Part shown: positions 1-38,808 of the stretch, in pieces
Layout: each line of letters begins with the position of its first letter
Numbering within the stretch: the first letter of the stretch is position 1
Source: a virus
Length of the DNA stretch: 38,808 nucleotides
Direction: 5' to 3' (one strand)
Virus record (IMG/VR): IMGVR_UViG_3300037882_002169
Span: 1 to 38,808 of that record
Program-made: the position numbers and the translations under genes
The notes under the pieces: model-generated
Seen by the model: the letters and a program-made list of their open reading frames with translations, nothing else
Told to the model about the DNA's origin: nothing
Database searches by the model: none

Positions 1-185
1 ACGATGAAATTCGCACCGCTGGTGTCAATGCTGGACGTGGTGCCGCCTGTCGTGCCGAGGACGTGGCAGGATGACACCTCCAAGACCGGCAATGACGAGC
101 TGATCTTCTGCGCCACCATCACTTGTTGCGAAGCCGATTGGGCAAGTCCAACCCCGGCGATCAGAATTGCGAGAAGAGTGCGCAT
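1..185 (-). CDS. Signal-peptide protein, 3' part outside the window
   Basis: The frame opens with ATG at 185 and runs off the left edge, so only about 61 residues are visible. The N-terminus (MRTLLAILIAGVGLAQS) is a classical Sec signal: basic start, hydrophobic core, small residues and A-Q at the probable cleavage site. The remainder is rich in Ser, Thr and Gly, as in beta-structured surface or fibre proteins. The start is fixed by a TAATG overlap with the stop of the preceding gene, and GGGAG lies upstream. It is the third gene in a row with such a leader. The function is not recognisable; a virion surface or exported protein is inferred from position next to the portal and tail-fibre-like genes. 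Confidence 0.7.
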   Translation of the reverse strand, partial: MRTLLAILIAGVGLAQSASQQVMVAQKISSSLPVLEVSSCHVLGTTGGTTSSIDTSGANFI

Positions 186-1096
186 TATGTAAGTCCGCTC
201 CCGTTTATAATCCAGCGAGTGCTGGTCATTTTGCACGCCGTCGCGACCCCATTCGCCGCAAGCGTGCGGGAGCCAGTGGTCCCCGCCCCTGCGAGGATCA
301 TCGTATCGGAGGTGATCGCGATGGTCAGCACTCCGGCGCTGGTGTCATTGATGAATGTGATACAGGTGCCCACGGTATAGGCGACGTTCGCGTTGCTGTC
401 GATGGTCCAAGTGCGCGCAGTGGTGTCCGCGCTCGGGTGGTAGAGAGACTTTCCCGCGTCTCCGATCACTGTGGTGTAGGCTGCGCTCTGGGAATTCTGG
501 GTCAGGATCGGCGCGGTACAGGTGCCCGCCAGTGCGCTGCTGAGCGCCGTCATGATGGTGGGGGCTGTGCAGGACGTGGAAGGAAGTCCGGTAGGAGTGG
601 TAATGACGGGGCTGGTCAGCGTCTTATTTGTCAGCGTCTCCGCCCCTGTTTTTGTCACCAACGTCCCCGAGAGGCTGCACGTCATAAACAACAGATCCGC
701 CGTGGTGGTGCTGGTAGCACGGAAGAGCTTGATGCACACCTCAGCCGCCGCCGTTCCCAGCGTGCCGGTGATCGCCACGTCCCCCACCATCCCCGTGATG
801 GCCGCTACTGTGATCCCGCCACCGCCGGGTTGGGTGATGGTGATCGTCCCGAGTTGTCCGTCCGTCAGACTGGCCAGCGTGCTGCTGGTAACGTTCGTCG
901 CCACCAGCAGGCACTCAAACGCCGGGACGGTGTTGCTGGTGCCGGTGAATGTTGCTGACGCCCCTGAGCAGGTGGTAGTGACCACCTCAGCTGCGTCGCC
1001 TGTACCGCCGCCGGGACCGCTCGCGGCTGCTGGGAGGGTGGTGATCTGGGCTTGCAGCCCTACAGCCACCGCGAGGAGCGCGAGAAACTTCTTCAT
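185..1096 (-). CDS. Tail-fibre-like structural protein with N-terminal signal peptide (303 aa)
   Basis: Residues 1-17 (MKKFLALLAVAVGLQAQ) form a Sec-type signal peptide. The body is Gly/Ser/Thr rich. Around residues 155-175 it carries ETLTNKTLTSPVI, a motif repeated in many phage tail-fibre and collar proteins, where it marks short beta-helical repeats. The C-terminal third reads like a beta-sandwich (AYTVGTCITFINDTSAG, SRTLAANGVATAC). The start at 1096 is preferred over an upstream in-frame ATG because it forms TAATG with the preceding stop. An export signal on a fibre-like protein is odd, since virion proteins normally assemble in the cytoplasm. An exported adhesin-like or periplasmic decoy protein is the alternative. 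Confidence 0.7.
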   Translation of the reverse strand: MKKFLALLAVAVGLQAQITTLPAAASGPGGGTGDAAEVVTTTCSGASATFTGTSNTVPAFECLLVATNVTSSTLASLTDGQLGTITITQPGGGGITVAAITGMVGDVAITGTLGTAAAEVCIKLFRATSTTTADLLFMTCSLSGTLVTKTGAETLTNKTLTSPVITTPTGLPSTSCTAPTIMTALSSALAGTCTAPILTQNSQSAAYTTVIGDAGKSLYHPSADTTARTWTIDSNANVAYTVGTCITFINDTSAGVLTIAITSDTMILAGAGTTGSRTLAANGVATACKMTSTRWIINGSGLT

Positions 1097-1494
1097 TACT
1101 GGACCCCCTGGACTTGACAACTAATCGCGGAGTTAGCGCTTGCGGTGACTTTTACCCCCTGCATGTAGAGCCCGATGGTCCCCGCATTGAAGAGAAACAC
1201 AGAGTTCGCGGCAACACTAACGTCAGTCATGAAGGTTACGGGGCTGCCCTGGGTATCCGCGAGGGTGATGGTCCGGGCAGTTCCGGTGGCATTGGTGCAG
1301 TAGATGAGTTGTACGTAGGTGCTGGTGCTGGTGATGGTGGTACCGCCGGTGGTGATGGCCTGGAGGTAACTGGAGTAGACTTTGCCAGCGGCCCCCAGGA
1401 TGCGCTCGGTGCCATTGCCATCGGTGGGTTTCACGGAAACCTGGGCCAAGGCAAGCACGGCACTCAGGAAAAGGGAAAGGACTAGTTTGATCAT
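1096..1494 (-). CDS. Small beta-rich protein with signal peptide (132 aa)
   Basis: The N-terminus (MIKLVLSLFLSAVLALAQ) is a strong signal peptide. The mature part (about 114 residues) alternates hydrophobic and Ser/Thr residues (TITSTSTYVQLIYCTNATG, SVFLFNAGTIGLYMQG), consistent with a compact beta-sandwich such as a fibre tip or head decoration domain. It has three Cys, two of which could form a disulfide after export. AGGAG stands four bases before the ATG, and the start overlaps the stop of the 49-residue gene (ATGA). The family is unrecognised. It lies between the portal and the fibre-like protein in the same operon, so a virion-surface role is inferred. Confidence 0.7.
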   Translation of the reverse strand: MIKLVLSLFLSAVLALAQVSVKPTDGNGTERILGAAGKVYSSYLQAITTGGTTITSTSTYVQLIYCTNATGTARTITLADTQGSPVTFMTDVSVAANSVFLFNAGTIGLYMQGVKVTASANSAISCQVQGVQ

Positions 1495-1640
1495 AGGACT
1501 CCTTGGCTGTTATTATTGTAGCATAGTTGGGGGCCCTGGCCCCGGACCTGCAATCGCTTGAGAAGGTCGTGAGGCGCCCAGGCTCGGAGGATCTCTCCAG
1601 CGAGAAGGACACCGCGGAGGCTGAGAATGTAGGTGTCCAT
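1491..1640 (-). CDS. Small protein, 49 aa, unknown
   Basis: This short frame fills the gap between the portal and the signal-peptide genes exactly. Its ATG forms TAATG with the portal stop, AGGAG lies seven bases upstream, and its stop overlaps the next start as ATGA. The predicted protein starts MDTYILSLRGVLLAG, moderately hydrophobic, and then becomes basic (HDLLKRLQVRG). It could be an amphipathic helix or a small head-completion factor. Nothing identifies the function; the translational coupling on both sides is the reason to call it. Confidence 0.65.
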   Translation of the reverse strand: MDTYILSLRGVLLAGEILRAWAPHDLLKRLQVRGQGPQLCYNNNSQGVL

Positions 1641-3841
1641 TAGGCTTCTCCTGCAGGTGGGGCCTGCTGCGCCTGGAGGGCGAGGGCCTGGTCCGCGACC
1701 CGGGCCTCCGCCTCATCCGCGGTTTGACGCTCCGCGAGTTTATCTTGGGAGATCTGGTGGCTGAGCTGGGCCAGCTGGGGGATCATCCCGAGGACCGTTT
1801 GCTGCTGCGCAGCCTGCTGCATGGTGAGCTGGCGGGCCTCCGCAGTGGCAGGGTCTGCGATGATCTCCTCCAGATCATGAATATGGGGGCGGAAACTCTC
1901 AAGGATCCTACGCAGCAGCGCATCTTGATTCAGGTAGGGCAGCCACGCTTCCGGGTTCTGTCCGATAAGGTTCATGAATTGAATGAGATTCTGGAGCATC
2001 TCAGCTTTCTCTAGCTGCCCGGAGAGGCCCTTCACTGTGACTTGGTAGTCCCCCGCCACCAGCTCCATCACTTCCGGTTGGCTCATCCCCGCGAGATAGG
2101 CTTGATCCATACCCAGGATCTGCGCAACTCGTGGATCCTTCGCGGTATCCAGGTACTGCATGATGGTATCCACAGCGAGATCCACCAACGGGGCGATAGC
2201 GTTGGCTTCGATGTCTGCTGCTAGGCTACCAAAGAAGGAATTTTGGTTCTGCTGGATTGCTTGGGTTTCGGTGGCACTCTGGGCCCCACTCCACCGAGGG
2301 AGGCTCTGCTGGAGCTCACTAACTAGACCGCCCTCTTGGTGGGCCCGGTCAAGGATCCCCGCAACCTGCACAGCACCGCCACTCACATCTTGGAACTCCA
2401 CCGGGCGCAGCCCCATCTCGGTTCCCGGGCTGACTGTGTTACGGCGAAGGATCTTGCCGGGCGTTAGCCCGGTAGCGAGCTCCTCCGGATTCTCATAAAC
2501 ATCCGGCGTCATCTCGAAGAGGGGCATCAACCGGTAAATCAGGGTGTCGGTACTGAGATTAACGATCTGCGATAGGGCACGATCAATTGAGCGCACCATT
2601 TCCACCAGGCCCACACCTTCCGTGCGGAAGGGGAGCTGTAGGGGGCTGAAGCCCACGTAGGGGGGCCGTTGGTGCCACCGGTCATTCACTCCATTGTAAA
2701 GCACCACATCATCATTGGCGATGATAATGTGAGCGTGCTCTTCGAGGAGCTCCCCGTCGAGGATCAGGGGGCCGTAGAATTCTGTGATCTTAACAGTATT
2801 GGTGTCGCTGGGGCCGAAGGCCCCCTGAGCCCGCTCCCCAAAGCGCAACATACTCTGCCGGGTGGTCTCATCGAGTTTCTTTGCGTTGAGACCTCGGATG
2901 GCCTCTTCTTTCCCCGGGAAGGCACCGTTCCGGGCCATCTTCAGGAGTTCCCACTTGGGGACTTCCATGTCCTCGATGGTGCCAGTCCAGCGATTCAGCT
3001 TACTGCCTGGGAGCCAGTAGAAGTTGTAGGGGTCCACCGCAGTCACAGAGAGCTCCCCCTCGGTGATCTCTTCCCGGATGGTTTGCTTCTGGGGCATCAT
3101 CAGGGCACTGGGAAGGCCCACCGCTCCATTTAGGCTCCCCGGGGGGAGAAGCGCTTCACCTGGGAGTTGGGTGGGGAACTGGGTGCTTTGCTGCTGGAGG
3201 AGCTCCAACGGGAGTTGGCCGAGACCTTGGGGGGATTGGAAGTCCGCGGGTTGTTGGGTGAGGCTCACCGTCCCATCAGGGGGTGGCGCGAGCATCTGGC
3301 TGGAGCCCGGAGCGGGAACGTAGGTTTGCTGCACGCGTACCCGCTGCACTTTACGCAGCAACCAGTTGACCTTCCACACACCCAGACCCATGATGAATCC
3401 AGTCTCGAGGCCTGTAGCGAACTCTTCTTTGAAGCGGCACTTCTCCAGGAAGACCTTGGTGAGCTCGGTGATCTTGTCTGCGCGTAGCGCTGCAAGGGGG
3501 TCTTGGTTGTTGGTGCTTTCGACGTTCCAGGGTTCCTGACTAAGACCCATCAAACGCTTCACAGTGCTCACCGCACTCTTGACAGTGCCCCAGGCTTTCG
3601 GGAGAACAATCTTTGTCTGCCAATCCTCCCGGTTGGAGAAGTCTTCCTGGCCCCGGTAGGTAGCCCAGCAGTCATTCCAAACCTGGAGCTTCTCCCACCG
3701 ATCAGTGCGGAGTCGGTTGCGCCAGTCCAGTACGAATTCTTTCACAGCGGCGGTGTGGGCGGCGGGATCCACACCGGTAGTGGGGCCCTGCTCCTGTTGG
3801 AGCTCTACTGGGGTACCAGGAAGGGATGTCTCTGTGGGCAT
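1640..3841 (-). CDS. Portal protein (733 aa)
   Basis: The portal forms the dodecameric ring at one capsid vertex through which the terminase pumps DNA. The length and pattern fit the large P22-like portals of podoviruses. An N-terminal helical part (EKLQVWNDCWATYRGQED) is followed by the wing and stem. A Pro/Gln-rich insertion lies at roughly residues 175-245. The region RWSGAQSATETQAIQQ then a long helix (SFFGSLAADIEANAIAPLVD) corresponds to the conserved crown-side helices. The C-terminus (from about residue 660) is Gln/Ala rich, like the barrel of long portals. It follows the terminase nuclease gene by 42 bases, the usual terL-portal order. Confidence 0.9.
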   Translation of the reverse strand: MPTETSLPGTPVELQQEQGPTTGVDPAAHTAAVKEFVLDWRNRLRTDRWEKLQVWNDCWATYRGQEDFSNREDWQTKIVLPKAWGTVKSAVSTVKRLMGLSQEPWNVESTNNQDPLAALRADKITELTKVFLEKCRFKEEFATGLETGFIMGLGVWKVNWLLRKVQRVRVQQTYVPAPGSSQMLAPPPDGTVSLTQQPADFQSPQGLGQLPLELLQQQSTQFPTQLPGEALLPPGSLNGAVGLPSALMMPQKQTIREEITEGELSVTAVDPYNFYWLPGSKLNRWTGTIEDMEVPKWELLKMARNGAFPGKEEAIRGLNAKKLDETTRQSMLRFGERAQGAFGPSDTNTVKITEFYGPLILDGELLEEHAHIIIANDDVVLYNGVNDRWHQRPPYVGFSPLQLPFRTEGVGLVEMVRSIDRALSQIVNLSTDTLIYRLMPLFEMTPDVYENPEELATGLTPGKILRRNTVSPGTEMGLRPVEFQDVSGGAVQVAGILDRAHQEGGLVSELQQSLPRWSGAQSATETQAIQQNQNSFFGSLAADIEANAIAPLVDLAVDTIMQYLDTAKDPRVAQILGMDQAYLAGMSQPEVMELVAGDYQVTVKGLSGQLEKAEMLQNLIQFMNLIGQNPEAWLPYLNQDALLRRILESFRPHIHDLEEIIADPATAEARQLTMQQAAQQQTVLGMIPQLAQLSHQISQDKLAERQTADEAEARVADQALALQAQQAPPAGEA

Positions 3842-3883
3842 AGGGCTTATCTATATTCTACCACGCCACGAAGCGGCGGGTGC

Positions 3884-4762
3884 TTACGCGTAGCCCTTTG
3901 GGCCACCACGTGGGGCATGGTTAGCACTAGAGCGGCCACCCCCGAGGATCCTGTAGACCTGGCCGGGGTCCTTCCAGCCACCCTCGAAGCTACTCTTGGC
4001 TTTGGGAAGGGTCAGCATGAAGTACTTACAATCATCCAGGGAGTGGTTGTCCCGGTTTGCAATTACCTCGGAGTATACCCCAGAGGTCATAAGTTGTCGC
4101 TCGCTCTGGGGTTGAAAGATGGCAGTCTCGAATTCCCGAATTTGGTGGGGGCAGGCCTCGCTGATACGGAAGGTGGTCTCGGGCTGCGCCCAGGCTTTGC
4201 GGAGCATCCCCACCCAGGCCTGTTCGGCCCCGGGGTCATTACGTCCTTTGATTAAATTGGTCAAGCCTGCCTGGCGCAGTAGCGTCTCCACCCCCACGGG
4301 ACCTCCGTAGGCTTGTTGTTGGGTGGGCACCCAAAGGGAGGGATCCGCGGCGGTGTAGCGGACCTGGTTCCAGTAGGGACACTCCTTTACCCTCGCTACC
4401 CACTCTGGGATGTTCTTGCAGGGTTCGTAGAGCTCCCACACACTGAAGATTACCTCGTCGATGATGGTGTAGACATGGACGGAGGCAGGGTTGCGAGTTC
4501 CGTAGTCGAGGCCTGCCCACATACGCAGGCCCACCAGGTCGGCGGGGTCGAAGCGAGGTACCACAATAAGGGGGCGTTTGTCGGCGAATTCCGGGAAGAC
4601 CTTGCTGCCCTGCACCGCGGTGTAGTCAATGTCGAGCTCCCGGGCAGCTTGGCCTGGGGTCATACCTGCTGCTGCAACACGGCGCCACGCGGGGTCCCGC
4701 TTCGCAGGGTCTGCAGTGAAGTGGCAGGTACAGACAATGAATTGGTTCACGGTGTTCCGCAC
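3884..4762 (-). CDS. terL: Terminase large subunit, C-terminal nuclease half (292 aa)
   Basis: This is the RNase H-fold nuclease domain that cuts the packaged concatemer. Catalytic acidic residues are visible: Asp86 in GLDYGTRNPAS, Asp140 in TAADPSLW, and Asp243/244 in NHSLDDCKYF. The N-terminal CTCHFTADPAKRDPAWR and ELDIDY...VFPEF segments match the linker between ATPase and nuclease domains. No Walker motifs are present; the ATPase is encoded separately at 7214-8092. The first usable start is GTG at 4762, but the same frame is open from 4816 and encodes SEHIYDAQGLRI, which looks like TerL. The gene is therefore probably a fission product, possibly with a non-standard start slightly upstream. 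Confidence 0.85.
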   Translation of the reverse strand: MRNTVNQFIVCTCHFTADPAKRDPAWRRVAAAGMTPGQAARELDIDYTAVQGSKVFPEFADKRPLIVVPRFDPADLVGLRMWAGLDYGTRNPASVHVYTIIDEVIFSVWELYEPCKNIPEWVARVKECPYWNQVRYTAADPSLWVPTQQQAYGGPVGVETLLRQAGLTNLIKGRNDPGAEQAWVGMLRKAWAQPETTFRISEACPHQIREFETAIFQPQSERQLMTSGVYSEVIANRDNHSLDDCKYFMLTLPKAKSSFEGGWKDPGQVYRILGGGRSSANHAPRGGPKGYA

Positions 4763-4811
4763 GATGCGGAGGCCTTGAGCGTCGTAGATGTGCTCGGAGA
4801 CTGGCGTGGGG

Positions 4812-5138
4812 TTACCTCAGGTCCAAACCCCCACCCTCTTCAGGTGGGGAGAGTTTCTTCTCACGGAGTCGCTGGGCTTCCACGATCACCTTGACCTGGG
4901 CAGCAATGACACTCTTCATGGATTCCATGATCTCATGACGAGCTTCGCGTGAGAGGCCGGGGGTGTCCAGGTCGAGGCCGTAGCCCGCGAGGATCTTATC
5001 GATCAGCAATCCAGAGCGGCGAAGCCGCGAGAGCCATGCGGCTTGCTCCCGGATGATCTCCGTGTCAGGGTCTTTCACACTGCCGCGGGGGCGACCCCCC
5101 TTCCGCTGTGCGATCTCTTGCTCGAGCTCTAGGTTCAA
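4812..5138 (-). CDS. Small basic DNA-binding-like protein, candidate small terminase (108 aa)
   Basis: The start is a TTG that overlaps the methyltransferase stop (TTGA), with GGAGG five bases upstream. An in-frame ATG at 5210 would overlap the neighbour by 76 bases and is less likely. The protein has an AT-hook-like GGRPRGS at residues 14-20, a helical central part (AAWLSRLRRSGLLIDKILAGYG), and a C-terminal amphipathic helix (IMESMKSVIAAQVKVIVEAQR) suited to oligomerisation. Its size, basic N-terminus, helical C-terminus and place directly before the terminase nuclease gene fit a small terminase subunit. No family signature confirms this, and a generic DNA-binding protein is equally possible. 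Confidence 0.6.
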   Translation of the reverse strand: MNLELEQEIAQRKGGRPRGSVKDPDTEIIREQAAWLSRLRRSGLLIDKILAGYGLDLDTPGLSREARHEIMESMKSVIAAQVKVIVEAQRLREKKLSPPEEGGGLDLR

Positions 5139-5848
5139 GAGGCCTCCGGCACTGCTAGGGGGGTAGCGTCGCGGGGAGCGAAGCTCCCCATGGCCCCACA
5201 GGCTTCGCATTTACACAGCAGGGCCCCAGTCTCGCTGCGCCCGAGGGCCCGCACCTGCCTCCGGCACTGGGGGCAGGCGAAGACTTCCGGGAGGATGCTG
5301 CCCACGAGTCTTGGGGCTCCCGCGGGTTTGTGGACCACCATCTCTACCTGGGCGCGGCTTCCGGTGAGTGTGGTATCGGCGGGTTCAGGTGGCGGAGGGC
5401 CATCCACCACTACCTCCAGACGGAGAAGCTTGTGCCCGGGTAGCAGCCCCACGAGCTCCGCGAGGTTCAGGTTCGCGGGGCACCAACTGATATCAGTGCT
5501 GGCGCTGAAGGCGAAGTGGTGTTGGGGATTGAAGCGGGAGGGCCAGAAGCCCTGCTCGTAGGCGTCAGCTTCTGGGGCCACCACAATTAGGTACCCTCCG
5601 GGCTTTACAAGGCTCCACCAGCGCGCAAGCGCCGCTTGCGGGTTACGCAGGTGCTCAAGGCAATGGCTGGAGAAGACCACATCGAAGGTTCCCGGGCGGG
5701 CACCGCGCATCTCCTGAGCATCGCCTTGGTCTCTGTCCCAGACTATGGCTTCAGGGGTGATGGGATCAGGGCCCCCTCCGATGTCAAGGATCCTCCCGGT
5801 GAGGTATTTCTCGAAGGAGGCGCGGGACTTGGTGGCTTCTTTACACAT
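5135..5848 (-). CDS. SAM-dependent methyltransferase with C-terminal zinc ribbon (237 aa)
   Basis: This is a class I (Methyltransf_11-like) fold. Motif I is GRILDIGGGPDP (residues 18-29), the acidic post-I strand is AIVWDRD, motif IV is FDVVFSSHCLEHL, and motif VI is LVKPGGYLIVVAPEAD. The SSHCLEH form resembles small-molecule and glycan methyltransferases rather than DNA methylases, and no target-recognition domain is present. The last 45 residues form a zinc ribbon (CPQC ... CKCEACG). It overlaps both neighbours. Together with the kinase, cupin and nucleotidyltransferase of this operon it could belong to a sugar-modifying set; that link is inferred from context. The substrate is unknown. Confidence 0.8.
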   Translation of the reverse strand: MCKEATKSRASFEKYLTGRILDIGGGPDPITPEAIVWDRDQGDAQEMRGARPGTFDVVFSSHCLEHLRNPQAALARWWSLVKPGGYLIVVAPEADAYEQGFWPSRFNPQHHFAFSASTDISWCPANLNLAELVGLLPGHKLLRLEVVVDGPPPPEPADTTLTGSRAQVEMVVHKPAGAPRLVGSILPEVFACPQCRRQVRALGRSETGALLCKCEACGAMGSFAPRDATPLAVPEAS

Positions 5849-6368
5849 TAGGGGACTCCTTTAGGATTTCTAGGTGATAGGCTGGGTCTGCTGGAGGCTC
5901 TAGGAACTTCGTCACCCGCCCATGGGCCTTGGCTGCTTCGCAGAACTTCACTCGCTGCGCGTAGGGGATGCTGCTGGGACCGATGTCCACCACCCACACA
6001 GGGCCCTCCGCGGGGGCGCAGTGGAGGCTTACCTTGGAGGGGCCCACCTCTAGGATCTTCTCCAGCATCAGGGCGGTGCAGGCTTCCCGCGAGAGGGTCC
6101 TGTGGGCTGCGTAGACATCCACCACTGCCTGGCCCGGGGCTTTGTAGAGGCTGCGCTGGCGATGGACGGAGTCCTTGTAGAGCACGCGTAGCGTGGCGGG
6201 GAGCTCCGCGGAGCAATTCTCCCACATCACTCGGGCCTGGTCCTCTGGGGTGCGGGCGAAGCTGGTCACCTTGCAGGAGTAGATGCCGCAGGAGAGGAGG
6301 ATTTCTTCGAGGACCATCCGGGCCCCCACGGGGATGACTACTCCATAGATCTTGGTAGGGTTGCTCAT
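5841..6368 (-). CDS. Peptidase M15-like protein, probable endolysin (175 aa)
   Basis: M15 peptidases cut D-Ala or L-Ala-D-Glu bonds in peptidoglycan. The family signature is readable: an N-terminal KVTSFARTPEDQARVM (compare the usual TSgyRtpedQa), then SLHC...VVDIG with His116 and Asp128 as zinc ligands, and AYHLEI with His165 as the third ligand and the nearby acidic base. There is no signal peptide or cell-wall-binding domain, as in simple phage lysins of 130-180 residues. The spacing between His116 and Asp128 is longer than in typical members, so it is a divergent relative. It overlaps the SprT-like gene upstream by four bases. No obvious holin is adjacent. Confidence 0.65.
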   Translation of the reverse strand: MSNPTKIYGVVIPVGARMVLEEILLSCGIYSCKVTSFARTPEDQARVMWENCSAELPATLRVLYKDSVHRQRSLYKAPGQAVVDVYAAHRTLSREACTALMLEKILEVGPSKVSLHCAPAEGPVWVVDIGPSSIPYAQRVKFCEAAKAHGRVTKFLEPPADPAYHLEILKESPNV

Positions 6369-6733
6369 AGTTCCAGTAGTGCCTTCGCGAAGGTCTCCAC
6401 GATTACTTCTTGGGATACCTCGTTATCCTTGGTGGGTTTGATCTTGATAAAAGCAGGCTCACACACGATGTGGCAGAGCTCGTGGACTAGGGTGAGTTCC
6501 ACATTAGTGTAGTGGACTGGGGCGCTCTCGGGGAAGCACGCAGGGTCGAGGATCCTGATTTCCGCAGAGCGGTGTTGACACTGCATTGCACATTGACCGT
6601 AGACGGTGTTGTCGGGGGTGCAGCCGAGGGCTTCTGGGGGGCCGTAGGCCACTGTCAGGTCCCAGTCAAGCAGCCGCAGTCTGCGCTGCCATTTCTTCAA
6701 AAGGCGTGCTAGGGAGGGCTTGCGGACGGTCAT
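6365..6733 (-). CDS. SprT-like zinc metalloprotein (122 aa)
   Basis: The HExxH motif is at residues 84-88 (VHELCH), followed by a Glu-containing helix (SQEVIVETFAKALL) that would supply the third zinc ligand. The N-terminal WDLTVAY strand is typical of the small phage and plasmid SprT-like or putative metallopeptidase proteins. At 122 residues it is a minimal catalytic domain with no DNA-binding zinc ribbon. Both ends overlap neighbours by ATGA. A role in trimming a virion protein or clearing protein adducts is possible; which of these applies cannot be told from the sequence. Confidence 0.7.
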   Translation of the reverse strand: MTVRKPSLARLLKKWQRRLRLLDWDLTVAYGPPEALGCTPDNTVYGQCAMQCQHRSAEIRILDPACFPESAPVHYTNVELTLVHELCHIVCEPAFIKIKPTKDNEVSQEVIVETFAKALLEL

Positions 6734-7221
6734 TGAGGACCTACTTTCTGCGCAACGCGCTCCGCAAGCGCGGTGGTGTGGGTGCGGGAGTTTCGGACAA
6801 AGAGCTTGGGCACAGCTGGGTAACGGCTGGGGCGGTTTAGATATTCATCGCTTTGGACCCGCAGGTGGGCACAGGCCACAACACGATCCATGTCACGGCG
6901 GGAATCCACAGGGACAATCAGGTCCACTGGCATGTAGTTCAGGGCGGCTGCACGCTCTGCGAAACTCTGGAAGGGACGGGTGGGGCCCTTCTCCCGGTGG
7001 ATTTTCTCATCGGTGTCTAGGGCCACCACGAGGGTTGCGCCTTGGGCGCGAGCGGCAAACAGGAGCCGCATGTGGCCGGTGTGGAGGAGGTCGAAGGCCC
7101 CATTCACCAGCACCACAGGGCCCGCAAGCGGGAGGTGTCGGAGCTCCGCGGGGCGTACCCAAGGGAGTTGGGCCCCTTCGGTGTCACGGTAACGGCGCCA
7201 CGCGCCAAGGCGGTCAGACAT
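6730..7221 (-). CDS. HldE-like cytidylyltransferase-family nucleotidyltransferase (163 aa)
   Basis: The protein matches the C-terminal half of HldE (RfaE), which joins ADP to heptose-1-phosphate. The signature NGAFDLLHTGH (residues 40-50) contains the HxGH nucleotide-binding motif. EKGPTRPFQSFAERAAAL is the conserved second motif, and MPVDLIVPVD follows. The start at 7221 has AGGAG eight bases upstream and overlaps the end of the terminase ATPase gene; an in-frame ATG at 7317 lies deep in that gene and is rejected. A PfkB kinase like the other half of HldE is encoded at 8846-9601. The pair suggests production of an activated sugar, perhaps to alter host lipopolysaccharide or a virion glycan. 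Confidence 0.8.
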   Translation of the reverse strand: MSDRLGAWRRYRDTEGAQLPWVRPAELRHLPLAGPVVLVNGAFDLLHTGHMRLLFAARAQGATLVVALDTDEKIHREKGPTRPFQSFAERAAALNYMPVDLIVPVDSRRDMDRVVACAHLRVQSDEYLNRPSRYPAVPKLFVRNSRTHTTALAERVAQKVGPQ

Positions 7222-8092
7222 ATAGCGTATCTCCTTCCTCATGAGTACGGTCTCTGCACACACGCTCGAACCATCCCAAATTGGCGCTGCTGATCGCGGT
7301 GTACCGCCCACCCCCATCGATTGCAGGTTTAATCGCCGCGAAGGTTTCCCCCGCCTCAGGGTTGAAGGCGGCCTCGTCGCTGAAGACCCCGGAAGGGTGG
7401 TACATGCGAATCTTGCTGACGCCTTGGGGGAAGCCGATGATCTCGCTTTGGAGGGAGGGCACCCTCAGGAGCCCAGCCCGGTTGGGGCCCTCGGAGAAGA
7501 TCGCAGGGTGCTGGCGCTTGAGCCAGCTCGGTTGGTTGTCAAAGATGGTCTGGCTGCGGGCGATGAGCTCCCGGGTCTTGGAGGCATCCTCACTTTGGAA
7601 GATGTTTTGCTTCCCCTCATGGAACAGGCTGTCCCAGGTGTACAAGGTCACAATGAGCCACGTCATCATCATGTCCCGGGACTTCTCCACCGCCACCATT
7701 TTTTCCGTTTGCCACACATCAATGATGGGCTCGAAGTAGGGCATCATGGTGAAGGGGCGGATCTTCGGGAGTTCACGGAAGACCTGTTTGAATTCTTGCT
7801 CTTTGGAGAGGGCCTGCTTGTGGAGCTCCAGCATGTGGGGCTTGCGTTGCTCCAGCACGTAGGTGTTGTGGTCCCCACAGAGAAGGCACTGATAGAGGTT
7901 CTTGGGGTCCTTGGTGTAGACGTAGGGGACCAGGTGGGCGGCAGGGTCAATCCAATAGAGGACGTCCTCCGCGCAGAGGGCCCACTCCCGGCGGGCGACC
8001 TCCACCATGGCCTCGGCACGGCCCTTGGGGGGCAGCCTCTCTATCTCTCTTTTGAGGTGTGGAGTTAAATATGGCTTAAGTTCGGTCGGCAT
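7214..8092 (-). CDS. terL: Terminase large subunit, N-terminal ATPase half (292 aa)
   Basis: This is the packaging motor ATPase. A Walker A-like loop stands at residues 133-145 (VAVEKSRDMMMTW), in the position of the usual KSRqmGkT/S, and it lacks the normal Gly-Lys. Walker B is SGVFSDEAAF with Asp239 and Glu240. AISSAN (267-271) matches the coupling motif. A short metal-binding-like CLLC lies at residues 69-72. The protein ends at ...GDTLYV, just where a nuclease domain would begin, and that domain is 2.4 kb downstream at 3884-4762. The start overlaps the cupin stop (TAATG). This is a split terminase; activity would require the two chains to assemble. Confidence 0.82.
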   Translation of the reverse strand: MPTELKPYLTPHLKREIERLPPKGRAEAMVEVARREWALCAEDVLYWIDPAAHLVPYVYTKDPKNLYQCLLCGDHNTYVLEQRKPHMLELHKQALSKEQEFKQVFRELPKIRPFTMMPYFEPIIDVWQTEKMVAVEKSRDMMMTWLIVTLYTWDSLFHEGKQNIFQSEDASKTRELIARSQTIFDNQPSWLKRQHPAIFSEGPNRAGLLRVPSLQSEIIGFPQGVSKIRMYHPSGVFSDEAAFNPEAGETFAAIKPAIDGGGRYTAISSANLGWFERVCRDRTHEEGDTLYV

Positions 8093-8460
8093 TAGAAAGG
8101 GAGGAGGGGACCACTCGGGTCTCGGCGTTCCACGTCCGCGTCGTCATGGTGGCTGCTGACCTCCAGCATCAATGCGGGGGCCTCCACGGCACCAAACCGG
8201 TGCCAGGTCCCTACGGGGACATGGACGCAGTCCCCGGGGGCCTTCGTTTCCCAGCGCCCACCCTCAAGCTGGATCATGGGGGAGCCCTCCAGGATGATAA
8301 AACTTTCACTCTTAATTAGATGTCGATGGTTAGAGCACATCATACCGGGATCCACTACCAGTATCTTCCCGCAGTACGCTGGGGTATTTACTAACCAAAC
8401 CTCTGCTCCCCACATCTTATCTACATGGAGATACCCATCGAACTTGGTGAGATCAACCAT
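8092..8460 (-). CDS. Cupin-domain protein, possible sugar isomerase/epimerase (122 aa)
   Basis: A single cupin barrel is visible. The first motif is PGMMCSNHRHLIKSESFIILEG (with His and Glu metal ligands); the second is PGDCVHVPVGTWHRFGA. The WGAEVW start and the GTWHRF ending resemble mannose-6-phosphate isomerase-like and WbuC/dTDP-sugar cupins. The ATG at 8460 is chosen because it forms TAATG with the HNH gene stop and has GGGAG upstream; the longer in-frame start at 8502 lies inside that gene. In context with the HldE-like kinase and nucleotidyltransferase it may act on a phosphorylated sugar. The reaction cannot be specified. Confidence 0.75.
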   Translation of the reverse strand: MVDLTKFDGYLHVDKMWGAEVWLVNTPAYCGKILVVDPGMMCSNHRHLIKSESFIILEGSPMIQLEGGRWETKAPGDCVHVPVGTWHRFGAVEAPALMLEVSSHHDDADVERRDPSGPLLPF

Positions 8461-8846
8461 TATTCTCCCTTCCAGTGTTTCATACGGTGGCAGTTTGCAC
8501 ACAGTAGTTGTAGTTCACATGGAGATGCTACACCCCTGGCTAATAGACGGTACAATTTCGCAGAGTTGCTACGTGTAGTCCGGAGCCCTAGAGATTCTCG
8601 ATGCTGCTTCCCATCATTGTTAACATGGTCTATATCTAAACAAGGGTACCGTGCTTCCCCACATACTACACAACAACCTCCTAGCTGAGCTACAGCTAAT
8701 TGCTTGTACTTCCGATGCGCGGTTCGACTTGCTGCTTTAATAGGTTCTGGGTTCTGCCTATATTTTGCCCTACACAAGTCTCGGCATTGCGTACAAAAAG
8801 ATTTGTCCAATCTGGGGTGAGCACCACAACGCTTGCACATATCCAT
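8460..8846 (-). CDS. HNH homing-type endonuclease (128 aa)
   Basis: The N-terminal zinc ribbon (CKRCGAHPRLDKSFCTQC) is followed by a basic linker and an HNH core: CVVCGEARYPCLDIDHVNNDG, then ELQLLCANCHRMKH. The two CxxC pairs bind structural zinc, and the His of DHVNNDG is catalytic. It closely resembles the HNH protein at 28890-29351 (shared DHVNNDG, HR.LG, LCANC). The gene fits exactly between the kinase stop and the cupin start, with TAATG on both sides, and its base composition is less GC-rich than its neighbours. Both points suggest late insertion as a free-standing homing endonuclease. Confidence 0.85.
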   Translation of the reverse strand: MDMCKRCGAHPRLDKSFCTQCRDLCRAKYRQNPEPIKAASRTAHRKYKQLAVAQLGGCCVVCGEARYPCLDIDHVNNDGKQHRESLGLRTTRSNSAKLYRLLARGVASPCELQLLCANCHRMKHWKGE

Positions 8847-9601
8847 TACAAGCTAGCTCCATAAGGGCTAGATAGCGCCCTCCCCACCTGCTGGGCTGCG
8901 AAGCAGAGCGCCGCCCGGGGGGAGGCCCCACACGCAACAGAGTACGCGTAGGCGGCAATCACCACATCCCCAGCCCCAATCACTGTGCGGGGGTGGAGGT
9001 TCTGGGGGAACTCGAAGGCGGTCCGCACACCGTGATCGAGGAGCTCCATGCCTCCGGCCCCAAGGGTCCTCACCACGGTGGGGGTGCTCGCGTAGAGGCG
9101 CTCGTGGGCGGAGTACTCGGAGGCGTTGGGGAAGAAGATGGGGAAGCTGGCCCAGGCGTGGGGGCTGGTCTTCGTGTCGATGAAAGTGGGTACCTCGAAG
9201 GCGTGGAGGAGCTCCATCAGGCGGCTGCGCACTAGTGGGGTGAAACCCCCCTTCCCGTAGTCACTGATGACTACAGCGTCGAAGGCCCCCAGAGGGGGGA
9301 GGGCCCCCACGTCGATGGGATCGCAATGGTCCCCCTCATCCCAGCGCGCCACACAGGTGTCCCCCACGAAGAGACGGTTTTTCACGGGGCCCGCGTCTGG
9401 ATAGCCTGGTTGGTAGGTAGGGGTCACTGAGGCTCCGAGGCTTCGGAGGATTGCAGCGACCTTGGCTGCGCCCCCAGGCTGCTCAGTGATAGACTGGGGC
9501 TTCACCACGGGGATTGGGGCCTCGGGGGAGAGGCGCTCCGCGGTGCCGACCAGGCTACGGTCCACCATGGCTTCGCCGATTACTAGGATGTTAGGGGTCA
9601 T
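8846..9601 (-). CDS. PfkB-family sugar kinase, HldE N-terminal-like (251 aa)
   Basis: The sequence follows the heptose-7-phosphate kinase half of HldE. ILVIGEAMVDRSLVG opens the Rossmann-like core. RLSPEAPIPVVK and PGGAAKVA (residues 24-49) match the conserved substrate region, and VVISDYGKGG the central strand. VIGAGDVVIAAYAY (207-220) holds the anion hole and catalytic Asp212. At 251 residues it is shorter than the roughly 310 of cellular HldE kinase domains, mostly at the lid. The start overlaps the previous stop by ATGA. With the nucleotidyltransferase at 6730-7221 it reconstitutes both HldE activities as separate chains. Confidence 0.82.
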   Translation of the reverse strand: MTPNILVIGEAMVDRSLVGTAERLSPEAPIPVVKPQSITEQPGGAAKVAAILRSLGASVTPTYQPGYPDAGPVKNRLFVGDTCVARWDEGDHCDPIDVGALPPLGAFDAVVISDYGKGGFTPLVRSRLMELLHAFEVPTFIDTKTSPHAWASFPIFFPNASEYSAHERLYASTPTVVRTLGAGGMELLDHGVRTAFEFPQNLHPRTVIGAGDVVIAAYAYSVACGASPRAALCFAAQQVGRALSSPYGASL

Positions 9602-9909
9602 TGTCGGGTTGGGGCCTCCACTGCCCCGGGTTCGGTCCAGGCCTCCGGCCCCGCAGCGCTAGGCCGCTGCACGGTGAAAACACGCTTGCCGTCGTAGCGG
9701 AAGTTCAGGGGGATGAGTTCCCCGGCGGCAGTCACGGTGTCGTCCAGGGGCCACTGACTGCTGGTGACCTCCAGGGAAAGGTAGCGCTCCAGGTAGGGAC
9801 TGACCGCGAAGCCCACGGCTTCACTGTCAAAGGGGATCTCCCCCTGGCTGTAGTGGGCCATGAGGTCCTTCAGGGACTGGAGATCGAAGATCAGCATTCG
9901 GCTAGCCAT
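9598..9909 (-). CDS. Unknown protein, paralogue B of a tandem pair (103 aa)
   Basis: The start MASRMLIFDLQSLKDL is taken because TAA of the preceding gene lies just before it; the in-frame ATG at 9978 would overlap that gene. The pattern is a helix (LQSLKDLMAHYS), then GEIPFDSEAVGFAVSP, and a C-terminal beta segment (IPLNFRYDGKRVFTV). The same order, including GEIP and the final FxYxxKRxF-like strand, occurs in the protein just upstream, so the two are probably an old tandem duplication. The C-terminus has a loose Pro/Ala tail. No known domain was recognised. Confidence 0.75.
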   Translation of the reverse strand: MASRMLIFDLQSLKDLMAHYSQGEIPFDSEAVGFAVSPYLERYLSLEVTSSQWPLDDTVTAAGELIPLNFRYDGKRVFTVQRPSAAGPEAWTEPGAVEAPTRQ

Positions 9910-9911
9910 GG

Positions 9912-10136
9912 TTAGGAGACTCCATAGAGCTTCCTGTTCTTGAAACTCAGCCGCAGCGGTGGCAGCCCGCTGGTCCACGCTCCGCTTCCTGCCTGGATTG
10001 CGATCTCCCGGGAACTGGGGTTGAGCATCAGACGCTGCGCAGCAGCATCCTCTGGGATCTCCCCCTCCCCTGCGTAGTCCCGTAGCAACCGTACCACATC
10101 ATCGATTGTGAGGATTACCTGCCTGCGGCGCAGCAT
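9912..10136 (-). CDS. Unknown protein, paralogue A of a tandem pair (74 aa)
   Basis: It starts MLRRRQVILTIDDVVRLL and continues with GEGEIPEDAAAQRLMLNP, an alternating beta stretch, and LRLSFKNRKLYGV at the end. This parallels its downstream neighbour segment by segment. The ATG at 10136 is preferred to an upstream GTG because it aligns with the start of the paralogue and forms TAATG with a tiny upstream frame; GAGG lies about ten bases before. The small size and helix plus GEIP plus C-terminal strands suggest a compact single domain, perhaps an assembly chaperone or a minor head protein. That is only a guess. Confidence 0.65.
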   Translation of the reverse strand: MLRRRQVILTIDDVVRLLRDYAGEGEIPEDAAAQRLMLNPSSREIAIQAGSGAWTSGLPPLRLSFKNRKLYGVS

Positions 10137-10195
10137 TATCCCTGCCTCGCACAGGGCCCGGTGTGGCGCTGCCCACAGGTCCCGCACTTCTTCAT
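10136..10195 (-). CDS. Possible 19-aa Cys-containing microprotein
   Basis: A frame of 19 codons (MKKCGTCGQRHTGPCARQG) fills the gap between two genes. Its ATG follows the previous stop by one base, and its stop forms TAATG with the next start. It has a CxxC and a third Cys with a His, a half zinc-knuckle. It may be only a translation-coupling leader for the next gene. The perfect packing of stops and starts is the sole support. Confidence 0.35.
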   Translation of the reverse strand: MKKCGTCGQRHTGPCARQG

Positions 10196-10196
10196 C

Positions 10197-10370
10197 TTAG
10201 CTGCCTTCGCCATCGGCGTCCTCCCGAGTTTCTAACCATCTCTCATACCGGAGGGGCACCCGGCTCTGCCACTCTTCCCCCCTCACATACCGCAGGTAGT
10301 CCTCCAGGTGCTCCGGGAGTGGGACGGGTTCCACCCGACGGCGCTGGAGCAGGCGGGCGTAGAGGTTCAC
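10197..10370 (-). CDS. Unknown small charged protein (57 aa)
   Basis: The start is a GTG overlapping the previous stop (GTGA) with GAGG seven bases upstream. The longer in-frame ATG at 10424 lies within the preceding gene. The product is helical and rich in Arg, Glu and Leu (RLLQRRRVEPVPL, EDYLRYVRGEEWQ, RYERWLETRED) and ends in an acidic tail. No domain is recognised. Position near the head of the late operon gives no specific clue. Confidence 0.6.
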   Translation of the reverse strand: MNLYARLLQRRRVEPVPLPEHLEDYLRYVRGEEWQSRVPLRYERWLETREDADGEGS

Positions 10371-10573
10371 GTCCGCGCCTCGCTGTACCCATCGGGGCCG
10401 CAAGTCACTGGGTAGGGACCCCAAGGCTCCGAGGGGAGTCGGGACTCCAACCGATTCACCCGCCCCTCCAGCGCCTCCAACCTCCGGAGCAGCACATCTC
10501 GGTCCTCATGCTGGAATTCCCGCATCCAGTACTCCTCACTATCCATCGGCAGGGTGCTGTGGTCAATTCCCAT
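10367..10573 (-). CDS. Short coiled-coil protein (68 aa)
   Basis: The ATG at 10573 overlaps the previous stop by a few bases and has GGAG eight bases upstream. The middle (LLRRLEALEGRVNRLESRL) shows clean heptads with Leu at core positions, so a short dimeric or trimeric coiled coil is expected. It is flanked by an acidic N-terminus and a Gly/Pro-rich C-terminus. It may be a small scaffold or oligomerisation partner; there is no family match that I recognise. Confidence 0.6.
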   Translation of the reverse strand: MGIDHSTLPMDSEEYWMREFQHEDRDVLLRRLEALEGRVNRLESRLPSEPWGPYPVTCGPDGYSEART

Positions 10574-10982
10574 AGGGAGGCTCCAACTTCTGCGCCACCC
10601 GCGCCGCGGGCGCACGCTGCTCCTCTTGCTCCGCGTGTTCATGCCGGAGGTGGATGGTGACCGCCTCCGCCAGCGTAGCTGCTCCCCGGCACACCGGGGC
10701 CACCTGCATTTGGGGGCTCAGGTGGTCCGCCCGCAGGGCAAACTCGGTGCAGGGCTCATTACACTGGGGGCACTGCTCCATCTTGATTGCCAGCACATGA
10801 CCCCCACACCCCGGGCAGCGGGTCAGCGCAAGGGTGGGCGCCCAGGTGTGGCCGCGGGAGCAGCGATTGGAGGAGCACACCTGGGCAGCGGGGCCCGGCT
10901 CCGGGAAGATCCCAGGCCCGATAGGAGGGGGTTGGGGGGCCGGAGGCGGGGTTTCTGGGGGGTTTTGTGGGGAGAAACTCAT
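10563..10982 (-). CDS. Proline-rich zinc-ribbon protein, first gene of the leftward operon (139 aa)
   Basis: Residues 1-33 are a Pro-rich disordered tail. It is followed by Cys pairs: C(SSNR)CSRGH, CPGCGG and CPQCNEPC. Four or more Cys in two CxxC knuckles would bind at least one zinc. The C-terminal part is helical with a His/Glu-rich stretch (IHLRHEHAEQEEQR). It lies immediately downstream of the consensus promoter at 11000-11029 and so opens the operon. The ribosome binding site is weak. The function is unknown; zinc ribbons of this kind occur in many proteins of this genome. Confidence 0.7.
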   Translation of the reverse strand: MSFSPQNPPETPPPAPQPPPIGPGIFPEPGPAAQVCSSNRCSRGHTWAPTLALTRCPGCGGHVLAIKMEQCPQCNEPCTEFALRADHLSPQMQVAPVCRGAATLAEAVTIHLRHEHAEQEEQRAPAARVAQKLEPPYGN

Positions 10983-11518
10983 TTCACTCTTTACAGTCCA
11001 TTATATCACAGATCTCCCCGCTTTGTCAAGAGCTTACGGGCTGCGTAGGGGGGATAATTTTGAGGAGGGCGCCCCGGGAAAACCGCTCCTTTGTAATCAA
11101 CAAGTTACCGGAGGGCCCGCGGGCGCCCTCCCCACCCTCCTTGCCCTCCCCCGGAGGATCGGACACCCCGGACAGCCAGAGGCCGGACACCTGTCCGAGG
11201 CCCCCAGTGGCTCTGCAAACACCCGCCACAGCCCGTGTGGGGCCGCAGGTAGGCGGAACGCTAACCCTTTTATTTTCAAAAATTTAAAACTGTTCTCAGG
11301 TATTGGTACCGCCCCCCGGACCCCGCTGCTCCGCGCACTTCAAATCGCCCCGCCCCCACCCTCTTCGCCGGGGCTTCGCCCCCAACATCTAGTGGTTCCA
11401 CGTGCGTCATACCCCTAGGGGTAGTACTACGTGGGACGTAGTGGTTGATAGGGGGAGTGTGGGGAGAGGGCGGGGGAATATGCTATCGCCCCCAGCAAGT
11501 AATGTGAGTGGAGTACAC
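10983..11518. other. Non-coding spacer with promoter, hairpins and an AT-rich island
   Basis: There is no credible gene in this 536-base stretch. Besides the leftward promoter at its left end it holds a GC-rich hairpin (GGAGGGC at 11110-11116 with GCCCTCC at 11125-11131). An isolated AT-rich island lies around 11264-11296 in otherwise GC-rich DNA. A perfect 7-bp hairpin ACTACGT/ACGTAGT is at 11426-11442, and a GAGTG/CACTC hairpin at about 11508-11522 falls at the end of the leftward sigma operon. The AT-rich island could be a melting region, for example a replication origin, but no iterons are evident. Confidence 0.5.
11000..11029 (-). promoter_or_regulatory. Sigma70-type promoter for the leftward late operon
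   Basis: On the minus strand a perfect -35 TTGACA (11024-11029) is followed after 18 bases by a perfect -10 TATAAT (11000-11005). Transcription would start close to 10993, about ten bases before the first ATG at 10982. It is the only strong promoter seen for roughly 11 kb of leftward genes. Recognition by the host housekeeping sigma factor is expected. Confidence 0.8.
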
Positions 11519-11704
11519 TCAGGCTGTAGTGTCATGCGGAGCAGGTGCTACTTCATCATAGGCGGGATGGTCCCCATCGCAACAATGGAAGATTGACGGG
11601 GGGACATACTCTGCCATGCAGCGATGGCATTGGTGATAACCCCGTAGGGTTAGGATTGGATGTCGTAACATCCAGCGCCATTTTCGACAGATACAATTAG
11701 ACAT
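11519..11704 (-). CDS. Cys/His-rich small protein downstream of the sigma factor (61 aa)
   Basis: The ATG at 11704 has AGGAG ten bases upstream. The protein contains CIC near the N-terminus, then YHQCHRC and HCCDGDH: seven cysteines and several histidines in 61 residues, enough for one or two zinc sites. It follows the ECF sigma gene in the same direction. That is where anti-sigma factors are normally encoded, and many of them use a His-Cys-Cys zinc motif. The motif here is not the canonical HxxxCxxC, so an anti-sigma role is only a hypothesis. A plain zinc-binding protein is the alternative. Confidence 0.55.
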   Translation of the reverse strand: MSNCICRKWRWMLRHPILTLRGYHQCHRCMAEYVPPSIFHCCDGDHPAYDEVAPAPHDTTA

Positions 11705-11764
11705 GTTTGGGAGTCTCCTGTACTCCGCACGTCCCCCGCAAGCGAGGGCACGCGCAACACAGGA

Positions 11765-12379
11765 TTAGCAAGGGTAGTAGCATTCCAGCATTGATTGGCA
11801 GGGCAGGGGTTCCCCTAGACCGTACATCGCCACTAGGGGCCAAATCGTACGGGCGGATGCAGGCGCCAGGTAGCTTGCACCACCTTGGAACGTGACGCTA
11901 ACGGGCATGGAGTAGCTACCGTAGCGGGCGCGTATTGCACGAACTACACCGCGCAGGTGGCTCTCAGTGCAGGCTAGATTGAGTGCGGCGGTCGAGAAGT
12001 CGCCATTGCAAGCAAGTAGGGTACGGGCACACTGGCCCTGCTCCCCCTTGAGTGTGCGGAGCAGCCAGTTGCATGTTTTGTCTGCAATGGATTCGGGGGC
12101 GGCGTCGAAGCCTTGATTGTCGATTACCCCAAGGGTAGTTGCGCTAGTGCGACGAGTGCGTAGCATATCAATGGCACGATTTTTCACGCTACGCATGAAG
12201 AGGGCTTCAAGGTGCCGCGCGTCAACTGCGCTCTGCAATACGTCGAGGAATGCGTCCTGAACGCATTCCAGCGCGTCCGGTTCGCCCCGAACGATGCGCC
12301 GGGCACTCAGCATAGCGCGACGGCGACAATCGACGTAGACGCGCTCTAGGGCTTCACGATCAGTAGGGTTAGTCAGCAT
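11765..12379 (-). CDS. ECF-type RNA polymerase sigma factor (204 aa)
   Basis: Region 2 is clear at residues 10-85: helices RRRAMLSARRIVRGEPDALECVQDAFLDVL and FMRSVKNRAIDMLRTRR match the core-binding and -10 recognition helices of ECF sigma factors. After a linker, residues about 125-172 (CARTLLACNGDFSTAALNLACTESHLRGVVRAIRARY) resemble region 4 with its helix-turn-helix. Region 3 is absent, as expected for the ECF group. The N-terminal methionine is only about 20 bases from a promoter motif that is repeated on the other strand, and there is no clear ribosome binding site. It probably redirects host RNA polymerase to phage promoters; coliphage phiEco32 also encodes an ECF-family factor. Confidence 0.85.
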   Translation of the reverse strand: MLTNPTDREALERVYVDCRRRAMLSARRIVRGEPDALECVQDAFLDVLQSAVDARHLEALFMRSVKNRAIDMLRTRRTSATTLGVIDNQGFDAAPESIADKTCNWLLRTLKGEQGQCARTLLACNGDFSTAALNLACTESHLRGVVRAIRARYGSYSMPVSVTFQGGASYLAPASARTIWPLVAMYGLGEPLPCQSMLECYYPC

Positions 12380-12398
12380 AGATTCAAATGTACCACAG

Positions 12399-12429
12399 GT
12401 CTACCGATTCGAGCATGGGTGTTTTGGAT
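12399..12429 (-). promoter_or_regulatory. Predicted ECF-sigma promoter driving the sigma gene
   Basis: Read on the minus strand it is ATCCAAAA (12422-12429), a 14-base spacer, then TCGGTAGAC (12399-12407). The identical blocks with identical spacing occur divergently at 12462-12492. Spacing and asymmetry suit -35 and -10 elements of an ECF sigma factor. A start a few bases after the second block would leave a leader of only about a dozen bases before the ATG at 12379. This implies autoregulation. Confidence 0.65.
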
Positions 12430-12461
12430 GATAAATTCTTATGGGTGCATCAACATTTGTT

Positions 12462-12492
12462 ATCCAAAATGGGTGCCTGAAATTCGGTAGAC
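12462..12492 (+). promoter_or_regulatory. Predicted ECF-sigma promoter driving the rightward genes
   Basis: ATCCAAAA (12462-12469), 14 bases, TCGGTAGAC (12484-12492), matching the divergent copy exactly in both blocks and spacing. It would transcribe the gene at 12547 with a leader of about 50 bases and probably the accessory region beyond. ATGGGTG occurs three times in the interval (12415, 12441, 12469), which may be a separate operator. TTGACA at 12515 lacks a matching -10. Confidence 0.65.
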
Positions 12493-12546
12493 TGGTGCAA
12501 GCGAATTACGCCGCTTGACACTCAAACGAAAGCGAGATCAGCAAAC

Positions 12547-12927
12547 ATGACTCCCAACTTGCCTCTACGGCAACCGGGCACCCGCGATACAGCAACCGAC
12601 TTCTGGAGCGATTACGCGCAAGGGAAGGCGGTAGACTCCAAGGTGGGTACTACGGTACCCGGTACTTTTAAAGTCGAAAATGGCACCCTGACCGTTACGA
12701 TTCCCCTTGCAGACGTGACGTTCGAAGACGTGCGCAAGGTCGATGAGATGGTGGACGATGGGAAGGGTGGCAAGCGGCGCAAGCGCTCCGCGACTCTGGT
12801 GGTCAGCGCGACTGCGGACGGGGTGTGCAACATCCCCTTCCACTCCAGCGTCTATCAGCGGGAAGTGCCGCTGGCACCTAAAGCGGCGATCAACCTCAAT
12901 ATCGCACTTGCCCCCGCCAAAGGGTAG
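12547..12927 (+). CDS. Unknown protein, first gene under the predicted phage promoter (126 aa)
   Basis: The ATG follows the predicted ECF promoter; only a weak GAGA lies upstream as a ribosome site. The protein is mostly beta (GTFKVENGTLTVTIPLADVTF, SATLVVSATADGVC, AAINLNIALAPAKG) with a basic loop GKGGKRRKRS in the middle. Such a beta barrel with a positive loop could bind nucleic acid, but no OB-fold or other signature is certain. Two UACG-capped hairpins follow the stop. Being first behind the promoter suggests abundant expression. Confidence 0.75.
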   Translation: MTPNLPLRQPGTRDTATDFWSDYAQGKAVDSKVGTTVPGTFKVENGTLTVTIPLADVTFEDVRKVDEMVDDGKGGKRRKRSATLVVSATADGVCNIPFHSSVYQREVPLAPKAAINLNIALAPAKG

Positions 12928-12937
12928 CGCTAGCCTA

Positions 12938-12990
12938 CAGGGTACCCTACGGGGTACCCTGCTAGTAGGTTACTCCCTACGGGGAGTAAC
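12938..12990 (+). other. Tandem UACG-tetraloop hairpins
   Basis: Two perfect hairpins stand side by side: CAGGGTACCC (12938-12947) pairs with 12952-12961, and GTTACTCCC (12969-12977) pairs with 12982-12990. Both loops are TACG closed by C-G, one of the most stable RNA tetraloops. No run of T follows, so they are less likely to be simple terminators than transcript-end stabilisers or processing sites after the 12547 gene. Confidence 0.65.
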
Positions 12991-13051
12991 GTATTAGCAG
13001 TGAAGTCCCTGCGGAGTCTCATGAAGTCCCCGCGGGGAGCGGAAAGCCCCT

Positions 13052-13597
13052 ATGTCCCTACATGACTATCTCCTAGGAGGTACCCTACGCCGCATTGATA
13101 AGGCGGAAGAATCCTCGCGTAGTGGTACCCGTAGGGAAGCCCGGAAGCGGGTAGCAATCAGTACGAAGCCCAAAGCCCCCGCCCAGCTAGCTACTACCTC
13201 TCAGGGTGTCACCCTAGCAGGGAAGCCCCGTCCAATCCGTGTGGATCCAATAGTGGCCCCAGTGGGTAGCTACTGGGACGCCTACGCGCGTGCTACTAGT
13301 GGGTATGCTGAGCGTGTAGCGTTTGAACGGAAGATCCAAGCGGATGCGGTAGCACATTGGGTAGCGTGTGGGCGACCCCCGCATCCGGTATTTAGCCCAA
13401 AGGAATGGCACGCCCGTAACTACTACCACAACCTACGGCTACCCACTGCGGCCCCGTATCTTTGCAATGACTGTGGGCAGGAGCAATGTCTCTGTGGGGA
13501 AACTGGACGCCCAAAGATTGATACCGGGTATCGGGTAGGAGCTAAGGCCCTCCCTACCGCTCCGGTAGAGTTATACCCCCGCGATCCTCGCGGGTAA
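13052..13597 (+). CDS. Unknown basic protein with C-terminal Cys cluster (181 aa)
   Basis: The N-terminal 80 residues are basic and low in hydrophobic residues (RREARKRVAISTKPKAPAQ). The middle is helical (YAERVAFERKIQADAVAHWVACG), and the C-terminal part has CNDCGQEQCLCG, a CxxC plus CxC cluster able to bind zinc. A weak GGAAAG lies upstream of the ATG, and structured spacers flank the gene. The protein is unrecognised; a nucleic-acid-binding role would fit its charge, but this is not demonstrated. Confidence 0.65.
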   Translation: MSLHDYLLGGTLRRIDKAEESSRSGTRREARKRVAISTKPKAPAQLATTSQGVTLAGKPRPIRVDPIVAPVGSYWDAYARATSGYAERVAFERKIQADAVAHWVACGRPPHPVFSPKEWHARNYYHNLRLPTAAPYLCNDCGQEQCLCGETGRPKIDTGYRVGAKALPTAPVELYPRDPRG

Positions 13598-13741
13598 CAA
13601 GTTCCTCCCCCATCCTACCTCGCCGCTTGCGGCATGGGCTGTGCCCATTACGGTAGAAGCCCTGGGGGAGTCCCTGCGGGGGTGAAAGCCCCTGCAAAGT
13701 TCTGAGGCGCTACCCACGAATCTTCCTGGGGGTGTTACTCA

Positions 13742-13765
13742 CCGTAGGGTGCCCTACGGATTTTT
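13742..13765 (+). terminator. Rho-independent-type terminator
   Basis: CCGTAGGG (13742-13749) pairs with CCCTACGG (13752-13759), followed by ATTTTT. It lies in the non-coding stretch 13598-13791 after the 181-residue gene, just before a block of small membrane proteins. The rest of that spacer contains further GC hairpins but no gene. Confidence 0.65.
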
Positions 13766-13791
13766 GGCGTTGGCAAGACCCTGGAGGTCCT

Positions 13792-13968
13792 ATGCTTTGG
13801 TATGATCGGTGTCTGGTGGTGGTTGCGTGTGGGTGCTCCACGCTGTGCCTACTGGGCGGAGTACTGCTAGTATCCATTGCGAGTACCTTCCCGCAGTTGC
13901 TAGGGGGGATTGGTGCAGTGATTAGTGGGGTGTTGCTGGTAGTCCCGATGCTGGGGAGCTCCAAATGA
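13792..13968 (+). CDS. Small membrane protein, two hydrophobic segments (58 aa)
   Basis: The start at 13792 has GGAGG five bases upstream; the longer in-frame start at 13732 would begin before the terminator and is rejected. Residues 5-30 (RCLVVVACGCSTLCLLGGVLLVSIA) and 35-55 (LLGGIGAVISGVLLVVPML) form two membrane helices with a short turn. No motif identifies it; holin-like size and topology are noted, but the charge pattern is unremarkable. The stop overlaps the next ATG. Confidence 0.65.
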   Translation: MLWYDRCLVVVACGCSTLCLLGGVLLVSIASTFPQLLGGIGAVISGVLLVVPMLGSSK

Positions 13969-14153
13969 TCCTCAAAGGCCTACTGCAAACCATCTGGCTG
14001 GGACTGGTGGGTTGGGGTATTGTAATGGTAGCCCGCTCCTACGCACCACAGCCAAACCCCTACGAATCAGTCCTAGTAGACAAGTGCCTAGCCGCGAAGG
14101 GATTCCCCCTGTTGGATGGGTGGACGGGTCACATGATGGGGTGTGAGCGATGA
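13965..14153 (+). CDS. Small membrane-anchored protein (62 aa)
   Basis: One N-terminal membrane helix (TIWLGLVGWGIVMVARSYA, residues 9-27) is followed by a polar tail with two cysteines (DKCLAAKGFP, HMMGCER). It is coupled to the genes on both sides by ATGA overlaps. The topology is likely N-in with the tail outside, where the two Cys could form a disulfide. No family was recognised. Confidence 0.65.
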   Translation: MILKGLLQTIWLGLVGWGIVMVARSYAPQPNPYESVLVDKCLAAKGFPLLDGWTGHMMGCER

Positions 14154-14377
14154 GGGCCTGTGGGCTGCTCCGCCGGAAGGCCCAATTCGTCGCCCAGTGG
14201 CTCACCGCCTCCGGCAACTGGCGCTCCTTCACTCCCATCACCACCTACATGGCTGCGTGTGAAGCTGCGGAGCGGTATCCTGGGGTGAAGACCCGCGTGG
14301 TCCCTATCAAGATTGCTGTCCGTGCGTGCAGCGGGAGTAGTTTGAACAAAGGGTGTAGCCCCGGCATCTCACGGTAA
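14150..14377 (+). CDS. Unknown small basic protein (75 aa)
   Basis: Translation starts at an ATGA overlap with the previous stop. The product is basic with alternating Arg/Lys (LLRRKAQFVAQWL, KTRVVPIKIAVRACSG). The central piece (FTPITTYMAACEAAERYPGVKTRVVPIKI) looks like a small alpha/beta unit. It shows no domain I can name. The gene is supported by coupling rather than by similarity. Confidence 0.55.
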   Translation: MRACGLLRRKAQFVAQWLTASGNWRSFTPITTYMAACEAAERYPGVKTRVVPIKIAVRACSGSSLNKGCSPGISR

Positions 14378-14422
14378 CTTCGGTGAGCTTGAAAGTGTTT
14401 CGCGAACTAGAAAGGACCTCCT

Positions 14423-14797
14423 ATGCTGACTACACCATTACTTATTGCTGGGGGTACTATAGCTGGCATCCTAGCTATAGGCTGGGTGTTCTCTGGAGCA
14501 CCTCGTGATACGTGTCCGGGGTGTGGACGAGAGACATTTCATGTGGACTATGACCATGAGTGGGATTGGGCCTCCTGTAGAAACTGTGGTACCTACCGCA
14601 GTGATGGTGTGATCACATTCGGGATGCGGGCCACAAAGCGTACCAGTACCAAGAAAGGGACTAAACCTGTGAAATTACGTACATTTCTGTGGAATCTATT
14701 CGTGTTGATGCTTGTGGGGTTCTTTGTGAAAAAACGCATTCGCCTGGTACTACGGTACCTACGGGCCTTGATGGCAAAATACGAAGAGACCGTTTGA
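14423..14797 (+). CDS. Membrane protein with zinc-ribbon loop (124 aa)
   Basis: An N-terminal membrane helix (LLIAGGTIAGILAIGWVFSG, residues 6-25) is followed by a zinc ribbon, CPGCGRETF...WASCRNCGTY (residues 31-60), a basic linker (RATKRTSTKKGTK), and a second hydrophobic helix (FLWNLFVLMLVGFFV, about 88-102) before a basic C-terminus. A cytoplasmic or external metal-binding domain between two helices is the likely layout. AAAGGA precedes the ATG. Function unknown. Confidence 0.7.
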   Translation: MLTTPLLIAGGTIAGILAIGWVFSGAPRDTCPGCGRETFHVDYDHEWDWASCRNCGTYRSDGVITFGMRATKRTSTKKGTKPVKLRTFLWNLFVLMLVGFFVKKRIRLVLRYLRALMAKYEETV

Positions 14798-14952
14798 GTT
14801 TGCGGGAGCACCGCAGCCCTTCGGGCTGCACCCACAGTGGTTGCTGGAGCCCCGGTTCCAGCACCCACCAAGACCAGCCCTCCAGGGTTGAGCTTGGTGG
14901 GTTCCAGCCCAACCCCTACGGGGGTCAATTCAGGATGAAAGGAGACTTTATC
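14798..14952 (+). other. Structured spacer with four hairpins
   Basis: In 155 bases there are hairpins GCAGCCC/GGGCTGC (about 14812-14828), GCTGGA/TCCAGC (about 14843-14862), a 10-bp helix 14863-14872 with 14893-14902 enclosing a CCCT/AGGG hairpin, and ACCCC/GGGGT capped by TACG (about 14912-14925). AAAGGAG for the next small gene follows. No coding frame is credible here. Confidence 0.55.
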
Positions 14953-15069
14953 ATGGCAAACACCACCGCACCCAAGGGTACCAAGACCACCATTATTTCC
15001 AGCAAGCGTAGCAGCAAGGCTGCCCCCGTGAATCGCAGCAACCAACGGCCCGCGAAGAAAGCGGCGTAG
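14953..15069 (+). CDS. Very small basic protein (38 aa)
   Basis: AAAGGAG lies eight bases before the ATG, a better ribosome site than most neighbours have. The product is Lys/Arg/Ser/Thr/Ala rich (nine Lys/Arg in 38) with almost no hydrophobic residues and a C-terminal PAKKAA, like histone tails and small nucleic-acid-coating proteins. It is probably disordered alone. A DNA- or RNA-binding role is inferred from charge only. Confidence 0.6.
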   Translation: MANTTAPKGTKTTIISSKRSSKAAPVNRSNQRPAKKAA

Positions 15070-15087
15070 CACAGGACGGTATCGCGT

Positions 15088-15182
15088 GGAGGAGCTCCCC
15101 CCTCCGGGGAGCCTCCCACAGAGCCCTTTTCCGCTACGCTACGCGCAGCTCCCCGGTTTCCGGGCAGGTGAGAGGGTTCTGT
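15088..15182 (+). other. Structured spacer with 10-bp long-range helix
   Basis: A GC hairpin (GCTCCCC 15094-15100 with GGGGAGC 15106-15112, extended by GGAG/CTCC) is followed by a helix between 15118-15127 and 15173-15182 with a single G-T pair. Inside it is CCCGG/CCGGG. The element ends 28 bases before the ATG of the 88-residue gene, so it may act as its leader. No coding frame is seen in it. Confidence 0.5.
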
Positions 15183-15210
15183 AGGAGAAATCCTAGGAAG
15201 TGACTACCAG

Positions 15211-15477
15211 ATGAGAAAATTCATAGCAACTGAGCCTGTAACTGGTGAGGGTTTAGAATCTCTCAGCGGGGGACAAGTTATCTTGTTCTGTGGAAACTAT
15301 TTCTATGCCGGTATCCTGGAGGGCGTGAATAACGACTTCGTGAAGCTTCGCAATCCACGGATTGTGTATGAAACTGGATCCTTCACTGCACCGGCCTGGA
15401 GGGACGCTCAGGATATGGGGGTCGAATTCGCGTATGTACGGATTCCCGCAATTGAGGCCTTTGCGCGGGGTAAGTAA
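15211..15477 (+). CDS. SH3/Sm-like small beta protein, unknown (88 aa)
   Basis: The core is a run of short strands (GGQVILFCGNYFYAGILEGVNNDFVKLRNPRIVYE) with the turns of Sm- or SH3-like barrels. It is followed by SFTAPAWRDAQDMG, which resembles the SPAWRSL segment in the N-terminal part of the ligase at 19890. A shared small domain may therefore occur in both. A weak GGAAG precedes the ATG. The barrel assignment is inference; the function is unknown. Confidence 0.65.
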   Translation: MRKFIATEPVTGEGLESLSGGQVILFCGNYFYAGILEGVNNDFVKLRNPRIVYETGSFTAPAWRDAQDMGVEFAYVRIPAIEAFARGK

Positions 15478-15479
15478 TC

Positions 15480-15635
15480 ATGCCCCCTAAGAATCGTCGC
15501 AAAAAATGGTCTCTAGTGAGGTCTAAATCTGGCTCTGGGGCTTGGTTTTGGTCTAAGGCTGGGTATGAGTCTGGGTCTAAATCTGGATCTGGGTCTAAGT
15601 TTTGGACTGGGCCTGTGACCTCTGATGTTGGGTGA
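15480..15635 (+). CDS. Low-complexity Lys-Ser-Gly protein (51 aa)
   Basis: The ATG overlaps the preceding stop region (TAATCATG). After a basic start (PPKNRRKKW) the protein is built from repeats of S-K-S-G-S-G and a W/F (SKSGSGAWFWSK, SKSGSGSKFW), mirrored in the DNA by TCTAAATCTGG-type repeats. The protein would be disordered and positively charged. Slipped-strand expansion of a short DNA repeat is the probable origin. Whether it is expressed is uncertain. Confidence 0.45.
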   Translation: MPPKNRRKKWSLVRSKSGSGAWFWSKAGYESGSKSGSGSKFWTGPVTSDVG

Positions 15636-15670
15636 ATGTGCCGCTTTGAGGTTTGCTCCAAAGGATCAAA

Positions 15671-15967
15671 ATGATTAATCGTAGAGCTTTCCTTGGAACC
15701 CTAGGGGCCGCCCCTGCGGCGCTCCCCGCTCCTGGGGTAGCACCCACGCGTCCCACACTCCAAGTGTGGAGCAGCCAATTTTTTACCCGTACTGTCCTAG
15801 TGAAGGATGGGGTGTTCTACCATGTGGACCTCAACCGCCTCCCCCACATCAAAGCAATGGTGGCCGCAGGCTGGAAGCCCGCCACCCCTACCCAAATGGA
15901 GCTCGCAGAGCCCTTCCACCGACACGTGGAGCATTCAATTTTCCACGTTAACCTCCCTGCTCTATAG
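15671..15967 (+). CDS. Small protein with twin-arginine-like signal (98 aa)
   Basis: AAAGGA precedes the ATG at 15671 by five bases, which favours this start over an in-frame upstream one. The N-terminus (MINRRAFLGTLGAAPAALPA) has the RRxFL core, a moderately hydrophobic stretch and an A-x-A-like end, as in Tat signal peptides. The mature part (about 75 residues) has several His (FYHVDLNRLPHI, FHRHVEHSIFHV), perhaps a metal site. Tat export would move it folded to the periplasm. No family match. Confidence 0.6.
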   Translation: MINRRAFLGTLGAAPAALPAPGVAPTRPTLQVWSSQFFTRTVLVKDGVFYHVDLNRLPHIKAMVAAGWKPATPTQMELAEPFHRHVEHSIFHVNLPAL

Positions 15968-16020
15968 GGAGTGCTCTCCAACACCCTACTCCCCTACACC
16001 TGTAGCGGAGCGGTGTTACC

Positions 16021-16098
16021 ATGGCCAGCTACTGGCTGCAGCTTCGCCTAGCCTCCCCAAAGGAGGCGCAGCAAGCGTGGTCGCTGGTGAGCCGCTAG
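16021..16098 (+). CDS. Possible 25-aa peptide
   Basis: A frame of 25 codons (MASYWLQLRLASPKEAQQAW then five more) has GGAG nine bases before the ATG and sits in an otherwise empty spacer. The peptide is amphipathic. It could be a leader peptide for the hairpin that follows at 16115. Evidence is limited to the ribosome site. Confidence 0.35.
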   Translation: MASYWLQLRLASPKEAQQAWSLVSR

Positions 16099-16114
16099 GC
16101 TCGGGCGCCTACCG

Positions 16115-16144
16115 GGGGGTTCTGAGGTAACGCCCAGAACCCCC
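16115..16144 (+). other. Strong hairpin
   Basis: GGGGGTTCTG (16115-16124) pairs perfectly with CAGAACCCCC (16135-16144), and an outer CGCTA/TAGCG pair (16093-16097 with 16147-16151) encloses it. There is no T-run after it, so it is not a typical terminator. It separates two tiny frames. Confidence 0.6.
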
Positions 16145-16171
16145 AGTAGCGTGAATAGTTCAGGAGTCCTT

Positions 16172-16249
16172 ATGTACAGATACTACTCATTGGGAGACCT
16201 AACCATTATGAGGCAAGGCCTCGTTGTGATGTTGGGTCTCAAGGGGTAG
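16172..16249 (+). CDS. Possible 25-aa peptide before the structured leader
   Basis: AGGAG stands five bases before the ATG, and the frame (MYRYYSLGDLTIMRQGLVVM, then LGLKG) ends 26 bases before the large RNA structure at 16275. It is partly hydrophobic. Its position just upstream makes it a candidate leader peptide whose translation could affect folding of the element. No similarity is known to me. Confidence 0.4.
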   Translation: MYRYYSLGDLTIMRQGLVVMLGLKG

Positions 16250-16274
16250 CTTGGGCCCGTCAAGTAACCTGTAA

Positions 16275-16430
16275 ACTTCTTACGTCTGTACTATTCTTTG
16301 TCCTTGGGGGGTAGCCCCCACCCATCTTTGACCTGAAGAGGCTAGTGGCTGAAGCGCCTCCAAAACCAAAGCTCTGGGAAAGACCATAGCCCTCTGGTTT
16401 GGCATTGACAATAGTACAGACGTAAGGAGT
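16275..16430 (+). ncRNA. Structured mRNA leader closed by a 21-bp helix that hides a ribosome binding site
   Basis: Bases 16275-16295 pair with 16410-16430: 17 perfect pairs, one G-U, then three more pairs. The right arm contains AAGGAG (16424-16429), the ribosome binding site of the gene at 16439. The 114-base interior has a GGGGG/CCCCC hairpin with a GTAG loop (about 16305-16319), a GAGGC/GCCTC hairpin and a CCAAA/TTTGG pairing. The arrangement fits a translational switch or thermosensor, or a processed RNA. It does not match a riboswitch class I know. Flanking bases show no target-site duplication, which speaks against a small inverted-repeat transposon. Confidence 0.65.
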
Positions 16431-16438
16431 CTACTATC

Positions 16439-16597
16439 ATGACCTTGACTACTCTTCTCTCCTACGCAATCCCGCTGGCCTTGGCCCTCTGGGGCCTCCG
16501 AGCTTGGAACCGGTGGGCTTCGCGGCCCCAAGGGCGTCGTTATTTTTACCTCTACACAGAGGCATATCACCGCAAGGAGCCCTCATGTTCTCAGTAA
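16439..16597 (+). CDS. Small single-pass membrane protein under the structured leader (52 aa)
   Basis: The hydrophobic N-terminal segment (LLSYAIPLALALWGLRAW, residues 6-23) is followed by a basic, aromatic tail (SRPQGRRYFYLYTEAYH). The positive-inside rule puts the tail in the cytoplasm. The AAGGAG upstream is buried in the 21-bp helix, so synthesis is probably conditional. The stop lies 13 bases inside the next gene. Toxic or lysis-timing membrane peptides are often kept under such control; the function is unproven. Confidence 0.6.
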   Translation: MTLTTLLSYAIPLALALWGLRAWNRWASRPQGRRYFYLYTEAYHRKEPSCSQ

Positions 16598-16995
16598 CCC
16601 ACGCGGGTCACACCTACACTGTAGGTTTCACCCATGCTACGCAATTTGGCCGGTACCCCCGGCTAGCCCCCTATAAAGGTCCAAAGGAGAGTCGCCGGGG
16701 TCCCTCCGCCATCACCACCTGCACGGTGCTACGCACTGATCCAGGAGAGCAGGTGAGGTTTATGGCACAGGGGCTGGCGGTCTGCGCCCCTCAAGATAAC
16801 TTCTCCCGCGCCACTTCCCGCAAGCTGAGCTTCGAGAAGGCTCTAGGGGTGCGGAGCCTCCGACAAGAGGGGCTACTAGCAAAGCTCACAGCGGCTTTCG
16901 CCACCTTTGGGGGTAACAAGCGCGGTCCCAAGACTGCCAAGCCCCAGGTCCACTGGAACCGCGAGACCCGCACCCTGGTGGTGCTGCATGCGTAG
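16585..16995 (+). CDS. Unknown protein (136 aa)
   Basis: The ATG at 16585 has AAGGAG six bases upstream and overlaps the preceding membrane-protein gene. The protein begins with a beta stretch (FSVTHAGHTYTVGFTHATQ), is basic throughout, has helical middle parts (KLSFEKALGVRSLRQEGLLAKL), and ends in strands (PQVHWNRETRTLVVLHA). No known motif was seen. An earlier in-frame start at 16504 is rejected because it would overlap most of the upstream gene. Confidence 0.65.
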   Translation: MFSVTHAGHTYTVGFTHATQFGRYPRLAPYKGPKESRRGPSAITTCTVLRTDPGEQVRFMAQGLAVCAPQDNFSRATSRKLSFEKALGVRSLRQEGLLAKLTAAFATFGGNKRGPKTAKPQVHWNRETRTLVVLHA

Positions 16996-17131
16996 ACTGA
17001 AGCTCTGGTTGGCGCAAGCCCTGTGGGCGCTTACTGCGCCACCCTCCCCCCAGCAATGCTGGGACCTCCACTGCCGGAAGCTCCGGGGTGGGGGATGGCC
17101 GCCGCCGGATGGTACCGAGGTGGTCCTATGA
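16988..17131 (+). CDS. Unknown small protein (47 aa)
   Basis: The ATG overlaps the previous stop by eight bases, and its own stop overlaps the next start (ATGA). The product begins MRRLKLWLAQALWALTAPP, an amphipathic or weakly membrane-binding helix, then has two Cys and a Pro/Gly-rich end. The coupling to genes on both sides is the main support. Confidence 0.5.
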   Translation: MRRLKLWLAQALWALTAPPSPQQCWDLHCRKLRGGGWPPPDGTEVVL

Positions 17132-17280
17132 GAGCAATCATTGCACGGGTTATACTAGCGATGTTGTTGCTGGTAGAGCTAGCTCTTGTACCTCTAGAGG
17201 TCAATTTAATCTTCTGGGGGTTTGTGGTGGCCCTGGTGCTGCTAGCAGTCTTATTTGCGGCGGCCTTCGACGAGTTCTAG
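17128..17280 (+). CDS. Small membrane protein, two helices (50 aa)
   Basis: Nearly the whole protein is hydrophobic: residues 4-20 (IIARVILAMLLLVELAL) and 25-46 (VNLIFWGFVVALVLLAVLFAAA), ending DEF. It is a two-helix hairpin with short ends. The start overlaps the previous stop (ATGA). It resembles phage membrane microproteins such as holins or inner-membrane modulators in size, but gives no specific clue. Confidence 0.65.
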   Translation: MRAIIARVILAMLLLVELALVPLEVNLIFWGFVVALVLLAVLFAAAFDEF

Positions 17281-17356
17281 AGTTTGCAGTACAAATCCAA
17301 AAAAACAGAAAGGGACCTAATCCATTATGCGTCGCTTCTAATCCTACTTCACCGCG

Positions 17357-17417
17357 TAGTGAGCCCTCCGGGGTTCACTAGGGCTTCACACCCTTTCTCC
17401 GTGGGTGTGGGGTCCTA
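17357..17417 (+). other. Hairpin pair in a 150-base spacer
   Basis: TAGTGAGCCC (17357-17366) pairs with GGGTTCACTA (17371-17380) around a TCCG loop with one G-T pair. Next, CTAGG (17378-17382) and CCTAG (17413-17417) enclose CACACCC/GGGTGTG (17388-17394 with 17403-17409). The two outer helices share a few bases and are partly exclusive. No gene is seen between 17281 and 17430. Confidence 0.5.
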
Positions 17418-17430
17418 GCGAGGCCCGGAC

Positions 17431-17634
17431 ATGCCCAAAGAATCTTGTTTAGATTTCATAAAAGCGCTCCCCTGTGATTGTGTGTGTGAGGTGGGCCATT
17501 ACGATCCCCTTAAGCACACGTGCATCAAGACTTGCAAGAAAACCCATAAGTGTAAACGGTGCAAATTTCTAGCTTATTACACCCCAGAGGAGAGCTTCTC
17601 CCTGGAATCCCAAATGTTCCCCCATGGACGCTAG
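17431..17634 (+). CDS. Cys-rich zinc-binding-like protein (67 aa)
   Basis: Eight cysteines lie in the first 45 residues (CDCVC, then C(x3)C and CKRC), interspersed with His and many Lys. This is enough for two zinc sites in a small cross-brace or double-knuckle fold. The rest is polar. GAGG lies upstream of the ATG. Function unknown; nucleic acid binding or blocking a host factor are possible for such knuckle proteins. Confidence 0.6.
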   Translation: MPKESCLDFIKALPCDCVCEVGHYDPLKHTCIKTCKKTHKCKRCKFLAYYTPEESFSLESQMFPHGR

Positions 17635-17812
17635 TATGCACCCAATCACAGTTCGATTCCCTAGAACCGATGAGAGTTTTGAGACTTGGGGTCCTGCGGA
17701 CGCCCACACTCTTATCCATAACAAATCTGAAGAGGAACCTGTGGAGATCCACTGCACTGCCGCACAGGCACTAGAGCTCCTGTGTAGCGTCCAAGTCCCG
17801 AGGACCCTATGA
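17624..17812 (+). CDS. Unknown small acidic protein (62 aa)
   Basis: It overlaps the end of the Cys-rich gene; a second ATG at 17636 (MHPITVRFP) would avoid most of the overlap and is a possible true start. It has a beta beginning (ITVRFPRTDESFETWG), an acidic centre (NKSEEEPVEIHC) and a helical end. The stop overlaps the next ATG. Unrecognised. Confidence 0.5.
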   Translation: MDASMHPITVRFPRTDESFETWGPADAHTLIHNKSEEEPVEIHCTAAQALELLCSVQVPRTL

Positions 17813-18024
17813 CTCCCCAAGATCTTGCTACTCTTACACTTATAGCCCTATGGGGTCCCCTATACGGGGGAACCCTGACATATCTGGGATGCCGCCCCAC
17901 CTGTGCCTGGTGGAAGCATGTAGCTATGTGGTTGGGGGGCTTCGCCGCCATTGCTTTCTGTTGGGTTATCTTCACAATCCTACACGCATGTCTAGTACAG
18001 TTGTTTACCCAGGGACTCGCATGA
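17809..18024 (+). CDS. Small membrane protein, two helices (71 aa)
   Basis: Two membrane segments, residues about 7-27 (ATLTLIALWGPLYGGTLTYLG) and 39-63 (AMWLGGFAAIAFCWVIFTILHACLV), are separated by a loop with CRPTCAWWKH. Four Cys are present in all. ATGA overlaps link it to genes on both sides. No family assigned; co-expressed with neighbouring membrane peptides. Confidence 0.65.
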   Translation: MTPQDLATLTLIALWGPLYGGTLTYLGCRPTCAWWKHVAMWLGGFAAIAFCWVIFTILHACLVQLFTQGLA

Positions 18025-18095
18025 CCCTCTTCTGGGTAGTGTTCCTGTGCTGGTTGGCGTGGGCGATATGGAAGGACCTGGAGGAGAGATTTTGA
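18021..18095 (+). CDS. Single-pass membrane microprotein (24 aa)
   Basis: The frame starts at an ATGA overlap and encodes MTLFWVVFLCWLAWAIWKDL plus EERF: one Trp-rich membrane helix with a charged C-terminal cap. The stop overlaps a TTG that starts the next gene. Coupled translation and clear membrane character support it despite the size. Confidence 0.5.
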   Translation: MTLFWVVFLCWLAWAIWKDLEERF

Positions 18096-18481
18096 TACTC
18101 TATAGTATTATCACTCAAAAATGCCAAAAGAGTATTTGGGGCCACGTGAAGAGCGTGAAACCTCAACATTACGAAGCAGCATGGGCCTTAGCTGAGGGTC
18201 TTACTAGAGGGACGCTTGCACCTAGGTGTTATCTAGCTTGGCCTGTAGGAGCTCCTTTACCTACTGGAGCTTACAGTGACCTATGGAGAAGAGTTGGTGC
18301 CGAATCTTTGGTGGCTGAAAACCTCATGACCTCCCGGGTTCGGGCAGCTCTCGCCCAACGGAGAGCGGTACTTGCGGCGCCCCGTAGCGCTGTGGTGGAG
18401 CCCCCGGTGGGGAAAACTCCCACAGCGCGAATACCTGGTACACGTGTACCCACACTACGTGTGGGAGGAGCGAAAGCATGA
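18092..18481 (+). CDS. Unknown basic protein with TTG start (129 aa)
   Basis: The TTG at 18092 overlaps the preceding stop (TTGA) and has GGAGG close upstream; an in-frame ATG at 18047 lies inside the microprotein gene. The first 80 residues look folded (HVKSVKPQHYEAAWALAEGL, GAPLPTGAYSDLWRRVGA). The last 45 are basic and Pro/Val/Arg rich (KTPTARIPGTRVPTLRVGG), likely a nucleic-acid-binding tail. No motif was recognised. An ATGA overlap follows. Confidence 0.6.
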   Translation: MILYSIITQKCQKSIWGHVKSVKPQHYEAAWALAEGLTRGTLAPRCYLAWPVGAPLPTGAYSDLWRRVGAESLVAENLMTSRVRAALAQRRAVLAAPRSAVVEPPVGKTPTARIPGTRVPTLRVGGAKA

Positions 18482-18666
18482 AACGTTGCCGTTATATCTT
18501 TTGGATCTGGGGGATCCTGAATGCCCCTGGGATCTTGTGCTTGCTATTGTACCTCTACACAGGGACGGTCCTACCTCAAGAGGACCAGATAGCTGTCATG
18601 GTTGGGCTGCTAATTGTAAGCTCCCTTATTGGGAGCTTGGCTGCTCTGGCGTCTCTTGAATCATAA
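18478..18666 (+). CDS. Small membrane protein, two helices (62 aa)
   Basis: Hydrophobic segments at residues 5-29 (RYIFWIWGILNAPGILCLLLYLYTG trimmed at both ends) and 39-59 (AVMVGLLIVSSLIGSLAALAS) flank a short acidic loop (LPQEDQ). The start overlaps the previous stop. It is the last gene before the large structured spacer. Holin-like topology, but several neighbours share it. Confidence 0.65.
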   Translation: MKRCRYIFWIWGILNAPGILCLLLYLYTGTVLPQEDQIAVMVGLLIVSSLIGSLAALASLES

Positions 18667-18998
18667 ACCCCTCCGTCAGTGCCTGCTCTGTGAGAGCGCT
18701 GACATTTCGATAAAACAGGGCTATAGCCCGAAGTCTTCTCCCAAGGGGTCTCACCCCAGCTGCTAAGCGGCAACTCTGAGCATTCCACAGTGCTCCCCGT
18801 TAGGGGCTAGCTGTAAAAACCCCGCTGCCACCCTAACGGGCGACGTGTAGCGGGGAAGTAGGGTAGCAAGAGGGCACCTCCCTGTGGGAGGTTGTAAACC
18901 TCCCCTAGTCCCTTCGGGGACACCCAAGTCTCAGATGAGGGAGTAGCCCGGGGCGGCAGCCTACCAGCTGCGCGCCCCGCCAAATTCAAAAGGAATCT
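18667..18998 (+). ncRNA. Dense RNA-structure region with pseudoknot potential
   Basis: No gene is visible in 332 bases, but at least eight helices are. In order: GTCAGTGC (18675-18682) with 18696-18703; the palindrome GGGCTATAGCCC (about 18718-18729); CCCGTTAGGG (18796-18805) with 18831-18840; CCCCGCT (18820-18826), inside that loop, with AGCGGGG (18849-18855), which gives an H-type pseudoknot. Next, GGGAGGT (18886-18892) can pair either with ACCTCCC at 18876-18882 or with the same heptamer at 18898-18904. Then GTCCC/GGGAC with a TTCG loop (18908-18921) and a 12-bp helix 18949-18960 with 18967-18979. It may be a riboregulator or a free ncRNA. Confidence 0.6.
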
Positions 18999-19496
18999 AT
19001 GCCCTCCCAGCCCCAAGCGTCATTCTCCCACTATTCTTCTATCCCCCCTGAACTTGGGGGGCACCCCCAGCACAACCTCGGTTGTGGGGTGCTCCTAGTG
19101 GGTTCTGCGGCGTGCTCGCCGGGGCGCTGGACGCCTGCAAAGCAAAAAGTTTTCAACGCTGACCTACTTGCTGTGTTGCACAATTTTGCCCGTAGGAGAC
19201 TCTGGCGGTGGCCCCCAGGTCTCGCCATAGCAGTAGTGAGGCGTGAGGGCCATGCTTTCCTCACAGGTGCTGGCTTCGTGCGTCAGGTGGAGTTTGGGAA
19301 TCCCATCCACAATCTACTCCCCACTCCTCTAGAGCTCTGGACTCGAGACCTAAATGTGCCGGAGTTACGTGAGGATATGGAGTTACTCTATGATACAACC
19401 CCGAGGGGGGGCTTCACCCAGGGTGTGACCCTCCAAGGCCCAATCGGACCTCTGAAGTTCACATTTGACCTACCGGAAGAGAACATTCCCTTCTAG
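18999..19496 (+). CDS. Unknown protein (165 aa)
   Basis: AAAGGA precedes the ATG. The N-terminal 45 residues are polar with Pro and His. The rest has a helix (KQKVFNADLLAVLHNFARRRLW), strands (GLAIAVVRREGHAFLTGAGFV) and an acidic C-terminus (FTFDLPEENIPF). The order looks like a compact alpha/beta domain. No motif was recognised. Translation follows the large structured RNA and could be controlled by it. Confidence 0.65.
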   Translation: MPSQPQASFSHYSSIPPELGGHPQHNLGCGVLLVGSAACSPGRWTPAKQKVFNADLLAVLHNFARRRLWRWPPGLAIAVVRREGHAFLTGAGFVRQVEFGNPIHNLLPTPLELWTRDLNVPELREDMELLYDTTPRGGFTQGVTLQGPIGPLKFTFDLPEENIPF

Positions 19497-19511
19497 CCGT
19501 TCCGAACTCCT

Positions 19512-19787
19512 ATGAGCACAGACACCATGAGACGTCCAGTAGACGCCGAAGAAATAATCTACAACGCACTGCTACGCGCGGACCTGGAGCGCCACGCACG
19601 TCCAGACGGAGCGCGTGGGTACTGCAATAAATGCGGGTCATTTCCCGATACTGATACCTACAATGAGCTGAAGCGCCGGTTCCCCATGAACCTAATGAGG
19701 GGATTCCTCTATCGGCACCGTGGCGGGTGGCTGCAGAAACTTCCGTTCGTTGGCGTCTACTTCACCTGTGAGTACTGGAAGAGATGA
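19512..19787 (+). CDS. Unknown protein with single CxxC (91 aa)
   Basis: The protein starts MSTDTMRRPVDAEEIIYNAL, a helical part, followed by CNKCGSFPDTDTY (one CxxC) and a basic/aromatic end (RGFLYRHRGGWLQKLPFVGVY). Only one Cys pair plus a later Cys is present, so metal binding would need dimerisation or His ligands. It is coupled to the next microprotein by ATGA. Confidence 0.6.
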   Translation: MSTDTMRRPVDAEEIIYNALLRADLERHARPDGARGYCNKCGSFPDTDTYNELKRRFPMNLMRGFLYRHRGGWLQKLPFVGVYFTCEYWKR

Positions 19788-19861
19788 TTCGTATCCACTG
19801 GTGGTTTATTATCCTGGCGTTCGGCGTGGGGTATATCGCCCGGATGGCGGTGAGTCTGTGA
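19784..19861 (+). CDS. Single-pass membrane microprotein (25 aa)
   Basis: MIRIHWWFIILAFGVGYIAR followed by MAVSL: one membrane helix with a basic flank. It begins at an ATGA overlap with the previous stop and ends 28 bases before the ligase gene. Similar peptides occur at 18021 and 38308. Expression is likely by coupling; the role is unknown. Confidence 0.5.
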   Translation: MIRIHWWFIILAFGVGYIARMAVSL

Positions 19862-19889
19862 ACGTGCGGTGCAACACAAGGAGAAACTC

Positions 19890-21116
19890 ATGCAAAATAG
19901 TGTAACCCCCCTCCAGCAGGGAGATTTCGTTCTCTACAAGAACTCCCCAGTGAGGATTGTCACCATCCTAAAGGACTACTGTTATGGTATGGGAGAGACC
20001 CGAGATCTGGGTAGTGTGGAAGTTTACTCTCCCACAGTCACCCGGCTCAACCCTAAGGATTTCCACAGTCCTGCCTGGCGTTCCCTAATGTTCCACAACC
20101 CCCGCATTGGGCTCTCTGGAACTGATCCAGAGATTTTTGCTTTTGACGCTACAGGGCAGGTAGTCCCCAGCTTCACCTACCTTCACAGTAAGGCTGTGGC
20201 CATCGATGAGTACAACCAAACCTCTGACTCTGTTCCTCTCCCTCCGCTCTCCGGCCCTGTATTCTGGGATGGCTTCCAGGGAGAGATGGCCCCGCCGCCC
20301 TGCGCCTGCCACGAGGTCCTAATTGCCCGTATCGGGGGGTGCCTACGCAAAATGGCCGAGAGGCTTCCTCTCGGGGCGTACCTACAAACTGCGGATGTGG
20401 TGGAAATCCCCCTGGAGGTCCTCCAGGAGGCGCCCTCAGCTTTTGTAGAATTCGGGTGTAGCCCCAGCCTAAATGCCTACGGGGACGACCTCTACCCTAG
20501 AATTCACTTCTCCGATCCCTACCAGCACCGGCTCCGGTATAGTGGCTGCCACCTGCATTTTAGTTGGGGCCTAGCTGACATCCCTGCCCCTCCCTGGTAC
20601 CCTGATGGGACCGTGATGATGATGGATAAAGTTTTGGGGATTCTCCTGACTGCCTTTGGGCGGGGTCTGGAAGATCCCCGCCGCCGGGTAGCCTATGGGC
20701 GTCCTGGAGAGTACCGGCTCCCAGGCCCTGGTAGACTAGAATACCGCACCCCGGGGAGCTTCCTGCTGCGTAACCCTAGGATCTTTAACTTTGCCCTAGA
20801 CGTGGGGCGGTGGGCTTTTGGGATGGGGCTTCGCTACGATGGGCGGCGCCCAGACTTCCTCAGTGAGGCCCACCAAATCATCGCCTGCGCCGATGCAGAC
20901 GCGGCGTGCCAGTACATCAAACAACACTGGGACCTGTTCAAGGCAGTAATGGCAAAATTATACGGAAGTACCCTTGCAAGCCAGGCCCTCTATCTGGTAA
21001 TGGAGGGGGCACAAGCCTCTGGAATGACAGAAGGACCCTTACTCCCTAGGTGGTCTTCCCCCTCCACCTACGTGAAATCCTTCTCCGCCCAACTTATGGA
21101 CCAGGAGCTAGCCTAA
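19890..21116 (+). CDS. phiEco32-like COOH-NH2 ligase, type 2 (amidoligase, 408 aa)
   Basis: Members of this glutamine-synthetase-fold family are predicted to join a carboxylate to an amine using ATP. Visible signatures after an N-terminal beta domain (1-70) are GLSGTDPEIFAFD (acidic metal-binding strand), FWDGFQGEM, VEFGCSP, YSGCHLHFSWG (the conserved GxHxH), and RLEYRTPGSFLL near residue 290. The ATG at 19890 has AAGGAG upstream; an earlier GTG is rejected. The N-terminal domain has an SPAWRSL segment also seen in the protein at 15211. It sits in a run with a glutamine amidotransferase, an ATP-grasp protein and another amidoligase, a combination known from phiEco32-like phages. Confidence 0.82.
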   Translation: MQNSVTPLQQGDFVLYKNSPVRIVTILKDYCYGMGETRDLGSVEVYSPTVTRLNPKDFHSPAWRSLMFHNPRIGLSGTDPEIFAFDATGQVVPSFTYLHSKAVAIDEYNQTSDSVPLPPLSGPVFWDGFQGEMAPPPCACHEVLIARIGGCLRKMAERLPLGAYLQTADVVEIPLEVLQEAPSAFVEFGCSPSLNAYGDDLYPRIHFSDPYQHRLRYSGCHLHFSWGLADIPAPPWYPDGTVMMMDKVLGILLTAFGRGLEDPRRRVAYGRPGEYRLPGPGRLEYRTPGSFLLRNPRIFNFALDVGRWAFGMGLRYDGRRPDFLSEAHQIIACADADAACQYIKQHWDLFKAVMAKLYGSTLASQALYLVMEGAQASGMTEGPLLPRWSSPSTYVKSFSAQLMDQELA

Positions 21117-21319
21117 TGCGCCGTCCCACTTTCTATGCTTCCCTGCGGTTCCTCCGCCTATGGTTGGGGGATCTCCACTGTTGGCTGCGCCACACCCATG
21201 ATGTGGAGGGGCGGCTTGCCCTGTGCCCTTGTGGGAGGGAATGGTGGGGGGATCGCCTTACCTCTCGGAACTTCCGCGCTCCCCTGAGTCCTGAAGAACG
21301 CGCCTGGAATTTATTCTAA
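21116..21319 (+). CDS. Small basic protein with CPCG knuckle (67 aa)
   Basis: The start forms TAATG with the ligase stop. The sequence is basic and Trp/Leu rich (FLRLWLGDLHCWLRHTHDVEG), followed by LCPCGREWWGD and a charged end. His and Cys residues (HCWLRHTH, CPC) could form one zinc site. Translational coupling to the ligase suggests it works with it, perhaps as a carrier or adaptor, but there is no direct evidence for that. Confidence 0.6.
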   Translation: MRRPTFYASLRFLRLWLGDLHCWLRHTHDVEGRLALCPCGREWWGDRLTSRNFRAPLSPEERAWNLF

Positions 21320-21326
21320 CCATCCG

Positions 21327-21390
21327 CCCAGCTCCTCTGGGTACTACCACTAACTCCAACCCTTCGGGTTGTAACTACCTGCACAGCAGG
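21327..21390 (+). other. Three consecutive hairpins before the 21405 gene
   Basis: CCCAG/CTGGG (21327-21331 with 21337-21341), CAACCC/GGGTTG with a TTC loop (21357-21371), and CCTGC/GCAGG with an ACA loop (21378-21390) fill an 85-base spacer. AAAGGA for the next gene follows directly. No poly-T run is present. Confidence 0.5.
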
Positions 21391-21404
21391 CAAAAGGAAC
21401 TCCA

Positions 21405-21875
21405 ATGCCCTATCAAGCTATCCCCTCCCTAACCTACCGGGGGCTCACCGTCCCCCAACTTGAGGCCATCCTCACTGCTGCCAATATGTCGGTGGTGGCG
21501 TTCCGCCCTCCTGCTGAGGGGGAGTACTACCTCACAGCCCCTGCTCGGGAACTTCAACAAGCCCGAGCGGCAAAGGAGGACCCCCGGCTCATTCTTGTGT
21601 CCCGCCAACCTCAAGCTACACGTCCGGCTGCGCAGCCGGAGCCCCCCGGGGTGCTCGCCCTTACCGCGGAGGACTCCTACAACGGACGCGTGCCCGCTAC
21701 CCCCGCCGGTTACCGGAAAATTGACTTCCGGTTCAATGTCCCGGGAGAGCTGGTACTCCAGGCGGATGGGAGGGTTCGGGCGGCGCAAGTCCGCCTTAAT
21801 GCTCCCTTTTTCATCATGGAGAGCCTCCCACTGGAGACCCCCCACCCAGCTATAGCTCCCGGTGTGTGGGAGTAA
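21405..21875 (+). CDS. Unknown protein (156 aa)
   Basis: AAAGGA precedes the ATG. The N-terminal 70 residues contain a helix after a beta start (LTVPQLEAILTAANMSVVAFRP). A Pro-rich linker follows (RPAAQPEPPG), then a beta C-terminal domain (YRKIDFRFNVPGELVLQADGRV). Two small domains joined by a flexible linker are likely. No similarity was recognised. It sits between the two amidation enzymes and may be part of that pathway. Confidence 0.6.
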   Translation: MPYQAIPSLTYRGLTVPQLEAILTAANMSVVAFRPPAEGEYYLTAPARELQQARAAKEDPRLILVSRQPQATRPAAQPEPPGVLALTAEDSYNGRVPATPAGYRKIDFRFNVPGELVLQADGRVRAAQVRLNAPFFIMESLPLETPHPAIAPGVWE

Positions 21876-21907
21876 ACCCCTCAGGTCTCATCCAGCCCTA
21901 CTGGATG

Positions 21908-22013
21908 GGGCCACCACTAGGTGGAACCTCAACCATCCTCCAACCTAAGCGTTCGCCCTGCCTCGCAGAGCAACCCATCAGGATGCTGGAGTATTTCCGC
22001 CTAGTGGTGGCCC
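21908..22013 (+). ncRNA. Structured RNA closed by a 17-bp helix
   Basis: Bases 21908-21924 pair with 21997-22013 over 17 bp with a single G-T pair. The 72-base interior has CTCCA/TGGAG and CATCC/GGATG complementarities that could extend the stem. A short hairpin ATCCAG/CTGGAT precedes it. No coding frame covers it. The element is followed by GGTCCGACGGCCC, a 13-mer also found right after the tRNA-like gene at 33888. Function unknown. Confidence 0.55.
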
Positions 22014-22097
22014 GGTTGTAGCAAGGTCCGACGGCCCCTCCTGTCCTGGTGATGCGTCATCAGGCGGCGGAGTAAGAGTATTTAGTGACGCACCCTC

Positions 22098-22285
22098 CAT
22101 CCTAGTGTGCCCTTCGGGGTCACGGCTAGTAACATATGGTGGTCATCGAGTACTCGTAGTAATTCTCTGTGTGGTAGTTCTGAGGTGGGTAGGGGCTGTG
22201 TGGTGTGAGGGGGAGGATAGAGAGGGTTGGTGACTTGGTTGCTGTCCCTCTCAGCTAGTACCTCTCTCTGCATCACACTAGGATG
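22098..22285 (+). ncRNA. Structured RNA closed by a 12-bp helix
   Basis: CATCCTAGTGTG (22098-22109) pairs perfectly with 22274-22285. Inside are a TTCG-capped hairpin at about 22108-22125 (competing for a few bases), the palindrome CGAGTACTCG, and GAGAGGG/CCCTCTC in the right half. A purine-rich, GT-rich middle (about 22175-22235) is unlike any neighbouring coding DNA. It ends 46 bases before a small gene with an unusually distant ribosome site. A leader or independent ncRNA is possible. Confidence 0.5.
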
Positions 22286-22331
22286 TGATAGGACAGCCGG
22301 GCCAAATTTACAAAGGAGATACCCAATAGCT

Positions 22332-22451
22332 ATGAAGAAAGTTCTTGAGGGTCCTAAACCCCAGCTGAAGCCGGGTCGGTATTTTGTGGTGGCGTGTATA
22401 ACGGGGTTCCCCTTGGCGTATCGGGCGAGCCATAGGAAAGGAGATCGCTAG
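22332..22451 (+). CDS. Unknown small basic protein (39 aa)
   Basis: The product is MKKVLEGPKPQLKPGRYFVV followed by ACITGFPLAYRASHRKGDR: basic with a short hydrophobic middle. AAAGGAG is present but 13-14 bases before the ATG, longer than usual. The gene lies between the structured RNA and the 106-residue gene. Moderate support only. Confidence 0.45.
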   Translation: MKKVLEGPKPQLKPGRYFVVACITGFPLAYRASHRKGDR

Positions 22452-22452
22452 T

Positions 22453-22773
22453 ATGTTCTTCGCATCGACAGAGTGTTGTGGGATGCACATGGCAGCTGAT
22501 GCGGTGGCGCAAGACGACCTTTCCAAAGCCTCAGTAGAAAACCGTATGGTACTCAATGACTATAACGGAGGTCTCGTCCTCGCTACCACCATCTCTTCCG
22601 AAGGCCCCCTTATTCGCAAGCTAAAAGCCTCCGGCTGGAAGCCCCTAGAATCCTTCTACAATCCCAACTCCGGAAACATCGTCACTGTCTGGGGGTTGCG
22701 TACTCACCAAAAAGGTCATAGGATACCCAGCCCAACCCGTGTAGTTACCCCTAGGAAACGGAGTCCCAAATAA
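22453..22773 (+). CDS. Unknown protein upstream of the amidotransferase (106 aa)
   Basis: AAAGGAG lies upstream and the stop directly abuts the ATG of the amidotransferase. The N-terminus has CCGMH and helices; the core NGGLVLATTISSEGPLIRKLKASGWKPLESFYNPNSG looks like a small alpha/beta unit, and the C-terminus is basic (RVVTPRKRSPK). The WKP segment recalls the GWKPATPTQ piece in the Tat-signal protein at 15671. Function unknown; tight coupling suggests a partner of the amidotransferase. Confidence 0.65.
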   Translation: MFFASTECCGMHMAADAVAQDDLSKASVENRMVLNDYNGGLVLATTISSEGPLIRKLKASGWKPLESFYNPNSGNIVTVWGLRTHQKGHRIPSPTRVVTPRKRSPK

Positions 22774-23685
22774 ATGTGTGGTATTTTAGGAATGAGTGAC
22801 CGGAACCCAGTCACGCTTGCAATGATGCCCGTCCTGGCCATTGGGATGGCCAGCCGTGGGAAAGACAGCTGGGGCGTAACGAATGGGATTGAAACCCACA
22901 AAGAAGCCCAGAGCATCCTGGATGGCTACGTAGACCTAGAACTCCCTGGTCCCCAAACTTTCCACACTCGTGGGGCAAGCGTTGGGGCGGTAACAGACGA
23001 GAACGCACACCCCTTTGAGTACACCGCCCCCTCAGGACTCCGAGTCGTGGGCGTGCACAATGGCCACGTCTCCAACCATGAATCCCTTAATACCAAGTAC
23101 CACCGCGGTTTCCAAGTTGACTCCCAACACATCTTCGCCCATATCGCGGAACGGCGAGACCTCGGGGAGGTTGGTGGGTGGGGTACCATTGTCTGGTGGG
23201 AGCACCACCCTGGGGAGGCCGCCCCTCGGGGCCCCTACTTCAGTGGCTGGAATAACATAAACCTAGCTGTGTGCAAACTCTCCTCTGGAGATGTGGTGTG
23301 GGCTAGCACAAAAGCACCCATTGAGGTAGGGGCTCGGTTCGCAGGGGTGGAAATCACCAAAACCTACGCAGTGGAGCCAAAGAAAAAATACCTCCTCTCC
23401 CGTCTTCCCGCAGGAGACTGGGGGCTCTTGGCCCTCAAGGGGGTGCTAGCTTGGGCTGACCGCCCTTTTATGTTAGAGGTTCCCGCAAAGAGCGCCGCCG
23501 CTCCTTCTGGGAGTGGGCATCACAGTCTTGTCTGCACTAATTGTCGGTGTTACCGGCGTATGGCTCTCTCAAGGGACGTAATTTGCGCCACCTGCCTCTG
23601 GGAAGTTAAAATGAAACTTGGAGTTAGCTGCGAGCCCGAAGGTCCTGTAACGGACCACTACCCAGACCTCGAAGGTGCCTACTAG
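22774..23685 (+). CDS. Class II glutamine amidotransferase with C-terminal zinc ribbon (303 aa)
   Basis: The protein begins MCGILGM, so Cys2 becomes the N-terminal nucleophile that frees ammonia from glutamine. Further Ntn-family marks are HTRGASVGAVTDENAHPF (glutamine-binding Arg and the NAHP turn), GVHNGHVSNHESL (oxyanion Asn-Gly) and DSQHIFAHI. The domain spans about residues 2-215. There is no synthetase domain on the same chain; residues about 245-285 are a zinc ribbon instead (CTNCRCYRR, CATC). Ammonia would be passed to a separate ligase, and the ATP-grasp and amidoligase proteins nearby are candidates. phiEco32-like phages carry a similar set. Confidence 0.87.
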   Translation: MCGILGMSDRNPVTLAMMPVLAIGMASRGKDSWGVTNGIETHKEAQSILDGYVDLELPGPQTFHTRGASVGAVTDENAHPFEYTAPSGLRVVGVHNGHVSNHESLNTKYHRGFQVDSQHIFAHIAERRDLGEVGGWGTIVWWEHHPGEAAPRGPYFSGWNNINLAVCKLSSGDVVWASTKAPIEVGARFAGVEITKTYAVEPKKKYLLSRLPAGDWGLLALKGVLAWADRPFMLEVPAKSAAAPSGSGHHSLVCTNCRCYRRMALSRDVICATCLWEVKMKLGVSCEPEGPVTDHYPDLEGAY

Positions 23686-23698
23686 CCCAGGAGCCCCT

Positions 23699-24247
23699 AT
23701 GATCCCCATCTTAAGAGTGACCCACCCCTACCTCCACTACAGCCTATGCAGCATATGCCGTAACTTCAACTACTGCAAAAAAGAGGGCTGCATGCACGTT
23801 TGCGAGCCCTGTGATGTAGCAACACAAAGCCCCCCTACCCGTAGTGTAGTGGTGGCCCCGCAGGGCCCCCAATGGGGGAGTCCCCACGCAGACTACAGAA
23901 TCCCCCGGCCCTCACGGCACCTAAAGCTACGCCTCTGGGGTCCCGAACGCGGCAGCGCCGCAGAGAAGGATGCAAAGGTGACCTTCCACGGGGTACTGAA
24001 GGAACTATTCGACAGCCTCGACTACCCGATTGATCCCTTCTACAAGCCCACCACTACCCACCCTATCTGTAGTGTGTGTGGTGGGTTGGTGTGGTATGTG
24101 GGTAACAGAGAGCCGAAGTTTCTCCGCCGTTTGGCAAAGCAACTAGGCCTACGAATTGCAGTGGACCAGTGGCGGGTGGGGAGTAAGTGCCCGGGCTGGG
24201 AAGAGAAGCGGCAGCTCACGGGTGAGTTGGAGGGGAGCCTACTATGA
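23699..24247 (+). CDS. Zinc-ribbon protein of unknown function (182 aa)
   Basis: The start at 23699 has AGGAG upstream. The N-terminal part has a dense Cys cluster (CSICRNFNYCKKEGCMHVCEPC), enough for one or two zinc sites. A second CSVCGG lies near residue 122 with a later Cys. Between them is a basic, Pro-rich linker and a helical segment (VTFHGVLKELFDSLDYP). It is coupled by ATGA to the ATP-grasp gene. Co-location suggests a carrier or substrate protein for the amidation set, but this is only inference. Confidence 0.65.
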   Translation: MIPILRVTHPYLHYSLCSICRNFNYCKKEGCMHVCEPCDVATQSPPTRSVVVAPQGPQWGSPHADYRIPRPSRHLKLRLWGPERGSAAEKDAKVTFHGVLKELFDSLDYPIDPFYKPTTTHPICSVCGGLVWYVGNREPKFLRRLAKQLGLRIAVDQWRVGSKCPGWEEKRQLTGELEGSLL

Positions 24248-24993
24248 TCCTCCACGGCCACACCTCCGGCTCCATCCTCTCCCTGCGGGAGCCGCTCCGA
24301 GACTGCCCCGTAGAGCTCCGTTGGGGTGGCCCTCCGGTGGGCCCCCGCGCCATCAACGGCAGCGCCGAGCTGCTGGGGGGGTTAGCGCAACTGGAGAATC
24401 TCGCGGTGAGGGGGGTCTCTACACTGGATTTCACCACCTCCCTACAGGAAGCCCAGCAATGGGCCCTCACTACCCCTGTCTACGGGAGAGATGCCATACA
24501 CACCCAAGGCAAAGACATCACCCTTGCCCTCCCTGGAGGAATTTACCGAAAGAAAAGCATCCGTGGTAATGGCCAGCTCCCCGTACCAGCAACTCTCTGG
24601 CAGGGGAAGGACTTCTGGACCCGTTGGCAACCCTCCCTCCGAGAGTGGCGTTTCCACGTGATTCGCCACCGTGGAGAAATGACCAGCTTCGCCCGAGCGG
24701 TGAAGGTGTGGGAAGGAGATACCCGAGGGATGCCTCCGGGTGACGACCCCACTTCTCCGTGCGTACGCAGCCGTAGGCTGGGTTGGGTGATGGCTCACAA
24801 TGTGGACCCGCCCGACGGGCTGCGAAACCTCGCGAAGCGCGCAGTCGCCGCCTGCAACTACGACCTCGGGGCGGTGGATATCCTGGAGACCGCCACAGGC
24901 GGTGTGGTCCTAGAAGTCAACAGCCGCCCCGCGGTATGTAGTCCCTACACCCTGGAACGCTACGCGCAAGCATTCCGGACTTGGAGTCGCTAA
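24244..24993 (+). CDS. ATP-grasp ligase (249 aa)
   Basis: The C-terminal half shows the ATP-grasp core: IYRKKSIRGNGQLPVP for the nucleotide-binding lysine and loop, REWRFHVIRHRGEM with the RxxV strand, and YDLGAVDILE...GGVVLEVNSRPAVCSPYTLE with the metal-binding Asp, Glu and Asn (the ExN motif). The N-terminal 90 residues are the variable pre-ATP-grasp domain. The family makes acyl-phosphates and joins carboxyl to amino or thiol groups. In this cluster it may add an amino acid to a peptide or small acid. The size is at the low end for the family. Confidence 0.82.
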   Translation: MILHGHTSGSILSLREPLRDCPVELRWGGPPVGPRAINGSAELLGGLAQLENLAVRGVSTLDFTTSLQEAQQWALTTPVYGRDAIHTQGKDITLALPGGIYRKKSIRGNGQLPVPATLWQGKDFWTRWQPSLREWRFHVIRHRGEMTSFARAVKVWEGDTRGMPPGDDPTSPCVRSRRLGWVMAHNVDPPDGLRNLAKRAVAACNYDLGAVDILETATGGVVLEVNSRPAVCSPYTLERYAQAFRTWSR

Positions 24994-24996
24994 CTT

Positions 24997-25506
24997 ATGC
25001 CCCTAATCACTCAAACATCCTTCTGGCGTGACTTCCGAATAATGGAGAAATCCTGGACTGATTACGGAACTGCAGTAAATTGGAGAACCCCCAAAGGCCC
25101 TTGTGTCTTTACCGGAGGGCAGCCTCTACCCCCAAATGCTCCGCGACCTCAACTCCGATGCTGGCGGGACGCCTCTGGCGTTAGAGCTCTCGCCTGGTCT
25201 GGGGCCTTCCTCCCTCCCCACATTCTTCACCTCCCTGGAATCGTCCACCTCATAGACATCCCAGACCACCGGAATGTTTTAGTTTTCCATCCTATGGTTA
25301 CCGACCCCGGCTCGATGGACACCACACTCTTTAGGATCTCCGCCACAACCTGGTGGCATGACATTAATTGGGCCCCTCTCCCTGCCCTACAAGCCCGAAT
25401 CCGTCAAGAATTCCAAGACCTCTCAGGTACCAAGGACCCCGTCATACTTCCCCATGCCACGCCACTCCTGTTAAAATTCCTAGACCGCAAAAGGGTGGTA
25501 CAATGA
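24997..25506 (+). CDS. Unknown protein in the amidoligase cluster (169 aa)
   Basis: It starts three bases after the ATP-grasp stop and overlaps the following ATG. The sequence has Trp-rich beta segments (FWRDFRIMEKSWTDYG, ALAWSGAFLPPHILHL), a central HLIDIPDHRNVLVFHPMV, and a helical end (ALQARIRQEFQDL). Single domain, no signal or membrane segment. No motif was recognised. Its place inside the enzyme run suggests a role in the same pathway. Confidence 0.65.
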   Translation: MPLITQTSFWRDFRIMEKSWTDYGTAVNWRTPKGPCVFTGGQPLPPNAPRPQLRCWRDASGVRALAWSGAFLPPHILHLPGIVHLIDIPDHRNVLVFHPMVTDPGSMDTTLFRISATTWWHDINWAPLPALQARIRQEFQDLSGTKDPVILPHATPLLLKFLDRKRVVQ

Positions 25507-25709
25507 GTCGGCCCCGGAAGGTTATGCTTCCCCAGTTTGAAATTCCTGGAGAGCGCTATCTATCCCTAGTCGATGCCCCCACCGCCATGATCCGTGACAA
25601 CTTCTGGCACTACTACACGTCCGAGGTGCCTGACTTCGCCCCCTGCACCCGTCGTGGACGCCGCGTCTTTCTCATCCATGTAACTCTTGAAGAACTCCTA
25701 GGAGATTAA
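25503..25709 (+). CDS. Unknown small protein (68 aa)
   Basis: The start is the ATGA overlap with the preceding gene; the stop forms TAATG with the amidoligase gene. The protein begins with a basic MSRPRKVML and ends VFLIHVTLEELLGD. It contains a single Cys. Similar basic R-P-R/K-V openings recur in small proteins at 28037 and 28327 of this genome. Unknown function. Confidence 0.6.
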   Translation: MSRPRKVMLPQFEIPGERYLSLVDAPTAMIRDNFWHYYTSEVPDFAPCTRRGRRVFLIHVTLEELLGD

Positions 25710-26878
25710 TGATCTGTAAAACTTGCATCAAACACCCTCCAGCAGTCCCAAAACGGTGCCCCCGATGTGGGGGCTGCGTCCTACACCAACGTCCATGCCC
25801 TTGTAGGGTTTGTACACAGTGTGGGGAGCGCCGCGCCCCCCGTAGCTTCTGCACCTGTTGCGAAACAGTCAAGGGCATATCTGTGTGTTTAAGTTGTCAC
25901 CGCCCAGGGACCGCCAGTGGACGCCGGGTCGCGGCCTTTCCCCATCGAAGTTGCGACTTGAAGGCCCATACCTACATCGCACCCACCTACGAACTCTACC
26001 GCTGCCGCCGTGCTATCGGGGTGGAGCTAGAGCTCGCAACCTGGGGGGTCTATGGCCAGAGCAAAACCACCTACGACACCTTACTGCCCCTCCTCCCCCA
26101 TTTTGCGGGGGCGTTTGTGCGGGATGGGTCAGTTTCTCCAAGTGAGATGGAGTTGGTGTCCAAAAAAATGGAGGGCGACAGCGTCCTGTTGGGTCTCACA
26201 GAACTCTGCACAGCCCTCCATGGTAGTGGCGCCACCGCCAACGAAACCTGTGGTATGCACGTTCACGTAGATGCGGCAGACTTCTCCATGTATGATCTAC
26301 GACGTGTTATACTTGCGTGGGAAGTACTCTGCCCGAAGCTTTGGGGGACGCTGGTACTTAAGCGTCGCTCCACCAACCCCTACTGCACCTCCAACATCCT
26401 CCTACCCTCAGAACGCGAGCGGCTCTGTGCAGCAGGTACCGCTACTGAGATCACCGATTGGTTCTACCACTACCTCTATGGTGTGTCAAAACTCAACTAC
26501 GATAGTCACCCTCAGTGGAGAAGTGTAATCCGGCAGAAACGCGAGCACAAATATGAAAACCCCGCTCGACGCCAGGCTCTCAATTTCCACTCCTGGATGA
26601 TGCGGGGCACGTTGGAGTTTCGTCTGAAGGAAGGCACCGTGGATCCTGGGGACCTCCTCTGGTGGCCCCAATGGTGTGGGTGGTTGGTGGAGTGGTTGGG
26701 CCGCCAGGATGATCGGGTGATTGACAACTGGCGCACCCACGGTGTCCCACCCCTGCCTGAGCTCACCCGTAATTTTCACCCCAGCGTAGCGGCCACCGGC
26801 TTGTTAGCCTGGGTGGAGAGTAAGTGTACCCCCACCCCCAGAAAGGACTCCAATGTCATCGACGACCTCCCATTCTGA
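25709..26878 (+). CDS. Amidoligase_2-family enzyme with N-terminal zinc ribbons (389 aa)
   Basis: The first 70 residues contain at least five Cys pairs (CKTC, CPRCGGC, CPC, CTQCGE, CTCC), i.e. two or three zinc ribbons. The catalytic part starts at IGVELELATWG (residues about 94-104) and has VRDGSVSPSEMELVS, CGMHVHVDAAD (conserved GxHxH-type motif), and LNFHSWMMRGTLEFRLKEGTVDP. These match the glutamine-synthetase-fold Amidoligase_2 family, predicted to form amide bonds from ATP. The start forms TAATG with the previous stop. Fusion to zinc ribbons suggests a macromolecular partner, such as nucleic acid or a phage protein. Confidence 0.85.
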   Translation: MICKTCIKHPPAVPKRCPRCGGCVLHQRPCPCRVCTQCGERRAPRSFCTCCETVKGISVCLSCHRPGTASGRRVAAFPHRSCDLKAHTYIAPTYELYRCRRAIGVELELATWGVYGQSKTTYDTLLPLLPHFAGAFVRDGSVSPSEMELVSKKMEGDSVLLGLTELCTALHGSGATANETCGMHVHVDAADFSMYDLRRVILAWEVLCPKLWGTLVLKRRSTNPYCTSNILLPSERERLCAAGTATEITDWFYHYLYGVSKLNYDSHPQWRSVIRQKREHKYENPARRQALNFHSWMMRGTLEFRLKEGTVDPGDLLWWPQWCGWLVEWLGRQDDRVIDNWRTHGVPPLPELTRNFHPSVAATGLLAWVESKCTPTPRKDSNVIDDLPF

Positions 26879-27203
26879 CGCCGCCATGCGTAGCATGGCG
26901 CGGAAACTCATGGGCCTCCGCGCCCGTCTGCGCCAGTGGCAACACGACAACCGAGAACTCTACCGGGCTGCAAAGTACTATAAAGATCTTTGTGAGAAGC
27001 AGGGAAAAATTACACCCGTCCCCGATCCCTACGCAGCTACCTTGTCAAGAGTAGCCCCAACCGCAGCGCGGCTGGCTTGCCGCTCACGGATCGTAGTGGA
27101 GCCACCGCCGGTGGGAGCACAGCACGCCTGGCGGGACCTGCCTCGGGTGATTCCACGGCATCGCCCGTGGAATCCCCAGCCTGCTCGGGAAGAGAACCCC
27201 TAA
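26853..27203 (+). CDS. Helical basic protein downstream of amidoligase (116 aa)
   Basis: AAAGGA precedes the ATG, which lies 26 bases inside the amidoligase gene. The N-terminal 55 residues form a basic helix (RSMARKLMGLRARLRQWQHD, RAAKYYKDLCEKQGK), possibly coiled. The C-terminus is Pro/Arg rich and probably disordered. A GC hairpin stands across the stop codon. It is unrecognised and may bind nucleic acid. Confidence 0.6.
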   Translation: MSSTTSHSDAAMRSMARKLMGLRARLRQWQHDNRELYRAAKYYKDLCEKQGKITPVPDPYAATLSRVAPTAARLACRSRIVVEPPPVGAQHAWRDLPRVIPRHRPWNPQPAREENP

Positions 27204-27217
27204 AGCGTAGCTTTAGG
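27199..27217 (+). terminator. Hairpin at the stop codon of the 26853 gene
   Basis: CCTAAAGC (27199-27206) pairs perfectly with GCTTTAGG (27210-27217) around a three-base loop, placing the stop codon in the stem. It marks the end of the amidoligase run. No T-run follows, so it may be an RNA-end or attenuation structure and not a true terminator. Confidence 0.45.
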
Positions 27218-27291
27218 CGCACCCCCTCCGCCCACCCGTAAAGGGTAGGTGGCTCGACAACCAGTATACCACATCGAAAGGAAATTTGTCA

Positions 27292-27438
27292 ATGACTACC
27301 ACGAAGATTATTTCTTGTTCCTGCTCAAGCACTTACCAGGACCAAACCTACGGACCCGGAAAGCGCCTCGGAAATCTGTGCAACAGCACCGCCAACAAAG
27401 GGAAGTACCGGTGCACGCAGTGTGGAAAGGTGGGGTAG
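27292..27438 (+). CDS. Small zinc-ribbon phage protein (48 aa)
   Basis: AAAGGA lies nine bases before the ATG. The protein reads TKIISCSCSSTYQDQTYGPG and later KYRCTQCGKVG: a CxC ... C ... CxxC zinc ribbon. The KIISCxC...YQDxxYGxGxRxxN pattern is common among very small conserved phage proteins of unknown function. It overlaps the next gene as TAGTG. A longer frame covering this stretch in another phase (from 27249) is not real at its N-terminus. Confidence 0.75.
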   Translation: MTTTKIISCSCSSTYQDQTYGPGKRLGNLCNSTANKGKYRCTQCGKVG

Positions 27439-27821
27439 TGGGCCGCCCCCGGAAGGCCCCACCAATCCCATGGGGTGTCGTCACGGTTACCATGCATGAT
27501 GGCCAGGAGATAGTGTTGTACTCGTACCGGAAGTGTCCTGTGTGTCTTTACTCAAACCCGGCAGAGACTCCTTACTGTGTCTATTGCTACTACCCTCAAG
27601 GTAAAGTTTCTTGCACAAGTGCCCCACAACCCTCTGTTGATTCTAAAGGACTTCCCCACCCCCCGGAGGCCTCAACATGGTTAACTAGAGCGTGGGAGGA
27701 TTTGTGCAAGAAAATTTCCTCTAACCGCTTTGTAATCAAGGACTTCTGCAATTTCCTCGATTTTCATCTGTGCACGATCGTGCACAAATGGAGCCAAAAA
27801 TGGCCCTTTCGCGCGCGTTAA
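27438..27821 (+). CDS. AT-hook-like zinc-ribbon protein, GTG start (127 aa)
   Basis: The GTG is fused to the previous stop (TAGTG) and has a purine-rich ribosome site. The N-terminus GRPRKAPPIP is an AT-hook-like basic motif. Residues about 30-55 form a zinc ribbon (KCPVCLYSNPAETPYCVYC), and the C-terminal third is helical. An 18-bp DNA palindrome lies within its last codons. Minor-groove DNA binding is plausible; it may be a regulator. Confidence 0.6.
   Translation: MGRPRKAPPIPWGVVTVTMHDGQEIVLYSYRKCPVCLYSNPAETPYCVYCYYPQGKVSCTSAPQPSVDSKGLPHPPEASTWLTRAWEDLCKKISSNRFVIKDFCNFLDFHLCTIVHKWSQKWPFRAR
27769..27786. promoter_or_regulatory. 18-bp perfect palindrome
   Basis: TGTGCACGA is followed directly by its exact reverse complement TCGTGCACA. 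It lies at the 3' end of the AT-hook-like gene and just before the next gene. A related half site, TGTGCACGA, recurs near 27910. Such uninterrupted dyads are typical of binding sites for dimeric regulators; at RNA level it is a weak hairpin. Confidence 0.45.
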
Positions 27822-27823
27822 AA

Positions 27824-28036
27824 ATGAGACGATCAGTGCGGTCCACACTTAAACCCAATGAAATCATGATGATGGAGCTGGGCCTTGTGAAATGGTGCCC
27901 CGGCTGCACTTGTGCACGAAGTTCTGCCTTCTTCGGGAAGGACTCTACACGCAGCGATGGACTCCGGGGGATGTGTAGGGACTGCACCCAGGCCCGCGCA
28001 CGGGCTCGGTATGACGCAAAGCAGGAGGTACTATAG
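27824..28036 (+). CDS. Zinc-finger protein, endonuclease VII-like N-terminal pattern (70 aa)
   Basis: The core is WCPGCTCARSSAFFGKDSTR and then SDGLRGMCRDCTQARARARY: two Cys pairs separated by a short F..DxxxxDGL link. This is the pattern at the N-terminus of many phage HNH and endonuclease VII-like proteins, here without the nuclease core. The start is uncertain: ATG 27824, shortly after the previous stop, is preferred; in-frame starts at 27770 and 27788 overlap that gene. It has no clear ribosome site at 27824. Confidence 0.55.
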   Translation: MRRSVRSTLKPNEIMMMELGLVKWCPGCTCARSSAFFGKDSTRSDGLRGMCRDCTQARARARYDAKQEVL

Positions 28037-28330
28037 ATGGCTAGACCGAAGCGGGTGGCGTCCCTCCCAGAAAAATGGTACGTGTATAACTGGTTGATGT
28101 GTGGGTATGATGCCTACAGTGGCCATACAAGAGATGGGAAGTTACTTGTGAAGGACGTTCAGCGCAGTTATAGCGCTGGCGCTAGAGGCTTGGCTCTTGA
28201 TGGAACGTGGATGACGGCAGTTGGATATGGTGCTAGTAACCTATTTCACCCAACAACCTGGTCAGAGGTAGAACAACTTGCTGAAGGGCGGTATGTGGAG
28301 CTTGTGGATTGCCGGAGGCCTCACTCATGA
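28037..28330 (+). CDS. Unknown protein (97 aa)
   Basis: AGGAGG lies nine bases upstream, and the ATG directly follows the stop of the previous gene. The product has a basic start (MARPKRVASLPEKWYVYNWLM), Tyr-rich middle parts and an acidic C-terminal helix (TTWSEVEQLAEGRYVELVD). No motif is visible. The end overlaps the next start by ATGA. Confidence 0.65.
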   Translation: MARPKRVASLPEKWYVYNWLMCGYDAYSGHTRDGKLLVKDVQRSYSAGARGLALDGTWMTAVGYGASNLFHPTTWSEVEQLAEGRYVELVDCRRPHS

Positions 28331-28617
28331 GGCGCCCCCACAAGGTGAAACTCCCCGGACCCACGTGGTACCTAAGGGATTTTAACTACAGTCCAGATAC
28401 AGGGCGCCCTGGAGCTCTGAGGATATCCAGCTACATCAGTAACACCGCTTCCCTAATGGATCCCTCTCCCAAATTCCTCGAAGAGTCGAGTACTCCACAG
28501 GAGCCTGTGTTTAGAGGCCATAACCTACGAAGATTCTACAACATGGATGAGGTGATGCTTTTTGTTGATGCTGCCGGGGCCACCCTGGTGGATGAAAGGA
28601 TTGGTCCAAGAGTATGA
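28327..28617 (+). CDS. Unknown protein (96 aa)
   Basis: It opens MRRPHKVKLPGPTWYLRDFN, similar in style to its two neighbours (basic, then aromatic), and ends with a helix-strand pair (YNMDEVMLFVDAAGATLVDE). GGAGG lies nine bases upstream, and ATGA overlaps are present on both sides. These three small genes may be distant paralogues. Function unknown. Confidence 0.6.
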   Translation: MRRPHKVKLPGPTWYLRDFNYSPDTGRPGALRISSYISNTASLMDPSPKFLEESSTPQEPVFRGHNLRRFYNMDEVMLFVDAAGATLVDERIGPRV

Positions 28618-28853
28618 AATGGAATAATGTGAAACCCTCACGAGTGTATGGACGACGAGCAAGGGTGGAGAAGGCCCTGATGGGGAGTGGGTGGAAGATA
28701 GGGGAGTTTCGCCCCCCTCGGGATGGGGAGAGGGTGTTGGGGGTATCGGTGGATGATGAACTCCAACCTACAGTGGTTGTGGATGCGAGGATGTTTGGGG
28801 AGGCACCCCGCTTTATCCTGGTTCCCGGGGAGTTCACGACATGGTGGGAGTAG
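28614..28853 (+). CDS. Unknown protein (79 aa)
   Basis: The protein begins MKWNNVKPSRVYGRRARVEK and continues with beta strands (RVLGVSVDDELQPTVVVDAR, APRFILVPGEFTTWW). It is coupled to the previous gene by ATGA and followed at once by the HNH promoter. No known domain was recognised. Confidence 0.6.
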   Translation: MKWNNVKPSRVYGRRARVEKALMGSGWKIGEFRPPRDGERVLGVSVDDELQPTVVVDARMFGEAPRFILVPGEFTTWWE

Positions 28854-28854
28854 C

Positions 28855-28883
28855 TTGACAACATTCCCACCATGTGGTACAAT
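28855..28883 (+). promoter_or_regulatory. Sigma70-type promoter for the HNH gene
   Basis: TTGACA (28855-28860), a 17-base spacer and TACAAT (28878-28883). The expected start is about 28890, which is the A of the HNH start codon, so the transcript would be leaderless or nearly so. A separate GGAGG (28884-28888) would serve read-through transcripts. An own promoter is typical of mobile endonuclease genes. Confidence 0.7.
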
Positions 28884-28889
28884 GGAGGA

Positions 28890-29351
28890 ATGTCAGAAGC
28901 TTCTAAACGCCGTTACTGGAGATTGAAAGCCATGGGAATGTGCACAGTTTGTGGGGCTGTTCCATGTACGCCAACAAATCGTATGTGTGAACCGTGTCGG
29001 TTACGGCACAAGTCCCAACAAATAGTGCATAGGCAACGTCATGCAGATAAAGTACGTGCCTATAAAGCTACCACGGGACGGAGACTTTGGTCTAGGTATC
29101 GACGCTTGGTATTAGAAGCTTATGGACCTTACTGCCAATGTTGTGGAGAATCTGAAGAGATCTTCTTGGAGTTAGACCACGTTAACAATGACGGAGCCAC
29201 TCACCGTAGGGCCTTAGGTGGTAACCACAGGAACATTTACAAGTGGGCCATAAATCAAAATTTTCCCTCAATCCTCCAGATACTATGTGCTAATTGCAAT
29301 ACTGGAAAACAACGTAATGGAGGTATATGTCCACACGCAAGCCATTCCTAG
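28890..29351 (+). CDS. HNH homing-type endonuclease (153 aa)
   Basis: An N-terminal zinc ribbon (CTVCGAVPCTPTNRMCEPC) precedes a basic linker and the HNH core: CQCCGESEEIFLELDHVNNDG, then HRRALGGNHRNIYKWAI and ILQILCANCNTGKQR. It resembles the endonuclease at 8460-8846, but here keeps the Asn-rich centre. It overlaps the RecB-like gene by 25 bases and has its own promoter. The less GC-rich composition differs from the flanks. Probable mobile gene. Confidence 0.87.
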   Translation: MSEASKRRYWRLKAMGMCTVCGAVPCTPTNRMCEPCRLRHKSQQIVHRQRHADKVRAYKATTGRRLWSRYRRLVLEAYGPYCQCCGESEEIFLELDHVNNDGATHRRALGGNHRNIYKWAINQNFPSILQILCANCNTGKQRNGGICPHASHS

Positions 29352-30355
29352 ACTTCAGTCAGTACAGTATGTACATGTCCTGTCCTTTGAAGTGGTACGA
29401 GCGCTACGTGCGGAGCACTGTGCGGGCTCCGAAGGAGGGTTTCCAGGACTCCGCCCTCACCCTGGGGACCTGTGTCCATGCGGGTCTGGAAGTCCTCCGT
29501 CAGCGTGGGGTCCTAGAGATCCCTGAGGAGGTGTTCCAGGAGACTGGGGTCAGCCCGGATTACCGAGCCTGGGCGCTTCGCCTCCTGCAGGGCTACGCCG
29601 CCCACTACCCCGGGGAGGACTTTCCCTCGGGCCACTGTGAGGCCCCGTTACGGTTCCCCCTGACGGACTCCGTCGATGGCCTGGCGAAGGTGGACTACTA
29701 CTGGAAGGTCCCCCCGGGGGGACAAGAGATTGCGGATGGCCTGGGAGGGGTGCTCCACCTGGAGCCCGGCTGGTGGGTGAAGGAGTACAAAACCAAGGAT
29801 CCCAGCCGCCGTCCTGGAAACTGGGTGCTCTCCTGGAGGATGGGCGCGCAGGCGGACTTCCAGTGTCTTGCCCTCGCTGCTCTGACGGGGGAGCCCGCGC
29901 AGGGGATCATTGTGGATACTCTGGAGAAGCCTGCCCTCTATATCCCCCAACGCACCTGTAAAGGATGTGGGGCGAAGCAGGACCTACGACAGTACACGCC
30001 GCTGGGTGGAGGGAAATACCGGTGCGAGCTCTGCAAGGCAGAGGTTGCGTTGGATGGTAGTGATAAGAGCAAAACCCCTCGGGTCCCCAGCTACTACCGC
30101 CTCAAGGTAGAGCGAAGCCCCCAGGCTCTAGAGCTCCTCCACGCGGAAGCGTGTGCCCTGGCGACGGAGATGCAGGCAATTCGGGAGGGCCACGCCCAAC
30201 CCCTCCGACGGCTAACGCACTGCGTGGATCAGACCTTTGGAGCGTGTGAGTATTTTGAGCCGCACAGCGCCCTCCAAGAGGCCACAGGGTGGGAAGGGTT
30301 TGTGAAGGCAGACACTATTAGGTATGTGGGCGAAGCCCCCCAGGAGGAGGTATGA
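29327..30355 (+). CDS. RecB-like PD-(D/E)xK nuclease with inserted zinc ribbon (342 aa)
   Basis: It opens with FSQYSMYMSCPLKWYERYV, the SxSxxxxYxxCPxxxxY motif of RecB/Cas4-like nucleases, where the Cys can ligate an iron-sulfur cluster. Active-site parts are GTCVHAGLEVL (His), the Asp in the DYYWKV strand, and VKEYKTKDP (ExK), followed by QADFQCLALA. A zinc ribbon (CKGC...CELC) interrupts the core at about residues 205-235. C-terminal Cys residues (CVDQTFGACEYF) are placed as in Fe-S members. GGAGG precedes the start. It probably makes recombination substrates together with the Sak4-like ATPase. Confidence 0.85.
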   Translation: MSTRKPFLDFSQYSMYMSCPLKWYERYVRSTVRAPKEGFQDSALTLGTCVHAGLEVLRQRGVLEIPEEVFQETGVSPDYRAWALRLLQGYAAHYPGEDFPSGHCEAPLRFPLTDSVDGLAKVDYYWKVPPGGQEIADGLGGVLHLEPGWWVKEYKTKDPSRRPGNWVLSWRMGAQADFQCLALAALTGEPAQGIIVDTLEKPALYIPQRTCKGCGAKQDLRQYTPLGGGKYRCELCKAEVALDGSDKSKTPRVPSYYRLKVERSPQALELLHAEACALATEMQAIREGHAQPLRRLTHCVDQTFGACEYFEPHSALQEATGWEGFVKADTIRYVGEAPQEEV

Positions 30356-30615
30356 TCGACGCCCGGCTAGAGCAAGACCTACAACGGTGTATCCCCACAA
30401 CCGCCCTTAGCCACAAAGGATACTACAAAGGTAAGTGTCGGAATGCCTCCACGGCTCGATGGGATGCTGAAAGGGACAAATGGTTCTACTGGCGGGAGAA
30501 ATTTGGTCAGAGGTTCGTGGAGTCCGTACAAACCATGGAGCAAGCCCAGGAAAATCGGCTTGACTACTTTGCCCCAATAGCAGAGGCAGCAAATACGGAG
30601 GAGATACCCTTGTGA
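30352..30615 (+). CDS. Unknown protein coupled to the RecB-like gene (87 aa)
   Basis: GGAGG precedes an ATG that overlaps the nuclease stop. The product is helical with mixed charge (IDARLEQDLQRCIP, ARWDAERDKWFYWREKFG, VESVQTMEQAQENRLDYF) and an acidic end. It may be a small partner of the nuclease. No known motif was found. Confidence 0.65.
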   Translation: MIDARLEQDLQRCIPTTALSHKGYYKGKCRNASTARWDAERDKWFYWREKFGQRFVESVQTMEQAQENRLDYFAPIAEAANTEEIPL

Positions 30616-30662
30616 CACAGCCAAATACGTGGGACCCCAGGAGGAAGCAATATGGCGCGTAA
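30612..30662 (+). CDS. Possible 16-aa coupled peptide
   Basis: A GTG overlapping the previous stop (GTGA) opens a frame of 16 codons (MTQPNTWDPRRKQYGA) that ends just inside the next gene. It would pass ribosomes to the ATG at 30652. There is no other evidence of function, and it may be non-coding. Confidence 0.25.
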   Translation: MTQPNTWDPRRKQYGA

Positions 30663-30897
30663 CCACGGACCCTATGGCTATTACCCACCTAAATACTGTG
30701 ACCGCAACGGCGTCCGGCTACGCTTAGATTTTGTGTACGAGGGTATGGGTAGGGGGCTATACCGCTTGACTGAGATTGGGGTAGAACACTCGTGTGCAGT
30801 AAAAGCATACTCTCATTTAGGAATTAAACCAAGAAACCCAACCCCACGTTCGTATAGTAATTGGTGGTTTAGAAATGGAAAGGTAGACCCTTCATGA
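30652..30897 (+). CDS. Unknown protein (81 aa)
   Basis: AGGA lies shortly before the ATG. The protein is aromatic and basic (MARNHGPYGYYPPKYCDRNG), with a beta middle (RLDFVYEGMGRGLYRLTEIG) and a polar C-terminus. It ends in an ATGA overlap. It is not recognisable. Confidence 0.6.
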   Translation: MARNHGPYGYYPPKYCDRNGVRLRLDFVYEGMGRGLYRLTEIGVEHSCAVKAYSHLGIKPRNPTPRSYSNWWFRNGKVDPS

Positions 30898-31100
30898 TGG
30901 ATATCAAGACCAGCATCGGCGGCGAGGGGCGTGAATACTCCTGGGGGGTAGGGGGTGACCTTCCTCCAATAGGCCAGTGGGCAACCATCCAGGCAGACGG
31001 TCACGAGCTCCAACTGTTGCTCCTCGCAATGCAACGGGGCTACGTGGGGCGTGGGGGGAAGGTGGAGATCCAGGAGGCCCCAGATGCCGAAGGCGCGTAA
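30894..31100 (+). CDS. Unknown protein (68 aa)
   Basis: The start is at an ATGA overlap; a second Met follows immediately. The sequence is acidic with a helix in the middle (GHELQLLLLAMQRGYVG) and Gly-rich flanks. The end overlaps the next gene by 17 bases. Function unknown. Confidence 0.6.
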   Translation: MMDIKTSIGGEGREYSWGVGGDLPPIGQWATIQADGHELQLLLLAMQRGYVGRGGKVEIQEAPDAEGA

Positions 31101-31305
31101 GGTGAAGTACCTAGGGCGGAGAGTGCTAGGACACCGGCTCTGGCCCCATTATGAGGATTGCCCGACACTTCGGCAATCCTTAGCCCATAGCATTTACCTC
31201 ACAAACATATCTCCATGCTGTGGGGTAGATACTGAGAAAGTTCGAGAAAAGGTTGGTGACGATCCTGGGATGGAATACTTAGAACAACGGGAGATTTACT
31301 TATGA
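31084..31305 (+). CDS. Unknown protein (73 aa)
   Basis: It begins MPKARKVKYLGRRVLGHRLW, strongly basic, and then becomes acidic and helical (VDTEKVREKVGDDPGMEYLE). It contains CP and CCG cysteines. It is coupled by overlap to genes on both sides. No domain was recognised. Confidence 0.55.
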   Translation: MPKARKVKYLGRRVLGHRLWPHYEDCPTLRQSLAHSIYLTNISPCCGVDTEKVREKVGDDPGMEYLEQREIYL

Positions 31306-31655
31306 AACTTTGGTTAGACGATGTACGGGAGCCTCATGTTTATGGCAGATTAGGCTGGACTTGGGTCAAGACAGCCATCGAGGCCATCAAAGCCCTGGAG
31401 ACCGGTACAGTGGAGATTGCTAGTCTCGACCACGATCTTGCCTGGGAACACTATCCTTGGAATGATCTCCCCTCAGAAACCCCCAATGGTACGGACCTTG
31501 CTGCGTGGATGGTTCAGACCCAAGCATGGCCCTCCAAAGAGCTAATCGTGCATTCTCTCAATCCTGTGGGAGCTGAGCGTATGATGAAAATATTTCGCGA
31601 AAACGCCCCTCCAGGTTTGACAATTACACGCAAACATGCTATATTAGAAAGGTAA
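31302..31655 (+). CDS. Cyclic-phosphate-processing receiver-domain protein, cREC type (117 aa)
   Basis: The sequence MKLWLDDVREPHVYGRLGWT, then WVKTAIEAIKALETG, IASLDHDLAWEH, DLAAWMV and IVHSLNPVGAERM follows the small receiver-like family described as cyclic-phosphate processing (cREC). It keeps the DD pair of a response-regulator active site, a following LDHDL and the VHSxNPxG strand. Members are predicted to act on cyclic nucleotides or RNA ends instead of as phosphorylated regulators. It is coupled by ATGA; the promoter for the next gene lies inside its last codons. Moderately common in phages. Confidence 0.78.
   Translation: MKLWLDDVREPHVYGRLGWTWVKTAIEAIKALETGTVEIASLDHDLAWEHYPWNDLPSETPNGTDLAAWMVQTQAWPSKELIVHSLNPVGAERMMKIFRENAPPGLTITRKHAILER
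31617..31645 (+). promoter_or_regulatory. Sigma70-type promoter for the Sak4-like gene
   Basis: TTGACA (31617-31622), 17 bases, TATATT (31640-31645). The start would be near 31652, ten bases before the ATG at 31662, with AAAGG between. It lies within the 3' end of the cREC gene and gives the recombination ATPase a separate dose of transcription. Confidence 0.75.
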
Positions 31656-31661
31656 CAAAAC

Positions 31662-32528
31662 ATGGCCACACTTGGAAAACTGACAATTCGCAACACCAGA
31701 GGGCTGCGCAGCCCAGACACCCGTATTTGTGCACTACTCAGTGCGGTCCCGAAGGTCGGCAAGACCACCTTCGCGGCTTCGCTGGATGCGTTCACACGTA
31801 GCGTGCGGGGGAAGCCCACACTAATCATTGCTGTAGAAGCTGCTGAAGGTGGGGGCACTATGTCTGTCTCTGATCTTGGTATTGACTACGTGATGCCCGC
31901 GACCTACGAGGACATGGATGGGTTGATCGCGAGTCTCCGCACTGATACCACCTACGGCGGTGTGGTCCTCGACAACGGCACCGACTACGTGCAGCGGATC
32001 GTGAAGCCCGCTGCGCTGAAGTTCCCCAGCAAGGAGGCAGACCCAGGAACCCGTGCCCATGGGGTGCCCCTCCGGGGTGACTACCAAACCATGGGAGAGC
32101 AGGCCCGGAAGCAACTCAATGCGTTGGTCAATCTCACCAACGAGAACACCCCGGAGAACTGCCGGAAGGATCTGATTGTGACCGCGTTGGAGCGGGAGCG
32201 TAGCGATAACTTTGGGAATATGACGAGTGTCACGCCGGATTTCCCAGGGGCCCTGGCAGGGGCCGCCGCTGCCCTCTTCCAAAGCGTCATCAGCATCCAG
32301 GTGAAGGACACCCCGGTGAAGGATGCCGCGGGGAAGGTGCTGGGCCGGGTGAAGCAACGCACACTGCTGGTGAAGCCTGATGCAATCCGGCAGGTGGGGG
32401 ACAGGAGTGGGATCTTCCAGGATGGGATGGTCCTTACTGACCCCAGCGGAGCCCCAGTGGGCATCCTCCCACTGTGGGAAATCTTCATGAAGCAATTTGG
32501 GGTGGAGAAGGTGGAGCTCGCGCAGTGA
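31662..32528 (+). CDS. Sak4-like RecA-fold recombination ATPase (288 aa)
   Basis: Sak4 proteins are single-domain RecA-like ATPases that promote single-strand annealing in phages. Walker A is SAVPKVGKTTF (residues 27-37) and Walker B is YGGVVLDN with Asp104. The later GDYQTMGEQARKQLNALV helix and the IVTALERERS strand match the family. The C-terminal region VSIQVKDTPVKDA...KQRTLLVKPDA is a beta extension usual for this group. A consensus promoter lies just upstream. It belongs with the RecB-like nuclease and the SSB-like protein at 34189 as a recombination set. Confidence 0.85.
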   Translation: MATLGKLTIRNTRGLRSPDTRICALLSAVPKVGKTTFAASLDAFTRSVRGKPTLIIAVEAAEGGGTMSVSDLGIDYVMPATYEDMDGLIASLRTDTTYGGVVLDNGTDYVQRIVKPAALKFPSKEADPGTRAHGVPLRGDYQTMGEQARKQLNALVNLTNENTPENCRKDLIVTALERERSDNFGNMTSVTPDFPGALAGAAAALFQSVISIQVKDTPVKDAAGKVLGRVKQRTLLVKPDAIRQVGDRSGIFQDGMVLTDPSGAPVGILPLWEIFMKQFGVEKVELAQ

Positions 32529-32854
32529 AGTATGCTCTACTACTGGCGTTGCTTCTTCCATCCTCAGGAGCCGATTTGTTCTCCAGAAGTCTCCCCCTTT
32601 ATCTTGGAGCCAGCACCCTGGATATTGCCAGCTCCTACGGACTCCAGGAGCGTAACCCCATCCTGGGACGGGGTCCTTTCGGGGCTCGCCAGACCCTCAC
32701 CAGTGGTGCAATCACTGGAGGGGTAGCCCTGGGGGCTTGGGCACTTGCACGGTGGGTGCCTGCTTTGCGCCGCCCGCTAGGATGGGTGGTGGTGGGGATG
32801 GTCGGTGTGCGAGGAGGTGTGGCGGTACACAATTGGAGGCAGCATGCCAGATAA
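32525..32854 (+). CDS. Membrane protein with signal-like N-terminus (109 aa)
   Basis: The GTG overlaps the previous stop (GTGA) with GGTGGAG about eight bases upstream. MKYALLLALLLPSSGA is signal-peptide-like. Two further hydrophobic runs occur (GAITGGVALGAWALARWV and LGWVVVGMVGVRGGVAV). Between them is STLDIASSYGLQERNP, a loop seen in small envelope proteins sometimes annotated as DUF5658-like; that likeness is weak. Probable inner membrane location. Confidence 0.6.
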   Translation: MKYALLLALLLPSSGADLFSRSLPLYLGASTLDIASSYGLQERNPILGRGPFGARQTLTSGAITGGVALGAWALARWVPALRRPLGWVVVGMVGVRGGVAVHNWRQHAR

Positions 32855-33071
32855 TATTTTTCCTGGAATGTCTCGACCTCCGGTGCCCCCAACCACAGCC
32901 TATGTTGACACCGAGGGTGTAGTCCGCTATGCGGGCATCCTTGTGTGCCCTTGCGGCCAACACCTGAGATACAAAGAAGGTGTCCGAGAGCATTGGTCTC
33001 AGGGACATTTCGACACCCCTATCTACGCATCTCGTGCGGAGATGCTCCAAGCAAAGGCAAAACTTACATGA
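32844..33071 (+). CDS. Small C2H2-like zinc-finger protein (75 aa)
   Basis: GGAGG precedes the ATG at 32844. After a Pro-rich start it has LVCPCGQHLRYKEGVREHWSQGHF, with two Cys and two or three His spaced as a short C2H2 finger (CxC ... HxxxxxH). A C-terminal helix follows (RAEMLQAKAKL). It overlaps the neighbour genes on both sides. A DNA- or protein-binding role is likely, unspecified. Confidence 0.65.
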   Translation: MPDNIFPGMSRPPVPPTTAYVDTEGVVRYAGILVCPCGQHLRYKEGVREHWSQGHFDTPIYASRAEMLQAKAKLT

Positions 33072-33586
33072 GTATCTTCTTCTCCGCAGATCTCCACCTT
33101 GGGCACAGCAACATCATCCGCTACTGCAAGCGTCCCTTCGCTACCCACGAAGCGATGGACCTCCAGATCCTGAAGAACTTCCAAGAAGTCCTGAAGCCCG
33201 GGGATCTTCTCTACCTCCTTGGGGATCTCGCGTGGAGCAGCTACAACTTCAAAGGATTCCTCGATCAGCTTCCCACCCGGGAAGTCCATGTAGTGTGGGG
33301 GAATCATGATAAACCTCGCAGGCGGGAGCGCCTCCCCTTTCGGAGCGAGGCAGAGCTGCGCAGTATCACCATCGAGGGACAGCAGGTGGTGCTGTGCCAT
33401 TACGCGATGCGGAGCTGGGTGGGGAAGGGGCGGGGGGCATTCCAGCTCTACGGACATTCCCACGGAACCCTCCCTGGAGAGGGGCGTCAGCTGGATGTGG
33501 GTGTGGACACCCACAACTTCTATCCTTGGAGTTGGGAAGAGATCAGGCAGCAACTACTTCCGATTCCATTTAATGTGTATGATTAG
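33068..33586 (+). CDS. Calcineurin-like metallophosphoesterase (172 aa)
   Basis: All metal-binding motifs are present: ADLHLGH (Asp8, His10), LLGDLAW (Asp53), VWGNHD (Asn79, His80, Asp81), LCHYA (His111) and LYGHSHG (His130, His132). The length and the order match small phage and bacterial phosphoesterases of the YmdB/MPP_superfamily type. The start overlaps the previous stop by ATGA. Substrates could be cyclic nucleotides, polynucleotide ends or nucleotide sugars. The cREC protein 1.4 kb upstream in the same direction suggests a shared interest in cyclic phosphates; this is inference. Confidence 0.87.
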   Translation: MSIFFSADLHLGHSNIIRYCKRPFATHEAMDLQILKNFQEVLKPGDLLYLLGDLAWSSYNFKGFLDQLPTREVHVVWGNHDKPRRRERLPFRSEAELRSITIEGQQVVLCHYAMRSWVGKGRGAFQLYGHSHGTLPGEGRQLDVGVDTHNFYPWSWEEIRQQLLPIPFNVYD

Positions 33587-33604
33587 CCTGAAAGGATGTA
33601 TCAA

Positions 33605-33793
33605 ATGAACGTATACCGAGCGACTGTCAAGACCTACCCTAAAGCGAAGCAGGGGTCTGACAGGTTCTACCAAGAAGAGACAATTTTTGTGGACGCTGAG
33701 TCACTCCCCAAAGCAGCGCAGCGGTTAAGCCAGACCGTCGCTGAGGAGGCGTTGATCTCTATTGAGAAAGAGGAGGGCCGGTACATTGGGTAA
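33605..33793 (+). CDS. Unknown small protein (62 aa)
   Basis: AAAGGA is eight bases before the ATG at 33605; an upstream in-frame ATG at 33596 overlaps that site and is unlikely. The product reads MNVYRATVKTYPKAKQGSDR, then a strand (ETIFVDAESLP) and a helix with an acidic end (AQRLSQTVAEEALISIEKEE). This looks like a small beta-alpha-beta fold. Unknown function. Confidence 0.65.
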   Translation: MNVYRATVKTYPKAKQGSDRFYQEETIFVDAESLPKAAQRLSQTVAEEALISIEKEEGRYIG

Positions 33794-33818
33794 GCGCCCC
33801 CGGTAGCCCACCAAGATC

Positions 33819-33889
33819 CACTCCATCGGCTAATGGTAGGCCCCAGTGATTGTACATTGGAGGTGAGGGTTCGAGTCCCTCTGGGGTGG
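33819..33889 (+). tRNA. tRNA-like gene with six-base anticodon loop
   Basis: Acceptor CACTCCA (33819-33825) pairs with TGGGGTG (33882-33888, one G-T), and the discriminator is G. The D arm is GGCT AATGGTA GGCC, with the conserved GG. The T arm is GAGGG TTCGAGT CCCTC, fully canonical. The anticodon stem CAGTG/CATTG (33844-33848 with 33855-33859) is complete, but the loop has only six bases (ATTGTA), so no anticodon can be assigned; TGT after T33 is the nearest reading. CCA is not encoded. It is a tRNA by every other criterion, so a decayed or repurposed tRNA is likely. Confidence 0.7.
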
Positions 33890-33969
33890 TCCGACGGCCC
33901 TAGGCCGTGACGCCCGTAAGGGCAAGCGTAGGAGCGCTACTCTCCCGAAGGGGTGTGAGGCCCCAAAAG

Positions 33970-34075
33970 ATCTGGTCGGTGTGGAAGGACACACCTGTGT
34001 AATCGCAGCTTGATAGATCGGTGGAGAGCTCCCACCACAGTAAGTCAAGAGTGGGTCTCAAGCCCCACACCAGCT
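33970..34075 (+). ncRNA. Branched tRNA-like RNA with long variable-type arm
   Basis: Closing helix 33970-33976 with 34069-34075 has six of seven pairs. Inside, in order: GGTGTG/CACACC (33978-33983 with 33990-33995); CTGTG/CGCAG around TAAT (33995-33999 with 34004-34008, sharing one base with the first); a long arm CTTGA/TCAAG (34009-34013 with 34045-34049) carrying GGTGG/CCACC (34020-34024 with 34032-34036); and GTGGG/CCCAC (34051-34055 with 34064-34068), whose loop is a canonical T-loop plus one extra C. The layout is that of a class II tRNA whose anticodon loop has lost three bases. It may be decayed, or a tRNA mimic. Confidence 0.5.
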
Positions 34076-34188
34076 ACAGGGCGCGCCCTGTAAACCAAGC
34101 TTCCGCGCTCCTCGCGGAGGGGTGGCCATCTCTAAGCGGGGATGCCAAATATTAACAATCAAACCAACAAAAGGAAACAACAATCATT

Positions 34189-34656
34189 ATGAGTACTGAA
34201 ACTACCGCACGTCCCACGACTTTTGGTCATGTCAACCTGAACACGGTTGATCCGGGCCGTGCTCCGGTGCCGGACGGCACCTATAACTTCCGTCTGGCAA
34301 AGGTTGAGCAGCGAACCTACAACCCCAAGGGGCAGCCCGAGGGCAGTGGGGAGTACCTGAATCTCAGCTTGCTAATCACGGAGAGCCCGGAGTACTCCGG
34401 GCGTCGTGTGTTTGCCAGCTTCTTCCCGGGGGAAACCACCAACAAGCAACTCCGGCTATTGATGGATGCCACGGGGGTACCGGTGGATGGGGAATGGCAG
34501 GGCCAGGAAGATGCTGTGGCGTGGCTGGATCAAATCCGGACCAGCGGTGCTACCTTCTCCGCAGCCCTGGCTACCAAGCCTCGCTTCGACAAACGTAGTG
34601 GAACCACGGAGCCCCGTCAGGACTTCCAGGGTTTCACCATCGCCCCGGCGCAGTAG
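34189..34656 (+). CDS. DUF669-like, SSB-like phage protein (155 aa)
   Basis: The pattern PDGTYNFRLAKVEQRTYNPKG, then GEYLNLSLLITESPEYSGRRVFASFFPG, NKQLRLLMDATGV and a C-terminal GATFSAALATKPRFDKRSG...FQGFTIA follows the DUF669-type proteins. They usually sit beside recombination genes and are thought to bind single-stranded DNA with an OB-like barrel. It is flanked upstream by two structured RNAs and an A-rich leader with AAAGGA, and downstream by a strong terminator, so it is an independently expressed and probably abundant protein. No promoter is obvious. Confidence 0.65.
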   Translation: MSTETTARPTTFGHVNLNTVDPGRAPVPDGTYNFRLAKVEQRTYNPKGQPEGSGEYLNLSLLITESPEYSGRRVFASFFPGETTNKQLRLLMDATGVPVDGEWQGQEDAVAWLDQIRTSGATFSAALATKPRFDKRSGTTEPRQDFQGFTIAPAQ

Positions 34657-34696
34657 CCACTGCGCAGTCCCCCGATAGGGTGGCTGCGTGGATACG

Positions 34697-34729
34697 CCCC
34701 TGCTCTCCTAGAGGGAGCAGGGGTATTTT
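34697..34729 (+). terminator. Rho-independent terminator after the SSB-like gene
   Basis: CCCCTGCTC (34697-34705) pairs perfectly with GAGCAGGGG (34715-34723), followed by TATTTT. It is a strong 9-bp GC stem with a T-rich tail, 40 bases after the stop codon. Confidence 0.85.
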
Positions 34730-34753
34730 CGTCTAATCCCCAGAAAGGACTCT

Positions 34754-34933
34754 ATGTACGGATACGCATCATTTCGACAGACTGACTGGCTTCGGCGGTA
34801 TGGATTCACCAAGCGGTACTTCCGGGAACGTTTTGGCGTGCCGGTGTACCGGTGGGATGATCTCCCGCGTGGACTCGCCTGGCAGGTCACTAATGAGTAC
34901 ATCAGCCGGGACCGGCAATACCGGTATATGTAG
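34754..34933 (+). CDS. Unknown small Arg/Tyr-rich protein (59 aa)
   Basis: AAAGGA precedes the ATG, and a terminator follows, so it is a single-gene unit between two terminators. The protein is basic and aromatic (MYGYASFRQTDWLRRYGFTK, RYFRERFGVPVYRWDD) and ends QYRYM. The repeated helix-basic pattern could bind DNA as a small helix-turn-helix, but no family is recognised. Confidence 0.7.
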   Translation: MYGYASFRQTDWLRRYGFTKRYFRERFGVPVYRWDDLPRGLAWQVTNEYISRDRQYRYM

Positions 34934-34937
34934 AGGG

Positions 34938-34972
34938 CTCCCACGGTCGGGAAGATCGTGGGAGTTTCTTTT
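34938..34972 (+). terminator. Rho-independent terminator
   Basis: CTCCCACG (34938-34945) pairs with CGTGGGAG (34957-34964), followed by TTTCTTTT. It separates the SSB-like block from the polymerase operon, whose promoter starts ten bases later. Confidence 0.85.
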
Positions 34973-34982
34973 GACGCAGCCC

Positions 34983-35011
34983 TTGACATTCAGCCCCACT
35001 TGTGATACAGT
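34983..35011 (+). promoter_or_regulatory. Sigma70-type promoter of the polymerase operon
   Basis: TTGACA (34983-34988), 17 bases, TACAGT (35006-35011), then AAGGAG at 35012-35017 and ATG at 35025. The start would be near 35018, so the ribosome site is largely upstream of the message and the transcript nearly leaderless; a slightly earlier start would include it. It follows a terminator directly. Confidence 0.8.
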
Positions 35012-35024
35012 AAGGAGATAGAGA

Positions 35025-35186
35025 ATGACCGACCCAACTTTGCAGCTTAATAATCCTGTGGTTTATGACCTTTGGCGGCGCCTGTTGGTTGCCTACCCAG
35101 CACTATCGTTGGCCAGCATTAGCGCCCTGGCCCTAGACGCCTACGTACGTCTTGTGGAAGAAGGGATAGTAAAGCCCGTTGCCTAA
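35025..35186 (+). CDS. Unknown small protein leading the polymerase operon (53 aa)
   Basis: The gene lies between the promoter and the polymerase and overlaps the polymerase TTG start by eight bases. The product is helical (MTDPTLQLNNPVVYDLWRRL, then LVAYPALSLASISALALDAY) with an acidic end. It has no known motif. Translational coupling may be needed because the polymerase starts with TTG. Confidence 0.7.
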   Translation: MTDPTLQLNNPVVYDLWRRLLVAYPALSLASISALALDAYVRLVEEGIVKPVA

Positions 35187-37926
35187 GATTCCCAAGCCCG
35201 CATCCTGCCAACGTTGTCCACTCAACTCTGTCACCGGCGAGCACTGGACCCCCCCTAACCTCGTCCCCACCTCCAGCATCCTATTGGTGCAGGGCTCCGC
35301 TGGAGAGCATGATATCGAGAATGGTCAAGGCCTCTCGGGGCTCAGCGGGAGCTGGATCAACTCCATGCTCGGCCACGCGGGTATCAAACGCCACACCCAG
35401 TGTAGCACTGCCTCTGTGGTCTGTTGTCATACCGGACCTCTGTTCCCTACTGACCCAAAGTGGCGTGGTGTCAGCCGCGCGGAAGCCTACGCGGGAGTGG
35501 CCTACTGCGCACGCACCCACCTGGAGCCTACGCTCCGCGCCCGTCCTTGGAAGAAAATCATCGCCCTGGGGGAGGCCCCGCTCACCGCCCTCACTGGGAA
35601 GAAGGGAATCCTTGTGTGGAGGGGCAGCCCCCTACCCCTCCGGGGTGGCCAGGAGCTGAAGGTTATCCCCACCCTAGAACCCTCCTACCTCGCCCGCGAC
35701 TCCAAGTACGTCAGCGTGACCATCAATGATTTCCGTAAGAATCCAACCGTGGTCCCCGAGCGATACGCGCTCTACTGCAGTGCCGCTGGTCTTCTTGATG
35801 GCCTCAATCCTCGATTCGCCTTCGATCTTGAGTGGGATCATAATGGAGACATTTCCCTTTGTGGAATTAGCGATCGCCTCTATGCTTGTCGCGTGGCTGG
35901 CTGGAATGGCGAAGTCGCCGCCCGAGCTAAGGGTGTGTTTGAGGCCGCTACGGATCTCATTGGTCATAACATCATCGGCGCAGACACGGTGATGTTTGAG
36001 AGGCTAGGATGGAACATCACCGCCCGGATGCATGATACGATGTTGAAGCAGCATTTGCTGCAGCCGGACTTCAGGCATGGCCTGGGCTTCGTGGGGAGTG
36101 TCTACACGGGAAAGATCTTCTGGAAAGGGAAGGGCAAAGAAAGTGAAGATGAAGCGGGCGAGCTTACGGACACAAAAATTCAATGGAAGACATGGGATCA
36201 GCCAGATGCCATTCCTCGGGAGCTTGGTGGTTATGGAGGCTGTAGCAGCGCAGACGAGGCTTACCGGCTATACAATGCCCGGGACACTGACGCAAGCTAC
36301 CAGATCAATGAGGCCCTTGACCCAGAACTTGCACGGTGGGGACTGGATAACGTTTACTGGAACGTCAGCGTTCCAGCTGCATTCATTTGCAGAGATATTG
36401 CATCTAGGGGAGTCAAGGTCCACTCAGGGAGGGTAGGGGAGCTACGTGAGACCCTGAGTAAGGACATCGCAAGGATTGAGCAGCAGCTGCCGGAAGGTCT
36501 GAAACCGTATGAGCAACCGATCACTAAACAAATTCCAGCCCCACCAGGGACCTACAAACCGCAGGAAAAAACCTGCAAAGGAACTAAAAAAACTCCCCAT
36601 GATCCGATTACACTACGATGGACCTCCCCAGACAGTGTGGAGCATAGTAACTGCCCTACTTGCTTGCGGCCCTGCAAACCAAATAAATGGCAAAGCATTA
36701 AGAAAATTAAAATCGCAGCTACAGAGCGAATAGTTCCATGGAACTCCAGCCCCCAAGTCACCCGCTACGCCAACTCCCTCGGCCTAAAGGCCCGGTGGGA
36801 TCGGAAGCGCGGCAGCTATGCCGCGGACTCGCTAGCGCGGAAGGGCTGGGGGCGCAGCCACAGTGAGTTCAAGATCCTCGATCACCTGAAGGAGCTCTCC
36901 ACCCTCCGCAGCAACTTCGCAAAGGAAGAACTAAAACATGTCTCGCGAATGTACTTCAATCTCCTCGTCCATGGTACTGCGGAGGGGAGGTTTTCTTCGA
37001 GTGGAAAGCGGAAGGGAATCGACCTTAATATACAGAACCAGCCCGCCAGCTTCCGACGCATCTACATCCCCGACACCCCCGCGCACGCTTTCCTTGAACT
37101 TGACTATAGCGGAGGGGAAAACTGGCTCACAGCATTCCTTGCAAGAGATGAAGATCGTCTTACCAGATTGGGACAGCCTGGATATAGTGAACATCTCCAC
37201 CTTGCCCAGACGCTCTTTAGCCTTGGGGACACGGTTGGAAAGACAGCAGCAAAGAGTTGGTGCAGAACTTGCGGCCAGCAGTGCCCGGAAGTTGAGGGTG
37301 CGCCGGGACCCTGTGAGAGCTGTGGCGCTGTGGGCCAGGACCTCTACGATGTAGCGAAGCACGTCAACCATGGTGGGAACTATGGGATGACCCACGTCAA
37401 GCAGAAAGAATACTGTGATGCGCTGGAGTGCTACTTCACCGAGCGCGAGCACAAGGCCTTCATCGCGAAGCGGGAGGGGATGAATCCGGGCACCACCCGG
37501 TGGCAGCAGGCCACCATTGGGTTGGCGGAGCGGGATGGCTACCTCCGCAATCCCTTCGGCCGTATGCGGTGGTTCAGCAGCCGGAACGCCAAGACCCAAG
37601 CCCTCGCGTTCCTCCCTGCCAGCACCCTAGCAGACATCATCATCCGGGCGATGATTGCCCATTACCCCAACCGCTTCGAGAAGGAGTGTTGTGCATTGGG
37701 GTTAGGGGTCACTGGGGAATTGCTCCCCGGGGTGGAGATCCGGATGCAGATCCATGATTCCCTGGTCCTACACGGCCCAGCGGAGCTAATGGTTGAGCAA
37801 GCCCACCGCACTAAGGCCGTCATGGAGCAACCCTGGAAGGAACTGGATGGGTTCAAGCTCGGGGTGGAGTGTAAGCTGGGGGCGGCTGGGGCCTCGTGGG
37901 GGGAACTGGAGAAACTGGAGATATGA
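35179..37926 (+). CDS. Family A DNA polymerase with N-terminal uracil-DNA glycosylase-like domain (915 aa)
   Basis: Residues 1-190 resemble the Fe-S uracil-DNA glycosylases: CQRCPL, ILLVQGSAGEHDIENGQGLSG, AYCARTHLEP, IIALGEAPLTALTG and a RGSPLPL strand. A DnaQ-like 3'-5' exonuclease follows (FAFDLEWD about 213, HNIIGADTVMFERLG, NARDTDASYQ). The polymerase has motif A LELDYSGGENWLTAF (about 637), motif B KHVNHGGNYGMTHV (about 727) and motif C QIHDSLVL (about 856, with Ser where Glu is usual). Cys pairs interrupt it twice: an insertion near residues 475-505 and a CRTCGQQC...CESCG ribbon between motifs A and B. Phage SPO1 has a comparable glycosylase-polymerase fusion. The start is TTG. Confidence 0.92.
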   Translation: MPKIPKPASCQRCPLNSVTGEHWTPPNLVPTSSILLVQGSAGEHDIENGQGLSGLSGSWINSMLGHAGIKRHTQCSTASVVCCHTGPLFPTDPKWRGVSRAEAYAGVAYCARTHLEPTLRARPWKKIIALGEAPLTALTGKKGILVWRGSPLPLRGGQELKVIPTLEPSYLARDSKYVSVTINDFRKNPTVVPERYALYCSAAGLLDGLNPRFAFDLEWDHNGDISLCGISDRLYACRVAGWNGEVAARAKGVFEAATDLIGHNIIGADTVMFERLGWNITARMHDTMLKQHLLQPDFRHGLGFVGSVYTGKIFWKGKGKESEDEAGELTDTKIQWKTWDQPDAIPRELGGYGGCSSADEAYRLYNARDTDASYQINEALDPELARWGLDNVYWNVSVPAAFICRDIASRGVKVHSGRVGELRETLSKDIARIEQQLPEGLKPYEQPITKQIPAPPGTYKPQEKTCKGTKKTPHDPITLRWTSPDSVEHSNCPTCLRPCKPNKWQSIKKIKIAATERIVPWNSSPQVTRYANSLGLKARWDRKRGSYAADSLARKGWGRSHSEFKILDHLKELSTLRSNFAKEELKHVSRMYFNLLVHGTAEGRFSSSGKRKGIDLNIQNQPASFRRIYIPDTPAHAFLELDYSGGENWLTAFLARDEDRLTRLGQPGYSEHLHLAQTLFSLGDTVGKTAAKSWCRTCGQQCPEVEGAPGPCESCGAVGQDLYDVAKHVNHGGNYGMTHVKQKEYCDALECYFTEREHKAFIAKREGMNPGTTRWQQATIGLAERDGYLRNPFGRMRWFSSRNAKTQALAFLPASTLADIIIRAMIAHYPNRFEKECCALGLGVTGELLPGVEIRMQIHDSLVLHGPAELMVEQAHRTKAVMEQPWKELDGFKLGVECKLGAAGASWGELEKLEI

Positions 37927-38096
37927 CAGTAACATTTCAAGCACAAATAGATCCTTATCCTGATGAGAAATCTTGGTCTCAGGAGGAATTGTTGGAAATG
38001 TGGCAGCATTTCCGTAAATTTGAGGAGTACTTAGGCACTATGAATTACTTTGTGCGTAGCCAGATGTACACAGATAATAAGGATTGGAGACCTTGA
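37923..38096 (+). CDS. Unknown small protein (57 aa)
   Basis: The start overlaps the polymerase stop (ATGA). The sequence is acidic and aromatic (FQAQIDPYPDEKSWSQEELL, MWQHFRKFEEYLGTMNYF), mostly helical. It may be a polymerase accessory. The end overlaps the next start. Confidence 0.65.
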   Translation: MTVTFQAQIDPYPDEKSWSQEELLEMWQHFRKFEEYLGTMNYFVRSQMYTDNKDWRP

Positions 38097-38311
38097 TGGC
38101 AATGTTAGAACAGGAACGACGGATTGCAGACTTGGAGCGGGTGTTGGAGGGGGTCCTGGAACTCTTCGACCCCCAAGGAGAAACCGGTTACTCTATCGAC
38201 ATAGAGGATGACTCCGAGATCTATCCAATGCCAATAGCTGAGGAGCTGGTGGAGGCCGTGGACCTCGCCCGAGAGGTTCTCTGGGGTGGCGTCGCGGAGG
38301 TGGAAGAGTGA
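38096..38311 (+). CDS. Coiled-coil acidic protein (71 aa)
   Basis: The start forms TGATG with the previous stop. MAMLEQERRIADLERVLEGV is a short coiled coil, and the rest is strongly acidic (DIEDDSEIYPMP, VEAVDLAREVLWGGVAEVEE). Some similar small proteins flank phage replication genes. Function unknown. Confidence 0.65.
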   Translation: MAMLEQERRIADLERVLEGVLELFDPQGETGYSIDIEDDSEIYPMPIAEELVEAVDLAREVLWGGVAEVEE

Positions 38312-38418
38312 GCGCCTCCGACTGGATCTTCACCCTGGGGCTACTCACCGTAATGCTAATGGTGTGGAATTTGATAGTGCAAAGTGGCGGAGGTGCCAAT
38401 GGCGACGACGAAGACTAG
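38308..38418 (+). CDS. Single-pass membrane microprotein, GTG start (36 aa)
   Basis: The GTG overlaps the previous stop (GTGA). One hydrophobic segment (WIFTLGLLTVMLMVWNLIV, residues 6-24) is followed by a Gly-rich and acidic tail (GGGANGDDED). Its stop lies 20 bases inside the next gene. It resembles the microproteins at 18021 and 19784. Confidence 0.5.
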   Translation: MSASDWIFTLGLLTVMLMVWNLIVQSGGGANGDDED

Positions 38419-38578
38419 GGGCGAAGCCCCACCTTACTGCAACCGTTGTGCGAAGCCCGCCCATGCTACTGCAATTCTTGGGCCCTACCAGCTTTGCGAC
38501 CGCTGCAGTACCGCGTGGTTTAGTCACCGGGACCGCCTCTTGCAGGGGGAGTTGGCGAAGTTCGTGAGGGGCGTATGA
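38399..38578 (+). CDS. Small zinc-ribbon protein (59 aa)
   Basis: GGAGG lies six bases before the ATG. Two Cys pairs (YCNRCAKPAHA and LCDRCSTAW) form a classical short zinc ribbon, followed by a helix (HRDRLLQGELAKFVRG). The end overlaps the helicase-primase start by ATGA, suggesting it may assist replication. Unassigned family. Confidence 0.7.
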   Translation: MATTKTRGEAPPYCNRCAKPAHATAILGPYQLCDRCSTAWFSHRDRLLQGELAKFVRGV

Positions 38579-38808
38579 TTGCAGAGTTCTACAAGAACTC
38601 CCCAATCCTCCAGGCCCTCCCCTCCGAGAGCATCCTTCATCACCATGTGAAGAATTGCTCCATCATGGAGCCGCCGTTCAGTTACGATCTCCTATGTGCC
38701 GCCACAGTCCTGGGCACTTCCCTGAAGCGCGATGTGTGGGTGAACCAGGTGAAGTGGAAGGTGTACCCGGCCCTCGCCACGATGCTGGTGGGGCCCAGCG
38801 GCTGCGGC
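38575..38808 (+). CDS. DUF3987-like primase/helicase, 3' part outside the window
   Basis: Only the first 78 residues are visible. After a helical start (MIAEFYKNSPILQALPSESI) the segment DVWVNQVKWKVYPALATMLV leads into GPSGCG at the window edge, the start of a Walker A (GPSGxGK). The preceding YPALxxxLVGPSG pattern is characteristic of DUF3987-type ATPases that act as replicative primase-helicases in phages. Overlaps the zinc-ribbon gene. The identification is limited by truncation. Confidence 0.6.
   Translation, partial: MIAEFYKNSPILQALPSESILHHHVKNCSIMEPPFSYDLLCAATVLGTSLKRDVWVNQVKWKVYPALATMLVGPSGCG

Follow-up and report, generated by a model that had tools for sequence, protein, structure and literature searches.

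Phages phiEco32 and 7-11 each encode a sigma factor that recognises phage promoters distinct from those of the host (PMC8948821). In 7-11, junction repeats (E about 1e-8) had been put forward as promoters for the phage sigma factor (PMC4331800), whereas the promoters that were later mapped, and transcribed in vitro, carry a different bipartite motif, GTAAtg-(16)-aCTA (PMC8948821). A hairpin precedes the sigma gene of the same phage (PMC8948821). This precedent, in which predicted repeats and mapped promoters disagreed, means that a surprising repeat at a junction is no proof of recognition by a sigma factor, and the confidence expressed below has been set accordingly.

ECF systems usually place a self-type promoter ahead of the sigma gene, and an AAC or GTC core is typical of many ECF promoters. 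Here, we describe a junction between two phage gene arms at which the gene for an ECF-type sigma factor adjoins two outward-facing copies of a bipartite motif, ATCCAAAA-N14-TCGGTAGAC, and we weigh whether these copies could be promoters for that factor.

Gene arms, host-type promoters and relatives of the phage

The window is an IMG/VR record of an uncultured bacterial virus, analysed over its whole length of 38,808 bases and in all likelihood part of a larger podovirus genome. Its podovirus marks are an SU10-type portal and amidoligases. Pfam profile searches matched the portal to PF23899 SU10_portal (7.3e-25) and revealed a phiEco32-type COOH.NH2 ligase (PF14395, 2e-6), as well as a second amidoligase, a class II amidotransferase and a family A DNA polymerase. 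The genes form two opposed arms, the structural arm running leftward on the minus strand and the other arm running rightward. A sigma gene is the outermost member of the leftward arm, and the arm junction is the 167-base gap between this gene and the first rightward gene. The features around the junction are the following.

11000-11029, minus strand: host-type promoter TTGACA-18-TATAAT with extended -10, a 12/12 match, leading the structural operon (first gene 10563-10982)
11030-11764, minus strand: stretch of 735 bases without a convincing gene, from the sigma stop codon to the structural promoter; no open reading frame with a coding score
11765-12379, minus strand: gene for the ECF-type sigma factor P0001, 204 aa; region 2 at about residues 20-77, region 4 at about 98-153 by helix layout only, and some 50 C-terminal residues unassigned
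12389-12502, no strand assigned: long imperfect inverted repeat holding both motif copies (inverted repeats I1 and I2; fold z -4.8)
12399-12429, minus strand: leftward motif copy, exact match; putative -35 and -10 elements of the sigma gene
12462-12492, plus strand: rightward motif copy, exact match; putative -35 and -10 elements of the first gene of the right arm
12547-12927, plus strand: first right-arm gene, 126 aa, with coding potential; probable target of the rightward motif copy
13052-13597, plus strand: second right-arm gene, 181 aa, with coding potential; possible target via read-through
13742-13759, plus strand: terminator-like hairpin, from a consensus scan only, after the second right-arm gene; could end the rightward transcript

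Pfam and NCBIfam searches returned no match for either the first or the second right-arm gene, and a search for relatives of the first returned none. Within the stretch at 11030-11764, RNA folding is stronger than in shuffled sequences (z -3.6, 20 shuffles).

Several observations concern the wider gene content. The terminase large subunit (minus strand, 3884-8092) is in two parts, an ATPase (7214-8092) and a nuclease (3884-4762), separated by about 2.5 kb of other genes; the parts lie likewise apart, with their order kept, in the relatives L003, L009, L012, L014, L017, L024 and L025. A single open reading frame (35179-37926, plus strand) fuses a uracil-DNA-glycosylase-like domain with the family A DNA polymerase, and a tRNA gene, its anticodon left unassigned by ARAGORN, lies at 33818-33892 (plus strand). 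The two amidoligases and the class II amidotransferase are clustered at 19869-26878 (plus strand) with an ATP-grasp protein, which gave a weak match (RimK, 0.028, below cut-off).

Host-type promoters are prominent in this phage. The promoter at 11029-11000 has counterparts, matching 10 to 12 of 12 positions, ahead of the same gene in L024, L025, L017, L009 and L014, and three strong host-type promoters (28855, 31617 and 34983) lead distal units of the right arm. Given the strength of such promoters in other parts of the phage, the host is probably of the sigma70 type. In the gap there is no host-type promoter of at least 9/12 at a spacing of 16-18, and none faces the sigma gene; among all spacings tested, the best match reaches 9/12, its spacer being 15 bases long. 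The motif elements at the junction are themselves unlike the sigma70 consensus of the probable host.

The relatives examined keep the structural arm and the amidoligase, amidotransferase and ATP-grasp genes. Their regions examined, several of them from records that are fragments, contain no recognisable sigma gene and lack the first right-arm genes. The junctions of L024 and L009 each have a host-type promoter directed toward the right arm, and that of L025 has a weak one (9/12). A replacement of the promoter type at the junction of the window's phage is therefore possible, and the weakness of the L025 promoter keeps us from wording this more strongly.

The sigma gene and the motif pair beside it

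The open reading frame at 11765-12379 is a real coding sequence (codon log-odds +34). It had been taken for a sigma gene in a preliminary description of this DNA, and profile searches agree: region 2 of P0001 scores 25.3 bits with Pfam Sigma70_r2 against a cut-off of 24 (E 1.3e-5), and NCBIfam ECF models match residues 8-87 at E values of 2.6e-8 to 8.6e-6, all below their own cut-offs. Region 4 drew no profile match, even when that part was searched alone. The 204-aa size and predicted helix layout of P0001 would fit the ECF (group IV) plan, which includes a region 4 with a helix-turn-helix and lacks regions 1.1 and 3. An AF2 model, computed from the single sequence without relatives, is poor (pLDDT 43) and serves as a hint only; its helices can be read as three from region 2, then a linker and four resembling region 4, and a Foldseek search with this low-confidence model yielded ECF sigma factors as its seven best matches, none of them significant.

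P0001 matches no PHROG family, whereas gp36 of phiEco32 and gp47 of 7-11 match PHROG 1740 at 1.9e-45 and 1.1e-38, respectively. Since ECF models match P0001 and PHROG 1740 does not, we regard it as an ECF-type sigma factor outside the known phiEco32/7-11 family. Searches of viral contigs, bacterial genomes and phage records found no relatives of P0001. Its gene is the only sigma gene in the record, and the motif pair is confined to the adjoining gap.

Some candidates from the relatives were rejected. A match in L031, restricted to region 4, belongs to an HNH-type protein with a helix-turn-helix (HTH) and was discarded as a sigma factor, and weak phmmer matches in L014, L017, L019 and L020 are N4-gp56 major capsid proteins. 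A match in L029 was rejected as an orthologue of P0001; it is a 417-aa open reading frame among structural-arm genes. This reading frame (L029:1138-2391, plus strand; G007, G006) contains an ECF sigma-like stretch that includes a region-4-like HTH (TIGR02937 3.7e-7, Pfam r4_2 4.7e-5).

The motif occurs exactly twice in the record, in two exact, outward-facing copies with 14 bases between the blocks, just as the preliminary description had reported. The scan it had proposed, run here to three mismatches, found no further copy; shifted versions of the two copies aside, the closest remaining sites differ at 4-5 positions and are about as numerous as expected by chance. The two copies are identical at 17/17 motif positions and at 1/14 spacer positions, and their identity reaches beyond the blocks, with ATTT-n-T-n upstream of ATCCAAAA and nn-GTG downstream of TCGGTAGAC. 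Seventeen bases separate ATCCAAAA from GTAGAC, and the distances from block end to start codon are 19 and 54 bases for the two genes. The earlier judgement that 17 identical positions are unlikely to arise by chance was upheld by a shuffle test counting non-overlapping copies in direct and inverted orientation: a block pair of 8+8 at equal gap appeared in 2/30,000 dinucleotide shuffles of the 167-base region, and the real pair, at 8+9, is stronger than the pair tested. It is also the sole inverted 7+7 pair in the whole window (400-base tiles).

Searches of viral contigs found neither the exact motif nor a relaxed mirror pair. Across about 85,000 bacterial and archaeal genomes the motif was found 19 times, always singly, 15/19 times inside open reading frames and never adjoining a P0001-like gene; these matches are at chance level and give no sign of a host regulon. 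Three copies of ATGGGTG, previously suggested to be an operator, are indeed present in the gap (12415, 12441 and 12469), but some 7-mer occurs at least three times in 172/3,000 shuffles of the gap, so that the triple alone is not significant.

Promoters, operator or structural dyad

With moderate confidence, we propose that P0001 would read both sites, combining autoregulation with the start of the first right-arm gene, and probably of the first two. In this proposal, P0001 would join the host core RNA polymerase and recognise the blocks of each copy as -35 and -10 elements. The leftward copy would confer positive autoregulation on the sigma gene, with transcripts that could continue into the structural arm, while the rightward copy would simultaneously switch on the first right-arm genes (12547-13597). 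Two promoters for P0001 are the best reading of the pair because of the fixed spacing, the placement before both genes, the free spacer and the adjoining sigma gene. The pair is exact and non-random, it faces both flanking genes and its spacing is -35/-10-like; the spacers, equal in length, unconserved and not complementary beyond chance, fit two promoters rather than a stem.

Other observations count against promoters. The record, probably an incomplete contig, has only two copies of the motif, and these copies also form a dyad or hairpin. Region 4, which is needed for reading a -35 element, was detected by no profile. The predicted leader of the sigma gene is very short, at about 10-13 bases, and has no Shine-Dalgarno sequence. 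An AAC or GTC core is absent from the elements, and the junction repeats of 7-11 provide a cautionary precedent. Furthermore, pure autoregulation needs a basal start-up promoter, and none is seen in the gap.

Because the gap as a whole forms one long, imperfect inverted repeat, a dyad operator or structure is the rival to be taken most seriously. The repeat's two motif copies are inverted, 32 bases apart, about a near-central axis. They could thus be bipartite operator sites at which a phage or host regulator, either repressor or activator, governs the divergent genes from promoters that are weak or located elsewhere. Identities on both sides of the -35/-10 blocks would suit such sites, as would the two ATGGGTG copies that abut or overlap ATCCAAAA blocks. 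We nevertheless consider an operator pair unlikely, as each copy is asymmetric and spaced like a promoter, the gap shows no other promoter and the neighbouring gene encodes a sigma factor rather than a classical repressor. Alternatively, the repeat could act as a DNA or RNA structure, for example a replication origin or an mRNA-stabilising hairpin. The predicted fold of the gap has an energy of -56 kcal/mol, the lowest z among 97 sampled windows belongs to one that begins within the gap, both mismatches of the central arm are G-U pairs in plus-strand RNA, and the hairpin ahead of the 7-11 sigma gene offers a parallel (PMC8948821). A selected stem should pair across the 14-base spacers, yet their complementarity is at chance level (180/1,000 shuffles) and was rejected as evidence for a hairpin; nor does any comparable local pair of inverted blocks stand out at the junctions of the relatives. 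A purely structural role therefore seems distinctly unlikely to us.

Promoters for an alternative sigma factor of the host would let these phage genes answer to the state of the host, with the phage sigma factor acting elsewhere, and would explain how expression of an autoregulated sigma gene gets started. We think this very improbable given the chance-level occurrence of the motif in bacterial and archaeal genomes. A chance repeat, for which the mere two copies might speak, has a negligible probability in view of the shuffle test, its uniqueness in the window and its site at a sigma gene.

Returning to promoters read by P0001, the placement of the blocks as -35 and -10 elements stands in so far as they lie at promoter-like positions between the arms. 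The preliminary description had further extended their reach over the whole rightward half, including the amidoligase genes, and this part finds no support. No motif copy lies further right, a terminator-like hairpin (13742-13759) follows two right-arm genes, the distal right arm and the structural operon have strong host-type promoters of their own, and amidoligase and amidotransferase genes are also present in relatives that yielded no sigma gene. Instead, host sigma70-type promoters would drive early expression as well as the majority of operons, structural and distal right-arm alike, and the phage sigma circuit would be a local addition at the arm junction, not a master late switch of the phiEco32 kind. 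Read-through from the sigma promoter into the structural operon is conceivable. Judged from its sequence, the control circuit is probably a fairly ordinary type of viral switch in an unusual local layout. More tentatively, and with the balance tilting somewhat against it, a compact cassette consisting of the sigma gene and its own mirror-image promoters may have been inserted between the arms of a phage otherwise run by host sigma70 promoters; it would serve as a self-sustaining switch in both directions, and its sigma factor would come from a lineage apart from the known phage families.

Comparison with known phage and bacterial sigma systems

PhiEco32 shares with this phage the SU10/phiEco32-type portal family, a COOH.NH2 ligase, two opposed gene arms and an ECF-like sigma factor, gp36, with its own promoter set. 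P0001 differs from gp36 in lying outside PHROG 1740 and in having no BLAST similarity to it. The promoters of phiEco32 consist of a single -10-like element (tAATGTAtA), six of them serving middle and late genes, and its sigma gene is located inside the middle cluster rather than at the arm junction. A tblastn search with the portal found no record of the phiEco32 group, so that the relation to phiEco32-like podoviruses is distant. The structural operon described here is led by a perfect sigma70-type promoter with no motif copy, unlike the late-operon design of phiEco32 and 7-11.

Closer in promoter layout is Salmonella phage 7-11, whose gp47 is likewise an ECF-like phage sigma factor with a bipartite promoter and a spacer in the same range. 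The motif is a different one, however, gp47 belongs to PHROG 1740 and P0001 does not, the two show no BLAST similarity, and no gp47 promoter was found directly ahead of the 7-11 sigma gene. Autoregulated bacterial ECF (group IV) sigma factors resemble P0001 in that its region 2 matches ECF models. In contrast to them, P0001 is phage-borne, its region 4 escapes the profiles, no recognised anti-sigma gene lies alongside and its putative promoters are two, identical and outward-facing.

If the promoter reading is true, this would be the third independent uptake of an ECF-like sigma factor in this broad phage group, after phiEco32 and 7-11, and the sigma circuit would have been added atop conserved host-type promoters rather than replacing them. 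The promoter pair and sigma factor would then form a compact matched set that suits testing in vitro. Among these three phages, it would be the first in which identical outward promoters flank the sigma gene itself.
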